NCBI RefSeq assembly: GCF_024362525.1
Contig: NZ_CP101458.1
Location: 1,550,001-1,614,000 of the forward strand
Direction: 5' to 3'
Length of the DNA: 64,000 nucleotides
Origin: Natrononativus amylolyticus
GTDB lineage: Archaea; Halobacteriota; Halobacteria; Halobacteriales; Natrialbaceae
The translations under genes were made by a program, and so were the position numbers. The notes beneath the pieces are model-generated. The model made no database searches and was not told where the DNA came from. It saw only the letters and a list, made by a program, of their open reading frames with translations. Positions 1 through 64,000 of the stretch are shown here, piece after piece. The first letter of the stretch is position 1; the number at the start of each line of letters is the position of its first letter.

Positions 1-184
1 ACCGGACACGGATTCACAACGACACACCACCACCATCACCATCTTGTCACCGTCCATCCGGTCGGTGGGGATCACCGATTCCACCGTTTTTTTACTCCCC
101 GAGCACCGCGGCCGAGAGCCGCGGCGGGCGGCTACATCGGCCGTCTCCAAACAGTATAAATCGATCGCGGCGCAACCCGTGCGT

Positions 185-565
185 ATGAGTCTCGAGACGA
201 TGCGTCCGAACCCGACCTGGGATGCCCCCTCCTACGAGGACACCGTCGACACGCTCGCAGCCCACCGCGACGAACTCCGATATGCGATCTGGGGCGGCGA
301 CTGGTGTACGGACTGCCGGTCTCTGTTACCTGACTTCGGCGCGGCCCTCGAGGCCGCCGAGATCCCCGACGACCGCATCGAGGAGATTCCGGTCGACCAG
401 GACAAGCAGGGCCCCAAAGTCGAGGAGTACGACGTCGAGTACATTCCGACGATCGTCGTCGAGGACGACGAGGGCAACGAGGTCGCCCGCTTCGTCGAGA
501 GCGAGCCCCTCCCACCGGCGATCTACCTCGGCGAGGAGATCGAGGCGGCGCTCGAGTCGGCATAG
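185..565 (+). CDS. Thioredoxin-family protein
   Basis: A 126-residue soluble thioredoxin-fold protein. The active-site motif is W-C-T-D-C, preceded by a beta strand (YAIWGGD), and a cis-Pro segment (YIPTIVV) lies near residue 96. These are the two landmarks of thioredoxins. The C-x-x-C pair should support thiol-disulfide exchange in the cytoplasm, since no signal peptide is seen. The start at MSLETM is preferred to an upstream in-frame ATG because a TATA-like element (AGTATAAA, 153-160) lies 25-32 nt upstream, as expected for a leaderless haloarchaeal message, and the upstream extension looks non-coding. The partner reductase and substrates cannot be told from sequence. Bases 1-184 hold no other gene. 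Confidence 0.85.
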   Translation: MSLETMRPNPTWDAPSYEDTVDTLAAHRDELRYAIWGGDWCTDCRSLLPDFGAALEAAEIPDDRIEEIPVDQDKQGPKVEEYDVEYIPTIVVEDDEGNEVARFVESEPLPPAIYLGEEIEAALESA

Positions 566-661
566 GGACTGTTATCGTAGCCGCTTCGCTGTGAGTAGTG
601 TGTAACCCGTTTCAGTTGTTACGCCGATCGAGAGCGCATCTGCTCGGTCGTCCGAGTCCTA

Positions 662-698
662 TAAATAAAATCGTCGTTCAGGGTCGCCGCGAGGCGAC
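662..698 (-). terminator. Hairpin with T-rich tail after the cold-shock gene
   Basis: On the minus strand, just downstream of the cold-shock gene, a 6-bp GC stem (GTCGCC/GGCGAC, 683-698) closes on a GCGA tetraloop. About 12 nt further on is a T-rich run (GATTTTATTTATAG). This arrangement suits transcription termination of the csp gene. Archaeal termination depends mainly on the T-tract, so the role of the stem is inferred. Confidence 0.45.
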
Positions 699-710
699 AG
701 TGAAACCAGA

Positions 711-905
711 TCAGTTGCGGACGACGTTCGTCGCGCGCGGGCCCTTGGGGGCCTGTTCGATGTCGAATTCGATATCTGTGCCTTCTTCGAGGTCCGGGCC
801 GCCGACGTCCTCCATGTGGAAGAATACGTCATCGTCCGCGTCGTCCGTCGAAATGAAACCGTAGCCGCCTGTGTCGTTGAAGAAATCAACCGTACCGTTT
901 GCCAT
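711..905 (-). CDS. cspA: Cold-shock domain protein (CspA family)
   Basis: A 64-residue single cold-shock domain. The protein starts MANGTVDFFNDTGGYGFIS. It keeps an RNP1-like strand (GGYGFIS) and an RNP2-like strand (DVFFHMED), the single-stranded nucleic-acid-binding surfaces of this OB fold. The length is normal for haloarchaeal Csp proteins, which act as RNA chaperones. The surface is acidic (DDADDD), as expected in a high-salt cytoplasm. It is monocistronic, with a hairpin and T-tract downstream. Confidence 0.93.
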   Translation of the reverse strand: MANGTVDFFNDTGGYGFISTDDADDDVFFHMEDVGGPDLEEGTDIEFDIEQAPKGPRATNVVRN

Positions 906-1032
906 TACGAACGAACGTAGTGCCAGTACACGGATAACACTTCCGAGGGTCGTGGTACCACGATGTCGCCCCCTCTGGTACGTCTTCCCGGTCGTTCGAG
1001 CGACGTCACCACGAGTGTCCGTGCACCGCTTG

Positions 1033-1272
1033 TCAGCTGTCGAATGAGTCCTCGCGCTGTTCGTAGATTACCGTCAGCGACCCGGTCGACTGGCGTCCCG
1101 TCGCCTCGCGGATCGCCGCGAACTGCTGGAGCGCCTCGTCAGAGGCGGTATCCTCCCCTAGAGAGTCCCGCAACTCCTCACGCAGTGTATCGTACGCCGC
1201 TTCTGCGAGGAGTCGAACCGCGTACGCGTCGCTCTTTGATTCGACTTCGAAGGTGGCTTCGTATCGAGACAT
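1033..1272 (-). CDS. Small conserved haloarchaeal protein, unknown function
   Basis: A 79-residue acidic, mainly helical protein starting MSRYEATFEVESKSDAY. No catalytic or metal-binding motif is visible. The N-terminal strand followed by an alanine/leucine-rich helix (RLLAEAAYDTLREELRD) suggests a small alpha-beta fold. The internal Met is chosen because the 17-residue upstream extension is cysteine- and basic-rich, unlike haloarchaeal proteins. It lies 90 bp from the C-terminal end of the DUF255 gene on the same strand, so the two could be co-transcribed. Function is not assigned. Confidence 0.6.
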   Translation of the reverse strand: MSRYEATFEVESKSDAYAVRLLAEAAYDTLREELRDSLGEDTASDEALQQFAAIREATGRQSTGSLTVIYEQREDSFDS

Positions 1273-1362
1273 ACGTGTACAGTGGGTGCTCCAGCGGCAA
1301 AGTACTGAGTACCGCAGACTCACCTCAGTCCTGAATCCGAATTTCGTCCGTTCCAGTGACCG

Positions 1363-3492
1363 CTATCGTTCTCCGAGCCACTCGAGCGCCTCCCCGACCT
1401 CGTGAACCGGCGGCGAGCACGTCCGATCCCGGCAGACGTACAGCGTCGGCTCGCCGTCCCTCGCCTCCCGGCCGGCCCAGATCGGCGGCGCCGACTCGAG
1501 GTCCAACTCCGCGAGCCAGGACTCGAGTCCCGCCTCCGTCGGCGGTCGCGGCGCGAACAGCCGGTCGGGCTGGTAGCGCTCGCCGAACGCCGCCCGCCAC
1601 TCGCGCGGAACTTCGTCTGCGGCGATGGTGACCTCGAGCGGCCCCGCCTCGAGACGATCCGCGGCGAGACAGAGCGAGGTGTGTTGGAGCGGGTTCGCGT
1701 CGAGGCGGTTCGCGTGGGTCTCGAGGACGGATTCGACGATGCCCTCGAAGTCACTCCCGGTGAACGAGTCGAGCGCGAGCAGGACCTCGAGGGCGACCCC
1801 CATCGAGGAGGGCGTCGAACTGTCGTCGAGTTCCTGGGGTCGGGTCACCAACGACTCGCCGCTCTCGGGCGTGAAGTACAGCGTTCTCCGCTCCGGGTCC
1901 CAGAACTCCTCTTCGATGAGGCGAGCGAGCTCGGTGGCGAACGCGAGGTGGGAGACGTCGCCGGTGGCCTCGTAGCAGTCGAACGCGCCGCGGGCGAGGA
2001 AGGCGTAGTCCTCGAGATACCCCCGGATCGCCACGTCTCCGTCTTTGTACCGCCGCGAGAGCTGCGACTCACCGGCGTCCCACAGGTGGTCGCGAACGAA
2101 CTCGAGGGCGTCCACCGCGGCCTCGGCGTAGGCGTCCTCGTCCAGCACGACCGCCGCCTCGGCGAACGCCGAGATCATCAGCCCGTTCCAGCCCGCGAGC
2201 ACCTTTTCGTCCCGCCGTGGCCGAGGCCGTTTCTCGCGGGCCTCGAACAGCCGCCCGCGGGCTGCTTCGAGTCGCTCTTCGACCTCGTGCTCCTCGAGGT
2301 CGAACTCCGCTGTCAGTTCGGAAATCGAGGCGTCGAGGTTCGGCTGGTTCCTGCCCTCGAAGTTGCCCGACTCCGTAACGTCGTAGCGAGCACAGAACAG
2401 CTCGGCGTCGGTCTCGTCCTCGAGTACGTCCCGAACCTCTTCCGGCGTCCAGACGAAGAACGCGCCCTCTTCGCGCTCGCCCGTTTCGGGGTCCTCGCTC
2501 TGGGCGTCGAGCGTGCTGAAGAACCCACCATCGTCGTGGGTCAGCTCGCGGGAGACGAACTCGAGTGTTTCCTCGACAGCCCTCGCGTATCGCGCCTCGC
2601 CGGTGAGCTGGTAGCCCGCGAGCAGCGCCCGCGGAATCTCGGCGTTGTCGTACAGCATCTTCTCGAAGTGGGGGACCGTCCAGTCGCGGTCGACGCAGTA
2701 GCGGTGGAAGCCGCCGCCGACGTGGTCGTAGAGGCCGCCGTCGACCATCGCGTCGAGCGACTCGCTGACGACCTCGAGATACGCCTCCCGGCCCGTCCGC
2801 TGGTACGCTCGCCCGAGCAGGTGGAGTCTGGCTGGCTGGGGGAACTTCGGTCCGTCCGTCCCGAAGCCGCCGTATTTGCGGTCCGAACTCCGCAGGGCAG
2901 CCTCCGCAGCCGACTCGAGCACTTCGCCCGTCGGCGGCTCTGGGGCCCCCACCGTGTCGGGTGTTTCCTCGAGGCGATCCCGCGCCGCGGCGGTCCACTG
3001 CTCGGCCCGGTTCTCGACCTCCTCGCGGTCGTTTTCCCAGGAGTTTTGGATGTTCTCGAGGATCTCGAGGAAGCCGGGCATTCCCCGCTTCGAGCGTTTG
3101 GGGAAGTAGGTCCCGACGTAGAACGGTTTGCCCTGGGGTGTGAGCCAGGCGGAGAGGGGCCAGCCGCCCCGCCCCGTCACCAGCTGGCAGACGGTCATGT
3201 AGATGCTGTCCACGTCCGGGCGCTCCTCCCGGTCGACCTTGATGGGGACGAAGCCCTCGTTCAGCACCTCGGCGACCTCCTCGTCGGCGAAGCTCTCCTC
3301 TTCCATCACGTGACACCAGTGACACGCCGAGTAGCCGATCGAGAGGAAGATCGGCCGGTCGAGTTCGCGGGCGGCCTCGAGCGCCGCCTCGTCCCAGGGC
3401 TGCCAGTTGACGGGATTGTCCGCGTGCTGGCGCAGATAGGGACTCTGTTCGTCCTCGAGGCGGTTTCTGGCGGTGGGATCGCTCGCGGTCAT
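1363..3492 (-). CDS. Thioredoxin-domain protein of the DUF255/YyaL (Spata20) family
   Basis: A 709-residue protein. The N-terminal third is the DUF255 thioredoxin-like domain, with the family signature SPYLRQHADNPVNW and the C-H-W-C-H motif in YSACHWCHVMEEESF. The C-terminal two thirds is a six-hairpin-like alpha/alpha barrel (AGWNGLMISAFAEAA and later repeats), as in N-acylglucosamine 2-epimerase-like proteins. Full length matches the family. The family is widespread and its biochemical role is unsettled, so only a redox-motif plus glycosidase-like architecture is claimed. The stop-free antisense frame is an artefact of high GC. Confidence 0.9.
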   Translation of the reverse strand: MTASDPTARNRLEDEQSPYLRQHADNPVNWQPWDEAALEAARELDRPIFLSIGYSACHWCHVMEEESFADEEVAEVLNEGFVPIKVDREERPDVDSIYMTVCQLVTGRGGWPLSAWLTPQGKPFYVGTYFPKRSKRGMPGFLEILENIQNSWENDREEVENRAEQWTAAARDRLEETPDTVGAPEPPTGEVLESAAEAALRSSDRKYGGFGTDGPKFPQPARLHLLGRAYQRTGREAYLEVVSESLDAMVDGGLYDHVGGGFHRYCVDRDWTVPHFEKMLYDNAEIPRALLAGYQLTGEARYARAVEETLEFVSRELTHDDGGFFSTLDAQSEDPETGEREEGAFFVWTPEEVRDVLEDETDAELFCARYDVTESGNFEGRNQPNLDASISELTAEFDLEEHEVEERLEAARGRLFEAREKRPRPRRDEKVLAGWNGLMISAFAEAAVVLDEDAYAEAAVDALEFVRDHLWDAGESQLSRRYKDGDVAIRGYLEDYAFLARGAFDCYEATGDVSHLAFATELARLIEEEFWDPERRTLYFTPESGESLVTRPQELDDSSTPSSMGVALEVLLALDSFTGSDFEGIVESVLETHANRLDANPLQHTSLCLAADRLEAGPLEVTIAADEVPREWRAAFGERYQPDRLFAPRPPTEAGLESWLAELDLESAPPIWAGREARDGEPTLYVCRDRTCSPPVHEVGEALEWLGER

Positions 3493-3615
3493 AGGCGCGT
3501 CTACGGCCGGGCCGTGTAAAAGGTCAGTGTGGATGTCTCCCCACGACAGACGGCGCGTCGATTTTTGGAAGCTGTCCGCCTCGAAATATCGCGCCTTTTC
3601 GAGTTCGTGACGATC

Positions 3616-6342
<2,727 letters not shown>

Positions 6343-6351
6343 ATGTATGAA

Positions 6352-6437
6352 TCGAACCGGGGGGATTTGAACCCCTCGAGAACGCCCCGGAACGGGAATA
6401 TTGCCGGAAAGCGTGCGAGTTTGTGTCGGAGGTTCGG
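6352..6437 (-). other. tRNA-like fragment (B box, T-arm and acceptor) upstream of acnA
   Basis: On the minus strand the segment carries a good B box (GGTTCAAATCC) in a T-arm of four G-C pairs. It is followed by CGGTTCGA, which can pair over six bases with CGAACC about 70 nt upstream. No A box, D-arm or convincing anticodon arm is present, so it is not called a functional tRNA. It may be a decayed tRNA or integration scar, or simply a structured acnA leader. Confidence 0.3.
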
Positions 6438-6441
6438 GATG

Positions 6442-6975
6442 CTACGTCGTTCGGACGTACTCGAGGAACGCGAACCCGTCGCGTTCGTCCCGCGAGACCT
6501 CCTCCCACGTCCGACCCGCCCGATCCCACTCGGGGAAGCGCGTATCGCCAGGGGGGTTGTCGTGAATTTCGGTGACGACGAGGCGATCCATTGCCGGCAG
6601 GAACTGTTCGTAGACTGTCGCACCCCCCGCGACGAACGCTCGTTTCGTCCCCCCGTGGCGCTCTTCGGCCGCTTGCTCTGCGAGTGTGAGCGCCTCCTCG
6701 AGTCCGTTCGCCACGACGACGCTGCCGTCGTCGGGGGTCTCGAGTTCCCGGCTCGTCAGCACGACCGTCGTCCGCCCCGGGAGCGGTTCGCCCAGCGCCT
6801 CGAGAATGCCCTCGTAGGTCACCCGGCCCATGATCACCGGGTGGTCCATCGTCTGCTCCTTGAAGTGCGCCAGGTCCTCGGGGACGTGCCAGGGCATCCC
6901 GCCGTCGTTTCCGATCACGCCGTTTTCGGCGACGGCGACGATCCCGACGAGTTCGAGGTCGGTCTCGAGGCTCAT
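6442..6975 (-). CDS. folA: Dihydrofolate reductase
   Basis: A 177-residue DHFR that reduces dihydrofolate to tetrahydrofolate with NADPH. Seen are the N-terminal GIVAVAENGVIGNDGGMPWHVPEDLAHFK (substrate and Met20-loop region), the cofactor-binding VIMGRVTYE, and the FVAGGATVYEQFLP glycine turn. It starts at MSLETDLELVG; its ATG overlaps the thyA stop by 4 nt (ATGA), so the two are translationally coupled. ThyA consumes methylene-THF and yields DHF, which this enzyme recycles, making the pair a complete dTMP module. Confidence 0.95.
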   Translation of the reverse strand: MSLETDLELVGIVAVAENGVIGNDGGMPWHVPEDLAHFKEQTMDHPVIMGRVTYEGILEALGEPLPGRTTVVLTSRELETPDDGSVVVANGLEEALTLAEQAAEERHGGTKRAFVAGGATVYEQFLPAMDRLVVTEIHDNPPGDTRFPEWDRAGRTWEEVSRDERDGFAFLEYVRTT

Positions 6976-8009
6976 TCTGCGACCGAGAACCGCAGGCCCC
7001 CGTGGGAGTCGTAGCCGGTGAGAGAAACGTCCTCGGCGCTGAACTCGTCGATCGTCGTCTCCGCGAGCTCGAGGGTCGGCCGCGCCTTCGGTTCCCGAGA
7101 CAGTTGTTCGAGCAGGCCGGGGACGTGATCCAGCCGCTCGTCGCCCTCGGTCTCGGCGGGAGCGGTCGACTCGAGCCACTCGCGGGCCTCGAGGTACTCG
7201 GCGGGCTCGGTCGCGTCGGCGAGGCGGGACTGCAACTCCGGGAGATTGTCGGCGTACCACTCCCCGCGAGCGCCGCGGCCGCAGTAGACGTGGGCGTCGA
7301 CGACCGTGTGGGCGAAGCTGCCGGGCTCGAGATCGACCTGCTGGGCGACGAGTTTCGTCAGCAGTGCGTAGGCCGCGATGTTGAACGGGATGCCGAGCGC
7401 CACGTCGCCCGAGCGCTGGGTGAGGTGGCAGTTCAGCCGGTCGCCCTGGACGTTAAAGACGAACGAGTAGTGGCAGGGCGGCAGCGTCGACACCGCGGCG
7501 TTGGCGGGGTGCCAGGCGTTGACGACGAGCCGGCGGGAGTTCGGCGAATCCGAGAGCGTGTCGATCACGTACTGGAGCTGGTCGAACGTGAGCGAGCCGT
7601 CTGCCTCCTCGGCGACCCACCGGTGGACGGCGTCGGGCCAGGACTCGCCCTCGAGTCGCCCTCCCTCGGCTCCTCCATCTCCACTCTCCGCCGGGACCGG
7701 GTATCGTCGCCAGAATCGGCCGTAGGCGGTGTCGAGACGGCCTTCTTCGTCGGCCCATGCGTTCCAGATTTTCGTCTCCTCGCGCAGGCCGCGGATATGT
7801 TCGTCGCCCGAAAGGTACCACTCGAGCTCGTGGAGCATGGAGTTCCAGCGGTAACCGTCCATCTTCTTGGTGGTGAGCAGCGGGAACCCGCGCTCGAGGT
7901 CGATCTCGTAGTGCTGGCTGAACGACGAGATCGTATCCACCCCCGTCCGGTTCGGCTTGTACGCGCCCGCAGAGAGGACGCCGTCGACGAGCTCGAGGTA
8001 CTGTCGCAT
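6972..8009 (-). CDS. thyA: Thymidylate synthase (ThyA)
   Basis: A 345-residue ThyA that methylates dUMP to dTMP with methylene-tetrahydrofolate. The catalytic cysteine is in LPPCHYSFVF. The phosphate-binding RRLVV and the QRSGDVALGIPFN signature are intact, and the C-terminus ends with a hydrophobic strand as in the family. A glycine/glutamate-rich insertion (PVPAESGDGGAEGG) follows the YGRFWRRY segment. The start MRQYLELVDGVL is chosen over an in-frame ATG 18 codons upstream because it matches the family's N-terminus. It is first in an operon with folA. Confidence 0.96.
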   Translation of the reverse strand: MRQYLELVDGVLSAGAYKPNRTGVDTISSFSQHYEIDLERGFPLLTTKKMDGYRWNSMLHELEWYLSGDEHIRGLREETKIWNAWADEEGRLDTAYGRFWRRYPVPAESGDGGAEGGRLEGESWPDAVHRWVAEEADGSLTFDQLQYVIDTLSDSPNSRRLVVNAWHPANAAVSTLPPCHYSFVFNVQGDRLNCHLTQRSGDVALGIPFNIAAYALLTKLVAQQVDLEPGSFAHTVVDAHVYCGRGARGEWYADNLPELQSRLADATEPAEYLEAREWLESTAPAETEGDERLDHVPGLLEQLSREPKARPTLELAETTIDEFSAEDVSLTGYDSHGGLRFSVAE

Positions 8010-8079
8010 TGCCACCCGTTTCGCGTGCTCACCCTTAGGCGTTGAGTTCGAACCTCGACCCACGTTCGACGGCGCTGAA

Positions 8080-8472
8080 TCAGTACGACTCGATGTCCAG
8101 CCCGTCGATTCGTTCGAAGTGATCGACGTTCCTCGTGAGCACCGGCACCTCGTTGACGAGCGCCGTCGCGCCGATGATCGTGTCGCCGATCCCGATCGCT
8201 CGACCGTCGGCGGTCAGCCGTCCATCGATTCGTCCGGCTTTCTTCATTACCGGACCGTCGGCAGGGTACACCGGTCTCGATTCGAGCACCGTCTCGATGC
8301 GCCGTCGCCGTTCCCCGGGGTTCTCGATCCGTTCGACGCTGTGATAGAGTTCGAACTGCGATACGGCAGAGATTCGAAGCGGCACGTGTTGACTCTCGAG
8401 AGCCCGGATCTTCTCGATGGCACGTTCAGTACCCTGCATGACGTCGATGAGGACGTCAGTATCGACGATCAC
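8080..8472 (-). CDS. vapC: PIN-domain toxin (VapC-like)
   Basis: A 130-residue PIN-domain ribonuclease. Acidic metal ligands occur in the usual places: D4 and D6 (MIVDTDVLID), E41 in SQFELYH, and the C-terminal IGIGDTIIGATAL. The length is typical. VapC toxins cut RNA, often tRNA, when freed from their antitoxin. The start codon overlaps the upstream antitoxin stop by 4 nt, the usual toxin-antitoxin arrangement. The target RNA cannot be predicted. Confidence 0.88.
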   Translation of the reverse strand: MIVDTDVLIDVMQGTERAIEKIRALESQHVPLRISAVSQFELYHSVERIENPGERRRRIETVLESRPVYPADGPVMKKAGRIDGRLTADGRAIGIGDTIIGATALVNEVPVLTRNVDHFERIDGLDIESY

Positions 8473-8720
8473 GAGTCTATTCGGTCCGCGAGTTCGTCGA
8501 GACCCTCGCGCGATCGTTCGTCCTGCTCGCGAATCTTCTGACGGATCGTCTCGGCTTCTTCGTCGGTGAGGATGCCGGCGAGGTCGAGCAACGACCGTTC
8601 ACCAGCGATCCGCTCGACGGTATCCGAGAACGACTCTCCCGCTTGCTTTCGGCTTTTGAGCCGCTGGTAGGCGTCCTCCGTAAGTCGAACGTTTCGATAC
8701 TCGGTGTCGCCCATGCGCAC
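8469..8720 (-). CDS. vapB: VapB-type antitoxin
   Basis: An 83-residue protein (77-81 if a later Met is used). The N-terminal part (YRNVRLTEDAYQRLKSRKQAGESFSDTVERI) looks like a ribbon-helix-helix DNA-binding domain of the archaeal VapB family (PF02697 type). It is followed by a charged helical tail that should wrap the toxin. It precedes vapC and overlaps it. Autoregulation is expected; a small ATATGTGTG near-palindrome sits at the start codon. Confidence 0.85.
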   Translation of the reverse strand: MRMGDTEYRNVRLTEDAYQRLKSRKQAGESFSDTVERIAGERSLLDLAGILTDEEAETIRQKIREQDERSREGLDELADRIDS

Positions 8721-8877
8721 ATATGTGTGCAGCGTGGCCTTAACTGTTGTGCGGGAGGCGGTGCAACCACTTTGATCCGATAATCACTCCCACCGTTATC
8801 GCCACGCGTCTGTGAACGGTCGACGACTACGGGTGCGGTTGACGGTCGCCGCTGTTCTCCTTTTGAGCCGACTGCAG

Positions 8878-10902
8878 CTACGGCTCGACGTACTCGAGCC
8901 CGAGCCGGTCGAAGAGGAACGACCAGGTGTCGAGCGCCTCCTCGACGATCATCCAGGTCGGTTTGCCGACGCCGTGACCGGTGTCTCGGTTCGTCGCACA
9001 GAGGATCGGCTCCGTACTCGTATTCAGGTGCTGGAGGCGTGCGGCGGTCTTCCAGGCGTGGACCGGGTGGACGCGCGTATCTCCCTCCGCGGTCTTGAAC
9101 AGGACCGCGGGGTAGTCGCGCGCCTCGAGATTGTGATAGGGCGAGTACTCGTAGATCCAGTCGAACGCATCGGGGTCCTCGGGCGAGCCGTACTCCGAGG
9201 TCCAGGACTCACCGAGCAACAGGGTGTGAAACCGGAGCATGTCGAGCAGCGGGACGTGACAGCAGACCGCGCGTACGAGGTCCGGACGCTGGGTCAGCAC
9301 GACACCGACGGTGAGCCCGCCGTTCGAGCCGCCCTGGATCGCGAGGCGGCCGCTCGAGGTGTACCCTTCGTCGATCAGGTGTTCGGCAGCGGCGATCATG
9401 TCGTCAAAGGTGCGCTGTTTACGGTCGTGACGGGCCGCCTCGTGCCACTCCGTACCGAACTCGCCGCCCCCGCGGAGGTTCGCCTGGGCGTAGACACCGC
9501 CCGAGCGCAGGAACGCCGCGCGGGTCGCCGAGAAGCCGGGCGTCTGGCTGATCTCGAAGCCGCCGTAGCCGTACAGCAGGGTCGGGTTACTCCCGTCGCG
9601 TTCGAGGTCCGCGCGGTGGACGACGAACATCGGCACCTCGGTGCCGTCGGCCGAGTGGTACCACACCTGCTCGACCGTGAGCTCGAGGTCGACTCCCGGT
9701 TCCGAGCGCGCGAGTTCCTCGCGCTCGCCGCTCTCGAGGTCGTACCGATACACCGCAGGCGGCTGATCGAACGACTGGTAGGTGAAGAACGCCTCCGGTT
9801 CGTCCGGGTTTCCCGAGAGGCCAGCGACGGTGCCGAGGCCCGGAAGCGAGACGCTCCCTTCGTGGCCCCCCTCGAGGTCGAACACCTCGAGTTCGGAGAC
9901 GGCGTTCCGTTCGTACTGGGCAACGAGGCTGTCCCCGGTCAGCGTCGCCCCCTTCAAAATCCCCTCGCGCTCGGGGACGACCTCCTCGAGGTCCCCGGGG
10001 TCGACCTCGCCGACCTCTCCCGACAGATCGAGCGAGAGCACTCTGTAGTAGGGGGCGTCGTGGTTCGTCCGGAGGTAGGCGGTGTCCTCGTGGAGCAGGG
10101 GCGTGTAGCGGTGTTCCGTCTCCGTAATTACGGGCGTCAGTTCGTCGTCGCCGACGGCGAGGTAGTACAGGTCGCTGCGCTCCCAGCCGGTGACGAGCGC
10201 GACGAGGAGGTGAGTCCCCTCTCGATCGGTCTCGAGCACCGGCCAGGTCGAGGGTTCGTCGATCTCGCACAGCCGGTCGTCCGTCTCGAGATCGGAGCCG
10301 AACTCGTGGTAGTGAATCGATTTTTGCAACTGTTCGCCGTCTTCGGGACTTCCCGTGCGGACGTAGTAGATCCCGTCCTCGACCCAGGCCGGCGGCCGCG
10401 CCCGGCCGAGATCCGGCAGCTCCTCGAGTACCTCCCCCGACTCGACGGAGAGGATGGTCACGTCGTACTGCTCGTCGCCGCCCTCGTTCCGGGCGTAGGC
10501 GAGTCGTTCCCCGTCGGGCGAAACGGACCACCACCCCATCGACGCGGTGCCGTCCCTGGTGAACTCGTTCGGATCGACGAGCGTCTCGCGCTCGTCCGCG
10601 AGCGACGGGCGGTGAGTGAGCACCGGCTGTTCGTCGTCAGCGGTTTCGATTTCCTGAAAGTAGCCCGTCGGAGCCGCCGCGATCGAGCCGTAGTCGGTCG
10701 TCCGCAGGACCGATTCGAACTCGGGGCGTAGCTTTTCGCGGACCTCGAGCGACTCGAGGTACGCTTCGGCGTGTTCGTTCTGGGCGTCGACCCAGTCGTC
10801 GACCGCCCCGCTCTCGTCCTCGAGCCACAGGTACGGATCGTCGATCGCCGTTCCGTGGCGCTCGTAGCTCGTGTCCTCCCGCTTCGTCGGCGGCGCGTTC
10901 AT
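8878..10902 (-). CDS. Prolyl oligopeptidase family serine peptidase (S9A)
   Basis: A 674-residue cytoplasmic peptidase with the N-terminal seven-blade beta-propeller and C-terminal alpha/beta hydrolase domain of prolyl oligopeptidases. It begins MNAPPTKREDTSYERHGTAIDDPYLWLE, a typical S9A N-terminus. The catalytic serine is in IQGGSNGGLTVG, the aspartate in the TAEGDTRVHPVHAWK region, and the histidine in RDTGHGVGKPT. The Y-G-Y-G-G-F-E-I segment supplies the oxyanion hole. Length matches the family. It cleaves short proline-containing peptides; no signal peptide is present. Confidence 0.94.
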   Translation of the reverse strand: MNAPPTKREDTSYERHGTAIDDPYLWLEDESGAVDDWVDAQNEHAEAYLESLEVREKLRPEFESVLRTTDYGSIAAAPTGYFQEIETADDEQPVLTHRPSLADERETLVDPNEFTRDGTASMGWWSVSPDGERLAYARNEGGDEQYDVTILSVESGEVLEELPDLGRARPPAWVEDGIYYVRTGSPEDGEQLQKSIHYHEFGSDLETDDRLCEIDEPSTWPVLETDREGTHLLVALVTGWERSDLYYLAVGDDELTPVITETEHRYTPLLHEDTAYLRTNHDAPYYRVLSLDLSGEVGEVDPGDLEEVVPEREGILKGATLTGDSLVAQYERNAVSELEVFDLEGGHEGSVSLPGLGTVAGLSGNPDEPEAFFTYQSFDQPPAVYRYDLESGEREELARSEPGVDLELTVEQVWYHSADGTEVPMFVVHRADLERDGSNPTLLYGYGGFEISQTPGFSATRAAFLRSGGVYAQANLRGGGEFGTEWHEAARHDRKQRTFDDMIAAAEHLIDEGYTSSGRLAIQGGSNGGLTVGVVLTQRPDLVRAVCCHVPLLDMLRFHTLLLGESWTSEYGSPEDPDAFDWIYEYSPYHNLEARDYPAVLFKTAEGDTRVHPVHAWKTAARLQHLNTSTEPILCATNRDTGHGVGKPTWMIVEEALDTWSFLFDRLGLEYVEP

Positions 10903-11227
10903 ACCGGACCCGTTCGGATGACGCTCACATGAACCGTCGGGTCGGCGAACGTCCTGCCGCCTCGAGCGGCGATCGCCTCGCCAGCAGTCGCTCGAGCGCC
11001 ACGCCCCAGTCGCGCCGACCGAAGGCGATCAGCGCGGCGGCGCCGACTGAAGGCGATTAGCGCGACGGCGCCGACCGATGTGATAGTAGCGGGAGGTCGG
11101 CGCAGCCGTCTACATCGTCGGTCCCGGATTCCACGAACGACCGCTGGCCACCGGTATCCACGAACGCGGATACTTCTCGCCCAGTCAAAGGATAACACTT
11201 ACAGATTCGTGCGTTCCGCTAGCGACC
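10903..11227. other. Intergenic region between the S9 peptidase and purD
   Basis: 325 bases between divergent genes with no convincing ORF. It contains a 28-bp tandem repeat and must hold both promoters. Nothing else is recognised. Confidence 0.6.
11012..11080. repeat. 28-bp imperfect tandem repeat, about 2.4 copies
   Basis: Two adjacent 28-bp units (11012-11039 and 11040-11067), each starting GCGCCGAC and containing GAAGGCGAT-AGCGCG, differ at three positions. They are followed by a partial third unit (11068-11080). They lie in the gap upstream of purD. No spacers or palindromes are present, so this is not a CRISPR. Replication slippage is the simplest origin. Confidence 0.8.
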
Positions 11228-12517
11228 ATGCCAGAGACCGTACTCCTGATCGGCGGCGGCGGCCGCGAGCACGCTATCGCCCGCGCCCTGGAGGATAGCG
11301 AGGCAGACCTGTACGCCTGCGCCGGCAACCGAAACCCCGGCATCGCGCGGCTGGCGGCCGGGTTCGAGACGCTCGAGACGACCGACCCCGATGCGGTCGT
11401 CGCCTACGCCGACGAGGTGGGGGCGACGATCGCCGTCGTCGGCCCCGAGGCACCCCTCGCAGCGGGGGTCGCGGACGCCCTCGAGGAGGCCGGCGTCTAC
11501 GCCTTCGGCCCCAAACAGGCCGACGCCAGGATCGAGACGGACAAGGCGTTCCAGCGCCGGTTCATGGCCGACAACGCGATTCCGGGCTGTCCGGACTTCG
11601 AGACGTTCGAGGATATGGACGCGGCGTGCGAGTTCGTCGACAGCTACGACGGCGACCTCGCGATCAAGCCCGCCGGCCTCACGGGCGGGAAAGGCGTGAA
11701 GGTCATCGGTGATCAGGTGACCGCAGCGGAGGGCAAGGAGTACATTCGGCAATCCGATTACGACCGGATCGTCCTCGAGGAACGGCTGATCGGCGAGGAG
11801 TTCACGATCCAGGCGCTCGTCGCTAACGGTTCGTTCGAAACCGCTCCCGCAGTGCAGGATCACAAGCGCGCCTACGAGGGCGACGAAGGGCCGAACACCG
11901 GCGGAATGGGATCGTACAGCGACGCGAGCTTCGAACTGCCGTTCATGACCCGCGAGGATTACACCGACGCCGTCGGCATCATCGAGGCGACCGTGGAGGC
12001 ACTCGAGGACTACAGAGGGATTCTCTACGGCCAGTTCATGCTGACCGCGGAGGGCCCGAAGGTGATCGAGTTTAACGCCCGCTTCGGGGACCCCGAGGCG
12101 ATGAACACCCTGCCGACCCTCGAGACCGACTTCCTCGACGTCCTGGTGGCGGCGCGGGACGGCGGCCCGGTGCCCGAACTCGAGTTCGCCGAGCGGGCGA
12201 CGGTCTGTAAGTACGCCGTGCCGGAAGGGTATCCGACGGAGCCGAAAGCCGGGGCGAAAGTGCAAATCAGCGAGGAGAACGCCGGCGACGCGCTGCTCTA
12301 CTACGCCAGCGTCGACGAGCGCGAGGACGGAATCTACACGACGACCTCGAGATCGTTCGCCGTCGTCGGGGTCGCCGAGACCATCGCTGACGCGGAGGAA
12401 ATCGCCGAGGACGCCCTCGCCGTCGCGGGCGAGGAGGGGCTGCACGTGCGCCACGACATCGGGAAAGCGGCGCTGGTCCAGCAGCGCATCGACCACATCG
12501 AAGCGCTCCGGGGGTAG
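11228..12517 (+). CDS. purD: Phosphoribosylamine-glycine ligase (GAR synthetase)
   Basis: A 429-residue ATP-grasp enzyme of purine synthesis that joins glycine to phosphoribosylamine. Features: the N-terminal VLLIGGGGREHAIARAL signature; P-loop-like GPEAPLAAGVADALEE; the ATP-grasp lid (KPAGLTGGKGVKVI); the HKRAYEGDEGPNTGGMGSYS motif; and the metal-binding EFNARFGDPEAMNTL. It is full length. The start codon ATG lies about 40 nt after an AT-rich stretch (AAGGATAACACTTA) that may hold the promoter. It is monocistronic. Confidence 0.96.
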   Translation: MPETVLLIGGGGREHAIARALEDSEADLYACAGNRNPGIARLAAGFETLETTDPDAVVAYADEVGATIAVVGPEAPLAAGVADALEEAGVYAFGPKQADARIETDKAFQRRFMADNAIPGCPDFETFEDMDAACEFVDSYDGDLAIKPAGLTGGKGVKVIGDQVTAAEGKEYIRQSDYDRIVLEERLIGEEFTIQALVANGSFETAPAVQDHKRAYEGDEGPNTGGMGSYSDASFELPFMTREDYTDAVGIIEATVEALEDYRGILYGQFMLTAEGPKVIEFNARFGDPEAMNTLPTLETDFLDVLVAARDGGPVPELEFAERATVCKYAVPEGYPTEPKAGAKVQISEENAGDALLYYASVDEREDGIYTTTSRSFAVVGVAETIADAEEIAEDALAVAGEEGLHVRHDIGKAALVQQRIDHIEALRG

Positions 12518-12597
12518 GCGGAGGGGCGGGCGCCCGGGTCCCGAACGCCCGGCCGCGTCGGCTGGTTTCTTATACGATCCCGACGAATTCCGTCGCA

Positions 12598-13128
12598 GTG
12601 ACAGACGACGCCGACTCGAGACACGACCGCGTCACCGCCCACCCGACACCCGGCCGTGCGAACTCCCTGGCGTACTGGACAGACGCGAAACACCCCGTCC
12701 GGGTCGCGATCAACTACCTCGTCGTCTGGCTCGTTCGAATCTCGCCGAGCCTGCGGCTCAAGCGCCTGCTCCTCCGGCGACTCGGCGCCACCGTCGGCGA
12801 GGGGGTGTCGTGGGGGCTCGAGGCCACGCCGGACGTCTTCTGGCCGGAACTCATCACGGTCGAGGATCACGCCATCGTCGGCTACGACGCGACGATTCTG
12901 TGCCACGAGTTCCTCCAGGAGGAGTACCGCACCGGCGAGGTCGTCGTCGGCGAGCGGGCGATGATCGGCGCGGGGGCGATCATCCTGCCTGGCGTCGAAA
13001 TCGGCGCGGACGCGAGCGTGGCGGCGAACTCGCTGGTCACCCGGGACGTGCCGCCGGGCGAAACCGTCGCGGGGGTGCCCGCCGAGCCGATGGGGAACGC
13101 CGGGAGCGAGGACGAGTCCTCGTCCTGA
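12598..13128 (+). CDS. Hexapeptide-repeat acyltransferase (left-handed beta-helix)
   Basis: A 176-residue protein starting at GTG. Residues 30-60 form a basic, hydrophobic segment (VAINYLVVWLVRISPSLRLKRLLLRRLGA) that may sit on the membrane. From about residue 65, imperfect [LIV]-G-x4 hexapeptides run to the C-terminus (VGEGV, IVGYDATI, VVVGERAMIGAGAIILPGVEIGADASVAANSLV), ending with the PPGETVAGVPAEP cap of the maltose/galactoside O-acetyltransferase group. H108 in LCHEF may be catalytic. The acceptor substrate is unknown. Confidence 0.88.
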   Translation: MTDDADSRHDRVTAHPTPGRANSLAYWTDAKHPVRVAINYLVVWLVRISPSLRLKRLLLRRLGATVGEGVSWGLEATPDVFWPELITVEDHAIVGYDATILCHEFLQEEYRTGEVVVGERAMIGAGAIILPGVEIGADASVAANSLVTRDVPPGETVAGVPAEPMGNAGSEDESSS

Positions 13129-13145
13129 CCGTTCGTTGCCTCGAG

Positions 13146-13973
13146 TCAGAAACCGAGGGAGCCGAACAGCCCGGGCGTCGCTACCGCGAGCGTGAACATG
13201 ACTCCGGCGAGCCCGAGTTGCATCCCAGCGCTCCGGCGCAACTCCGCGCTTCGCCGCTCGAGGTCGCCGCCGACGAGAACCGGCGGCTCGTCGCCCGACC
13301 CCCTGAGGAGGGGGCCGTCTTCCGTCTCGGTGACGGTTCCCTGGACCGCGCCCTCGTCGCCCTCGCCGATCGCCGTCTCCTGGTAGCGATCCGGTGTGTG
13401 CGTCTTCCTGCCGAAGCTCACGGAGACCTCGAGGCCGCTCAGCAGTCCGCCATCGCCGACGAGTCAGAGTCGCTCGAGCAGTTTCGTCAGCGGATCGGGC
13501 TCTCCGAGACGAACCTCCGTCTCGGGCTCGGCGAGGTGGACGTTCGAGGCGTCGAACGGGTCGAAAACGCCGTTTTCTGCCCGGTCGGGCACCAGTTCGT
13601 CCCCGTCGACGCGAACGTACCGGCCGCCGTGGAGGACGCTGAACTCGCCGACGGCCAGCCCGCCGTCGGCGGTTCGCCAGCGCGTGCCACGATTCTGTCT
13701 GCCGCCCGTTCGCACCTTGCGGCGGACGCGCCAGGCGACGATCCGGGGCGAACCGGCCGCCTCGACCGCCTCCGCCGGCCGCTCTCGCTCGAGGGTCGCC
13801 GGCTCCACCACGTCGACGGGACCGTGGACCGTCGTCTCGCCGTCGGTTCGGCTACCGCGAGCTACGTCAGCGGCGATCCGTGACACCGTCCGGTACCGGC
13901 TGTAGTGTCTGTAGGTCTGATACAGCGCCCCGATTCCGATCAGACCGAACACCAGCGGGAGGAACGGTTCCAT
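13146..13973 (-). pseudogene. GIDE-domain-like membrane protein split by an in-frame TGA
   Basis: One continuous frame of 276 codons interrupted by a single TGA (13464-13466). The upstream part (169 aa, from MEPFLPLVFGLIGIGALY) has an N-terminal membrane helix and a beta-rich domain containing the segments VHGPVDVVEP and IVAWRVRRKV. The downstream part continues in the same frame through about 14 codons (LVGDGGLLSGLEVSV) into SFGRKTHTPDRYQETAIGEGD. It ends in a membrane helix (GLAGVMFTLAVATPGLFG). The helix-domain-helix plan resembles GIDE-type proteins (PF12483), though that label is tentative. A CGA or GGA to TGA change would explain the break. A GTG just downstream could restart translation. 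Confidence 0.7.
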
Positions 13974-14051
13974 GTCCGAAATCGCGACTCTGGTGTGATG
14001 AATTCACGGAAATAATTAAAATTCTCCTACAGTACGGCCTCGAGACCGCCG

Positions 14052-14612
14052 CTACCGCGGGGCGTCGGATCGGCTGGCTCCCCGAGTTCGTCGGCGGAAC
14101 CGCCACGCGGCGCCGCAGTACAGCGCGCCGCCGAGGAGCCACCAGGGATTCCAGAACAGGACGCGCCAGACGAGCGCCGGCCGATCCACCGCTCCCGGAA
14201 CGTACGCGCCCGAGAGAACCAGCCCGTGCAGGACCATGTGTAGCCCGCCGTACGCCAGGAGCCCCAGGCCGATCAGCCAGACGCCCGCGAGCACCAGCCG
14301 TCGCGGAAGGATCTCTCGAGGGGACACGAGAGCCGCGAGGAGTGCCACGGGGACGAGTTTGAGAACGCCGGTGAGCCAGACCAGTCCGACGAACCACGGC
14401 TCGCGAGCCGCGGCCTGCTCTTCGACGCCGGACCCGAGCGTCGCCAGCCCGACCGTCCCACCGGCCGCCCAGTAGAAGCTCATCGCGGCGAAGACGACCC
14501 ACCAGGCGCCGGCGATCCACAGCGGCACGGCTCGTGCCCGCTCAGTTGCTTCCCCAAGGTGGATTCGAGCCCGCACCGCGATCACCGCTGTCCGTACGTC
14601 GGAACGCACCAT
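14052..14612 (-). CDS. DUF3995-type integral membrane protein (copy 1)
   Basis: A 186-residue membrane protein with four to five hydrophobic helices: IAGAWWVVFAAMSFYWAAGG, LVWLTGVLKLVPVALLAALV, LVLAGVWLIGLGLLAYGGLH, and a C-terminal WRVLFWNPWWLLGGALYCGAAW. The W-x-V-F-A-A-x-S-F-Y-W-A-x-G-G opening is characteristic of DUF3995. A second copy lies at 32461-32997 with the same order and nearly the same C-terminal motif. Function is unknown; no catalytic residues are visible. The C-terminal tail is basic. Confidence 0.8.
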   Translation of the reverse strand: MVRSDVRTAVIAVRARIHLGEATERARAVPLWIAGAWWVVFAAMSFYWAAGGTVGLATLGSGVEEQAAAREPWFVGLVWLTGVLKLVPVALLAALVSPREILPRRLVLAGVWLIGLGLLAYGGLHMVLHGLVLSGAYVPGAVDRPALVWRVLFWNPWWLLGGALYCGAAWRFRRRTRGASRSDAPR

Positions 14613-14657
14613 ATAACGGGGGTGTCTCGACGCTCGCCGGCGGAGCGATACCCCGAC

Positions 14658-15233
14658 TCAGAAAACCCACTCGAGCGCCGAGAGTCCGGCGACGGAGGCG
14701 ACCGTGATCACGACGGTCCAGAGGGCGATGCTGCCGGTCATCCAGGCGAGCGTCGACCGTCCGCGCGCGCCGAGTCCGAGCGCGAGCACCGCGGCGAGGT
14801 GAACGCCGGTCAGAACCGGCGCGGCGAGCGCCAGGCCGGGGAGGCCGTAGGCGTTCCAGATTCGTTGCGCCCGCTTTCGGCGCTTCGAGGGCTCGCCGTC
14901 GCTTTCCCGGCGAGACTCGAGCCACGCCGAGAGCCGCTCGTAGCCGAGAACGATGCCGTAAATCGGGGCGACGTTGCCGGCGAAGGCGACGATGCCGACG
15001 AGAACCGGATCGAGACCGAGGCCGACGCCGATCGGGATCACGATGAGAATCTCGAGCAGCGGCGTCGCGGCGAGCGCGAAGACGAGGAGGTACTGCCAGG
15101 GGCCGCTCGCGGCGTCGATCCACTCGCGGGCCTGGCCCTCGAAGGCGAGCGGACCAGCGGCGAGTTCGGAGCCGCCGCTCAGTGCGACGAGAAGCGAGTC
15201 GACTGCCGACGAGGTGACGATGAGCGGGTCCAT
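14658..15233 (-). CDS. Small multidrug-export-type membrane protein
   Basis: A 191-residue membrane protein resembling the Sm_multidrug_ex family (PF06695). Its features include FALAATPLLEILIVIPIGVGLGLDP, the family's Pro/Glu-containing re-entrant-type segment, then AFAGNVAPIYGIVLGYERL. A cytoplasmic basic loop (RRESDGEPSKRRKRAQRIWNAYG) follows, then LPGLALAAPVLTGVHLAAVLALGLGA and a final helix. The name reflects an old annotation; transport of drugs is not shown. Only 45 bp separates it from the DUF3995 gene, on the same strand. Confidence 0.82.
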   Translation of the reverse strand: MDPLIVTSSAVDSLLVALSGGSELAAGPLAFEGQAREWIDAASGPWQYLLVFALAATPLLEILIVIPIGVGLGLDPVLVGIVAFAGNVAPIYGIVLGYERLSAWLESRRESDGEPSKRRKRAQRIWNAYGLPGLALAAPVLTGVHLAAVLALGLGARGRSTLAWMTGSIALWTVVITVASVAGLSALEWVF

Positions 15234-15295
15234 GAGGCGGGGATCGGTGCCGTCGAGTCGTTGGAATCGGGTGTCGGCGTGCTACGCGAGCGGCG

Positions 15296-16465
15296 TCACA
15301 GCGACGACCAGCACTTCCGGGCGCGGTTCCAGGAGGTGAGGTCGGCGATCCAGCGGGCGGCGATGAGCTTCTTCAGGTTCTTCGCGGGGCGGCCGCCGAA
15401 GGTGTCGACGGGCATCGAGAGACCGAAGGCGGGTTTGACGCCGTGGGCGACCGCCTTGTCGCCGACGGAGACGACGGTTCCCTTGTCCTCGAACTCCCAG
15501 GTTCTGAGGGGACGCCCCTCGATCACGCGCGAGATGTTCTCGCCGGCGACTTCGGCGGCCTGCCAGGCGGCCTGTGCGGTCGGCGGTGCGGGCTGGTTGC
15601 CCTGGTCGACGATCGCCGAGTCGCCGATGGCGAAGACGCGCTCGTCGCTGGTCTGGAAGTTCGCACCGGCGTTGACGCGGTTGTGCTCCTTCTCGAGGTC
15701 CGCCCCTTCGAGCGCCTCCCGGCCCGTGATGCCCCCGGTCCAGACGAAGACGTCGTACTCGAGGGGCTCGCCCTCGTCGAAGTGGATGACGCCGTCTTCG
15801 GCCTCGGTGATCGGGTCGTCGGTGTGGATCCTGACGCCGGCTTCCTCGAGCAGGTCGCGCAGCGCCTGCTGGATCTCCGGGTCGTTACCGGGGAAGATCT
15901 CGTCGAGCGCCTCGACCAGGTGGATCTCGAGGGGCGCGCGGTGTTTGTCGCGGAACTCGGCGATCTCGCCGGCGGTCTGGATACCCGAGAGGCCGGCGCC
16001 GCCGATGACGATCTGGGCGGGTTCGCCGCGGGTGGCCTCCCTGCTCGCCGTCTCGATCCGGTCGTGGATCTCGAGGGCGTCGTCGAGGCTCTTCAGGGTC
16101 AGCGAGTGCTCCGCGAGGCCGGGGATGCCGTAGTAGGCGGTTCCGCTGCCCAGACCGACGAGAACGTAGTCGTACTCGACGTCCTCGCTGTCGGCGAGCT
16201 CGACGACCTGCTCGTCGACGTCGAGGTTGGTGACGCTATCCTGGATGAACTGCGTCGTCGGCTCGGCGATGTCGTGAACGGGAATCGTGATGTCAGAGCG
16301 AACGGTCGGGTCCCGGACGACGCGGTGGGCCTCGTGGAGGACGAGGTGGTAGTCGGTGTCCGAGATCCAGGTCAGTCTTGCGGTGTCGTCAAGCTCCGAC
16401 TGGAGCTTCGAGATCGCTCCGGCACCCGCGTAGCCAGCGCCAAGAACGACGACATTCTCAGTCAT
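15296..16465 (-). CDS. NAD(P)/FAD-dependent oxidoreductase, NDH-2-like
   Basis: A 389-residue flavoprotein of the pyridine-nucleotide disulfide oxidoreductase fold. The N-terminal FAD dinucleotide fold is VVVLGAGYAGAGAIS; the second, NAD-binding fold is IVIGGAGLSGIQTAGEIAE; the FAD-contact motif is ERVFAIGDSAIV. The C-terminal region (AAWQAAEVAGENISRVIEG) and final amphipathic part fit type II NADH dehydrogenases, which pass electrons from NADH to quinone without pumping. The start MTENVVVLGAG is chosen because the FAD fold begins at once; the 39-codon upstream extension is not protein-like. Confidence 0.9.
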   Translation of the reverse strand: MTENVVVLGAGYAGAGAISKLQSELDDTARLTWISDTDYHLVLHEAHRVVRDPTVRSDITIPVHDIAEPTTQFIQDSVTNLDVDEQVVELADSEDVEYDYVLVGLGSGTAYYGIPGLAEHSLTLKSLDDALEIHDRIETASREATRGEPAQIVIGGAGLSGIQTAGEIAEFRDKHRAPLEIHLVEALDEIFPGNDPEIQQALRDLLEEAGVRIHTDDPITEAEDGVIHFDEGEPLEYDVFVWTGGITGREALEGADLEKEHNRVNAGANFQTSDERVFAIGDSAIVDQGNQPAPPTAQAAWQAAEVAGENISRVIEGRPLRTWEFEDKGTVVSVGDKAVAHGVKPAFGLSMPVDTFGGRPAKNLKKLIAARWIADLTSWNRARKCWSSL

Positions 16466-16556
16466 ACTGCACTCTCGGAAACACTCCGATACAAAGGTGT
16501 TGAAACCGTTATCCGCGTGCGTCATAGTCCCATGCGGCAGGATCTGCCGGGGTGTC

Positions 16557-17465
16557 CTAGAGGATGCGCTTGCCGAACGCACTCGCCGCCAGCTCCGCCG
16601 CGAGGATTCCGGTCTCGTTCTGTTCGTCCAGGATCGGATTGACCTCCACGACGTCCATCGAGCGGAGCACGTCGCGCTCGAACACGGTCTCGAGTGCGGA
16701 GTGTGCCTCCCGGTAGGTCGCTCCGCCGCGGACGGGGGTTCCGACGCCCGGTGCCGCCTTGGGGTCGAGCCAGTCGAGGTCGAGGCTGACGTGGATTCCG
16801 TCGGTGTCGGTCGTCGCGACGTCGATGGCGTCCTCGACGACGGCCGTAATCCCGCGCTCGTCGATGTCGGACATCGTAAACGCCGTCACGTCGCTGTCGC
16901 GGATGGCCTCGCGCTCGCGGTCGTCGATGCTCCGCAGGCCGACGTACACCACCGACTCCTCGCGGACTCGGGGTGCCCGTGCCCACTCGAGTTCGCCGAA
17001 CAGCCCCTTTCCGAGGGCCGCGGCGAGGGGCATCCCGTGGACGTTCCCGCTCGGGGAGGTCTCTGGCGTGTTGAGGTCGGCGTGGGCGTCGAACCAGATC
17101 ACGCCGAGGTCGGCCTCGCGGGCGGACCCGCTCATGGTGCCGATCGAGATCGAGTGGTCGCCCCCGAGGACGAGCGGGAACGACCCCTCCGAGAGCGTTT
17201 CGGCGACCTGGTCTTCGAGACGGGTGCAGACGTCTTCGGTCTCGTTCAGGAACTTCGCGTTGCCCGTCCGCGGCGGCTTCGCGTCCGGGTCGCGCTCCTC
17301 GGCGCGCGGGATCAGGAGGTCCCCGGAGTCCGTACACTCGACGCCCGCCGACTCGAGGCCGTCGGCCAGTCCGCCGTACCTGATCGCCGACGGCCCCATG
17401 TCGACGCCGCGCCTGTTCGCCCCGTAGTCCATCGGTGCACCGATAATCCGAACGGTTCGGCCCAT
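16557..17465 (-). CDS. Arginase / agmatinase family ureohydrolase
   Basis: A 302-residue binuclear-manganese ureohydrolase. Metal-binding motifs are GGDHSIS, WFDAHADLNTP and SLDLDWLDP. The GNVHGMPLA loop and APGVGTPVRGGATYREAH match true arginases better than agmatinases, so hydrolysis of arginine to ornithine and urea is favoured. Length is typical. It begins MGRTVRIIGAPMDYGANRRGVDMGPSAIR, the canonical N-terminus, and ends in FGKRIL. It is followed on the same strand by the NDH-2-like gene after 91 bp. Confidence 0.92.
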   Translation of the reverse strand: MGRTVRIIGAPMDYGANRRGVDMGPSAIRYGGLADGLESAGVECTDSGDLLIPRAEERDPDAKPPRTGNAKFLNETEDVCTRLEDQVAETLSEGSFPLVLGGDHSISIGTMSGSAREADLGVIWFDAHADLNTPETSPSGNVHGMPLAAALGKGLFGELEWARAPRVREESVVYVGLRSIDDREREAIRDSDVTAFTMSDIDERGITAVVEDAIDVATTDTDGIHVSLDLDWLDPKAAPGVGTPVRGGATYREAHSALETVFERDVLRSMDVVEVNPILDEQNETGILAAELAASAFGKRIL

Positions 17466-17530
17466 ACGCCTCGTTCGCGAGGGGGTGTTTAGTTCGTGGC
17501 GATTCGACTGCGCTGAAGGTGGCGATACGT

Positions 17531-17551
17531 TTAGGGTTAGACGGTCCTAAC
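17531..17551. promoter_or_regulatory. Palindromic operator in front of the DtxR-type regulator
   Basis: The sequence GTTAG-ACGGTC-CTAAC (17536-17551) is a TTAG-N6-CTAA palindrome ending 9 nt before the regulator's start codon. A second overlapping pairing, TTAGG (17531) with CCTAA (17546), is also possible. The site overlaps where the core promoter of a leaderless transcript would lie. The same TTAG-N6-CTAA occurs before the ZIP transporter. Confidence 0.6.
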
Positions 17552-17560
17552 TTCGAATCG

Positions 17561-18238
17561 ATGATGCTGAGCGACGTGATGGAAGACTACCTGAAGGTTA
17601 TCTACCAGCTTCAGCGCGGCCACGAGGAGCGGATCAAGACCTCAGAGATCGCCGACGAACTCGACGTCACGTCGCCGACGGTCACCAGCATGCTCGAGAA
17701 ACTCGAGGAGCGCGGCCTGGTCGACCGCGAGAAGTACCGGGGAGTGACGCTCACCGACGAGGGCGAGACGGTCGCCCTCGAGGTGATTCGCCACCACCGC
17801 CTGCTCGAGGCCTACCTGACCGAGCACCTCGACTACGACTGGGCGGAGGTTCACGAGGAGGCCGACCGCCTCGAACACCACATCAGCGAGGACTTCGAGG
17901 CGCGGGTCGCCGCCGCCCTCGACGATCCGAACGTCGACCCTCACGGCTCGCCGATCCCCGGTGCAGACCTCGAGCCGCCGGTTTCCGCCGGCGAATCGGT
18001 CACGGAGTTCGCCGAAGGAGAGACGGTCGTCGTCGAGGAGGTCGCCGACGACGATCCCGAGGTGCTCTCGTACCTCGCCGACCACGGCATCGAACCGGGG
18101 GTCGAACTCGAGATCCTCGAGATCGCGCCGTTCGGAATGATTACGGCCAGCGCGGCCGGCCACGACGATCCCGTTTCCCTGCCGACTGACGTCGCCCGAC
18201 ACGTTCGAGTGACGCTCCCGGCCGGGACCGAACGCTGA
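17561..18238 (+). CDS. Metal-dependent transcriptional regulator, DtxR/SirR/TroR family
   Basis: A 225-residue regulator. An N-terminal winged helix (MLSDVMEDYLKVIYQLQRGHEERIKTSEIADELDVTSPTVTSML) is followed by the dimerisation and metal-binding domain (RHHRLLEAYLTEHLDYDWAEVHEEADRLEHHISEDFEAR), whose His, Glu and Asp residues suit binding of Mn or Fe. A C-terminal FeoA/SH3-like domain follows (PGVELEILEIAPFGMITASAAG). The start at 17561 (or 17564) is preferred because the upstream in-frame codons overlap the operator. Autoregulation and control of the adjacent ZIP gene are inferred from shared palindromes. Confidence 0.92.
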   Translation: MMLSDVMEDYLKVIYQLQRGHEERIKTSEIADELDVTSPTVTSMLEKLEERGLVDREKYRGVTLTDEGETVALEVIRHHRLLEAYLTEHLDYDWAEVHEEADRLEHHISEDFEARVAAALDDPNVDPHGSPIPGADLEPPVSAGESVTEFAEGETVVVEEVADDDPEVLSYLADHGIEPGVELEILEIAPFGMITASAAGHDDPVSLPTDVARHVRVTLPAGTER

Positions 18239-18316
18239 TCAGACGGGCTACCCCGCTCCCGACGAACGATCGGTTAGTGTAGACTCAATCTAAAAATTGA
18301 TGGGGAACATATATTA

Positions 18317-18330
18317 TTAGCCGCGTCTAA
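18317..18330. promoter_or_regulatory. TTAG-N6-CTAA operator before the ZIP gene
   Basis: ATTAG-CCGCGT-CTAAA (18316-18331) matches the palindrome before the DtxR-type gene in both arms and spacer length. It lies directly after a TATA-like ATATATTATT (18309-18318), so bound repressor would block initiation. A related TAGA-N5-TCTA dyad is at about 18282-18294. Confidence 0.6.
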
Positions 18331-18353
18331 ACATCTGCTCATGAAGGACGTCG

Positions 18354-19337
18354 TTGCGGGACGGACGCGAGGTGGTTTCGTTGTCACGTCTCGATAGTCT
18401 CGCCGATTCGCTCCCGGCCTGGATGCTCGCGGTCGCGCCGGTGCTCATTCTCGGCGCGGTCGCCGGGCTGTTGTACCTGACCTCCCCGTTCGGTGACATC
18501 GAATCGATGGCCGAAGCGGGACCGCTCGAGATCCTGTGGATGCTCACGGTCATCGGCGCGATCGCGGGGATCGTTCCGGTCGTCATCGGAATGCTCTGGT
18601 TCCCGTTCATTCGGTCGCTGGACCACCGCTATCTGCACGCGTTTCTGGCGCTCTCGGCGGGCGTGCTGGCGTTCATCGCCTTCGAGATGACCGAGGAGGT
18701 CTTCGAACACGGTGCCGAAGTCGGCCCCGTGGCCGCGGGCGGCCTCGAACTCTCCGGGGTGATCGTCGCGGGTGGGCTCGCTGTCGCTGGCGTCGGCGGC
18801 ACCTTCGCCGTCATGTACGTGATCAGCGAGTGGCGCCAGCGAAAGATGGCCAGCGCAGAAAAGAGCGGTCTCACGATCGCCTACCTCGTCGCGGTCGCCC
18901 TCGGCCTGCACAGTATCGGCGAGGGGCTCGCCATCGGCGTGGCGTTCATCGACGGCCAGGGAACACTCGTCATGCTGCTCGTCGTCGGCTTCGTCATGCA
19001 CAACGTGATGGAGGGGCCGACGGTCGTCGCCGCCGTCGCGCGCGACCACACGATCCCGCCGTTGCGCCACTTCGCGGCGATGGGCGTCATCGCCGGCGGA
19101 CCCGTGATCCTCGGCGGCTGGGTCGGCAGCCTCGCGAACTCGTCCGCCCTCGCCGTGTTGTTCTACGCGGTCGCGGTGGGTGCGATCCTGCAGGTGATCA
19201 TCGAACTCGTCGACCTCATCAAGTTCGACGCCGAGAGCGTCGTCACCCGGCTCAACGCCGCGACGTTCGTCGTCGGCGTCGCGCTGATGTTCGTCCTCGA
19301 GGACGTGATCGTCGAGGGCTGGATCGTCCCCGGCTGA
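18354..19337 (+). CDS. ZIP-family metal transporter
   Basis: A 327-residue membrane protein with about eight hydrophobic helices. The ZIP signature is seen in helix 4, VALGLHSIGEGLAIGVAF, and helix 5, GFVMHNVMEGPTVVAA, whose His, Glu and Asn residues form the metal path for Zn, Fe or Mn. No in-frame ATG exists near the start. The frame opens at TTG 18354, with a GTG at 18372 giving VVSLSRLDSLADSLPAWM, and either may be used. An ATG at 18341 opens an 18-codon overlapping frame instead. The preceding operator suggests control by the neighbouring DtxR-type regulator. Confidence 0.88.
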   Translation: MRDGREVVSLSRLDSLADSLPAWMLAVAPVLILGAVAGLLYLTSPFGDIESMAEAGPLEILWMLTVIGAIAGIVPVVIGMLWFPFIRSLDHRYLHAFLALSAGVLAFIAFEMTEEVFEHGAEVGPVAAGGLELSGVIVAGGLAVAGVGGTFAVMYVISEWRQRKMASAEKSGLTIAYLVAVALGLHSIGEGLAIGVAFIDGQGTLVMLLVVGFVMHNVMEGPTVVAAVARDHTIPPLRHFAAMGVIAGGPVILGGWVGSLANSSALAVLFYAVAVGAILQVIIELVDLIKFDAESVVTRLNAATFVVGVALMFVLEDVIVEGWIVPG

Positions 19338-19347
19338 CTCGCGCCTC

Positions 19348-20271
19348 TCAGGCCGCGAGATACGGCGCGCAGACGCGCTCGATTCCCTCCTCGAACCGGA
19401 TTTTCGGCTCCCAGTCCGTCTCCGCCGCGAACCTCGAGGAATCCGCCAGCGTATCGTGGACGTAGACCGTCGCCGGAATCGGGTTCTCTACGTACTCCGG
19501 CTCGACCGACCGATCGAGTTCCTCGTTGAGGAGGTCCACGACCGTATTGAAGTCGTAGCTCTCTCCGGTGCCGAGGTTGTACACGCCCGTGAGTTCGGCG
19601 TCGGCCGCTCGCTCGAGTCCCCGGACGACGTCCGAAACGTGCGTGAAATCCCGCGTCTGGGTGCCGTCGCCGTAGATCACCGGCGAGCGACCGTGTGCGA
19701 CGTCGTCGGCGAACTGGGCGACGACGTTGGCGTACTGGCCCTTGTGACGCTCGGCGCCGCCGTACCCCTGGTACACCGAGAACAGCCGCATTCCGGCGAC
19801 GTTCATCCCGTACCGGTTCGCGAAGTACTCGCCGTAGCGCTCGCGGGCGAGCTTCGAGGCCTCGTAGCCCGTCCTGGCCTCGACCGGGAGCGACTCGGAC
19901 GACGGCTCGGTTCGGCTGCCGTAGATGGACGACGTCGAGGCGTAGACGACGGTCTCACAGCCGTTCTCGCGGACCTGTTCGACCGTGTTGACGAACCCCT
20001 CGACGTTGACCCGCGCCCCGCGGGCGGGTTCGGCCTCGTGCATCGCGTACGACGACAGGGCGGCCAGGTGAAAGCAGACGTCGACGTCGGCCGGGAGATC
20101 CGGATCGAGAACGTTCGCCTCCACGAACTCCACCCGATCCGTGAGGTTCTCGGGGGTCCCCAGCGAGCGGTCGTCGACGGCGATCACGTCGTTCGCTCGA
20201 GCGAGGCGGTTCGCGAGGTTCGATCCCACGAAGCCGCCACCGCCGGTTACCAGCACGCGCTGTCCCTCCAT
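19348..20271 (-). CDS. NAD-dependent sugar-nucleotide epimerase/dehydratase
   Basis: A 307-residue extended short-chain dehydrogenase. The Rossmann glycine motif is at the N-terminus (VLVTGGGGFVGSNLANRL). The catalytic Tyr-Lys pair is in TGYEASKLARERYG, with the upstream Ser/Thr in YASTSSIYG. The C-terminal half has the RDFTHVSDVVRGLE and YNLGTGESYDFNTVVDLLNE motifs of UDP-glucose 4-epimerase-like proteins. The substrate is not determined; a role in surface glycans or glycoprotein sugars is likely from the family. It converges with the ZIP gene. Confidence 0.9.
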   Translation of the reverse strand: MEGQRVLVTGGGGFVGSNLANRLARANDVIAVDDRSLGTPENLTDRVEFVEANVLDPDLPADVDVCFHLAALSSYAMHEAEPARGARVNVEGFVNTVEQVRENGCETVVYASTSSIYGSRTEPSSESLPVEARTGYEASKLARERYGEYFANRYGMNVAGMRLFSVYQGYGGAERHKGQYANVVAQFADDVAHGRSPVIYGDGTQTRDFTHVSDVVRGLERAADAELTGVYNLGTGESYDFNTVVDLLNEELDRSVEPEYVENPIPATVYVHDTLADSSRFAAETDWEPKIRFEEGIERVCAPYLAA

Positions 20272-20423
20272 AGCCGTCGGACACCGCGGAGGTGTAAAAA
20301 TGATTGACGTGCTCGTCGTGACTGAACAACGAGATTAGGATACCCCGAGGCCAACACCGAAAATCGAAGCCGCTACCGGGACAACCCATCGGGTTTAAGG
20401 AAATCAATTACGAAGGATTCGCT

Positions 20424-20957
20424 ATGTCATCGATCGAACTCACCCCGAGTCAGAAGAAAATCTTGCGGGCGTTGACGAACCTGCACACTGATGCCGAAGA
20501 CGCGATCAAAGGCGAGGACATCGCCGAACAGGTCGACCGAAACCCCGGCACGATTCGCAACCAGATGCAGAGCCTCAAGGCGCTCCAGCTCGTCGAGGGC
20601 GTCCCCGGACCGAAGGGCGGCTACAAGCCGACCGCCGCCGCCTACGAGGCCCTCGAGATCCAGCAGATGGACGAACCGGCCTCGGTCCCGCTCGAGCACA
20701 ACGGCGAGGAAGTCGAGGGCGTCCTCGTCGAAGAGATCGACCTCTCGAGCGTCCACCACCCCGAGCTGTGTCGCGCGGAGGTTCACCTCCAGGGGTCGAT
20801 GGGCGACATCCACGAGAACGACGACGTCAGGGTCGGTCCGACGCCGCTCTCGAAGCTCGTCATCGACGGCACCGTCGACGGCAAAGACGACACGAACAAC
20901 ATTCTCATTCTGCGGATCGACGATATGCGGGCGCCGGCGGAGGAGCCGGCCCACTGA
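20424..20957 (+). CDS. Rrf2-like winged-helix transcriptional regulator
   Basis: A 177-residue protein. Residues 5-70 form a winged helix (LTPSQKKILRALTNLH, IKGEDIAEQVDRNPGTIRNQMQSLKALQLVEGVPGPKGGYKPTAAAYEAL). The G-P-K-G-G-Y wing is typical of Rrf2-like proteins. The C-terminal 100 residues form an acidic beta-rich domain (VEGVLVEEIDLSSV, CRAEVHLQGSMGDIHENDDVRVGPTPLSKLVIDGTVDG) that may sense a ligand. No cysteine cluster is present, so an iron-sulfur sensor role is unlikely. The target genes are unknown. Confidence 0.8.
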   Translation: MSSIELTPSQKKILRALTNLHTDAEDAIKGEDIAEQVDRNPGTIRNQMQSLKALQLVEGVPGPKGGYKPTAAAYEALEIQQMDEPASVPLEHNGEEVEGVLVEEIDLSSVHHPELCRAEVHLQGSMGDIHENDDVRVGPTPLSKLVIDGTVDGKDDTNNILILRIDDMRAPAEEPAH

Positions 20958-21096
20958 GCGTCCTCCGGCCGCTCGGCTTCCGTTTTCCGTTCGAACTCGC
21001 GCGTCGCTGTTTTCACACCTCCCGACTCGAGTCGCCCCGCGCGGCGTCCCCGAGCAACCGAACACGTATGTCGGCCCGACGGTCAGTACTACCCGA

Positions 21097-21507
21097 ATGA
21101 AGGGGTTCGATCGGGACGCAGACACCGCGCTCACCCTCCTCGCACTGGTGATCGTCACCGCGGGTGCGTATCTCCCCTGGATACGGCCACGCTCCGAAGC
21201 GGGAGCCGTGCCGGACATCCTCCTTCCGGAGATGAACGCCGGGATATCGGGGTACAGCCTCCTGCTGGTTGTCGCGATGTTAGCAGTCCTGTCGCTGCTC
21301 GTCGTCGGACGTGACCGCCGTCGGTCGCTCGCGACCGCCCTCGCCGGAACGTTCGTGTTCACCGTCGGCCTCTACTACGTCCTCGCGACACCGCTGATCG
21401 GCTTCGACGCGACGTTCGTCCCGACGACCGGCTGGTACCTGACGGTCGCGGGCGGACTCCTGCTCGCGGCCGTCGGACTCGCGGGGCTAGTCTCTAGTAG
21501 TCGTTGA
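21097..21507 (+). CDS. Four-helix membrane protein, unknown function
   Basis: A 136-residue protein with four hydrophobic helices: LTLLALVIVTAGAYLPWI, GYSLLLVVAMLAVLSLLVV, TALAGTFVFTVGLYYVLATPLI and WYLTVAGGLLLAAVGLAGLV. It starts MKGFDRDADTA; the long upstream extension in this frame is a shadow of the preceding regulator. No conserved catalytic residues are apparent. The pattern of a Pro-Trp after helix 1 recurs in haloarchaeal small membrane proteins. Function is not assigned. Confidence 0.75.
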   Translation: MKGFDRDADTALTLLALVIVTAGAYLPWIRPRSEAGAVPDILLPEMNAGISGYSLLLVVAMLAVLSLLVVGRDRRRSLATALAGTFVFTVGLYYVLATPLIGFDATFVPTTGWYLTVAGGLLLAAVGLAGLVSSSR

Positions 21508-21680
21508 CAGTCATTGTACTCCCGGTTGCGAATTTGCGGCCAGCGCGTTTCCGCTGGCCGCTCCCGTACGACCGGTGAGTAACTCGTTTCAACGGCGACT
21601 ATCGCTCACCGAATCGACTGCGATGTGCGACGGGTCGGTGCCCGCCGGTAAAACGAATCCAGAACTCGAGTGTCGCTGGC

Positions 21681-24143
21681 CTACTCGTCGGCGTCGTCGG
21701 CCGGGATAACGTCGACGCTGGCGACGGCGTCGCCCGCCTCGACGTCCATCAGCGTCACGCCCATCGTGTTCCGGCCGACCGTCGACACCTCGTCTGCCCG
21801 CGTTCGCATGATCTGGCCGCGCTCGCTCATCATCACGAGGTGATCCGCCGGCGTGACCGCCTTGACGGCCGTCACGGGACCGTTTCGCTCGTTGGTCTTG
21901 ATGTCGATCAGCCCCTTGCCGTAGCGCGACTGGGTCCGGTACTCGGAGAGCAGCGTCCGCTTGCCGTAGCCGTTCCGGGTGACGGTGAGCAGCGCGCGTT
22001 CGTCGCTCTCGTCGGTCGCGACCAGCCCCGCGACGGCGTCGCCGCCCTCGAGTTTGATGCCGTTGACCCCGCGGGCGTTGCGCCCCATCGTCCGGACCTC
22101 GCTCTCGTCGAAGCGGATCGTCATCCCCCGCTCGGTGGCGACGACGAGGTCCTTCGTGCCGTCGGTGACCTCGACGTCGACCAGTTCGTCGCCGTCCTCG
22201 AGGGAGGCGGCGATGATCCCCGTCGAGAGGATGTTGTCGAACTCGGCGCCGGCGGTCCGCTTGACGTAGCCGTGTTTCGTCGCCATCGTCACGCACTCGT
22301 CGTCGTCGAAGGCGTCGGTGTCGACGACGGCCGTGATGTTCTCGCCGGGATCGAGATCGAGGATGTTGACGGCGGATTTGCCGCGGGCGGTGCGGGACAT
22401 CTCCGGGATCTCGTAGGTTTTGAGCCGGTAGACCTGGCCGTGGTTCGTAAAGCACAGCAGGTAGTCGTGGGTGTTCGCCCGGAAGACGGTGGCGACCCGA
22501 TCGTCGGTTTTGACGTCGGCGCCGATGATCCCCTTCCCGCCCCGGCCCTGTGCGCCGAAGGCGTCGACCGGCATCCGCTTGACGTAGTCGTCCTCGGTCA
22601 TGACGACGAGGACGTCCTCCTCCGGAATGAGGTCCTCGTGGGTGACCGTCCCCTCGTCCTCGATTATCGAGGTGCGACGGTCGTCGTCGTACTCGTCTTT
22701 GATCTCGAGCAGCTCCGCCTCGATCACCGCGTCGAGTTCGGCGTCGCTCCCGAGGATCGCCTCGAGGCGTTCGATCTCGGCCTGGAGTTCGTCGTACTCG
22801 TCTTCGATCTCGGCGGCCTCCATCGAGGTGAGGCTCCCGAGTTGCATCCGGACGATGTGTTCGGCCTGTGGCTCCGAGAAGGCGAACTCGGACTGGAGCC
22901 CCTCGCGGGCGGCCGACCGGTCCTCGGAGTTGCGGATCAGTTCGACGACGTCGTCGACGCGCTCGAGGGCCTTGAGTCGCCCCTCCAGGATGTGTGCGCG
23001 CTCTTCGGCCTCGTTCAAATCGTACTCGCTGCGCCGGCGTACGACCTCGCGGCGGTGGGAGATGTACTCCTGGAGCGTGTCCTTGAGCGTGAGCACTCGC
23101 GGCTGGCCGTCGACCAGCGCGAGGTTGATCACGCCGAACGTGCGCTCTAGGTGGTTCTCGAGCAGGCGGTTCTTGACGACCTCGGTGTTCGCGCCGCGCT
23201 TGAGTTCGACGACGACCCGGACGCCGTCGCGGTCGGACTCGTCGCGCAGGTCCGAGATGCCCTCGATGGTCCCCTCGTTGACGTCGTCGGCGATGCGTTC
23301 GACCATCCGGGCCTTGTTCGCCTGGTAGGGGAGTTCGGTGATGACGATCCGCTCGCGACCCGACTTCCACTCCTCGACCTCGAACTCCGCGCGGACGCGG
23401 ATGCGACCCCGACCCGTCGCGTAGGCGGAGTAGATGGCGTCGCGGCCGACGATGTTGGCGCCGGTCGGGAAGTCGGGCCCCTTGACGTGCTCCATCAGCT
23501 CCTCGACGGTCGCCTCGGGGTTCTCGAGCAGCTCGACCGTCGCGTCGACGATCTCGCCGAGGTTGTGCGGCGGGATGTTCGTCGACATTCCGACGGCGAT
23601 CCCCGAGGAGCCGTTGACGAGCAGGTTCGGGAACGACGACGGCAGCACCGTCGGCTCCTGGAGGCGGTCGTCGTAGTTCGACTGGAAGTCGACCGTGTCC
23701 TTCTCGATGTCCTCGAGGAGTTCCTCGGCGATCGAGGCCATCCGCGCCTCAGTGTACCGCGGTGCGGCCGGCGGATCGCCGTCCATCGAGCCGAAGTTCC
23801 CCTGGCCGTCGACGAGCGGGTAGCGCATCGAGAAGTCCTGGGCCATCCGCACGAGCGTGTCGTAGATCGCGCTGTCGCCGTGGGGGTGGTAGTCACCCAT
23901 CGTCTCCCCGACGATCGAGGAGGACTTGCGGTGGCTGCTCCCGGAGGTGACGCCCATCTCGTGCATCGCGTACAGGATCCGGCGGTGAACCGGTTTGAGG
24001 CCGTCGCGGACGTCCGGCAGGGCGCGTCCGGCGATGACGCTCATCGCGTAGTCGATGTACGACTGTTCCATCTCGTCTTCGATCCGAACGGTCTCGACCG
24101 TTCGCGCGTCGATGTCGGTCGGGTCGGGTACTTCTGAACTCAT
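21681..24143 (-). CDS. gyrA: DNA gyrase subunit A
   Basis: An 820-residue GyrA. The N-terminal breakage-reunion domain contains the catalytic tyrosine Y130 in [10 protein letters not shown], the [12 protein letters not shown] helix and the quinolone-region segment [17 protein letters not shown]. The C-terminal domain shows six repeated blades (for example [46 protein letters not shown]). The second blade carries the GyrA-box-like Q-G-R-G-G-K-G needed to wrap DNA for negative supercoiling. It lies 49 bp after gyrB on the same strand, forming an operon. Confidence 0.97.
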
Positions 24144-24192
24144 AGCTGTGTCTCCGCTCGTCGTGTCGTAGTCGGGTGTGTTCGCATGCGTT

Positions 24193-28737
<4,545 letters not shown>

Positions 28738-28818
28738 GTCTCGAGGCCCCGCGGGGACGTCTTCACTTTCACTCCGGTAACACACACCTTTTAGCCCCAC
28801 CGCCGATAGGAACAGACG

Positions 28819-31278
28819 ATGACGTCGTTCCAGTCGACACTCGGCGAGGAGGAGGGGATCGCCGAAGAGCTGGCCGCCAACCAGCGATCGATCTCCATCG
28901 CCGAGTTCTTCGAGAAGAACAAGCACATGCTCGGCTTCGACAGCGGCGCTCGAGGCCTCGTGACGGCCGTCAAGGAAGCCGTCGATAACGCCTTAGACGC
29001 CGCAGAGGAATCGGGTATCCTTCCGGACATCTACGTCGAGATCCAGGAGGACGAGGACTACTACACGCTAATCGTCGAGGACAACGGTCCCGGTCTGACG
29101 AAGGAGTCGCTCCCGAAGGTCTTCGGGAAGCTCCTCTACGGCTCTCGCTTTCACGCCCGCGAACAGTCCCGCGGCCAGCAGGGGATCGGTATCTCCGCTG
29201 CGGTGCTGTACTCTCAGCTGACGAGCGGCAAACCCGCCAAGATCACGAGTCGGACGCAGGGCTCGAGTCGGGCGCAGTACTTCGAACTGATCGTCGACAC
29301 CGACGAGAACGAACCCGAGATCAGCGTCGACCGGGAGACGAGCTGGGATCGCCCCCACGGCACCCGGATCGAACTCGAGATGGAGGCGAACATGCGCGCT
29401 CGCCAGCAGCTCCACGACTACATCAAGCACACGGCGGTCGTCAACCCCCACGCCCGCCTCGAGCTCCGCGAGCCGACGGCACACTTCAAGTTCGAGCGCG
29501 CCACGGACCAGCTTCCCGAGGACACCGAGGAGATCCGACCCCACCCCCACGGCGTCGAGCTGGGCACCGTCCTGAAGATGCTGAACGCGACCGACTCCCA
29601 GACGGTTTCGGGCTTCCTGCAGGGTGAGTTCACCCGCGTCGGCAAGAAGACCGCCGACTCGGTGATCGACGCCTTCCGGGACCGCCACTACGGCCGCGAG
29701 ATGGCGTGGTCGCCGCCCGCCGCCCACGAGCCCGTCGACGTCGAAGCGATCGTCGAGGAGGCCACCGTGAACAAGGGCGCCGAACCCACCGCTGCCTTCG
29801 CCGCGGCGGTCGCCGACGCCGTCTCGAGTCGCGACCGGATCGCCCACCACGAGCTCCGGGAGATCGTCGCCGAGGCCGCCGAAACGGCCGAAGCCGAGCA
29901 CGGAACGGCGTTCGGCGAGACGGTACGGGAGAACGTCCTCGAAGCCGTCTGGGCCGCGCTCATCGACGCCGATCCCGGGACGGGTGAGACGCTCGAAGGC
30001 GGTGACGAGGAGCCCCTCGAATCCCGCCTCGTCACCGACCTGTACGCGCTCGCCGACGGAGCGACGAGCACCCGGAAGGACGACGAGGTAGTCCGCGCCT
30101 TCGCCGACAGACTCGCGGGCAAATTCGCCGACGAGGAGGACAACCGCCACCGGCTCACGCACCGTGAACTGCGCGCACACGTCGACCGCGCGGCCGAACT
30201 CACCGAGGAGTACGACGAGGTGGCCTTCGGCGACACCGCCCGCGAGAACGTGACCGAGGCGATCTGGGACGTGATGGTGACCGTTCCCGACGACCCGCCG
30301 CTCGTGCGCGAACTCGCCGAGGACCGCGACGCGACGAGCCACCTCGTCGAGGGAATGCGAGCGACTGACATCATGGCGCCGCCGACGCGGTGTCTCTCAC
30401 CGATCACCGACGAGCTCATCGAGGCGGGGCTCAGAAAGGAGTTCGACGCGGACTTCTACGCGGCGGCGACGCGGGACGCCGAAGTGTCCGGCGGCGATCC
30501 GTTCATCGTCGAGGCCGGCATCGCCTACGGCGGCGACCTCTCCGCGGAGGGGAGCGTCGACGTCCTCCGCTTTGCCAACCGCGTCCCCCTCGTCTACCAG
30601 CGCGGGGCGTGTGCGACGACCGACGTCGTCAAGTCGATCGGCTGGCGCAACTACGGCCTCGACCAGCCCGGCGGCTCCGGCCTCCCCAACGGACCCGCCG
30701 TGATCATGATCCACGTCGCCTCGACGAACGTGCCGTTTACGAGCGAGTCCAAGGACGCCGTCGCGAACGTTCCCGAGATCGAAGACGAGATCGAACTCGC
30801 GATCCGCGAGGCCGCCCGCGAACTCAAGAGCTACCTCAACAAGCGGCGCTCGATGCAAAAACGGCGGAAGAAACAGAACGTCCTCGGGAAGATCCTCCCC
30901 GAGATGGCCGAGAAAGTGGCTGAAGTGACGGGGCGGCCGGAGCCGAACATCGACGACGCCATCGGCCGCATCATGAACAACGTCATCGTCAGCCGAACCC
31001 TCGAGGAGAACGGCGACGGCAACCGGATCAGCGTCGTCGTCGAGAACCACTCCGGGACGACCGAATCGCTCGAGATCACCGACATCGTCTCCGCGGAGCC
31101 GCGGAACCTGAGCGACGGCGCGACCGTCGTCGAGATGGACGACGAGTGGTTCGTCAAGTGGTCGCCCGACGTCTCGAGCGACGACGAGGCGGTCCTCGAG
31201 TACGAGGTCGACGCCGACGCGGCGTTCGACCTCGACGTGAAAGGTGTCGAAGACGAGAAACTCACGGTGTCATCATGA
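28819..31278 (+). CDS. top6B: DNA topoisomerase VI subunit B
   Basis: An 819-residue GHKL ATPase subunit of type IIB topoisomerase VI. Key motifs: [13 protein letters not shown] (Mg-binding Asn), [12 protein letters not shown], and the lid [18 protein letters not shown] long acidic insertion, roughly residues 300-490, makes it larger than the usual 520-650 residues; it is typical of haloarchaeal Top6B. The transducer domain contains [23 protein letters not shown] and the switch lysine in [16 protein letters not shown]. It overlaps top6A by 4 nt, so they are coupled. It relaxes and decatenates DNA. Confidence 0.96.
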
Positions 31279-32366
31279 GCGCGAAAAACGACCAGCAGGC
31301 ACGAGAGCAGTTGATCGACCTCGCCGCGCAGTTTTACGACCAGTTCGAACTCGGCGAGATTCCGAGCATGTCGATCCCGACCCGGACGAAGAGCAACATC
31401 GAGTACGACGAGGAGATGGGGGTGTGGGTGTACGGCGACCGCACCTCGACCCGATCCGCGAACTCCGTTCGCGGCGCCCGGAAACTCCTCAAGGCGGTGT
31501 ACACCATCGAGTTTCTCTCGAACCAGCTCGAGGAGGACCGCTCGTCGACACTGCGTGAGCTGTACTACCTCTCGGAGAGCTGGGACAACAAGGAGGCCCA
31601 GTTCAACGACCAGGACGAGTCCAACCAGCTGATCGAGGACCTAGAGATCGTCAGCGAGGTCACTCGCGAGGACTTCCACATGCGCCCCGAGGAGTCCGGG
31701 GCGACGATCATGGGGCCGCTCCATTTGCGCGAGCAGACCCGCCGCGGCGAGCGCGAGATCCACTGTCAAGAGGACGTCGGCGAGGGCGGCTACCAGATTC
31801 CGAACAACCCCGACACGATCGAGTTCCTCGACAGCGACGCCGAGTTCGTCCTCGCGGTCGAGACCGGCGGGATGCGCGACCGGCTGGTCGAGAACGGCTT
31901 CGACGAGGAGTACGGCGCGCTGATCGTCCACCTCAAGGGCCAGCCCGCCCGCGCCACCCGCCGGATCACCAAGCGGCTCCACGACGAACTCGACCTCCCC
32001 GTTACCGTCTTCGCAGACGGCGACCCCTGGTCCTACCGGATCTACGGCTCCGTCGCCTACGGCTCGATCAAGTCCGCCCACCTCTCTGAATACCTCGCAA
32101 CGCCCGAGGCGCAGTACATCGGCATCCAGCCCGCCGACATCGTCGAGTACGATCTGCCGACGGACCCGCTGTCGGATTCGGACGTCAACGCCCTCGAGAG
32201 CGAACTCGAGGACCCGCGCTTCCAGACCGACTACTGGGAGGAACAGATCCAGCTCCAGCTCGAGATCGAGAAGAAGTCCGAACAGCAGTCGCTCGCGGCC
32301 CGCGGTCTCGACTTCGTGACTGACACCTACCTGCCCGAACGGCTCGAGGCGATGGACGTCATCTAA
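31275..32366 (+). CDS. top6A: DNA topoisomerase VI subunit A (Spo11-like)
   Basis: A 363-residue cleaving subunit. The winged-helix catalytic domain carries the active tyrosine in [12 protein letters not shown] (Y97/Y98). The Toprim domain has E in FVLAVETGG and the D-x-D in [21 protein letters not shown]. The C-terminal ISLD-like part is complete. The ATG overlaps the top6B TGA (ATGA). The frame is open farther upstream inside top6B, but the ATG at 31275 gives the family's N-terminus. Confidence 0.97.
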
Positions 32367-32460
32367 AAGGTCTCGAGCAACGCCGGCGTGCTCCGGAAAC
32401 GGCCCGGAGGCGATAACTGGTAATCGAGCGGGTCCGGGTTCCCCGAACGGCGATAGCACA

Positions 32461-32997
32461 ATGGTCGATCACCCGCGTGAAGACACCGTCGAGGAGTACC
32501 GTGAGCTACTGGTGGTCGTCGCGTATCTGGCCGGCGTCTGGTGGTTCGTTTTCGCTGCGGTAAGCGCGTATTGGGCGGTCGGTGGGACACTCGGCGTCTC
32601 GACGCTCTGGGGCGGAACTGCGGAACTGTCCGGATCGCGTGCGCCGTGGATCGTCACCCTGCTGTGGGGCAGTAGCGTCCTGACGTTCGTTCTCGGCGTC
32701 CTCTCGCTGGCGATCGTTCGACCGTGGGGGCGTTACGTCCCAGACGAGGTACGACACGCCAGCGCGTTCATCGTCGGGTTGACGCTCGTTCCGTTCGTCG
32801 CGGTGGAAACGCTTCTACGGGGAGTCGTACTGGCCGGTGTCCTCGACCCCGAAGTGCTGACCCAGACGGCCGTCGCGTGGCGACTGCTCTTCTGGAATCC
32901 GTGGTGGGTTCTCGGCGTCCTCCTGTACTGTGTCGGCGCGTGGATCGACAGCTACACGGCAGACCAGCCGGCGACGGAACCAGCTGCCGACTCGTAG
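32461..32997 (+). CDS. DUF3995-type integral membrane protein (copy 2)
   Basis: A 178-residue paralogue of the protein at 14052-14612. It has the same opening helix (AGVWWFVFAAVSAYWAVGGTLGVSTL), two central helices (LLWGSSVLTFVLGVLSLAIV, HASAFIVGLTLVPFVAVETLL), and the near-identical C-terminal motif WRLLFWNPWWVLGVLLYCVGAW. An extra-membrane charged N-terminus of about 18 residues precedes helix 1. Function is unknown. It is on the same strand as top6BA but 94 bp away, so a separate promoter is likely. Confidence 0.8.
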   Translation: MVDHPREDTVEEYRELLVVVAYLAGVWWFVFAAVSAYWAVGGTLGVSTLWGGTAELSGSRAPWIVTLLWGSSVLTFVLGVLSLAIVRPWGRYVPDEVRHASAFIVGLTLVPFVAVETLLRGVVLAGVLDPEVLTQTAVAWRLLFWNPWWVLGVLLYCVGAWIDSYTADQPATEPAADS

Positions 32998-33095
32998 TAT
33001 CGCGCCGCTGCGTTACCTCACCCGCTCCGTATCACGCGGAGTTTGAACTGCAATCGTGAGAGTAACGTCCCGAGCCCCTTCTACCGGGTTCGCAG

Positions 33096-33962
33096 CTACA
33101 CTCGCTCGAGGCTCATCTCGCAGTCGCGTTCCCGTTCGCGGCCGTCACTCGACAGTCCCGAGAGTCGCCGCTCGGCTCGAACGCAGTGACGACAGTAGAC
33201 GTCCGTCGCCTCCGATTTCGAAAGTGCCACGCCGAACAGCGCGACCTCGTCGCGGTACGTTCGCTCGAGGCCGCGGTCGACGGTCCCGCCACAGTCCGAA
33301 CAGTCCTCGTCGGGACCGTCCACCCATCGCTCGTCGACCTCCGCCACCCGGCCGTGTTTCGAGGGGGGACCGCGTTCCTCGAGACGACGCTTCGAGGGCG
33401 GGAACGTGGAGAATCCCGCACCAGCGAACGCGAGTGCGAGCACGAGCGATCCCGCCGTCACGACGACACTGATCTCCGCCCACAGAAGCGCCGCGAACGC
33501 CAGGAGTACCGCGGCGCAGAACCACAGCAGCAGCGCCGCGACCGTCGCCGTCGCTCGCTCCAATCGGGAGGGCTCCGGTCTGCCGGCCGCGTCCGGATCG
33601 CCGTCGGCGTCGACGACGGCCCGCGTCGGGTTCCCGTAGTAAGAGTAAGCAGCGTAGAGGACGTTTCCGAGGCCCATCGTCGCCGAGAGGGTGAGGAACC
33701 CGACGAGGATGTGTACCCAGAGGGCGCCGAACGACCGCTTGATGAGCACCGCGTGATCGCCGAAGTCGTGCTCGAGACCCCACCCCTCGTTCATCGCGAG
33801 GCGAATGCGGTGTTCGAGCACCTCGCGGTCGGTGACCTCCTCGCCGTTTGCGGGTCGTGACGCCTCGAGACTCGTCGCGGTCCCGCAGTTCGGGCAGAAG
33901 TTCATCGCGTCGGTGACCCCCTCGCCGCAGTTCGAACAGTGCGTCGGCGAGGCATTGTTCAT
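33096..33962 (-). CDS. Zinc-ribbon membrane protein
   Basis: A 288-residue protein with a zinc ribbon at each end. The N-terminus has C-S-N-C and C-P-N-C pairs (HCSNCGEGVTDAMNFCPNCG). The C-terminal part has CSDCGG and VYCRHC. Between them lie membrane helices (ALWVHILVGFLTLSATMGLGN, ATATVAALLLWFCAAVLLAFAALLWAEISVVVTAGSLVLALAFAG). Both ribbons are expected on the cytoplasmic side. The function is unknown; proteins of this plan are common in haloarchaea. Confidence 0.75.
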   Translation of the reverse strand: MNNASPTHCSNCGEGVTDAMNFCPNCGTATSLEASRPANGEEVTDREVLEHRIRLAMNEGWGLEHDFGDHAVLIKRSFGALWVHILVGFLTLSATMGLGNVLYAAYSYYGNPTRAVVDADGDPDAAGRPEPSRLERATATVAALLLWFCAAVLLAFAALLWAEISVVVTAGSLVLALAFAGAGFSTFPPSKRRLEERGPPSKHGRVAEVDERWVDGPDEDCSDCGGTVDRGLERTYRDEVALFGVALSKSEATDVYCRHCVRAERRLSGLSSDGRERERDCEMSLERV

Positions 33963-34037
33963 ACGGGTGATCTGTCGCGATAATATCTAAACCCTTCTAC
34001 AGGACGGCGAGGGGACGAGGCGAACCGGTGCGAGCGG

Positions 34038-34736
34038 TTACTCGTCCAGAACGACCGGCACGCCGCGTTTGGCGACGTCGACGACGAACGCCTCCTCGTC
34101 GGTCTCGAGCGCCTCGAACGTGTTGTAGTGAACCGGGAGAACGAGCCCCGGCTCGATGGTCTCGGCGAGGTCGGCGGCGTCGCGGCGGTCCATGGTGAAG
34201 CTGCCGCCGATCGGGGGCAAGAGGAGGTCGACACCCAACTCCTCGTGGACGGGGAGCACGTCCGAATCGCCGGGCCAGAACGCGGTGACGCCGTCGATCG
34301 TGACGCCGTAGCCACAGCCCGCGCCCTCGGGGTGGTAGGGGCTCCCGTCGTCGTCCGTGTACGGGCCGCCCGGTTCGTTGTACGCCTGGGTCGTGTAGAG
34401 GTCGAGCGGGCCGAGCACGAAATTCTCGTCGCCGCGGACGCGCTCTACCTCGTAGGGCAGTTCCTCGGGCTGCTCGTCGACGCGGTCGATCTCGTCGGCG
34501 TCGATCGCTTCGTGACAGAGCACGATGGCGTCTTCGTGGGCAACCCGACGAATCCCGTGGGGGTCGTAGTGGTCGTCGTGGGTGACGAGCACGAGGTCGC
34601 CGTCGCGGGCGTCGTAGTCGTCCAAGACGCCGTAGCGTCCGGGATCCATGTAGACGACCGTGCCGGTTTCGCCCTCGAGTCGGACGGTCGCGTAGCCGAG
34701 CCAGTCGACGGTGACGGCACCGAATCTGACGGTCAT
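34038..34736 (-). CDS. Metallo-beta-lactamase-fold hydrolase
   Basis: A 232-residue MBL-fold protein. The metal motif is T-H-D-D-H-Y-D-P-H, a variant of H-x-H-x-D-H. A second acidic/His site is in VTAFWPGDSDVLP, and the last His in GLVLPVHYNTFEAL. The overall plan (WLGYATVRLEGETGTVVYMDP start) resembles UPF0173/UlaG-like hydrolases. The start MTVRFGAVTVDWLGYATV is the natural N-terminus; the upstream frame is shadow. The substrate is unknown. The FAH-family gene lies immediately upstream on the same strand, 71 bp away. Confidence 0.85.
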   Translation of the reverse strand: MTVRFGAVTVDWLGYATVRLEGETGTVVYMDPGRYGVLDDYDARDGDLVLVTHDDHYDPHGIRRVAHEDAIVLCHEAIDADEIDRVDEQPEELPYEVERVRGDENFVLGPLDLYTTQAYNEPGGPYTDDDGSPYHPEGAGCGYGVTIDGVTAFWPGDSDVLPVHEELGVDLLLPPIGGSFTMDRRDAADLAETIEPGLVLPVHYNTFEALETDEEAFVVDVAKRGVPVVLDE

Positions 34737-34807
34737 GGTCGCTCCTTCACGCAGGCTGCCGAAAAACGTTCGGCTGGCGGCACGTCCTGTGGCGGTCCGG
34801 AGAGCGG

Positions 34808-35545
34808 TCAGGGAATTCGAACCGTGTTCTCGAGCGTCCCCACGCCCTCGACCTCGACTTCGATCTCGTCGCCGTCCGCGAGCTTTCCGACGCCCTCCGG
34901 GGTTCCGGTGGCGATCACGTCGCCAGCTTCGAGGGTGAGGTAGGTCGTGATCTCGGCGATCAGCTCCGGAATCGGGAAGATGAGTTGCTCGAGCGAGCCG
35001 TCCTGACGCTGCTCGCCGTTGACCCACGAGCGGACGGCGGCGTCGTCGGGCACCTCGTCGGGGGTGGCGAGCACGGGGCCGACGGGGGCCGCGCCGTCGA
35101 ACGCCTTCCCCCGGACCCAGTTCTGCTCCTGGCGCTGGTCGTCGCGGTTCGAGAGATCGTTGACGCAGGTGAACCCCTCGATTACGTCCATCGCCTCCGC
35201 TTCTGGGACGTCTCGACACTGTTCGCCGATCACGACGCCGAGTTCGGCTTCGTAGTCGATGCGCTCCTTTCCGGCGGGGACGGTGACGGTGTCGCCGTGG
35301 CCGGCGAGGGCGTTCGGCGGCTTGAGAAACAGCATCGGTCGGTCGGGAACCTCGGAGTCCATCTCCGCGGCGTGATCGGCGTAGTTCCGGCCGATGCAGA
35401 CGATCTTCGACGGCTCGCTCGGCGGGAGGACGTCGATCTCGTCGGACTCGAGGTCGTAGCTCTCGTTGCCGAAGTGGACGTGGCCGCTCTCGAGTTCGCC
35501 GCGGCGGACGGCGCCGGCCGGATCGCGAAATCGGACGTACTTCAT
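34808..35545 (-). CDS. Fumarylacetoacetate hydrolase family protein
   Basis: A 245-residue FAH-fold enzyme that acts on beta-diketo acids or related compounds. Diagnostic motifs: KIVCIGRNYADHAAEM, PMLFLKPPNALAGHGDTV, the metal-binding E-x-E in DYEAELGVVIG, ITCV-like FTCVNDLSNRDDQ, and TGTPEGVGKLADGDEIEVEVEGVG. Residue pattern and length fit the 2-hydroxyhepta-2,4-diene-1,7-dioate isomerase or acylpyruvase group. Exact substrate cannot be told. The start MKYVRFRDPAG is preferred to a longer upstream ORF. Confidence 0.9.
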   Translation of the reverse strand: MKYVRFRDPAGAVRRGELESGHVHFGNESYDLESDEIDVLPPSEPSKIVCIGRNYADHAAEMDSEVPDRPMLFLKPPNALAGHGDTVTVPAGKERIDYEAELGVVIGEQCRDVPEAEAMDVIEGFTCVNDLSNRDDQRQEQNWVRGKAFDGAAPVGPVLATPDEVPDDAAVRSWVNGEQRQDGSLEQLIFPIPELIAEITTYLTLEAGDVIATGTPEGVGKLADGDEIEVEVEGVGTLENTVRIP

Positions 35546-35684
35546 GCGTAGGGACTCGTATCCCGGCGCGAAAAGCGTTGAGGACGCGGCGAACGTCGAC
35601 ACGTCACGGTGAGTGAGTGTGTGCCAGCCTGGCGACGGAACGGAACGCTTTTTATTAGCCCGGAGCAACCGGTGACTGTAGTTC

Positions 35685-35759
35685 GCTCCGTTGGTGTAGT
35701 CCGGCCAATCATTTCGGCCTTTCGAGCCGATGACCTGGGTTCAAATCCCAGACGGAGCA
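35685..35759 (+). tRNA. tRNA-Glu (anticodon UUC)
   Basis: A 75-nt tRNA. The acceptor stem GCTCCGT pairs fully with ACGGAGC. The anticodon stem TCGGC/GCCGA encloses the loop CTTTCGA, giving anticodon TTC (Glu). The T-arm is CTGGG-TTCAAAT-CCCAG. The CCA end is not encoded. The upstream TTTTTATTAG (35649-35658) is a plausible promoter. The last 22 nt are duplicated 114 bp downstream. Confidence 0.97.
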
Positions 35760-35761
35760 TG
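35738..35761 (+). repeat. 24-bp direct repeat, copy 1 (tRNA-Glu 3' end)
   Basis: The T-arm and acceptor end of tRNA-Glu plus two bases (starting GGTTCAAATCCC and ending GGAGCATG) recur exactly at 35852-35875. The 90 bp between copies are too short for an intact element. Such tRNA 3'-end duplication is the normal scar of tyrosine-recombinase integration. Confidence 0.85.
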
Positions 35762-35789
35762 TTGCTGCGAACACTTCGTGGGCAGCAAC
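35761..35789 (+). terminator. Stable hairpin just after tRNA-Glu
   Basis: GTTGCTGC (35761-35768) pairs perfectly with GCAGCAAC (35782-35789). Inside, CAC and GTG around TTC can add three pairs. It begins two bases after the tRNA discriminator base, so it could aid transcription ending or 3' processing. No T-tract follows, so terminator function is uncertain. Confidence 0.4.
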
Positions 35790-35851
35790 TGCGCTCCTGG
35801 GTTTGAAGCATACCGAGGTTCTGTGAGCGAAGCGAACAGGTTCTCGGGAGC

Positions 35852-35875
35852 GGTTCAAATCCCAGACGGAGCATG
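35852..35875 (+). repeat. 24-bp direct repeat, copy 2
   Basis: An exact copy of 35738-35761, standing alone without the rest of a tRNA. It is preceded by GGTTCTCGGGAGC. Consistent with an att site left after loss of an integrated element. Confidence 0.85.
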
Positions 35876-36372
35876 GTGCGACGAGCAATTCTGCGAGCCG
35901 ACGGTATCCGTCGGGACAGAAACCACCACGTGACGGCGGGTGCCGCCGTTCACCACTGTTCGGTGTAACTCAGGTGAAGCGCCTCTCGCACGTGATACCG
36001 GGTATCGGTAATGTCCTCCTGTTCGAGCGTCCGTTCGAGGTGGTGTTCGATGTTACACCGGATTGTCGAACTCCGCGAGCCACCCACCTCGGTCCGTCGC
36101 TCGCCAATGACACACGTTACCATGATCAAGGCCGACATATTCTTGACGGGCTCCCATAACAGTTGTCTTACTGGTACGAAGCCCGAACTGTACACGATTT
36201 CGCAATGCTCGAGCGCGCGCGGCGTCGACACGGAGTGATCCGTGCGCCGGAAGGAGGTTCGCTCGAGGGGATGGACGCCGATCCTCGCAGATACCGACCG
36301 TCGCGCTCGAGGCTGGCGCGAACGGAAACTGCCATGATTTAAGCAACGGCGCAACGCCCGTTCGAATGCGCA
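35876..36372. other. Intergenic region between the tRNA-Glu repeat and sucC
   Basis: About 500 bases. It contains one possible small gene on the minus strand (35950-36138) and the sucC promoter (GATTTAAGC near 36336, about 30 nt before the start). Otherwise nothing is recognised. The region could be a remnant of the element that left the tRNA repeat. Confidence 0.5.
35950..36138 (-). CDS. Possible small protein (62 aa)
   Basis: A 62-residue frame beginning MSALIMVTCVIGERRTEVGG. Its C-terminal helix pattern, IEHHLERTLEQEDITDTRYHVREALHL, resembles the helical ends of small haloarchaeal proteins, which is the main reason to list it. The longer ORF to 36384 has basic, cysteine-containing upstream sequence and is not trusted. 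The extensive CTG/CGG-poor codon use is unlike flanking genes, so it may be a decayed or foreign gene. Confidence 0.35.
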   Translation of the reverse strand: MSALIMVTCVIGERRTEVGGSRSSTIRCNIEHHLERTLEQEDITDTRYHVREALHLSYTEQW

Positions 36373-37514
<1,142 letters not shown>

Positions 37515-37518
<4 letters not shown>

Positions 37519-38384
37519 GTGTACTAGTCGACGACGACACCCGCGTCGTGGTACAGGGAATCACCGGCGGCGAAGGGAAGTTCCACGCCGGCCAGATGAT
37601 CGAGTACGGGACCAACGTCGTCGCCGGCGCGGTGCCGGGCAAGGGCGGCCAGGAGGTCCACGGCGTCCCCGTCTACGACACCGTCGCCCAGGCGGTCGAG
37701 GAGGAAGACGCCGACGCCTCGGTGATCTTCGTCCCGCCGGCGTTCGCCGGCGACGCCATCTTCGAGGCACTCGACACCGACCTCGAGCTCGCCGTCGCCA
37801 TCACCGAGGGCGTTCCGACCCAGGACATGGCGAAGGTGAACAAGCGGCTCACCGAGACGGACACCCGCCTCATCGGTCCCAACTGCCCCGGCCTCATCAC
37901 TCCCGGCGAGGCCAAGCTGGGAATCCTCCCCGGTAACATCTTCTCGGAGGGCGACGTCGGGCTCGTCTCCCGTTCCGGTACTTTGACGTATCAGGTTGTC
38001 GACAGCCTGACGAACCGCGGCATCGGCCAGACGACCGCGATCGGCATCGGCGGTGACCCGATCATCGGCACCGACTTCGTTGACGCCCTCGAGCTGTTCG
38101 AGAACGATCCCGACACGAAGGCGATCGTCATGTGCGGCGAGATCGGCGGCGAGGACGAGGAGGAGGCCGCGGCCTACATCGACGAGCACGTCGACACCCC
38201 CGTCGCGGGCTTCATCGCCGGCCGTACCGCGCCCCCAGGAAAGCGGATGGGCCACGCCGGCGCGATCGTTTCGGGATCGGGCACCGGCACCGCAGAGAGC
38301 AAGATCGACGCGCTCAACGACGCGGGCGTTCCGGTCGGCGACACCCCCGAAGAGGTCGCAGACCACATCGAGGACCTGCTGTAG
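37515..38384 (+). CDS. sucD: Succinyl-CoA ligase subunit alpha
   Basis: A 289-residue alpha subunit. The CoA-binding Rossmann domain begins [43 protein letters not shown]. The phosphorylated histidine is in [12 protein letters not shown]. The [19 protein letters not shown] and [12 protein letters not shown] segments are canonical. It is translationally coupled to sucC and together they form the alpha2-beta2 enzyme. Confidence 0.97.
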
Positions 38385-38502
38385 GGCGGCGACTCGAGCG
38401 ACCGGCATCAGTCAGCTCGACCATATTTTCACGAGTTATTGACTGTTGAAACGGAGAAATTGGTTTGTCCGACGCTCGACTACCCGTGTGCAGGGGAGTT
38501 AG

Positions 38503-39462
38503 ATGGTAGCACCAGACAGACTACAGTTACTGGTCGATCTTTCGAACGGAGCGACCGAGGAGTACACGCCGACGATCGACGAGGAGACGGGGGAGGTATC
38601 GTATCCGGACGCCCGACGGATCGTCGGGGAGGAAGACCGGGAGGCGCTCGAGGCGCTCGCCGATCACGACCTCCTCGAGATGGAGTTCGAGGAGAAGGTC
38701 TACCTCTGTCCGTCCTGCGACGCGGAGGGGATGCAGTACACGACGGTCTGCAGCCACTGTGAGTCACCCTACGCCGTCGAAACCGAACTGCTCTTTCACC
38801 CGACGTGTGAGACGACCCGGCCGCGCGAGGAGTTCATCGACGACGAGGGATTCTCGTGTCCGACCTGTGCCGAGAGCGTTCCGGGCGACGAACTGCACGG
38901 CTCGTGGGGGTACGAGTGCCGGGACTGCGGGGAGTGTACGGACGCGCCCGAACACCGCCTCAGCTGTCGATCCTGCGGCCGCCTCGCGGCGCTCGAGGAC
39001 GGCGGCGAACGAGTGCTGTGCCGGTACGGCCTGAGCGCGACCGGCGAGGGGTGGCTCGAGACCCAGCTCGGGGCGCGGGAGGCGATCCGGAGCGCGCTCG
39101 ACGCCCGCGGGTTCGAGACGAGGACGGACGAGCCGGTCACGACGGACGGGGGAGCCGACCACGTCCACGTCCACGTCTACGGCGAGGATCCGCTCCTCGA
39201 CCGGGTCGTCGTCGCCGACGTCCACGACCGCGCAACCCTCGAGGACGTCGAGTGGCTCCGGGCCGCCTCGACGGGTGCGAACGCGATTCTGGTGACGACC
39301 TCGGGAACGATCGACGAACGCGCCGCAACGCTCGCCCGAAAGGAAGGGATACAGATCCTGAGCGTCGGCGACGACGGCGAGCTACGGCGCGAAGTCGACG
39401 TCACGGACGAGACGCCCGGACCGACGCTCATCCAGCGGTTGACCTCGGCGGTCTCTCAGTGA
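38503..39462 (+). CDS. Zinc-finger protein with TackOD1-like and nuclease-like C-terminal domains
   Basis: A 319-residue protein. The central part carries four C-x-x-C knuckles (CPSCDAEG, CSHCESP, CPTCAES, CRDCGE) and a CRSCG, with an LLFHPTCE segment, as in the thaumarchaeal output domain TackOD1. The C-terminal 120 residues look like a small alpha/beta fold with HVHVHVYGEDPLLDRVVVADV and ANAILVTTSGTIDERAATLARKEGIQILS. This resembles Mrr-like PD-(D/E)XK domains, but without a clear full catalytic set. The domain names are tentative. The role could be signalling or nucleic-acid binding. Confidence 0.72.
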   Translation: MVAPDRLQLLVDLSNGATEEYTPTIDEETGEVSYPDARRIVGEEDREALEALADHDLLEMEFEEKVYLCPSCDAEGMQYTTVCSHCESPYAVETELLFHPTCETTRPREEFIDDEGFSCPTCAESVPGDELHGSWGYECRDCGECTDAPEHRLSCRSCGRLAALEDGGERVLCRYGLSATGEGWLETQLGAREAIRSALDARGFETRTDEPVTTDGGADHVHVHVYGEDPLLDRVVVADVHDRATLEDVEWLRAASTGANAILVTTSGTIDERAATLARKEGIQILSVGDDGELRREVDVTDETPGPTLIQRLTSAVSQ

Positions 39463-39529
39463 CTCGAGATCGAGTACGGTAAGAAGCGAACGGCCGGTGA
39501 CCCGACGCGACCGGATTCGTCCCGTTGCG

Positions 39530-40171
39530 CTACGAGCCGCGTCGAAACAGCGACCGAAGCATCGCTCGAACACGACCGAACAGCGAACGCGAGCGGGCGC
39601 CGTCGTCGGGATCGGCCTTCGCCTCCGCGGGTTCCTCGAGTGGGTCGTCGCCTCGTTCGCCGTCGCCGGTGTTGGCGGACCCGTCGCCGGAACCGGTTTC
39701 TGGACCCGACGGCTCTACGTCTTCCGAGCGCTCGCCGTCGTCGGTTTCGGTCGCCGACTCGTCTCGAGGCGGCGTTGCCGGTTTCGGCGGCGCCGCGTCG
39801 GTTCCCGACCCGCTGTCGATCCACAGGAACTCCTCGCCCTCCCGCCGATCGGCGAGCAGGAGATCCTCGAGTGCGTTCGCGTCCGCGAGCAGGTCGTCGT
39901 CCCGGCCGTCGGACTCGTCGCTGGGCTCGTCGGCGCTGGCGATGATCTCCTCGGGCGTCTCGCCCGTGAGAAGGTCGTCGCCGGCGTCGCCCGCTTCGCG
40001 CTGGAGCTGTGCGAACAGGTCGTCCGCCGCGACGGTTCCGTCGTCGGGGCGGGCTGTTCGCCGCACCGGCCGCTCGCCCTCGAGTGGCTCCGTCTCGATC
40101 CCGCCGAACAGTTCGTCCGCGCTCGAGGTGATCTCGAACGCCCCGCCCGCGTCGGTGTCGGTGTCTGTCAT
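39530..40171 (-). CDS. Acidic low-complexity protein with a basic C-terminal helix
   Basis: A 213-residue protein starting MTDTDTDAGGAFEITSSADELFGG. Most of it is acidic, Ser/Asp/Glu/Pro-rich and likely disordered. Two short motifs, DLFAQLQREAGD and ANALEDLLLADRREGEEFLW, could be binding helices. The last 22 residues form a basic amphipathic helix (SLFGRVRAMLRSLFRRGS), an unusual tail in an acidic proteome that suggests membrane or nucleic-acid contact. A TATA-like TTTAAATA lies about 33 nt upstream. Function is unknown. Confidence 0.65.
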   Translation of the reverse strand: MTDTDTDAGGAFEITSSADELFGGIETEPLEGERPVRRTARPDDGTVAADDLFAQLQREAGDAGDDLLTGETPEEIIASADEPSDESDGRDDDLLADANALEDLLLADRREGEEFLWIDSGSGTDAAPPKPATPPRDESATETDDGERSEDVEPSGPETGSGDGSANTGDGERGDDPLEEPAEAKADPDDGARSRSLFGRVRAMLRSLFRRGS

Positions 40172-40479
40172 GCGCTCGCTTCTCACTACTCGAACGGCCA
40201 CAATATTTAAATTTCTGTATCGTTCCGGCCGCGCCGGCTCGAAACCAGCGTTCGCCCCCTACACCGGTTCGCACTCGCTCGGATCGATGTCTGCAGGAGA
40301 GTCGAAACCCCGGCCAGGCGCGTCGCGAAGCGGGCGGGGTACCCCTCGCCAGAACGGCGGGACACGACGCTCGGGTCACGGGTCGACGCACCCCGTCGAT
40401 CTATCCGGTCGTCTCCCGGCAACGGGCGAACGAGTCGAACCGTGAACGTAATACCACCTGACTGTGAGGATGCACTCGG
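40172..40479. other. Intergenic region between the acidic protein and the BioF-like gene
   Basis: 308 bases between divergent genes. Apart from the TTTAAATA promoter of the minus-strand gene near 40203-40210, no gene, repeat or strong hairpin is seen. Confidence 0.6.
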
Positions 40480-41688
40480 ATGGAAGACCGCGGCTTTGAC
40501 CTCGAGGGACGCCTCGACGCGCTCGAGGATGCCGACCGCAGACGGACGCTCTCCCCTACCGACCGCGTCGCAGCACGGAGTTACTTCGCCGCGCCGGCGG
40601 GCGGTGGACTGCCGGTGCTCGACTCCGAGGAGATGCTGGTCTTCGGCTCGAACAACTACCTCGGGCTGACGGCCGACCAGCGCGTCCAGAACGCGGCCCG
40701 CCAGGCCGCCGCGACGGTCGGCACCGGGTCGGGTGCGAGTCGGTGCGTCTCCGGTGACACCATGGTTCACCACGACGTCGAGCGGCTGCTCGCGGAGACG
40801 ACGCGAACCGATCGGACCCTCGCGTTCTCCTCGGGGTACGCCGCCGCCGTCGGCGCGCTGACGGTCCTCGAGCCGGACGTGATCTTCGCCGACGAGTACA
40901 ACCGCACGAGCACCGTCGACGGCGCCCATCTCACCGACGCCACGATCGTCCGGTACGACCACTGCAGCGCGCCGGACCTCCACGAGAAGCTCTCCGAACG
41001 AGCGGCCCGCCCCGGCGCGGACGGAGAGTCCTGGCTGGTTGTCACGGACTCGGTGTTCAGCGCGGACGGCGCCGTCGCCCCGCTGTCGGCGCTCTGTGAC
41101 GCCGCCGAGGAGTTCGGCGCGTGGACGCTCGTCGACGAAACCCACGCCATCGGGCTCTACGCCGACGCCGGAGGGATCGTCCGGGCCGAAGGCCTCGAGG
41201 ATCGGGTCAACGTCCAGACGGGGTCGTTCGCGAACGCCCTCGCCAGCCAGGGCGGCTACGTCGCGGGAAGCGACGCGCTCATCGACTGCCTGGTCTCGGA
41301 AGCCGGTCCGTTCGTCCACTCGGCGGGACTCGCGCCGCCGGCCGTCGCCGCAGCGAGCGAGGCGCTCCACATCTCGCGTCACGACGACCCCCGCGAGGGG
41401 CTGTGGGAGAACGTCTCGCACCTCCGGGACGGCCTCGAGTCGATCGGCTTCGACGTCCTCGGCGATTCGCACGTGCTTCCGGTGCTCGTCGGCGACCGCC
41501 GGGAGACCCGCTCGGTCGCGTCGGCGCTTCGCGACCGGAGCGTGATCGCACGCCCCGTCTGTCCGCCCCGGGTTCCCGAGGGCTCGAGCCGCCTCCGGTT
41601 GACTCCGATGGCCACCCACAGAGAGGCTGACGTGATGGCCTGTCTCGAGGCCTGCCAGGTCGTCGGCGAGGAACGCGGCCTGCTGTAA
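40480..41688 (+). CDS. AONS/KBL-type PLP-fold protein lacking the catalytic lysine
   Basis: A 402-residue protein of the alpha-oxoamine synthase family (8-amino-7-oxononanoate synthase, 2-amino-3-ketobutyrate CoA ligase). Family motifs are clear: NNYLGLTADQRV, GTGSGASRCVSGDTMVHHDVE, SSGYAAAVGAL, and the PLP-ring residues D219 and H222 in VDETHAIG. At the Schiff-base position the usual S-K-A-L-G-S-x-G-G-Y is instead A-N252-A-L-A-S-Q-G-G-Y, and the codon AAC leaves no doubt. The normal reaction would need lysine, so it may be a pseudoenzyme or act differently. Biotin synthesis is not assigned. Confidence 0.85.
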   Translation: MEDRGFDLEGRLDALEDADRRRTLSPTDRVAARSYFAAPAGGGLPVLDSEEMLVFGSNNYLGLTADQRVQNAARQAAATVGTGSGASRCVSGDTMVHHDVERLLAETTRTDRTLAFSSGYAAAVGALTVLEPDVIFADEYNRTSTVDGAHLTDATIVRYDHCSAPDLHEKLSERAARPGADGESWLVVTDSVFSADGAVAPLSALCDAAEEFGAWTLVDETHAIGLYADAGGIVRAEGLEDRVNVQTGSFANALASQGGYVAGSDALIDCLVSEAGPFVHSAGLAPPAVAAASEALHISRHDDPREGLWENVSHLRDGLESIGFDVLGDSHVLPVLVGDRRETRSVASALRDRSVIARPVCPPRVPEGSSRLRLTPMATHREADVMACLEACQVVGEERGLL

Positions 41689-41709
41689 CGTGCGACGGGG
41701 CGGGCCGGA

Positions 41710-43200
41710 TTAGAAGAAGTCGCTGAGTCCCGCCTGGCCGTCGTCGGCGTCGCTGTCGTCGTCGGCCGCGTCGTCCCGATCCGACGTCGTTTCCTCGGAG
41801 TTCCCGCTCGAGGCCTCGAGGGTCTGCTGTGTCTCCGTTTCGTCGCCGGCCGCCGCGTCGCGCTCGCCGTCGTCGCTGTTCGACTCGACCGCCGACAGGA
41901 AGGCGTTCCCGGAGTGGGCGACCGCCCGCTCGGTCGTCAGCTCCACGGCCTCCTCGACGACCGACTGGACCTTGTTCGTGTCCGCGCCGCTGCCGGTGAC
42001 GAACGACACCTCCGTGGCGTCGAGGTCGTAGGCGGCGGCCATTCGAACGGTGAGGTCGCGGTTCGTGCAGTGGTGTGTCATCGCCGCGAGAAACGGGACG
42101 ATTTCCCGACGAGCCGTGGCGACGCTCGTCCCCTCGCGCTCGGCGATGCGTTCGGCGATCGAGTCGCGGGTGTCCCGGCTGCCCCGGGTTCGGCCGAGCT
42201 TCGACCAGTAGCTCGGCGGCCCGTACCGCGTCCAGCCGCCCTTGGGTTCGCGCCTCGAGGCCGCTACCCCCGCGGTCATGTTGTCGGTCGCGTACCGCCA
42301 GTAGGAGTAGTTCTGGCTCGCCCGCACGCGCCCGAGCCAGCGGTCGGCGTTGGCCATGAAGCCGTAGGCGTCGGCCAGTTCCGCGCCCGCGTAGTCCTTG
42401 GGGACGTTGTCCTCGATCCAGTTGAGCAGGTCGTCGGGCGTCTCGTCGACGTCGTAGGAGGCCCGCAGCGCCCCCTCGGCGTCCTTCTCCTTGATGAGGG
42501 CGTCCAGAAAGTCGAAGATCCCCTCGGTGGTGTCGCGCTCGCTCGTGACGACGTCGTCGACGGTGAGAACCGTCGTTTCCTCGGCGACGGCCTGGAGGTC
42601 GTTTACGGCGGAACGGAGGTCCCCCGACGTCGACTCCGCGATCTTCTCGAGGGCCGCGTCCTCGAACTCGATCCCCTCCTTGCGGCAGATGTCCCGCAGG
42701 ACGGGGACGATCGAGCGGGCGGAGACGTCGCGGAACTCGATCGTCTCGCAGGCGTTTCGCAGCGACTGGCTCATGTCGTAGAACTCGTTGGCCACGAGGA
42801 CGATCGGCTGATTCCCTTCCTTGACGAGGCTCGTGACGGCTCGAGAGCCGCCGTAATCGGCGTTGCCGTGGAAGTTGTCGGCCTCGTCCATGATCACCAG
42901 CCGACGGCCCGCGCTGCCGGCGGTGAGCGTGCCGCTCTTGGCCGCCTCGCCGGCGACCCGCTCGATGACGTCGGCCTGCCGGTCGTCGCTCGCGTTGAGC
43001 TCCATCACCGGCCACCCCATGTCGTTGGCCAGCGCGTGCGCGGCCGACGTTTTCCCGACGCCGGGGCTGCCGTGGACGATGGCCGCCTTCCGGTGGTCGT
43101 CCCAGGTTTCGGCCCACTCCCGTAGCTTGTCTCGAGCCTTGTTGTTCCCGCGTACCTCCGAGAGCGTCGTCGGGCGGTACGTCTCGGTCCAGTCTACCAT
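41710..43200 (-). CDS. rfcL: Replication factor C large subunit
   Basis: A 496-residue clamp loader subunit that loads PCNA. AAA+ motifs: Walker A HGSPGVGKTSAAH (43-55), Walker B VIMDEADNFHG, and an arginine-rich sensor region. A C-terminal collar domain follows. The last residues QAGLSDFF form a PCNA-interacting PIP box after an acidic linker. Codons 3-6 (GACTGGACCGAG) lie in the left attachment core of the integrated element, so the N-terminus M-V-D-W-T-E is a hybrid. The element also supplies a Shine-Dalgarno GGAGGT 9 nt upstream and a TATA-like CTTATATG about 27 nt upstream. Confidence 0.96.
   Translation of the reverse strand: MVDWTETYRPTTLSEVRGNNKARDKLREWAETWDDHRKAAIVHGSPGVGKTSAAHALANDMGWPVMELNASDDRQADVIERVAGEAAKSGTLTAGSAGRRLVIMDEADNFHGNADYGGSRAVTSLVKEGNQPIVLVANEFYDMSQSLRNACETIEFRDVSARSIVPVLRDICRKEGIEFEDAALEKIAESTSGDLRSAVNDLQAVAEETTVLTVDDVVTSERDTTEGIFDFLDALIKEKDAEGALRASYDVDETPDDLLNWIEDNVPKDYAGAELADAYGFMANADRWLGRVRASQNYSYWRYATDNMTAGVAASRREPKGGWTRYGPPSYWSKLGRTRGSRDTRDSIAERIAEREGTSVATARREIVPFLAAMTHHCTNRDLTVRMAAAYDLDATEVSFVTGSGADTNKVQSVVEEAVELTTERAVAHSGNAFLSAVESNSDDGERDAAAGDETETQQTLEASSGNSEETTSDRDDAADDDSDADDGQAGLSDFF
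43182..43194 (-). repeat. Left attachment core (attL) inside rfcL
   Basis: The 13-bp core GACTGGACCGAGA on the minus strand encodes codons D-W-T-E of rfcL. It is identical to 56460-56472. Partial similarity continues a few bases on both sides (for example GT-C after the core). Confidence 0.75.
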
Positions 43201-43205
43201 AGCAT

Positions 43206-43231
43206 CATTACCTCCTCATGATTCATATAAG
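43206..43231. promoter_or_regulatory. Divergent promoter region: rfcL Shine-Dalgarno, TATA and left inverted repeat
   Basis: Only 51 bp separate the starts of rfcL (minus) and the recombinase operon (plus). The AT-rich CATATAAG (43224-43231) can serve as TATA for both directions, 27 nt from the rfcL ATG and 21-28 nt from the ATG at 43252. GGAGGT (minus, 43215-43210) is a strong Shine-Dalgarno for rfcL. The segment 43206-43223 also matches the inverted copy at 56427-56444 and may be a recombinase arm site. Confidence 0.6.
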
Positions 43232-43251
43232 ATGACCGCGTGTACAGATCC

Positions 43252-43620
43252 ATGGCGTATGTCCAACTAGTGGTATCCGACGAACAAAAGGCTCGTTGGT
43301 CAGAATACGTAGACGAGCAGCCAGCCGTCGACTCCATCTCCGACCTCATCCGAACCGCCGTTGAAGGACACATGGCGCGTGACGATGACTCGGATCCATC
43401 AGACCTTAACACTCAGGTTATCGGTGGGGAACTCGACGAGATCGAAAGCCGACTGGCTACCATCGAAGACAAGGTAGATCTGCTGCGTCTCGAGAACGTC
43501 GAGGAAGACGAACTGGAAGGGATCGTCGAAAACATCGTTGAGCGATATGAAGTTGCCAACTCTGAGCACATCCTCAAAGAACTCGGCGTCGATACCGAGG
43601 ACGAGTGGCCCTACAAGTGA
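43252..43620 (+). CDS. Small ribbon-helix-helix-like protein preceding the recombinase
   Basis: A 122-residue acidic protein. Residues 1-45 (MAYVQLVVSDEQKARWSEYVDEQPAVDSISDLIRTAVEGHM) look like a ribbon-helix-helix DNA-binding domain. The rest contains a coiled-coil segment (GELDEIESRLATIEDKVDLLRLENVEEDELEGIVENIVERY). The ATG at 43252 is preferred to the in-frame GTG at 43240. The stop TGA shares its A with the recombinase ATG (TGATG), so the two are coupled. It is probably a recombination directionality or regulatory factor of the integrase, by position. Confidence 0.7.
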   Translation: MAYVQLVVSDEQKARWSEYVDEQPAVDSISDLIRTAVEGHMARDDDSDPSDLNTQVIGGELDEIESRLATIEDKVDLLRLENVEEDELEGIVENIVERYEVANSEHILKELGVDTEDEWPYK

Positions 43621-44579
43621 TGACGGGACACGATGATTTCGAGAATTGGCCGACACCCATTCAGCGCCATCTCATCCGCATTAAGGCACGGAAGTCCTCA
43701 CACACTCTGAAGAACCGAGTGGTCACCCTCCAGCAGTGGCGGGAGTACTGTGAGGAAACTGGCTACGATGTCTTAGAGGCAGACACCGACCTCATCGACG
43801 GTTGGTTAGATGAGATGAGAATCGAAGGGTATGCCGACAAATCGATTCTGAACAAAGCATACGACCTGTCTGCTGTATACAGGTATCTTAATGATCGCGA
43901 CGCCGTCGAGAGGAATCCCTTCGATCACGTGGAACTAAACTGGCTCTCGAACAAGCCCAAACTCGATACACACTCTGAGATACGGTATCTCGACATAGAC
44001 GAGTATGAAACGCTCATCGACGCCTGTCGCGATCTCCGTGATGAACTCATCTTACGACTCCTTTGGGCTACAGGAGTGCGCGTATCCGAGGCGAGTGACA
44101 TCCGCATTGATGATATTGACTTGGAAGAGCGCCAAATAGAAGTTCGAACCTCGAAACAACAACGCGGGGAAAATAAGAGTCGAACCGTCTACTATCGGTA
44201 TGATCTGGCTCGTGTCCTCCGAGAATGGTTGAAAGGTGGTCGACGGAACAAATATCTCTATGCGGGTGAGTCCGATTATCTCCTCCTCACGAAGCAATCG
44301 CCCCGAATGCCAGTCAGACGATTAGGTGAGATCGTCCGTGAGGTAGCTGCCCGGACTGATCTCCAGGAGGTCGTCTATACGGACGTAGAGGGGAACCCAC
44401 GGAATCGAATCACCCCACACACGTTCAGGCATTCCTACGCGGTCCATCGTACGAAGAACGGAATGCCCATCGTCTACCTCCAAGACTTGCTCGGCCACTC
44501 CGAGATCGATGTCACCCGCAAGTATCTCAAATTCCGATCCGACGATATCCGTGAGGCCGAAAAGAAATACGCCCCATAG
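43620..44579 (+). CDS. Tyrosine recombinase / integrase (XerC/D-like)
   Basis: A 319-residue tyrosine recombinase. The N-terminal SAM-like DNA-binding domain spans residues 10-110. The catalytic residues are all present: R154 (TGVRVSEASD), K179 (RTSKQQRG), H267-x-x-R270 (HTFRHSYAVH), H293 (LLGHSEIDVT) and nucleophile Y302 (KYLKF). It sits at the left end of the element, reading inward, beside attL. It should catalyse integration in the rfcL site and excision. No intact host tRNA target lies nearby. Confidence 0.95.
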   Translation: MTGHDDFENWPTPIQRHLIRIKARKSSHTLKNRVVTLQQWREYCEETGYDVLEADTDLIDGWLDEMRIEGYADKSILNKAYDLSAVYRYLNDRDAVERNPFDHVELNWLSNKPKLDTHSEIRYLDIDEYETLIDACRDLRDELILRLLWATGVRVSEASDIRIDDIDLEERQIEVRTSKQQRGENKSRTVYYRYDLARVLREWLKGGRRNKYLYAGESDYLLLTKQSPRMPVRRLGEIVREVAARTDLQEVVYTDVEGNPRNRITPHTFRHSYAVHRTKNGMPIVYLQDLLGHSEIDVTRKYLKFRSDDIREAEKKYAP

Positions 44580-44642
44580 TCGCAACGGTCCTCTATTTGA
44601 CAGTTATGGTCCCTGAAGTCCTCAAATGACAATATAATTACC

Positions 44643-44664
44643 TGTATTAACCATTAATACGCAT
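44643..44664 (-). repeat. Operator-like imperfect palindrome, copy A
   Basis: On the minus strand TGCGTATTAATG-GTTAATAC matches the perfect palindrome at 49079-49103 at all but one position of its central 20 bases. It lies between the recombinase and the minus-strand operon ending at 44837. The copies suggest a DNA-binding site for an element-coded protein. Confidence 0.55.
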
Positions 44665-44692
44665 TGATTGTGGCAACATTAAATCTTCATGC

Positions 44693-44732
44693 TCTATACT
44701 ACGAAAGGGGTAGGGGTTACGGAATACGCATA
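44693..44732 (+). repeat. 40-bp direct repeat, left copy (GGGGTAGGGGTTACG core)
   Basis: TCTATAC, seven variable bases, GGGGTAGGGGTTACG, then A-A-x-A-C-G-C-A-T-A. It matches 54688-54727 in 34 of 40 positions, same strand, 10 kb apart. Shorter GGGGTAGGGG cores also occur at 50208-50217 (plus) and 48460-48469 (minus). Confidence 0.7.
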
Positions 44733-44836
44733 CGGTAGAGCGCCTCAAAGTACTGAATTCAGCTGTCTGAATACGGTATCCTGATAATTTAGAAGGGGCT
44801 TCCCGTTCGGGGTCGTGGGTGGGTTCACTCTCGACT

Positions 44837-45619
44837 TTATTTCTCAAGCTTATCTTCATCACCTATGCCGTTGGCAATCTGTACTTTTCGCCAGACATTA
44901 AACAAAATCTCGGATATCCATGTACCTTCTTCCGACTTCTCTTCTATTTCCTCTTCTGAGATGTCGATCTCGATTGAGTGAGCACTGTCATTGGCATCGT
45001 ACCGGAAGTCGTTAAGTGACTTAATGAAATCCTCATCCAGAGTTAACGAGTAGTGCCGAAAATCCTGTAACTGCTCATCGAAGTTCTCAATAAGGACGGA
45101 GAACGGCAGATACTGTGCTCGATCTGGATTGAAAAACATACGGATTTCTCTATTCCCGTAGTGTCCTCGAAGGATATCGATTAACAGCGATTCAAACAGC
45201 TTACGAGTCAGCACCATCGTTGCGTTATATGCCCTTATCTGGTATGTCTTGTTTATTTCATCGATCAATTGATTATAAAACCGTTCATCAGTATAGTCCA
45301 CGGTCAAAAAGTCATCATCGCGTTGTTTTTCAGGGAACTCGGGGAGGTCCACCAGATCGGAGTAGTAATTCATTCCCTCGTGCGTCAGTAGATACCCATC
45401 TCCGTTCTTCTTCACATACCCATCGTTTGCTAACTGACTTGGATACGAGGAGACGTTATTCCGATTTACGTCGACGCGTGAATTATTCAGCGTCTCTTTT
45501 ATTCTTTGAACTAAGACCGGTCCTTCGTCTTTCAATTCATCATAGAAGTATATGGTTAATCCGACGGTGTGCTTGTCTGTATCCACAGATGAATGCTTAA
45601 TCACCCGATCGAAATTCAT
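44837..45619 (-). CDS. Winged-helix plus HEPN/DUF4145-like protein
   Basis: A 260-residue protein. Residues 15-85 look like a winged helix (VQRIKETLNNSRVDVNRNNVSSYPSQLANDGYVKKNGDGYLLTHEG). The C-terminal half is helical, with YNATMVLTRKLFESLLIDILRGHYG and the FRYDANDSAHSIE motif. The R-x7-H with N-D-x-A-H matches DUF4145-type HEPN domains, which are often RNA-cutting or RNA-binding in defence systems. It is the second gene of an operon, overlapping 45616-46281 by 4 nt. Antiphage function is inferred only. Confidence 0.65.
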   Translation of the reverse strand: MNFDRVIKHSSVDTDKHTVGLTIYFYDELKDEGPVLVQRIKETLNNSRVDVNRNNVSSYPSQLANDGYVKKNGDGYLLTHEGMNYYSDLVDLPEFPEKQRDDDFLTVDYTDERFYNQLIDEINKTYQIRAYNATMVLTRKLFESLLIDILRGHYGNREIRMFFNPDRAQYLPFSVLIENFDEQLQDFRHYSLTLDEDFIKSLNDFRYDANDSAHSIEIDISEEEIEEKSEEGTWISEILFNVWRKVQIANGIGDEDKLEK

Positions 45620-46281
45620 ATCTTGATCTCAGACGCAAGGTCGGTAAAGAGCTGATACGCTTCGTCTTTTCCAGGTGGCCGAATTTCGGTAGTAGCGCTT
45701 GGTCCTTTACCCCGTCTGTTCAGATAGATATCCTCTTCTTCTACGCGACCCACATTTCTCCAGTTGTCTTCGTTCAACCCGGAATCAGCTAATGCCTGCT
45801 TCAGTTCTGATGTTTTCATTTTCTTTATGCCGTGGAAGTCATCCAAGACAGTGAGGAGAAGAATAGAAGCGTTCAGCAGTCGGTGCTGACCATTATCCCC
45901 AAGCAGGTCATTGTCTCCGATATAGCGAGGATGCTCTTTGATTTCACCATCTTCTACCCTTCCCGCTTTGACTAACCGATAGAGTTTCTGTTCAGATAGG
46001 TCGTTAAGGGAGGAGACACGATTAGTAAACCCGTCTAATGCCTCCTGCTCATGGAAATCTTGCTCAACTCCCTTCTGATCGTCTGCTTCTTCTTTTCCAA
46101 CATCCGTCTCCTGCTGATCAACTTCCTCTAGATTTTCATCAGTATTTGGAAGCGGATCCGCTGGCGGATAGTCTTCTGTGATGTTCTTGAGGGCTTTGAG
46201 AACTTCTTCGTAGTCGTCTTCTTCATTCGCTTTGATTTCAGCTTCTATCGGCCCGTGCTGAAAGGTAATGTTGATATCCAT
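45616..46281 (-). CDS. Hypothetical protein, operon partner of the HEPN-like protein
   Basis: A 221-residue protein. An N-terminal part (MDINITFQHGPIEAEIKANEEDDYEEVLKALKNI) may be a small alpha-beta domain. A central acidic Gln/Glu/Asp linker follows, then a C-terminal winged-helix-like region (MKTSELKQALADSGLNEDNWRNVGRVEEEDIYLNRRGKGP). It is the first gene of the pair, and its stop overlaps the HEPN-like start (ATGA). An AT-rich promoter lies upstream (TTATATTCTTATAAATC). I do not recognise the family. Confidence 0.6.
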   Translation of the reverse strand: MDINITFQHGPIEAEIKANEEDDYEEVLKALKNITEDYPPADPLPNTDENLEEVDQQETDVGKEEADDQKGVEQDFHEQEALDGFTNRVSSLNDLSEQKLYRLVKAGRVEDGEIKEHPRYIGDNDLLGDNGQHRLLNASILLLTVLDDFHGIKKMKTSELKQALADSGLNEDNWRNVGRVEEEDIYLNRRGKGPSATTEIRPPGKDEAYQLFTDLASEIKI

Positions 46282-46367
46282 ATCACTTCTAAAACTGAAT
46301 TATATTCTTATAAATCATTCTCATCAATTGATCACTCACTATTTGACTATGGTTCATCGGTGGCAAT

Positions 46368-46388
46368 CCCATTATCAGGAATAATGGG
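46368..46388 (-). terminator. Hairpin after the 46416-47288 membrane gene
   Basis: CCCATTAT (46368-46375) pairs perfectly with ATAATGGG (46381-46388) around a five-base loop. It lies downstream of the minus-strand gene ending at 46416 and upstream of the next operon. No clear T-tract follows, so terminator or operator roles are both possible. Confidence 0.4.
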
Positions 46389-46415
46389 AAGTATGGGCTG
46401 AGCAGTTTGAAATAG

Positions 46416-47288
46416 TCATAGTACTGACGGCAACTCATAGCCCAACACACTGGCTAACAGAATACCTGCTGCGATCGTCCAGGCGAACTCGCACTCTAAT
46501 GACCACCTGAGTTCTGAGAGTGACTGAGCTGCCCCATAATTGATATAGATATATCGGGTTAAATCCCGCAGCAGCAAGAGCGATAATACCACCAACATTG
46601 CTATCAGCACTCCATCGAAGAACCATGTGAGGACGAGCCAAACAGGCAGACTCACAAATAGCAATAACACCAGTGTTCCGGTCCCGAAAAGCAAGGTCTT
46701 TCGGTCACTGTTTGGTGGTATCGTTGCACCATTATCCATCGCTGCTTCGATCTGATCCCTACCGAAGTCAGCAGCCTTACGAAGAACCAGTCCAATCACA
46801 TTATCATCAGTTTCTTCATGGATAATGCTCGACCAAGTCTTCGCGTATTCCCTCAGCACCAGAAGATCGAGAACAACAAAGGATAGAGAAAGGACGAAAG
46901 CGAGGCTGACAAAGAAGGTTATCGGAGACAGGTATCCCGTCTGAGCGCTGGCGTGAAGACTGATGCCTGCGAGTCCTCCAATGAGAGCAAGTTGTAGTAA
47001 CTTCGAACTCAATCGGAGTGATTTCCTGAGAAGACCCATATTCGGATCTTCGGCAGTCCCCGCCATAGCTCGAAGACACATTGTGAGAAAAACCACTCCA
47101 AGAGCGATCTGAAAGACCACCTCGTACTCCCAACCCGTTGAGAACTCGAAAACGATGAGCGAGAGAACACCGAGAATGATTGATTCAATGAGTATCGCAT
47201 CACCCCCAACAACGGACTCGTTATAGCGTTCCACCACTGTATACAGGGATGGTATATCTTCTGAGTAATGAATTTTCTCACAGCTCAC
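46416..47288 (-). CDS. Multi-helix membrane protein, unknown
   Basis: A 290-residue protein with about eight hydrophobic segments, for example IESIILGVLSLIVFEFSTGWEYEVVFQIALGVVFLTM, LLQLALIGGLAGISLHAS, ITFFVSLAFVLSLSFVVLDLLVLREYA, LLFGTGTLVLLLFVSLPVWLVLTWFF and MLVVLSLLLLRDLTRYIYI. A soluble loop of about 45 residues sits in the middle. No transporter motif is recognised. It is separated from the HEPN operon by a hairpin and from the TS-like gene by divergent promoters. Confidence 0.65.
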   Translation of the reverse strand: MSCEKIHYSEDIPSLYTVVERYNESVVGGDAILIESIILGVLSLIVFEFSTGWEYEVVFQIALGVVFLTMCLRAMAGTAEDPNMGLLRKSLRLSSKLLQLALIGGLAGISLHASAQTGYLSPITFFVSLAFVLSLSFVVLDLLVLREYAKTWSSIIHEETDDNVIGLVLRKAADFGRDQIEAAMDNGATIPPNSDRKTLLFGTGTLVLLLFVSLPVWLVLTWFFDGVLIAMLVVLSLLLLRDLTRYIYINYGAAQSLSELRWSLECEFAWTIAAGILLASVLGYELPSVL

Positions 47289-47355
47289 CCCTGTACGATC
47301 ACGGGATCACCCAATCACTCGTAACTCTTAAATTGTCAGATAAACTATATTAATT

Positions 47356-48084
47356 ATGGTACCGCCCGAGACCAGTCCGTTTGTTGTTGCACCTGATATT
47401 GGGACTGCCTATACGGCGCTGCTCGAGTCTCGAGTCCACGGGCTCTTCCCTCACGACTATCACGTCGTCCATATCTCAGAGCCTGTCTCTTCGATCGACT
47501 ACGACGAGTTTTCCATAGAGCGATCTCAATGGCTCGAGGTAGTCAATACAGGAGAAACGCTGGGACGCTTCGAGAGCTACGAGTTCACCGACGGTACTAC
47601 CGGGCGGTACTGGGTACAGGACCGTATCGAGGAGCTCTTCGCTGGCCTGTACGCTACCAGACTCACGGCCCCCCGTAACCAACTCGATATGATACGGGGT
47701 CGCCTCAAGCAAGGCAATCATGGACAGACAACGAATGCACTCCTCGGACAGCCATATCGACTTACTCCCGATCTCGAGAAGGCGACTGAAGGGAAACCAC
47801 TCGCTCCTAACATTCCGTGTCTGGTCTTGCTACAATTCAAACCTCAGCGAGACAAGCTCCACCTCTATACGACGTTCCGAAGCCAATACATCGATACGAA
47901 GTGCTATGGGAATCTCATCAGTCTCGCTCTGTTACTCGCAGACATGTGCCACCAAACAGGCTATGAACCAGGCTATCTGGTAGAGACAGCTCATAATTCG
48001 ATCTTCCGGAACGTTGGTGATGCGCGAGGGTTGTCTTCTGTTCTCTCTGATGATCCACCAAAAGGAACTCACTCTATTTCGTAA
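47356..48084 (+). CDS. Divergent thymidylate-synthase-fold protein
   Basis: A 242-residue protein whose residues 105-220 align in order with the ThyA catalytic core. LAPNIPCLVLLQFKPQ with C155 matches the LAPCH active-site cysteine. DKLHLYTTFRSQYID matches GKLxCxLYQRSxD. NLISLALLLADMCHQTGYEPG matches NIASYALLxxMxAQxxxxxxG. The residue after C155 is Leu, not His, and the N-terminal dUMP/folate segment is short. This is not the host enzyme; a full thyA exists at 6972. The fold also includes nucleotide hydroxymethylases of viruses, so base modification or nucleotide-pool control is possible. Confidence 0.65.
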   Translation: MVPPETSPFVVAPDIGTAYTALLESRVHGLFPHDYHVVHISEPVSSIDYDEFSIERSQWLEVVNTGETLGRFESYEFTDGTTGRYWVQDRIEELFAGLYATRLTAPRNQLDMIRGRLKQGNHGQTTNALLGQPYRLTPDLEKATEGKPLAPNIPCLVLLQFKPQRDKLHLYTTFRSQYIDTKCYGNLISLALLLADMCHQTGYEPGYLVETAHNSIFRNVGDARGLSSVLSDDPPKGTHSIS

Positions 48085-48514
48085 GGTTGGTTTCCGGTCT
48101 TCTGCAGAGGGCGATCTTGATCCGTATAGTATAGCGTATTTTATATCCGACTATAAACTAGAGCAATAATATGCTAAGGCTGTGAGAATGACTACTTCTT
48201 CTGTTATAGATGTGTACAGCTGCCCTAATCTGCCTGCACTATCTCTTGAAAATATCTTGTGAATTCTTAGTGGTGCGGGAGATACAGAGTAATTCTTGTC
48301 TCATTTGTTCTGTATCAACTAAGAGTTGATAATTACTACGAGGTCTTCCGCTGTTCTATTCTCCTGAAGGTTACATCTTCAGAGAGGATAAGATTATATC
48401 CGGGATTAAATAACGCGGAGAAACCATACGGGAAGGGTGGGAGTGGTGAACGATACTCGCCCCTACCCCACTCTAGTAAGGTAACCGCTTGCGAGTTCTC
48501 TCAGTCTACTATTG

Positions 48515-48826
48515 CTAGAGGTGGCTCCGGGTATTTCCAATCTCAAACGAATCGGGTGATCCGATTCTCGACTGGATAGAGTGCCTACCTTCATTGGTCC
48601 CGGTGTAACCAGTCGGACCTCCGGTAGCCAGGGTTGGCCGTTTGCACCCACTGCGAGTGCCATCAGACGCGACCTGCGTAAGCTCCCGCGCTGGCATTTC
48701 AGCCCAACGGAGACTTTTCATTTCTCCATTTTTCTGATCACGCGGAAGGTTCTCAGACCGATTAAGCTCCTGCGACGTATGGAACTTACCACATAGCCGG
48801 TTCGACGGACGATACACCTGTTTCAT
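48515..48826 (-). CDS. Doubtful hypothetical protein (103 aa)
   Basis: A 103-residue frame from MKQVYRPSNRLCGKFHTSQELNR, ending GNTRSHL. It is basic, Gly/Ser/Thr-rich (TRSGCKRPTLATGGPTGYTGTNEG) and has no recognisable domain. Codon third positions are mixed. It could be genuine element coding or a chance frame in structured DNA. Listed only so the region is not called empty. Confidence 0.25.
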   Translation of the reverse strand: MKQVYRPSNRLCGKFHTSQELNRSENLPRDQKNGEMKSLRWAEMPARELTQVASDGTRSGCKRPTLATGGPTGYTGTNEGRHSIQSRIGSPDSFEIGNTRSHL

Positions 48827-49078
48827 TTTTCGTTTTGGAGAAGGAGGGACCCCTCTCATTTGGATGCGATAAAGGCCCTCGTGGAGTTACCCCACCGACG
48901 CGGTCATTTCCACGTGGTGGAGCTCCAAATGATGGGTCTTTTATCGCAGCGTAGGATTCCTACGCCCTATTTACAAGTACTATTTACTTGCACTTAAGTA
49001 TTTTGGTCTATTTGCAATTTCGTAATGTTATCACGCCTTTCAGTAGTATAATTCTTTGCACCCATGTGAGTTTCTCAG

Positions 49079-49103
49079 GTGCGTATTAATGATTAATACG
49101 CAC
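49079..49103. repeat. Perfect 12-bp-arm palindrome, copy B
   Basis: GTGCGTATTAAT-G-ATTAATACGCAC: two perfect 12-base arms around one base. A near copy lies at 44643-44664. It is about 220 bp upstream of the cassette starting at 49325. Likely a protein-binding site (operator or replication/partition site). Confidence 0.7.
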
Positions 49104-49324
49104 CCCCAGGAGGAACAAAGTCGCATCCCGAAAAGCGAACCGGGATTTCAGGGACCGGTGATTCCCTGCCTGTTCTTGAACAGGAAATGATGCGACCACC
49201 ACCGATTGAACACGGGAGATCGGGAAACGCGTCCCGCAGTATCAAATAAGCGTGGTATTAAAATAAGTCTTACTATAGTAAGGAATAAAGTGTAAAACAT
49301 AGTAGCTATGTACGTAGTTCGAAA

Positions 49325-49441
49325 ATGACTGTAAAACAACTCAATGTGTCGTTCGACGCGGAAACCCACGCAGCACTCTTAACTGTGAAAGGTGACCGGA
49401 CCTGGAGACAGGCGATCGTCGATGAGTTCAGGGTCAACTGA
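49325..49441 (+). CDS. Very small protein (38 aa), first of the membrane cassette
   Basis: A 38-residue frame, MTVKQLNVSFDAETHAALLT through IVDEFRVN. The strand-helix pattern (QLNVSFDAETHAALL) resembles the N-terminal part of a ribbon-helix-helix protein. Its TGA shares its A with the ATG of the next gene (TGATG), which supports a real, coupled gene. An AT-rich promoter-like ACATAGTAGC/TATAGTAAGG region lies upstream. Function may be regulatory. Confidence 0.5.
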   Translation: MTVKQLNVSFDAETHAALLTVKGDRTWRQAIVDEFRVN

Positions 49442-50139
49442 TGTCCAATCACTCCGTTTGGAACGAGAAGGTGAAGCAAGACCCTGATATCTGCCTGAAC
49501 TGCTTCACCTGGCTCAAAGAGTCATATACACTTCGTGGAGTGATGACGAAACTCGGTGATCCTGACTCAGCGAAGACGTACACTCGAAATTCAAACGATC
49601 CCACGAACAGTGTAAAGGAGCGAGCTATTCGACGCCAACGACGTCGTATTCGTGGGCCTACTGTTGAGTTCGATGGTGATGGGCGAAAGGAGGATGAACA
49701 CCAAGCAGCTCAGTATAACACGTATCCGGTCTGTGAGTGCGGCGTAGATCACCATGAAGTGGTCTACAAAGAAGAACTCACTCACGAGGAATTGAAGGGA
49801 GCCGTTGTTGAGATCGGAAAGAAACTCACGAATGATCGTCGTGTGAACCTCGATCGGAAGCAGCTGGTCGTTGATTACTTGAGACTCCGTGATTCGACTC
49901 GCCCGGAAGATCAGTTCGCCTCTTCTCGTCATCTCCTGAAGCATGTCGTTGATTCGAATGCGGAGATAGTGGATTACGAACCTCAAGAAACGGAGTTCGT
50001 CTATACTGATCGGGATGAGAAGAACAAACCGAATCTCACCCCCGAGGTCGATCTTGGCGAGGTAGACAACTCCCATCTCCCCGATCTCGATCAAGACCTC
50101 ATCGAAGTCACGGGACGGTCCAGTGGGGCTACTGAATAA
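49441..50139 (+). CDS. Cysteine-containing hypothetical protein
   Basis: A 232-residue charged protein. C-x-x-C-type cysteines near the N-terminus (DICLNCF) and later YPVCECGVDHHEVV could form a zinc site. The middle is basic (ERAIRRQRRRIRGP), and the second half acidic with helices (HEELKGAVVEIGKKLTNDRRVNLDRKQLVVDYLRLRD). This suggests nucleic-acid binding. No family is recognised. It is coupled to the 38-residue ORF and followed by three small membrane proteins. Confidence 0.65.
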   Translation: MSNHSVWNEKVKQDPDICLNCFTWLKESYTLRGVMTKLGDPDSAKTYTRNSNDPTNSVKERAIRRQRRRIRGPTVEFDGDGRKEDEHQAAQYNTYPVCECGVDHHEVVYKEELTHEELKGAVVEIGKKLTNDRRVNLDRKQLVVDYLRLRDSTRPEDQFASSRHLLKHVVDSNAEIVDYEPQETEFVYTDRDEKNKPNLTPEVDLGEVDNSHLPDLDQDLIEVTGRSSGATE

Positions 50140-50257
50140 TTAGATAGCTACCTCGAGCCCCCTGAATTCGTAGCCGTCGGCTTCCCTCGCGTAGGCGGTT
50201 TGCGTAGGGGGTAGGGGTTTCGCGGTATAGATAGTGAATATTTATGATTTCAATACA

Positions 50258-50605
50258 ATGAAGAGCAAAATCACAGACGAAGCGAGTGGCACTGGCAAGA
50301 ATATCAAAGATACAGTCCGCGAGTTCGAGTTAGTCGATCTAATTCCACCGAGTATCGTGAGTATCCTCGTTTGGGCGCGGGATACAATCCCTCGAGGACT
50401 TGGATTCGCAGATCGAACGAGACATTTCACTGGTGTCTTCGGGCTCACGGTCGTGATGGTGTTATCATCCGGATTCCTGTTGACGGTCGCAGCAGCGGTC
50501 TATTTCCTGATCGCAATCTGGTTTCCACTATTACGATTCATTCCTGCATTTGAGAGACGATGGCCCTTCGCCGAATCAAACTGGCCGCTGTGGGAGCTGG
50601 AGTGA
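50258..50605 (+). CDS. Small membrane protein of the cassette (115 aa)
   Basis: A 115-residue protein from MKSKITDEASGTGKNIKDTVREFE. It has a hydrophobic segment HFTGVFGLTVVMVLSSGFLLTVAAAVYFLIAIWFPLLRF, probably two helices, and a soluble N-terminus. An in-frame GTG lies 24 bases upstream. The G-rich motif GGGGTAGGGGTT (50208-50219) lies about 40 bp before it. Unknown function; the run of small membrane proteins recalls virus membrane-protein operons of pleolipovirus-like elements, without recognisable homology. Confidence 0.6.
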   Translation: MKSKITDEASGTGKNIKDTVREFELVDLIPPSIVSILVWARDTIPRGLGFADRTRHFTGVFGLTVVMVLSSGFLLTVAAAVYFLIAIWFPLLRFIPAFERRWPFAESNWPLWELE

Positions 50606-50611
50606 TCACTG

Positions 50612-50824
50612 ATGATCGAACTCAAAGCGCCACATTCGCTTCAGGGCTGGTTTGTCTGGATCACAGCATTTACTCTTGGGCTGGTCGCATTCTTCTCATC
50701 AGCAGCGATTGGAAGCCCCATATTTGTCATCACAGTCGGGCTGATCGTGAGTGTTGCCTATGTCATCTATCTCCTACTATTCAAGACCCACAGTACACTC
50801 AAGCACGGTCGCTCGAGGGGGTGA
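50612..50824 (+). CDS. Small two-helix membrane protein (70 aa)
   Basis: A 70-residue protein with two helices, WFVWITAFTLGLVAFFSSAAI and PIFVITVGLIVSVAYVIYLLLF, and a basic C-terminal tail (KHGRSRG). It starts 6 bp after the preceding stop, so the genes form an operon. Confidence 0.6.
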   Translation: MIELKAPHSLQGWFVWITAFTLGLVAFFSSAAIGSPIFVITVGLIVSVAYVIYLLLFKTHSTLKHGRSRG

Positions 50825-50830
50825 TCATAG

Positions 50831-51091
50831 ATGCTACTGATTGGCGGGATCGTTCTGAGTATCGTGGTACTCGTCTACGTCTTCCCGGATGAAACTCGAA
50901 CGTGGTGGACTCGAGTCTATACAACGAAGGAGGTCATGTTTGGAGCAGCCGGACTCATCCTCGCGTATTTCTTAATTCAGACGGGGAATCTATGGTTTGT
51001 GCTGCTTGGGGTGATCGGGATCGCCTATGGAGTACTGTGGATAGTGTTCGAACGACCTGATGAGAAGGTCAAACACACGTTGAGAGGTTGA
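50831..51091 (+). CDS. Small membrane protein (86 aa)
   Basis: An 86-residue protein with three hydrophobic stretches: MLLIGGIVLSIVVLVYVF, VMFGAAGLILAYFLIQ and LWFVLLGVIGIAYGVLWIVF. A charged loop (PDETRTWWTRVYTTKE) links the first two, and the tail is basic. Six bases separate it from the upstream gene. Unknown function. Confidence 0.6.
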   Translation: MLLIGGIVLSIVVLVYVFPDETRTWWTRVYTTKEVMFGAAGLILAYFLIQTGNLWFVLLGVIGIAYGVLWIVFERPDEKVKHTLRG

Positions 51092-51094
51092 GCA

Positions 51095-51331
51095 ATGGGT
51101 GTCTGCTATCGAGTACTCCATTACGGGGTCAGTACGGGGAATCGATTTACGAAAACCGCACTACTTCGCCGTGGTCTGTTAGCTGGATTACGACCAAACG
51201 GGATAAAATACCGGGCTACGCTCGCTATTCTATATTCGCGCGCGTATAGGGTAATTGGCCGAAATAGTTCGGGCTCAATCGGCGCTCTCGAAAAATTAAC
51301 GGAAATGATGAACATGCTCATCAGGGCTTGA
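51095..51331 (+). CDS. Small basic protein at the end of the cassette (78 aa)
   Basis: A 78-residue basic protein, MGVCYRVLHYGVSTGNRFTK through MMNMLIRA, starting 3 bp after the previous stop. The centre is Arg/Leu-rich with no clear membrane helix. Operon position supports it; coding character is weaker than for its neighbours. Unknown function. Confidence 0.45.
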   Translation: MGVCYRVLHYGVSTGNRFTKTALLRRGLLAGLRPNGIKYRATLAILYSRAYRVIGRNSSGSIGALEKLTEMMNMLIRA

Positions 51332-51667
51332 TCCCCCGGAATAGACGGTTTGGTGGGTTGTGAGTTACCGTAGGAAGGCTCCCCATCCTACGGTTCGGGC
51401 ATGAGAAAAATCGCGACCGGGTTTCGGTGGTGTCAGCACTCCTAAAGCGCGTACCGAGTGATTACGGGCCTATTTCGATACTCCTGACGGCATTGATACC
51501 GATCTGGGACCGGAAGAGATTATGGGAAGAATGCTCGACCACTACGAGTTCCGATTAGATGACGCGCTCGAAAGGGCCAGGGCGGTTAATTCCAACTGGG
51601 ACTGGCGAATTATACTTTCACTCTGGTTGCGGCAGTTTAAATATTCCCTTCTGCCAACTGGTTTAGT
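51332..51667. other. Gap between membrane cassette and exonuclease
   Basis: 336 bases. It contains the hairpin at 51367-51394 and, near the right end, the promoter TTTAAATATTCC (51637-51648), about 20-30 nt before the exonuclease ATG. An overlapping ORF (51522-51857) is judged spurious. Confidence 0.55.
51367..51394 (+). terminator. Hairpin after the membrane-protein cassette
   Basis: ACCGTAGGA (51367-51375) pairs perfectly with TCCTACGGT (51386-51394) across a 10-base loop. It lies 36 bp after the last gene of the cassette, where a transcript end is expected. A T-tract is not obvious. Confidence 0.45.
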
Positions 51668-52336
51668 ATGCGATACAATCGCGACGGTAATGGCTATGAC
51701 AGAATCGCAACGTTCGACATCGAAACAACCCACTGGAAAGCCACAGAGGGTGAGACTGTTTCAGTGGGGATTGCCGTCCATGACTGTGGCGCTCCAGGAA
51801 GTGACATACAGTACAAACCGTTTCATCGCAACAGCACAGGTGACGAAGCCGAACTGATCGCTCGAGCGCTCGAATACGTCGACGACTGTGGAGTAGATGC
51901 TCTCGTCTCGTACAATGGCAGGGATTTCGACATGGACTTTCTCCACACACGGCAGTACCTTCTCGGAGAAGATAAGATCGAGCCGGAGATCGACACCCCA
52001 GCAACCCACATTGACCTCTTCGAAGACCGGAAGAAGAAGTGCAACCGGACGGGCGAAAAATGGCCGAAGCTCGAAGAGTGTCTTGCAACCTACAAGTTCG
52101 CTGAACCAGAAACGCTTTGGAACGGGCGTCCAGTTACGAACAAGCGGTTTGGCGAAGAACTTGGTCCTGCATATCTCGCTGCCCTGGAGGACAACGATCG
52201 CGACCAAGCCGACTCGCTCCGAGAAGTGATCGACCACTATCTCGTTACCGACCTCGAGGCAAATCTCGCGATCTACTACGCGGATACTGGACAGGAGTTC
52301 AAACCACACTATCTCGGGACTCGCGCCGTGTTCTGA
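51668..52336 (+). CDS. DEDDy-type 3'-5' exonuclease (RNase H fold)
   Basis: A 222-residue stand-alone exonuclease of the DnaQ/PolB-exo superfamily. Exo I is FDIETTHW (D and E), Exo II is YNGRDFDMDFL (D), and Exo III is HYLVTDLEA, a Y-x3-D pattern that marks the DEDDy branch. HIDLFEDRKKK lies between Exo II and III. Single-domain forms of this kind occur in haloarchaeal mobile elements. It would digest single-stranded DNA ends, serving element replication or defence. A TATA-like TTTAAATATT lies about 25 nt upstream. Confidence 0.85.
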   Translation: MRYNRDGNGYDRIATFDIETTHWKATEGETVSVGIAVHDCGAPGSDIQYKPFHRNSTGDEAELIARALEYVDDCGVDALVSYNGRDFDMDFLHTRQYLLGEDKIEPEIDTPATHIDLFEDRKKKCNRTGEKWPKLEECLATYKFAEPETLWNGRPVTNKRFGEELGPAYLAALEDNDRDQADSLREVIDHYLVTDLEANLAIYYADTGQEFKPHYLGTRAVF

Positions 52337-52405
52337 GACCTACGTGACTATTCCACCCGCCGACGATCACCAATAATAGCCAGATCTCGAACCAGGGTGG
52401 TTTTA

Positions 52406-52933
52406 TCAGAACAGCTTTCGCAGCGCCTCTAATGCATGTGAAAGATCTGGCGGGTTGAATTCAAATCGCCTTTCTACTCGAGAATTACCGTCCTCAGTTT
52501 CAATTTCTTTATACTCATATTTAATTCCAGACCCAAGATATAATACAATGAATACCAATTCAATTGGTCCAATAATTTCAAGTAAAAATGGACTCTCCTT
52601 GCGGATTCTCTTAACTTTGACCGCTCCATCACGCTGATTAGATAGATATCTGCCTTTGGTACGAGTAATTCTTTTGAGATCACCTTGACTGGCTAACTTT
52701 CCAATAATTCTTTCCCGAGCCTCTTTATCGTTCACGACCTCTTCTCGGCGCTCCTTGCTGTACGCGAATTCGTGTCTTATCTCGGCTAGTGTTTCTGATC
52801 CAGATAGACCTTCTGCGATCCCGTTTATATAATATAGTAATGCAGTTATCTCATTTAGAGATCTTTGTTCTGGTTCACGAGACACATGCAGTTCACCGAC
52901 TGCAAGACCACTATCGTAGGTGCCATTATCCAT
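52406..52933 (-). CDS. Hypothetical protein (175 aa)
   Basis: A 175-residue protein. The N-terminal half is helical (NEITALLYYINGIAEGLSGSETLAEIRHEFAYSKERREEVVNDKEARERIIGKLA). A middle basic segment (DLKRITRTKGRYLSNQRDGAVKVKRIRKE) precedes a hydrophobic stretch (FLLEIIGPIELVFIVLYLGSGI) that may be a membrane or buried helix. A charged C-terminal domain ends LSHALEALRKLF. Codons are AT-rich. No family is recognised; a winged helix may lie in the middle. Confidence 0.6.
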   Translation of the reverse strand: MDNGTYDSGLAVGELHVSREPEQRSLNEITALLYYINGIAEGLSGSETLAEIRHEFAYSKERREEVVNDKEARERIIGKLASQGDLKRITRTKGRYLSNQRDGAVKVKRIRKESPFLLEIIGPIELVFIVLYLGSGIKYEYKEIETEDGNSRVERRFEFNPPDLSHALEALRKLF

Positions 52934-53075
52934 AATAATTGCTGAGATTATATCCTATTAACTCTGTTTCTAGATGTTTGTGTGAAAGATCTAATGCTTG
53001 TGTCACGGTCTAAATATTGAAATTGACTTAGCGATTATGCCTAATACGTCTTTGTGCGCTTTCAAATTCGGATTA

Positions 53076-53924
53076 TTACGCTTCAGACGCACAGATATTT
53101 GTATTTCGAGCCTTGGCCTTTTCTACGAGTTCCTTGTTGAACTGTCGCCCATCTTCACCTTCATGGGCTCGCCGATGACAATTCGGACACAGAGCAATGA
53201 CGTTATCTGGATGGTCTGCCCCCTCGTCTCCAAGCATCTTCAAATGGTGGACCTCAAGAAATGGTTTCCCGTCTTTCGATTTGAACGGCGCTGCTTCTTC
53301 ACAACCTTGACAAACCCCATCAGCAGAACGCCTCGCAAATTTTTTGACTACCTCAGATCGGTTGTACTGAGAACTTGCTCCTCCAGAAGACCCAGTAGAA
53401 TCACTTGATCCGGAGTTACCACCGTTCGTTGATTGTAACGGCGCAGCTACGCAAGCATCCGCATAGAGCTCTTCTAATGGCTTCGTCTCAGGGTCGCCCT
53501 GGACTTTGACGGTTCGGCCTCCTACTGGGACAAGATCGAACAGAATTGCATCCCTGAAATTGTCCTTCTTATCTTGGAGAGGAACCCACTCGTGATCCTC
53601 ATACTGGTATTCCCCCCGGTATCTGACCATGTAACTCTCATCGGTCTTCTCAAAAACATGGATCTCTTTACCCATGTCCTCGTGATCGCGGATTGCTCGA
53701 TTCACGAAGCGCCAGTCCATGTCGCCTTCAGCGCCTTGTCCTGAGTATTGGAAGGTACCATCAGCCAGAAATTCGTCAACATATCCAAAGCTCCTCCCTC
53801 GATCACTCGTGATGATGAACACGTACGGGTTGTCTTTTGAGGTGATGATTCCACCTTGCCAAGTACCACCCTGAGCGGCCAGTTCATCGCGGCGGTGATA
53901 AGAGTCACCAAACTGAAGGTCCAT
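53076..53924 (-). CDS. HNH endonuclease with SRA-like N-terminal domain (McrA-like)
   Basis: A 282-residue protein. The N-terminal 140 residues (FGDSYHRRDELAAQGGTWQGGII, FGYVDEFLADGTFQYSGQGAEGDMDWRFVNRAIRDHEDMGKEIHVF, YMVRYRGEYQYEDHEW) match the modified-base-binding head found in ScoMcrA-like HNH enzymes. A Ser/Gly-rich linker follows. The HNH domain has CQGC, VHHLKMLGDEGADHPDNVIALCPNCHRRAHEG, giving the H-N-H set and four zinc cysteines. By family it should cut methylated or otherwise modified DNA (type IV restriction). It is carried as element cargo. Confidence 0.88.
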   Translation of the reverse strand: MDLQFGDSYHRRDELAAQGGTWQGGIITSKDNPYVFIITSDRGRSFGYVDEFLADGTFQYSGQGAEGDMDWRFVNRAIRDHEDMGKEIHVFEKTDESYMVRYRGEYQYEDHEWVPLQDKKDNFRDAILFDLVPVGGRTVKVQGDPETKPLEELYADACVAAPLQSTNGGNSGSSDSTGSSGGASSQYNRSEVVKKFARRSADGVCQGCEEAAPFKSKDGKPFLEVHHLKMLGDEGADHPDNVIALCPNCHRRAHEGEDGRQFNKELVEKAKARNTNICASEA

Positions 53925-54048
53925 AGTGATTGTACTTTTGCCAGACGTCTTGAAGCCTATGTTAGGTGGATACCATTCAAGAAGTAGAGGATTCCGTCAC
54001 TGAAAATCTAGTCAAAAATACTATTGTATGTGGGCGAAAAGGTACAGT

Positions 54049-54561
54049 ATGGTAAAAAGGGACGCGATATTCTCGGCCGATAATGAACACAGATACCGCC
54101 TTTTCAGAAGTCTTGACGGTGATTTTCGAGACAAAACCCTAACATTTGTGCTATTGAATCCGTCAACAGCGGACGATGAAATAGATGATGATGCAACCAA
54201 AAGGTGTATTGAAATTGCTAAATACCACGACTTCAAACACCTTGAAATTGTCAATCTATTCTCGCTAATTGAACCGACATCGGAGGATTTAGAGGATGCT
54301 AAGAATCCGGTTAGACAAGAAAATGACAAACATATCATTGAGTCCTGTGAGGAGGCAGATAAGATAATTTGTGGATGGGGTAATATTGGAGACCATATGA
54401 ATAGAGCGGCAGAAGTTTACGAAAAGATATCACACCATGATCTTGAGTGTCTGAGAGTTAACCAAACTGGAGAACCCACATACGTAAATCCAAATGGACC
54501 ACTACAACATCAATTGAGCTACGATACTCGGCCATATGAGAGAGCAATTGAGGTCTATTAA
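54049..54561 (+). CDS. DUF1643 family protein
   Basis: A 170-residue protein matching DUF1643: the start VKRDAIFSADNEHRYRLFRSL, the central FVLLNPSTADDEIDDDATKRCIEIAKYHDFKHLEIVNLFSL, and IICGWGNIGDHM. The family occurs widely near restriction and mobile genes and has no proven reaction. A conserved N-P-S-T-A-D segment suggests nucleotide binding or catalysis. ATG 54049 is chosen because a TATA-like AAATACTA lies about 26 nt upstream; an ATG at 54028 is in frame. The gene is markedly AT-rich. Confidence 0.85.
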   Translation: MVKRDAIFSADNEHRYRLFRSLDGDFRDKTLTFVLLNPSTADDEIDDDATKRCIEIAKYHDFKHLEIVNLFSLIEPTSEDLEDAKNPVRQENDKHIIESCEEADKIICGWGNIGDHMNRAAEVYEKISHHDLECLRVNQTGEPTYVNPNGPLQHQLSYDTRPYERAIEVY

Positions 54562-54880
54562 TTCAGGCTAATAGGCCACATTTGGTATTGTAGTAGACAG
54601 GGCTCTGAATGAGTAATTTGTTTGCGGCAGTACGTGCTACGAAAGTGTATCCGCCATTAGTAAATATTCGACATTAAATTTCACCCGTCTATACCCGGAA
54701 GGGGGTAGGGGTTACGAAAAACGCATAGTTTGGAGCCCTTCTCACGGTTGTCTGTAGGTGTTTCGAGGGTACTTCGTCGTATCTTAGTATGTGGTTCAAC
54801 CCCACTTCCAGACCAGCCACATCCAACTCACTAAACATTCATGAAGTCGTATTTATAGCAAGAGAGACAAATATATTGGC
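54562..54880. other. Gap with the right copy of the 40-bp repeat
   Basis: 319 bases without a gene. It includes the 40-bp repeat (54688-54727) and, near its end, the protease promoter (a TATA-like TATTTATAGC about 54849-54858, 22-31 nt before the start). Confidence 0.6.
54688..54727 (+). repeat. 40-bp direct repeat, right copy
   Basis: Matches 44693-44732 in 34 of 40 positions, including GGGGTAGGGGTTACG and ACGCATA, on the same strand. It lies in the gap before the protease gene. Confidence 0.7.
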
Positions 54881-55726
54881 ATGCCGGCTCAATACGGATA
54901 TCAGATTGATTTAGCATTTCTCGTTACTACACCGCTGCATGTCGCAGGCCCGGATAGTGGCGGAACTGGGTTCTTCTTCCGCATTGATACAAATACATAC
55001 ATTGTTACCGCAGGGCATGTACTTGCAGACGAAGACCGAGAAAGCTATGGAGAGGAATTAAGATCGGAGATTCATCAACAACCACCCGAAGTATCCTATT
55101 ATCTGCGTGATACTGACGACGTAACAAATACCACTAGATACTCCGTTGATCTCTCGGAAGAACAGCGGACTTGGGGTTTTGATCCGAATGGAGCGGACGT
55201 TGCAGTCATACAGATTGATGAGGAGCTGATTACCCTTCCGGATTACTTTAGTAGAGACGAAGATGATGAAGAACCCCGGTTTTCCTCGTTTTCGCTCACA
55301 GAACGTCAGTTCATTGGAAATAACCAACTGACGACTGATAGAGTGTACAGCCTCGGGTATCCAGGGAGACTGTACGATTCACAAACAAAGTTCCCGATCA
55401 GAAGAAATTCGTTACTCGCCACTCCGATACATGTCGATTTCGAGGGGAAGCCTCGATTCCTTACAGACGCACGCATGGACCCTGGGACTAGTGGAAGCCC
55501 AATCTTAGTCGAGCCATCTCAAGTCCAATATCCATGGGGTGCACATTTAACTCAAACTCACGAAACACCTATTCTACTCGGCGTTCATGCCGGGAACTTC
55601 TATTATAACGAAGGCAACTCTGAATCTGAGGAAGATTGTTTGAGAGCGACACAATATTTCGACCTCAACGAGACTTGGCGTCCCGAGGCGATTATTCGTG
55701 CGATACAGGAGGCTGTTCCCAGCTAG
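54881..55726 (+). CDS. Trypsin-like serine protease
   Basis: A 281-residue S1/S7-fold protease without signal peptide. The catalytic triad is visible: H46 in YIVTAGHVLADE, D106 in GADVAVIQI and S204 in MDPGTSGSPILVEP. G-Y-P-G-R-L (160-164) supports the second barrel. The family includes stand-alone intracellular proteases in defence loci, in which cleavage of a partner protein triggers a response. No such partner is proved here; the neighbouring 55809 gene encodes a helix-turn-helix-like membrane protein. Confidence 0.85.
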   Translation: MPAQYGYQIDLAFLVTTPLHVAGPDSGGTGFFFRIDTNTYIVTAGHVLADEDRESYGEELRSEIHQQPPEVSYYLRDTDDVTNTTRYSVDLSEEQRTWGFDPNGADVAVIQIDEELITLPDYFSRDEDDEEPRFSSFSLTERQFIGNNQLTTDRVYSLGYPGRLYDSQTKFPIRRNSLLATPIHVDFEGKPRFLTDARMDPGTSGSPILVEPSQVQYPWGAHLTQTHETPILLGVHAGNFYYNEGNSESEEDCLRATQYFDLNETWRPEAIIRAIQEAVPS

Positions 55727-55808
55727 ATTGAATGGCAGAATACTGATCATATTTTGGAAGAGAGTCGGTATATTCATAAACTCAATAACAAAAATAGATC
55801 AATAAGGT

Positions 55809-56198
55809 ATGCTTGATAATATTGAAAAACCTTATTGGCACGATGATTTGAAGAGTATCTATGAGAATGGGAGCGAAAAGGAATGTAATGGTACAATCGA
55901 GAACGAGGACATCTTAAAAGAGAACAAGTACATTAAAGACGCGATTGTCGATGGAGAAAAAGATCTTGTGATCACTTCTGAGGGACATAGAGCCTATGAG
56001 AAATTCCGTGATCAACAACTCGATTATGCAAAGGTCAATGTAGCACAGTCAGTAGCATTGTTGGTTGGGATTATTGGAGCATTAGCTTCGTTGATAATCG
56101 CGTTCCCTGGTGGGGCAATGTGGCTCGCTGGGGCTGCAGCCCTTATTTTGTTTGTTACTGGAATTATAATTCAAATAGAACTAGGAAGGGTAGAATAG
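55809..56198 (+). CDS. Winged-helix-like protein with two membrane helices
   Basis: A 129-residue protein. Residues 1-70 (KPYWHDDLKSIYENGSEKECNGTIENEDILKENKYIKDAIVDGEKDLVITSEGHRAYEKFRDQQ) suggest a degenerate winged helix. Two membrane helices follow (VAQSVALLVGIIGALASLIIAF and MWLAGAAALILFVTGIIIQIEL). It is the rightmost gene of the element and lies 82 bp after the protease gene. Membrane-bound effector is an inference. Confidence 0.6.
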   Translation: MLDNIEKPYWHDDLKSIYENGSEKECNGTIENEDILKENKYIKDAIVDGEKDLVITSEGHRAYEKFRDQQLDYAKVNVAQSVALLVGIIGALASLIIAFPGGAMWLAGAAALILFVTGIIIQIELGRVE

Positions 56199-56543
56199 CT
56201 CTAAGAACGACCATACTGGTCAGACGCATCTCGCCAGGGTTCAACACCTAGACCAATAGTCCTCGTAGAGGTCTGAGTTTATACAAAGCTTGGCTAAATT
56301 AACGAATGTTCCGAATATCTCCGTGTACCCCTCATGAGTAGTAATCCTGACGGAATTAATTCAACACATTACTTGCGATTTCGTCCTCTGGCGAGTCGTC
56401 ACAATAATATAGGAACTAACTGAGTAAATCATGATAAGGTCATGTTGAATTAGGGCACTTCTCGGTCCAGTCGGTCATTGTCCGATGTTGGAAGAAGCGC
56501 GTTCAGTGGTTCCGGAGCACCGCCCGTTCCCGTTCGCCGACGG
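56199..56543. other. Right end of the element and junction to the chromosome
   Basis: No gene is seen. The segment holds the right 18-bp inverted sequence (56427-56444), attR (56460-56472) and the displaced rfcL start codon (56478-56476, minus strand). The switch from AT-rich to GC-rich sequence is at about 56460-56480. Confidence 0.7.
56460..56478 (-). pseudogene. attR with displaced original rfcL start (M-T-D-W-T-E)
   Basis: On the minus strand, ATGACCGACTGGACCGAG (56478-56461) encodes M-T-D-W-T-E, which fits haloarchaeal RfcL N-termini. Reading then runs into element DNA and stops after about 12 codons (KCPNST, then stop). The 13-bp core is shared with 43182-43194. This is best explained as the 5' stub of the pre-integration rfcL, with its own promoter on the right. 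Confidence 0.75.
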
Positions 56544-57041
56544 TCACTCGAGCGGGCGGGCCACCATCTCCCCCCAGTGGGAAAAGCCGTGGCGCTCGTA
56601 GAACGCCTGCGCCCGATCGTTCTCGCGGTCGACGTCGAGGACGATCCGATCCAGGGGCAACTCCTGTTCACGAGCGGTCTCGAGGACGGCGTCCATCAGG
56701 TCGTCGGCGACGCCGCTGCCCCGGTGAGCGGGCTCGAGATAGAGTTCGTTCAACACGGCGGCGTCCCAGACGTGTGCGAGCGACGACGGGAGGACGAACG
56801 CGTAGCCGACGAGTTCCTCCTCGACGGCGGCGACGGTGACCGCTTCCGGCTCCTCGGCGACGCAGCGGTCGACCCACTCGAGGTAGCTCGCCTCGTAGTC
56901 GGCGGTGAGCTTCGCCGCGTATACTTCCGCTTTCTCTTCGCCGCCGGTTTCGCCGCCGAGACCGAGTTCGAACTCGCGCTTGAGCGCCCACAGCGCGTCG
57001 GCGTCGGTCGTCGGCTCGTACGGACGAACATCGTGATCCAT
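56544..57041 (-). CDS. GNAT-family N-acetyltransferase
   Basis: A 165-residue GNAT protein. The acetyl-CoA-binding motif is LYLEPAHRGSGVADDLMDAVLETA (the R/Q-x-x-G-x-G/A loop). Motif B is VLDVDRENDRAQAFYERHGF, ending HWGEMVARPLE. The substrate is unknown. It is on the same strand as rfcL, with the displaced rfcL start 66 bp beyond its stop, so before integration it probably preceded rfcL directly. Confidence 0.9.
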   Translation of the reverse strand: MDHDVRPYEPTTDADALWALKREFELGLGGETGGEEKAEVYAAKLTADYEASYLEWVDRCVAEEPEAVTVAAVEEELVGYAFVLPSSLAHVWDAAVLNELYLEPAHRGSGVADDLMDAVLETAREQELPLDRIVLDVDRENDRAQAFYERHGFSHWGEMVARPLE

Positions 57042-57135
57042 GCCGCCCCGTTGGACGGTGACTCCCCTGTCTTTGTCGGTCGACTCGAGAACCGTCTCCG
57101 ACAGCTACTTGAGGCGACCCCATGTCCCGACCCAC

Positions 57136-57846
57136 ATGGGCGGACGAGGACCACGTCGAGAGCTCGCGGAGAAGATCGCCGGCGAGATCACCCTGAGCGA
57201 CGATCCCGGCGCCACGCTCCGCAAGTGGCGGACCGACTTCGACGTCTCCCAGACGGATCTCGCGGCCGAACTCGAGGTCTCGTCGTCGGTCATCTCCGAC
57301 TACGAGAGCGGGCGCCGGACGAGCCCCGGAATCGGCGTCATTCGGCGGCTGGTCGAGGGGCTGTTGACGATCGACGAACACCGCGGCGGCGACCGCATCC
57401 GCCAGTACGGGCGCGTGCTCTCCGCGGGCTTCGAGAGCGACGTCGTCTACGATCTCCGGGAGTACGCGACGTCGATCCCCCTCTCGCGGCTGTACGGCGA
57501 GGTCGGCGCAACCGAGATCGCCGCGGGGGACACGGACAGCGTCAGCGGCCACACCGTCATCAACAGCATCCAGGCGATCACCCGGCTCTCGAGCGAGGAG
57601 TTCTTTCGCCTCTACGGACAGAGCACGAACCGCGTGCTCGTGTTCACGGACGTCACGCGAGGGGAGTCGCCGCTGGTCGCCCTGCGGGTCGTCAACCCGA
57701 CGCCGAACGCCGTGATCCTCCACGGGCTCGAGGCCGACGAACTGTGGAACCACGCCGGTGATCTCGCGCGCATCGACGGCTACTCGCTGGCCGTGACCAC
57801 GACCGACCTCGACGAGGTGCTCGAGTCCCTCATCGACCTCGAGTGA
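57136..57846 (+). CDS. Archaeal HTH (XRE-type) transcriptional regulator
   Basis: A 236-residue protein of the archaeal COG1709 type. The N-terminus has a Cro/C1 helix-turn-helix (LRKWRTDFDVSQTDLAAELEVSSSVISDYESGRRTSPGIGVIRRLVEGL). The rest is an alpha-beta ligand- or protein-binding domain ending in TTTDLDEVLESLIDLE. The start MGGRGPRREL is chosen as the natural N-terminus; the upstream frame is not coding. The stop shares its A with the next ATG (TGATG), coupling it to the small membrane protein. Confidence 0.88.
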   Translation: MGGRGPRRELAEKIAGEITLSDDPGATLRKWRTDFDVSQTDLAAELEVSSSVISDYESGRRTSPGIGVIRRLVEGLLTIDEHRGGDRIRQYGRVLSAGFESDVVYDLREYATSIPLSRLYGEVGATEIAAGDTDSVSGHTVINSIQAITRLSSEEFFRLYGQSTNRVLVFTDVTRGESPLVALRVVNPTPNAVILHGLEADELWNHAGDLARIDGYSLAVTTTDLDEVLESLIDLE

Positions 57847-58022
57847 TGGCGCTCGACCGAAGCGAACGACTCACGCTGGCGCTGGCGGCCGCGTTTCTGA
57901 CGACGCTCGCGCTCGTCGTCGCCGTCGATACGCTCCTCGCGTGGCTCGCCTGGAGCGTCGCGATGATCGCCGTCGCGGGGGGCGCGCTCGTGGCGCTCAA
58001 CCGCTCGAAGCCGGCCGAGTAG
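57846..58022 (+). CDS. Small two-helix membrane protein (58 aa)
   Basis: A 58-residue protein, MALDRSERLTLALAAAFLTT through NRSKPAE. Two helices (LTLALAAAFLTTLALVVAV and LLAWLAWSVAMIAVAGGALVAL) are joined by a short loop. Its ATG overlaps the stop of the HTH regulator (TGATG), which argues for a real co-expressed gene. Codon use is like the chromosome. It could anchor or sense for the regulator; function is not assigned. Confidence 0.65.
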   Translation: MALDRSERLTLALAAAFLTTLALVVAVDTLLAWLAWSVAMIAVAGGALVALNRSKPAE

Positions 58023-58093
58023 CTCGCCACGAACGGCGGGGAAACCGGGCGCACTCGAGTCGCGCGTTCTCCCGGAAAACCCCGAACGTCCGC

Positions 58094-58477
58094 TCAGGCG
58101 ACCTGTTCTTCGTACTCCGCTGCCGTCAGCAACTCCTCGAGTTCGGACTCGTCGGCGGGGTCTATCTCGAGCATCCAGCCCTCGCCGAAGGGGTCGTCGT
58201 TGACGAGTTCGGGGGCGTCGAACAGCGCCTCGTTCACCGCGATCACGTCGCCGCTGACGGGCGCGTAGAGGTCGGAGACGGCCTTGATCGATTCGATGAC
58301 GCCGAAGGCGGTTTCGGCCTCGAGTTCGTCGCCCTCGTCGGGGAGTTCGACGAAGACGACGTCGCCCAGTTCGTCCTGTGCGAAGTCGGAGATACCGACG
58401 CGAACGCCGTCGTCGGTCTCGAGCGCCCACTCGTGCGATTCCATGTACCGTCGGTCGTCGGGGATGTCGAAGCTCAT
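58094..58477 (-). CDS. gcvH: Glycine cleavage system H protein
   Basis: A 127-residue lipoyl carrier. The lipoylated lysine is in [22 protein letters not shown] (the E-S-x-K-A motif). The protein begins [19 protein letters not shown], as in GcvH. It shuttles the aminomethyl group between the P, T and L proteins. Its ATG overlaps the gcvT stop by one base (TAATG), so it is coupled. The P-protein genes are not in this window. Confidence 0.96.
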
Positions 58478-59574
58478 TATACTGTGTCGATGAAGGGGGT
58501 GGTTTCAACTCTTGCCTTTTTGGACTGGCCGCGGACGACGACCCGCAGGGTGGTCCCCGGGTCGGCGTACTCGACGGGGACGTAGCCGAGGCCGATCGGC
58601 GCCTCGAGGGTCGGACTCATCGTCCCGCTCGTGACCTCGCCGATCACCCGGCCGTCGGGGTTCGTGACGTCGTAGCCGTGGCGGGGAACGCCGCGGTCGA
58701 TCAGTTTGAACCCGACGAGTTTCTCCTCGACGCCCTCCTCCTTTACGGCCTCGAGGGCGTCCCGGCCGACGAACTCCGTGTCGAGTTTGACGGTGAAGCC
58801 GATGCCGGCCTCGTAGGGGGTTCGCGGGTTTGACTCGAGGTCGAAATCCTGGCCGGCGAGCAGGTAGCCCGCCTCGATACGCAGGGTGTCACGGGCGCCG
58901 AGCCCGCAGGGCTGACAGTCGAACGCCGACCAGACGGTTTCGGCGTCACCCCACGGAACGATGAACTCGTAGCCGTCCTCGCCCGTATAACCGGTGCGGG
59001 CGGTCCAGCACTCGACGCCGTCGACGGTGGCGTACCGCGCCTCGAACCGGCCGAGGTCGCCGATCGGTTCGTCGACCGCGTCGGCGACGAGGTCGCGAGC
59101 GTTCGGCCCCTGGACGGCGAACATCGCGTACTCGTCGGTCTGATTGTCGACGGTCGCCTCGAGATCCCACTCGTTGCGGTGGCTGATCCAGCGTTCGTGC
59201 ATCGCCTCGTCGTTGCCGGCGTTGGGAACGAACAGGTACGCCGGCCCGTCGTTGTCGTCCGGCAGCCGGTAGATCATCGTGTCGTCGATGATCACGCCGT
59301 CGGCGTCGGTGATCGCGGCGTACTGGGAGTCGCCGACGTCGAGCGCGCTGACGTCGTTCGAGGTCAGGCGCTGGAGCAGCGCCTCGGCGTCGGGTCCGCT
59401 GACGGAGATCTCGCCCATGTGCGAGACGTCGAAGATCCCCGCCTCCTCGCGAACCGCGGTGTGTTCCGTGCGAATCGAGTCGAATTCGACCGGCATGTCC
59501 CAGCCGCCAAACTCGGTGAACTTCGCCCCTCGTTCGTCGTGGAGTCCACGCAACGGCGGCGTCTGTAGCGGCAT
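58477..59574 (-). CDS. gcvT: Glycine cleavage system T protein (aminomethyltransferase)
   Basis: A 365-residue enzyme that moves the aminomethyl carbon to tetrahydrofolate. Motifs: [69 protein letters not shown] (Asp/Arg at the folate site), and [18 protein letters not shown]. Length is standard. It is first in the gcvT-gcvH operon and starts [19 protein letters not shown]. Confidence 0.97.
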
Positions 59575-59700
59575 AGTTTGGGGGACACTCCCGGGGTAGT
59601 AATGCTTTTTCGTCGGCCGCCGCCGATCCGCGGCGCTCTCGGTGACTCGAGTATCAAAAAACGAACCGCGGGTGGAAACGAGAGTGAACGCCCGATTCGG

Positions 59701-61290
59701 TTAGTCGGATCGTTCGGTGACTGTCAGGGTGTAGTCGCCGCTGCCGTCCCAGGCATCGACGAGGATGTACAGATCGGTCGACGTGTCGGGGTTGTCGATG
59801 ACGATCTGCTCGTCGCTCCCCCAGTTGTAGGAGATGTGGTCGTAGTCGCTGGTCGTCGGACACCACGCCCGCCCCTCGTTCGCGTAGAGGTCGAACGTCG
59901 CGTTCGTCGGTCCGCTGAGGTCGATGACGACCTCGCTCGGACTGTCGAACTCCCAGGCGTAGGACCAGCAGTCACTGTCCCCGGAGCCGCTCAGCGAGTC
60001 CTCGACCGTCGTGGTCTCCTCGTCCGGGTCGTCGGGGTCGTCGGGATCGTCCGGATCCTCGTCGGGCTCTGTGTTGACCGCGTTGTCCGCGTCGACGCGA
60101 CCGTAGCCCTGCTCGTTCTCGGAGAGGCCGATGTCGACGGCGGTGTTCTGGAGGTGGCTGCGGAGCTCGTCGTTCGAGAGGCCGGAGTGTGCGGAGAGCG
60201 CGAGGCCGGCGACGCCCGCCACGACCGGCGACGCCATCGACGTCCCGGAGTAGGAGTCGTAGTCGTCCCAGTTGACCGACGAGAGCACGTTCCCGCCGGG
60301 TGCGGCCAGTTCGATCTCGGGGCCGACGTTGGTGAAACTCGAGAGCGTCTCGCCCTCGTCGAGCGAGGACACCGCCATGACGCTATCGTAGGCGGCCGGG
60401 TACGAGACGCTGCCGCCGTGGTCGTTGCCGGCGGCGGCGACGAGCAGCGAACCCTGGCTGTAGGCGTACTCACAGGCGTCGTTCATCGTATCGGAGAAGC
60501 CGCCGCCACCGAGGGACATGTTGAGAATCTCCGCGCCCTGGTCCGCCGACCACTGGATCGCGTCGGCGATGTCCGACAGCGAACCGCCGCCGCTCTCGTC
60601 GAGCGCGCGCGCCGAGAGCATCGAACAGTTGGAGATGCCCGCGTGTCCCTCGCCGTTGTCGGTGCCGCCCGCGGCGATGCCGCCGACGTGAGTGCCGTGA
60701 TCCTCGCCCTCGTTCACGGGGTAGGGGTCGCTTCCGGCTCCAGCGAAGTTCTCGCCGTAGTCGGAGACGCTGCCGTCCATGTTCTCCTCGAGGTTCGGAT
60801 GGTCGTACTGGATCCCCTGGTCGATGATCGAGATCGTCACCCCGGAGTCCCCGAGCGTCGTCGCCCAGGCCCCCTCGCAGTTGACCTGCTGCGGGGCGTA
60901 CTGCTGGCCGTACATCGGGTCGTTCGGCGTGAAGAACGCCTCGACCGTCGCGTTGTCCTCTGCGTACTCGACCTCGTCTACGTCGAGGACGTTCTGCTTG
61001 AAGTTCTCTCGTGCCTGCTCGGAGGCGTTCGATGGGAACTCGACTGCAACGTAGCCGAGCACCTCGTTCTCGTGGACGATCTCGGCGTTGCCGGGAACCG
61101 CCGGCTCGACCGTCTCCTCCGCGGACGACGCCCGCCGCGAGACGCCGACGAGGACCTCGTCCTTTTTCGGACCTGGTTCACGGCCGGGCGTGGCGCTAAC
61201 GACACCACCCATCCCGAAGAACGCGCCGAGCGCTCCAGCCGTCTTTAGTACAGTTCGTCGATCAAAGCCAGGGTTGCCATCCTTTGCCAT
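59701..61290 (-). CDS. Tat-exported subtilisin-family protease (halolysin-like)
   Basis: A 529-residue secreted protease. The signal has a twin-arginine motif, [25 protein letters not shown], so it is exported folded by Tat, as usual in haloarchaea. A propeptide (Inhibitor I9-like) covers about residues 35-120. The triad is D157 ([12 protein letters not shown]), H198 (EDHGTHVGG) and S351 ([10 protein letters not shown]). A Asp-Pro repeat linker ([10 protein letters not shown]) leads to a C-terminal pre-peptidase (PPC-like) domain with two cysteines. The promoter has TATATTAATT about 25 nt upstream. Confidence 0.95.
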
Positions 61291-61696
61291 GATACGTTAT
61301 CACCAACCTCGCTGGTATATTAATTTCTTGTGAAACTCACTAGAATTTATGTCAGCGTTCCAATAGCTTTGGAAATCACCATTAAAAATACCCTGCGGCT
61401 ACCGTATCGGTGTGGTGTCCGGTAGCTGACAAACGTACCGGGCAGAATAAACTTTTATCGAGTTTTCTAACCATGGACACTAATGCAGCGTTCCGTATCG
61501 CACCCCTTCTCACGACCGATGGTCCACCACCCCCTCGAGCCCCGATCCGCTCCGTGAACCGAGCGGCCGTTTCATCGACGGCGTATACTCGCGGCACACG
61601 CTCGCTCGAGGCGGTTTTCGGGCAATTATTGCGAACCCGATCCACGACGGCCGGGATCCGTCACACCTTTCTACCCGACGGACCCTCCGCCAGACT
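61291..61696. other. Intergenic region between the subtilase and the NYN gene
   Basis: 406 bases. It contains the AT-rich subtilase promoter (GGTATATTAATTT, 61313-61325, read on minus) and probably the NYN-gene promoter. ORFs here are short and show no protein-like signature. No repeat or strong hairpin is noted. Confidence 0.6.
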
Positions 61697-62152
61697 ATGT
61701 TCGAGCGCGTTCGTGCCCGCTTCGCCGCCGTCGACGACACCCCCGCGGTCGGTCTCTTCATCGACGGGCCGAACGTCTTCAGAGACGAGTTCGACGTCGA
61801 CCTGGACGACCTCAGAGAGATCGGCCAGTCGCTCGGCCGCACCGGCGTCCTCCGCCTCTACCTCGACGAACACGCGACGCCTGGGCTGATCCAGGCCGCC
61901 GAGGCGCGCGGGTTCGAGGTGGTCATCACGAGCGGCGACGTCGACGTCAAACTCGCCGTCGACGCGACGGCGCTCGTCGCCGAAGGACGTCTCGACGTGC
62001 TCGCGATCGGCTCTCGAGACACCGACTTCAAGCCCGTCCTCGAGTACGCCGGCGCGGCCGGCGTCGAAACCGTCGCGATCGCCCCCGGGGCCCACGGCCG
62101 CTCCGACGCCCTCCGGAACGCCGCCGACGAGGCGATCACTCTCGGATCGTAG
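61697..62152 (+). CDS. NYN-domain (LabA/DUF88-like) protein
   Basis: A 151-residue PIN-like NYN-domain protein. Conserved acidic residues are in VGLFIDGPNVFRDEFDVDL, VVITSGDVDVKLAVDATALV and IGSRDTDFKPVLEYAGAAG. This is the nuclease core of the TIGR00288/COG1432 group. The reaction is probably metal-dependent RNA cleavage; the target is unknown. The length suits an isolated NYN domain. Confidence 0.9.
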   Translation: MFERVRARFAAVDDTPAVGLFIDGPNVFRDEFDVDLDDLREIGQSLGRTGVLRLYLDEHATPGLIQAAEARGFEVVITSGDVDVKLAVDATALVAEGRLDVLAIGSRDTDFKPVLEYAGAAGVETVAIAPGAHGRSDALRNAADEAITLGS

Positions 62153-62223
62153 GACGACCGCGCCCGACTCGAAGAACCAGCCGAAGCGGTGACTTTTCCC
62201 GACCGGCCCGCCGAATGGGTGGT

Positions 62224-63069
62224 ATGACCGACGTCGACACGCCGATCCTCGACAACCACCTCCACATCGACCCCGACAACGGCCGGGGGCTCGAGGCCGT
62301 CCGGGATTTCGCGCGCGTGGGCGGGACGCACCTGCTGATCGTGAACAAACCCTCCTGGCACCTCGGCGTCGAGGCCGATCGGGGCGAGGACTTCCGGCCC
62401 GTCTTCGAGCGCACCCTCGAGGTCGTCGCCGCCGCCTCGGCCGAACTCCCGGGGCGGGCCTGGCCCGTCCTCGGCGTCCACCCCGGCCTCGTCTCCCGGC
62501 TGATCGACGACCGCGGGGTCTCGCCCGACGAGGCCCGAGAGATCATGCGAGGCGGGATCGACGTCGCAGCCGAGTACGTCCGATCGGGGGAGGCGCTCGC
62601 GCTCAAGTCCGGCCGACCCCACTACGAGGTGAGCGATGCCGTCTGGGACGCCTCGAACGCGGTGATGCGCCGGGCGTTCGAGCACGGCGCCGACTGCGAC
62701 TGTTCCGTCCAGCTCCACACCGAGGCGAGCGAGGACCTCACCGAACTCGCCGCGTGGGCCGAAGACGCCGGCCTCCCCGCTCACCGGGTCGTCAAACACT
62801 ACGCCGGCGGGCGCCTCGCGGGGCCGACGCCGAGCGTGATGAGCGAGCGGGACCGCCTCGAGGTCGCGGCCGAAACGGGAGAGCCGTTTCTCATGGAGAC
62901 CGACTTCGTCGACGATCCAGACCGGCCGGGCGCCGTCCTCGGACCCAAGACGGTTCCCCGCCGGGTCCGGTGGCTGCTCGAGGAGGGGTACGACGCGGCC
63001 GTCGAGAACGCACACGTCGAAACCCCCGCGCTCGTCTACGGGATCGACACCGACGGCACCCTCACGTAG
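62224..63069 (+). CDS. TatD-related metal-dependent hydrolase
   Basis: A 281-residue TIM-barrel amidohydrolase of the archaeal COG1099 type. Metal ligands: H-x-H in ILDNHLHIDPDN, an acidic residue near ALALKSGRPHYEV, H in SVQLHTEAS, H in VVKHYAGG, and D in METDFVDDPDRPG. No other domains are present. The start MTDVDTPILDNHLHID is preferred to an ATG three codons upstream. A DNase or hydrolase role is likely by family. Confidence 0.88.
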   Translation: MTDVDTPILDNHLHIDPDNGRGLEAVRDFARVGGTHLLIVNKPSWHLGVEADRGEDFRPVFERTLEVVAAASAELPGRAWPVLGVHPGLVSRLIDDRGVSPDEAREIMRGGIDVAAEYVRSGEALALKSGRPHYEVSDAVWDASNAVMRRAFEHGADCDCSVQLHTEASEDLTELAAWAEDAGLPAHRVVKHYAGGRLAGPTPSVMSERDRLEVAAETGEPFLMETDFVDDPDRPGAVLGPKTVPRRVRWLLEEGYDAAVENAHVETPALVYGIDTDGTLT

Positions 63070-63148
63070 CCGACGGCGGCGTCTTCCGGTTCGACGCACC
63101 GCGCACAGGTAGAGAAAGGCATTTCAAGCGGCCGGTATAGGTCTCTGT

Positions 63149-63727
63149 ATGAGCAATCCCCCCACCGAGTACTATTCGGCGGAACGCTGGCAGAACTGGA
63201 TCGACCGCATCAACGACGAGGAGATCGATCCGGAAGACGAGTCCTCCGCCCGCCTGCTGTTGAACCTCCAGGACGACACGGCGATCGCCGTCGCCAAGAT
63301 CGTCTCGGCCTACGACGAGGGGGAACTCGAGCAGGAGCAGGCGCTTTCGGAGATCGCCGACGTCCGCGAGATCGTCCTCGCGGACGTCGACATCGACGAC
63401 GAGGAGACGCGGATGCTCGTCGACGGCGTCCAGACGAGTCTCGTCTGCGTCTTCTTCGCCGCCGAGGAGTACGTCGCGGGCGGGCCGGCCGAGGAGGGGA
63501 GCGTCGACGACTATCTCGGCGCCGCCGCAAACGCCGAAGCCGAGGAGGACCTCGACGCCGCGCTGGGGTACGCCGCCCAGGCCGGCACGCGGATCATCGA
63601 CGGCGAGGAGCTCGACGTCTCGATCGCCGAGGAACTCGAGTACGGACTGGTCACCGAGTGGATCAACGGTCTCGACAGCCTCCAGAGCGCGATGAGTGAT
63701 CCCGAAGTCGTCGAGGAAGACGAGTAA
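63149..63727 (+). CDS. DUF2150 family protein
   Basis: A 192-residue acidic, helical protein. The N-terminal YYSAERWQNWIDRINDEEIDPEDESSARLLLNLQDD and the region ALSEIADVREIVLADVDIDDEETRMLVDGVQTSL are hallmarks of DUF2150. This family is confined to haloarchaea and some other euryarchaea and has no known function. It seems to be all-alpha and soluble. Confidence 0.9.
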   Translation: MSNPPTEYYSAERWQNWIDRINDEEIDPEDESSARLLLNLQDDTAIAVAKIVSAYDEGELEQEQALSEIADVREIVLADVDIDDEETRMLVDGVQTSLVCVFFAAEEYVAGGPAEEGSVDDYLGAAANAEAEEDLDAALGYAAQAGTRIIDGEELDVSIAEELEYGLVTEWINGLDSLQSAMSDPEVVEEDE

Positions 63728-63904
63728 CCGATCGTTTTCGCCGGCACCCACCGACAGCGCCAGTGAGAGCGCAAGCGCCGGCTATCGCGGGCCTCGGACT
63801 GTGGTCCTCCGTACCGGGCGCGGGCGCCGTTCTCGCTCGAGGGTTCGGCGATCGTCGAAATAGCGAACGACAGTCACTTGTAGCGTCGCCGGTACGTATC
63901 TCGT

Positions 63905-64000
63905 ATGACCGCAGTCGGTATCGACGCCGTCGAAATCTGGACCGGCAACCTCAAACTCGACCTTCCCGGAACCTTCGCTCCCCAGAAGGGCGAAGACCCC
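63905..64000 (+). CDS. HMG-CoA synthase, N-terminal fragment (runs off the window)
   Basis: Only 32 codons are present, MTAVGIDAVEIWTGNLKLDL through FAPQKGEDP. They match the very conserved N-terminus of haloarchaeal hydroxymethylglutaryl-CoA synthase of the mevalonate pathway, which begins with G-I-D-A-x-E-I-W-T-G-N-L-K-L-D-L. The rest is outside, so active-site residues cannot be checked. Confidence 0.85.
   Translation, partial: MTAVGIDAVEIWTGNLKLDLPGTFAPQKGEDP

Follow-up and report, generated by a model that had tools for sequence, protein, structure and literature searches.

A family of haloarchaeal integrated elements recombines within the first codons of rfcL and very probably gives the gene a new promoter

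An integrated element occupies the 5′ end of rfcL, the gene for the large subunit of replication factor C, in the haloarchaeon Natrononativus amylolyticus. We analyzed this element in a stretch of 64,000 nucleotides of the chromosome (the window; contig NZ_CP101458.1, positions 1,550,001 to 1,614,000), together with its relatives in other haloarchaea. Our overall reading, which we hold with high confidence, has 3 parts: a dedicated tyrosine recombinase recombines within the conserved D-W-T-E codons of rfcL; integration has severed the gene from its conserved haloarchaeal promoter and start, both left as a stub at the far end of the element; and the element supplies a start codon, codons 1 to 3, and an upstream region, in which a promoter is predicted from position. 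The earlier note on this DNA called the target essential, and published work agrees: the large RFC subunit (RFC-B) is essential in Haloferax volcanii (PMC7776575, section 14, citing Giroux and MacNeill 2015).

The rfcL gene lies on the minus strand at 41710–43200 and its product matches AAA and RFC lid domains; a homologue is present in 123 of the 125 genomes of the family, at 74–90% identity. Read from 43200 on the minus strand, the gene begins ATG GTA GAC TGG ACC GAG (M-V-D-W-T-E). The codons for Asp-Trp-Thr-Glu form the 13-nt attL core, GACTGGACCGAGA (43182–43194, minus strand). Comparison of attL with attR assigns the preceding start and second codon (ATG GTA; 43195–43200, minus strand) to the element; codons 1–3 (Met-Val-Asp) are element-derived and the remainder of the gene is host DNA. 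Upstream lies a 51-bp divergent control region (43201–43251) common to rfcL and to an operon of a small ORF and an integrase. It contains GGAGGT, 9 nt upstream of the rfcL ATG (reverse complement of 43210–43215), and the TATA-like CTTATATG, centered 27–28 nt upstream of that ATG (reverse complement of 43224–43231). The coordinates given in the earlier note are all correct. It had also treated the valine at position 2 as a mark of the element; MVDW is native in other haloarchaeal genera, and V2 is not diagnostic.

The far end retains what the near end has lost. Between equivalent core positions the element spans 43195–56472 (13,278 bp, or 13.28 kb), delimited by the attL and attR cores and by a shift in GC content, from 65–72% in flanking DNA to 42–56% within the element. 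The attR core, again GACTGGACCGAGA, lies at 56460–56472 on the minus strand and is followed by the far end of the element; the stub there is MTDWTEKCPNST, then a stop. It starts at 56478, reads ATG ACC GAC TGG ACC GAG AAG (M-T-D-W-T-E-K), and stops after 12 codons, with upstream DNA that differs from that of the current gene, as had been noticed before. Its ATG ACC (56473–56478, minus strand) is the displaced native start; native rfcL genes of the family begin MTDW or MSDW. Further upstream is the displaced native promoter, GCTCCGGAACCACTGAAC (56501–56518, minus strand), where functional relatives have CTAAAC. The displaced copy has CTGAAC instead (56501–56506), a form found at rfcL in none of the 124 other family genomes; this single-site change suggests, and is consistent with, decay after displacement.

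The element carries other features of interest. An ORF at 53076–53924 combines a weak SRA match with an HNH nuclease domain and resembles an element-borne restriction enzyme for modified DNA. A 71-nt direct repeat, 73% identical and containing GGGGTAGGGGTTACG, is located near both element ends (44676–44746 and 54671–54741). We recognized no conjugation genes in the element.

The integrase is a tyrosine recombinase of 319 aa (43620–44579, plus strand; Phage_integrase, E 4e-30; PHROG integrase). Its ORF is intact and overlaps the stop of the small ORF, the first gene of the operon, which encodes an aligned 122-aa protein (43252–43620, plus strand). This small protein possibly has a ribbon-helix-helix N-terminus followed by a coiled coil; its RHH_1 match is weak (E 0.042, in 1 of 9 members), and its AlphaFold2 model is of low confidence (pLDDT 58). 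Close viral, phage, or plasmid relatives of the integrase were not found; the best match, at 32%, is in a Natrinema plasmid.

Our search for the integrase covered 1 genome per species, 125 from the family and 394 from the class, and we defined close relatives as matches at E≤1e-60. In all 11 genomes with a close relative, the integrase is divergent from an adjoining rfcL, with the small ORF between them; 1 of these, from Haloarcula amylolytica JCM 13557, appears in our set under 2 handles (L014 and G213), which seem to denote one contig, as length and sequence are identical. An arrangement found without exception in 11 genomes is unlikely to be accidental. By contrast, none of the 6 weaker family relatives (1e-42 to 1e-59) is located at rfcL. 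In a maximum-likelihood tree, the 11 rfcL integrases form one side of a branch (support 98/97). Related integrase and small-ORF modules adjoin uracil-DNA-glycosylase-like and endonuclease-III-like genes (L012 in G051 and L013 in G040), which may be a sign that other DNA-repair genes serve sister integrases as targets.

The hosts of the rfcL integrases belong to 3 families (f1, f3, and f4), and the distribution does not track host kinship. The left 4.6 kb is 92% identical between elements of 2 genera (L020/L035 in G157 and L021/L037 in G205), a sequence likeness that we take as evidence of recent transfer. Given this identity across genera and a host range independent of host phylogeny, the elements are mobile. 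In all 11, the attachment site is rfcL, not a tRNA gene, and empty rfcL sites are present in relatives. The native promoter and start stub were located at the far end in 8 elements; the far ends of the other 3 (G189, G205, and G143) were not found with a strict or a relaxed core.

At the near end the pattern is uniform. Every one of the 11 elements supplies the rfcL start codon, in frame and no more than 6 nt from the core; the encoded starts are ATG GTA, ATG AGC, ATG AGT, ATG ACT, TTG GTA, or an ATG that abuts the core. In 3 elements (G335, G213, and G157), attL and attR have different third bases in the Asp codon (GAY). The crossover thus lies to the right of this base, within TGGACsGAG (the Trp-Thr-Glu codons), and it follows that the element supplies codons 1–3 of rfcL and all upstream DNA.

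What is replaced upstream is well defined. In 28 element-free relatives, the native promoter GCTCCGCAACCACTAAACGC is strongly conserved about 25–45 nt before the rfcL ATG. The pattern CTAAAC-N20-36-core occurs in 274 of the 394 class genomes; a reversed control pattern had no match in the table of class genomes. The exact native pattern is missing from 120 class genomes. The element is present in 11 of them, and another 100 were read one by one: most of these show minor variants of the native promoter, with about 18 left unclassified. Two genomes (L087 in G298 and L088 in G360) have in common an rfcL upstream region unlike the native promoter and unlike the elements.

The upstream sequences of the elements are unlike the native GCTCCGCAACCACTAAACG promoter, and they keep its spacing. 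We aligned the upstream DNA of 10 non-redundant elements on the core and scanned A+T content in 10-base windows at 384 common offsets. The top window is −36 to −27 from the core, with a mean of 0.81 against a regional 0.54; it is the best of the 384 offsets (p<5e-5), was never equalled in 20,000 random-offset trials, and holds after the related G000 and G034 are dropped. The native CTAAAC occupies −36 to −31, and the two boxes are therefore in register. Its wording is variable: TTATAT in the window (G000) versus CTACAT(G) in G034, the closest relative at 83% identity. From the position of this box, we infer that the element upstream DNA acts as the rfcL promoter and thus that the element very probably gives rfcL a new one; at the native distance from the start, the box would direct a near-leaderless rfcL mRNA.

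The same box may face both ways. In the window, CTTATATG (43224–43231, minus strand; CATATAAG on the plus strand), at the conserved position of the AT-rich box, is a candidate shared TATA-like box: it precedes the rfcL ATG by about 27 nt and the small-ORF ATG by about 25 nt. The core and the small-ORF start are 57–65 bp apart in 10 of 11 elements and 75 bp apart in G080. By this spacing the AT-rich box also stands about 24–34 nt before the small-ORF start, which is TATA distance for the divergent operon. The promoter regions of the integrase operon and rfcL have about 51–69 bp in common, and in most elements one AT-rich box is common to both directions. By its geometry, which falls short of proof, one box can serve both rfcL and the integrase operon.

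This double placement also feeds another explanation, in which the element restores the reading frame only, the AT box belongs to the integrase operon alone, and rfcL is transcribed by read-through or from a promoter that lies further inside the element, antisense to the integrase operon. The box suits the divergent operon about equally well by its position, its TATA is weak in G034, and there is precedent in SpyCIM5, which drives mutL from a promoter inside its int gene (PMC3430984). Against this, the common offset richest in A+T across 400 bp falls exactly at the rfcL TATA position, with native spacing, and read-through from the adjoining operon is impossible because that operon is divergent from rfcL. 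We consider a deeper promoter or read-through very unlikely, and favor the box as the rfcL promoter.

The role of GGAGGT depends on where the transcript begins. In archaea, a TATA box about 27 nt upstream places the transcript start at or next to the ATG. The rfcL box is centered about 27 nt before the ATG; the mRNA is therefore probably leaderless, with GGAGGT outside the transcript. Alternatively, GGAGGT could be a true ribosome-binding site, with a leader of at least 15 nt and a transcript start upstream of 43215. The 7-nt anti-SD match AGGAGGT in G000 and G034 speaks for this, as it is rare in random element 24-mers (0.5%), as do matches of 5–6 nt in G258 and G143, given that native leaders never exceed 3. 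The TATA spacing, which implies a start at the ATG, speaks against it; matches in the other elements are 3–5 nt, near random expectation, and the SD reading is weak in elements outside G000, G034, and G258. Moreover, H. volcanii makes no use of SD motifs in its 5′-UTRs (PMC3986360), and the motif belongs to a repeat found at both element ends. We judge the ribosome-binding site unlikely and retain the leaderless reading. Of the earlier proposal that the element provides a new promoter, ribosome site, and first codons, the replacement of start, codons 1–3, and promoter region stands; the ribosome site is doubtful, since GGAGGT falls upstream of the predicted mRNA and GGAGG is instead the center of the repeat.

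The repeat itself is well marked. GGAGG is centered in ATCATGA-GGAGG-TCATGAT, perfect in G034 and with one mismatch in the window. The left-end copy of the window (43207–43225, minus strand; the ATCATGAGGAGGTAATGAT region) has an inverted match of 15/19 to the far end, a level reached in 0 of 200 shuffles. Repeats covering the left-end part recur 10–33 nt beyond the far-end core in 5 elements (G000, G034, G335, G378, and G157), where 0 or 1 of 200 shuffles were as good. Located between box and start, this subterminal repeat is probably bound by the recombinase or by the small protein, and the integration state or occupancy of the site could then affect rfcL transcription. A coupling of replication to the state of the element is possible and speculative. 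Its strongest form is a compact switch working in both directions: a single TATA-like box would drive the integrase operon and rfcL, with recombinase or small-protein sites between box and start, so that element state sets the dose of RfcL and thus host replication; we offer this tentatively, as a doubtful extension of the main reading.

Remnants show how the arrangement may outlive its maker. In 4 genomes (G027, G132, G310, and G119), rfcL has an element-type start next to a remnant in which no integrase is recognizable. The remnant in G027 (L072, 1186–3247) is 2.06 kb long and retains the 2 att cores, together with the displaced native promoter and the small ORF; it also has a glycoside-hydrolase-like ORF reading toward rfcL. 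Its −36 to −27 box is GC-rich. In G132 a scar of about 330 bp, containing a small-ORF fragment, separates the native promoter from the element-type start; in G310 the small ORF is broken; the assignment of G119, which has a related fragment, is less certain. Transcripts from the old promoter may read through to rfcL in G027 and G132, and these 2 are not by themselves proof of promoter activity. As with SpyCIM5 at mutL (PMC3430984), the element-type rfcL start can outlast the element.

With the start of an essential gene inside the element, the left end would be held in place even after loss of the integrase; its essentiality would explain why the left end persists while the rest decays. Precise excision should rebuild the native rfcL, and deletion of the left end would not be tolerated. 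The suggestion in the earlier note that loss of the element could be costly is not supported in that form: only imprecise loss of the left end should be lethal, and the element would not be strictly addictive.

The persistence of integrase-less remnants without obvious harm also bears on a plainer account, in which the junction is neutral, with a start and promoter merely good enough for rfcL and no regulatory effect on the host. In its favor, too, element start codons often equal native choices (ATGGTA and ATGAGC). Set against it, the upstream regions are so unlike the native promoter that equal regulation would be a coincidence, and both the subterminal repeat and the sharing of sequence with the integrase promoter lower the likelihood of full neutrality. 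We regard a neutral junction as somewhat unlikely.

The strategy has close bacterial parallels. The SXT/R391 ICE in prfC (Hochhut and Waldor 1999, described in PMC8409611) also attaches at the 5′ end of a protein-coding gene, and it provides a new promoter and N-terminus; it differs in being bacterial and conjugative, and its target prfC, the gene of peptide chain release factor 3, has no part in replication. IMEVchUSA3 and other dusA islands (PMC8409611) likewise insert within the 5′ end; they give a new start, N-terminus, and promoter, as lacZ fusion showed, with reduced expression; these are bacterial, target a tRNA-modification gene, and add an N-terminus of about 35 residues, compared to 3 at rfcL. 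As in the SXT and dusA systems, the haloarchaeal recombinase is next to the att site, the core repeats with the original start at the other end, and the frame is restored in all 11 elements. SpyCI islands of Streptococcus pyogenes occupy the 5′ end of mutL, also a DNA-maintenance gene, and their state changes mutL expression; an integrase-dead island with promoter rescue parallels the rfcL remnants (PMC3430984). The default is opposite in SpyCIM1, which blocks mutL when integrated (PMC3430984), a block that the essential rfcL could not tolerate.

Archaeal parallels are more distant. Integrases of the pTN3 type are also archaeal; their recombination site is in the 5′ half of the target gene, and the integrase promoter then drives that gene. 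They differ in targeting tRNA genes and in splitting the integrase gene (PMC8371274). The suicidal integration of pTN3 and SSV splits the integrase, whereas the ORF at rfcL is intact, at 319 aa, and the target encodes a protein. Haloarchaeal SNJ2-type integrases resemble ours in belonging to Halobacteria, in being tyrosine recombinases, and in having a 13-bp att, with a tRNA gene as target in place of the rfcL of all 11 elements here (PMC8371274). In that review, archaeal 5′ targeting is confined to tRNA genes, and protein-gene targets are listed without supplied promoters; a thaumarchaeal survey lists 3′-distal regions as targets (PMC6563490). Our literature search, incomplete for subscription papers, found neither an rfcL attachment site nor an archaeal case at the start of a protein gene.

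If this reading is true, at least 11 haloarchaeal species, spread over 3 families, have a conserved essential replisome gene under the signals of a mobile element, with remnants in up to 4 more. It would extend the bacterial strategy of rewriting gene starts to archaea and to a replication gene, and would explain the retention of an element end without a toxin. With empty and filled sites and clear promoters, these haloarchaea would provide a tractable system for asking whether mobile elements tune host replication.

Follow-up and report, generated by a model that had tools for sequence, protein, structure and literature searches.

The open reading frame at 47356-48084 (+) of the window, i.e. 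of the whole 64,000-nucleotide stretch of DNA analysed, codes for a protein of 242 amino acids, and its segment of residues ~98-214 is homologous at the level of the fold to thymidylate synthase (TS) enzymes, a relationship which by sequence comparison is not a matter of chance. The reading to which we give most weight, if tentatively, is that of a TS-superfamily enzyme that would use C155 to act on a uracil-type nucleotide and would operate independently of methylene-folate, in a conflict setting on a mobile element. The initial annotation had proposed a divergent ThyA core and a role in base modification or nucleotide control; it is partly supported, its observations being mostly right and its superfamily claim standing, while the functional claim had to be narrowed. 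The gene and the host ThyA used for comparison are:

47356-48084, + strand: TS-superfamily protein, 242 aa, with a TS core at ~98-214; C155, Y99, N186 and R175-S176 kept; Y178 at the Asp169 position
6972-8063, - strand: canonical host ThyA, 363 aa (PF00303 4.5e-88)

Relationship to thymidylate synthases

The best named profile of the 242-aa protein was TIGR03283 with 4.2e-8, at 33 bits against a curated cut-off of 174.55. PF00303, the profile search proposed in the initial annotation, matched with 1.1e-4 and 21.9 bits, under its cut-off of 24.3, and PHROG 160 (thymidylate synthase) matched with 5e-5. Comparison of the TS-like family profile (19 relatives) with 36 ThyA by hhalign yielded a probability of 98.5 and an E of 2.2e-15, as against probabilities of 0.0-0.4 in negative controls with the same alignment reversed or column-shuffled. 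Thus the TS relationship of residues ~98-214 is not due to chance, and these profile matches and controls bear out the divergent ThyA core. The N-terminal ~95 residues gave no alignment to ThyA. No PADLOC model matched the window protein or any of the four relatives tested. The dN/dS of the window gene against its close relatives of 69-71% identity was 0.12-0.13, which indicates that the gene is kept by purifying selection.

The structure prediction and fold search that had been suggested gave a result in line with the profiles, at low model confidence. An AlphaFold2 model of the window protein built from a four-row alignment was poor (pLDDT 45, pTM 0.40); a single-sequence AF2 run on the TS-like protein of one operon-type locus (L065, see below) gave a pLDDT of 37. 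For the low-confidence core of residues 100-215 most of the 50 structural rows listed were TS-type enzymes with Z of 6.2-7.5, all ties or near-ties by the tool's rough criterion and under its safe level. The best row, T4 dCMP hydroxymethylase with a Z of 7.5, belonged to this tied group. The first rows of a Foldseek search with the low-confidence model were likewise TS (E 2e-3). The model would thus agree with the sequence result; it does not separate the TS subfamilies.

Residues at the active-site positions

Residues were compared in a family alignment of 19 TS-like sequences from haloarchaea, proteobacteria, actinobacteria and cyanobacteria, and E. coli ThyA numbering is used for the counterparts. 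C155, which had been singled out as the cysteine of a catalytic P-C site, aligned with the catalytic Cys146 and was invariant (19/19). Loss of this cysteine from all homologues, named at the outset as an observation that would speak against the assignment, was not seen. Y99 at the Tyr94 position and the pair G185-N186, in which N186 corresponds to the base-reading Asn177 and G185 to the residue preceding it, were invariant in all 19 as well. The kept Asn177 position would fit uracil better than cytosine.

The R-S...D segment of the initial annotation was confirmed in its first half only. R175-S176 correspond to Arg166-Ser167, with Arg in 14 of the 19 sequences at the position of R175. A sub-branch of the bacterial relatives has lost Arg166, for which reason the TS-like family may lack one common activity. 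D180 as the TS aspartate was rejected, because it is two positions out of register: the TS motif R-S-x-D reads R-S-Q-Y in the window protein, with Y178 at the Asp169 position. The Asp is lost in 18 of the 19 TS-like sequences and kept in one, while all 36 ThyA examined keep it. Asp169 of ThyA contacts folate, and dCMP hydroxymethylases keep an Asp at this folate-site position. An entry in the structural match list, PDB 1bjg, is by its title a mutant at the Asp169 site that fails to promote opening of the cofactor ring. Given the loss of the Asp169 position a methylene-folate reaction is unlikely.

Two further positions differ from E. coli ThyA. Arg126-Arg127, which bind phosphate in ThyA, are represented by T125-T126 in a weakly aligned loop. 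L156 stands where His147 would follow the cysteine, as had been noted initially, and the residue following Cys is hydrophobic in all TS-like relatives. Yet methanogen-type ThyA is likewise without this His, and 26 of the 36 ThyA examined have Met there, so that the replacement of His alone says little. The loss of Asp169 together with Thr-Thr in place of Arg126/127 led us to exclude a folate ThyA, and with less certainty a hydroxymethylase, as the identity of the window protein.

A folate TS was therefore rejected on its residues, the Asp169 position being lost. More generally, a divergent ordinary thymidylate synthase, or island cargo in decay, is a very improbable reading and the last in our ranking. 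A TS family as the best named profile would suit the former, and a broken copy in Haloterrigena turkmenica and a split gene in Rhizobium ruizarguesonis would suit the latter. However, Asp169 is missing, the scores are far under the curated cut-offs (33 vs 174.55 bits) and the genome already has a canonical ThyA, while the low dN/dS argues against a decay of the window copy.

Relatives, operon-type loci and the low-GC island

Two close relatives with 69-71% identity occur in two other genera of the same family, one of them in Natribaculum breve; a relative with 39% identity is located on a plasmid of Natrinema thermotolerans, and two with 33% in other haloarchaea. In the order as a whole a TS-like member turned up in six of 293 genomes; the Haloterrigena turkmenica copy is broken, and the remaining matches were ThyA of canonical size. 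The six haloarchaeal proteins formed one clade with full support. A tree that included ThyA gave support of 0.35 and lower for the TS-like group as a single clade. When the haloarchaeal six were compared by hhalign with 13 other relatives, with no shared rows, the result was 99.2% and 2e-19 over 200 columns; judged by this comparison, the window protein belongs to the same family as the operon-type TS-like proteins.

The operon-type relatives are found on plasmids of Sulfitobacter, Rhizobium, sphingomonads, Burkholderia, Streptomyces, Allocoleopsis, Nostoc and Haloarcula marina. Scans of viral-collection contigs detected just two, via short patterns, and one of these contigs (L065) bears terminase and portal genes. 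A search of 50,697 phage records yielded no clear relative, and with two viral-collection contigs only, a viral origin was rejected. The recurrent operon thus spans plasmids of several phyla and two viral-collection contigs.

The loci that were read had been picked to span the match list and not at random, so that we claim no frequency for their features. The recurrent gene order (L054-L065, L016, L071) was an ACP-like gene, an HTH gene, an ImmA/IrrE protease gene, often a C1 peptidase gene, and the TS-like gene. Adjoining the TS-like gene was HMUDK_hel, or UDG, or in L065 DUF1643, usually also with MazG/MazG_C; none of the operon-type loci read showed both HMUDK_hel and UDG. In L065 genes for DUF1643, ACP-like, HTH, ImmA, TS-like and MazG-MazG_C proteins stand in a row (3539-7379). 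The ACP-like protein is small with a conserved Ser and is annotated as acyl carrier protein in three loci; that of L064 matched PF00550 with 5e-4, narrowly under the cut-off. Some loci add holo-ACP synthase or PPTase, dCTP deaminase or dTMP kinase. The ImmA protein of one operon-type locus, preceded by the HTH gene, matched the PADLOC model for CapP with 1.1e-13, whereas no PADLOC model was matched by the TS-like, HMUDK_hel, MazG, UDG or C1 proteins of these loci.

Among the haloarchaeal relatives, that of Natrinema has a TFB-like gene and then an HMUDK_hel gene after its TS-like gene. The HTH gene downstream in another carrier locus, L050, was considered as a counterpart of the TFB-like gene and rejected, since there is no similarity. 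HMUDK_hel was found also without TS-like genes, e.g. on a Parabacteroides plasmid with TIR-domain and radical SAM genes (L069, 4796-9438). Directly upstream of the TS-like gene of Natribaculum breve we observed a gene with SRA and nuclease-like matches (L018, 8985-9929). In another haloarchaeon a 1499-aa ORF (L051, 11229-15728) lies close to the TS-like gene; it has a P-loop-like segment and possibly codes for a STAND-type protein.

The window gene itself lies in an island of low GC with the following features:

43200-56400: low-GC island of ~13 kb, GC 42-52% vs 65-72% in the flanks
43605-44579, + strand: XerA-like tyrosine recombinase that marks the edge of the island; its counterpart in L050 is 83% identical and likewise adjoins rfcL
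50234-50605, + strand: small membrane-like protein, whose best matches within the order (45% and 38%) are encoded in the two close carriers, at a distance of 1.3-2.4 kb from the TS-like gene
51668-52336: RNase-H-like (DEDD-type) exonuclease (PF13482 6e-8)
53076-53924, - strand: SRA-HNH modification-dependent nuclease-like (McrA-like) protein (HNH 1.7e-9; SAD_SRA 1.8e-4; PADLOC mREase_IV 5e-19)
54028-54561, + strand: DUF1643 protein (PF07799 7e-33)
54881-55726: trypsin-like protease (PADLOC candidate PDC-S45 4e-25)

The McrA-like nuclease that had been placed in the same element is thus present: the SRA-HNH gene shares the island with the TS-like gene, and a functional tie between the two is putative. 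Nothing recognisable as degraded partner genes was found at 48085-49440, downstream of the TS-like gene. A search of the whole genome yielded neither PF00550 (ACP) nor PF01648 (PPTase), both of which were detected in control genomes, and neither PF18722 nor PF18723 (HMUDK_hel, MazG_C), both of which were detected in positive-control plasmids. The outcome was the same in four other carrier genomes. Because ACP, PPTase, HMUDK_hel and MazG_C were not found in the genome, we regard the window protein as a solo member. DUF1643 as a stand-in of UDG fold had no support, with an hhalign probability of 0.1 from only two DUF1643 sequences; what ties it to the operon is therefore L065, together with its occurrence in the island of the window.

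These neighbourhoods support by association the part of the initial annotation that concerned nucleotide metabolism or base modification: relatives lie near HMUDK_hel, UDG, MazG/MazG_C, dCTP-deaminase and dTMP-kinase genes, while none of HMUDK_hel, MazG_C, ACP and PPTase was found in the genome of the window protein itself. The more specific proposal, a hydroxymethylase of dUMP or dCMP as a source of modified bases for DNA, is disfavoured. The TS-type core, T4 dCMP hydroxymethylase as the best among tied structural rows, HMUDK_hel beside relatives and the SRA-HNH nuclease in the same island are all consistent with it. Still, we judge it unlikely: the Asp169 position, kept in 36/36 ThyA, is lost, the kept Asn177 speaks against cytosine and HMUDK_hel is missing from the genome.

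The main rival to an enzyme is a catalytically idle nucleotide sensor, in which the TS pocket would bind a pyrimidine nucleotide, e.g. one raised in virus replication, and signal to other proteins. The losses at the Asp169 position, His147 and Arg126/127 would suit such a sensor, as would a solo gene without partner enzymes in its genome. Yet the cysteine is needed for chemistry and not for plain binding, and its invariance (19/19), shared by the Tyr94 position, makes a mere sensor doubtful. Thus we rank a non-folate enzyme first, followed by the sensor, the hydroxymethylase, and finally an ordinary TS or decay.

Proposed function and comparison with known systems

In the preferred reading of a non-folate enzyme C155 would attack C6 of a uracil-type nucleotide and activate C5, as the invariant residues suggest, and a donor other than methylene-folate would complete the reaction. 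The product, a modified or depleted pyrimidine nucleotide, would act in a conflict of element, host and virus, a role suggested by the mobile location and the neighbours of relatives. In the operon-type relatives the acyl carrier protein may carry the donor. The solo archaeal form would have to use another donor or work alone, because no ACP was found in its genome.

The residue table, the profiles with their controls, the dN/dS and the core of the low-confidence model all point to a TS-superfamily enzyme. The nucleotide-handling neighbours, the haloarchaeal HMUDK_hel link, the patchy distribution (6/293) and, by analogy, the anti-phage TS systems of one published report (PMC13092281) suggest the conflict role. 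The change of Arg126/127 to Thr-Thr, the search of the genome that found no operon partner, the loss of Arg166 in a sub-branch and the pLDDT of 45 stand against this explanation. A bolder version, which we consider quite improbable, is a putative branch in which C5 of a uracil nucleotide is alkylated or acylated, the group coming from a dedicated ACP and not from folate. This would be the step of synthesis in a mobile system of bacteria and archaea for nucleotide-based immunity or hypermodification, with the window protein as a streamlined solo descendant.

TS chemistry at C5 of pyrimidines underlies normal dTMP synthesis and much of the viral modification of pyrimidine bases. A widespread branch with the Cys/Tyr/Asn core, without the folate Asp, and beside ACP-like genes, an HTH-protease pair and nucleotide-processing genes points to an uncharacterised pathway of nucleotide modification or depletion. 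The larger point of interest is thus the operon family to which the solo gene is related, and the substrate question could be put directly to the solo form from haloarchaea, which is small and separable.

With methanogen-type ThyA (TIGR03283, PF00303) the window protein shares the order Tyr94 - DQL segment - Pro-Cys146 - Arg166-Ser167 - Asn177. It differs by the loss of Asp169 and Arg126/127, by an N-terminal half that is not alignable and by scores under the curated cut-offs. T4 dCMP hydroxymethylase and the CMP hydroxymethylase MilA superpose on the low-confidence core 100-215, with Z of 7.5 for the former and 7.1 for the latter, level with ThyA chains; in contrast to these enzymes the window protein has lost the Asp169 position, and its Asn177 position is still Asn.

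The CapH-CapP pair of CBASS (HTH and ImmA/IrrE protease) resembles the operon-type loci in that the ImmA protein of one of them matches CapP and follows an HTH gene; however, the operon-type pair precedes a TS-like gene and not a cyclase. No such pair was present among the window genes scanned. A literature search of open-licence papers found none that describes an ACP-ImmA-TS operon. The DefensePredictor paper (PMC13092281), which cites Burroughs et al. 2015 for these domains, reports the validation of E. coli anti-phage systems with thymidylate-synthase and 5-hydroxymethyluracil-kinase domains and predicts MazG, MazG-C and aGPT-Pplase systems; acyl carrier proteins and ImmA go unmentioned in its text. 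The domain types of its systems (TS, 5-hmdU kinase, MazG-C, UDG) are those that adjoin the operon-type relatives, and it is by domain type that we liken the two.
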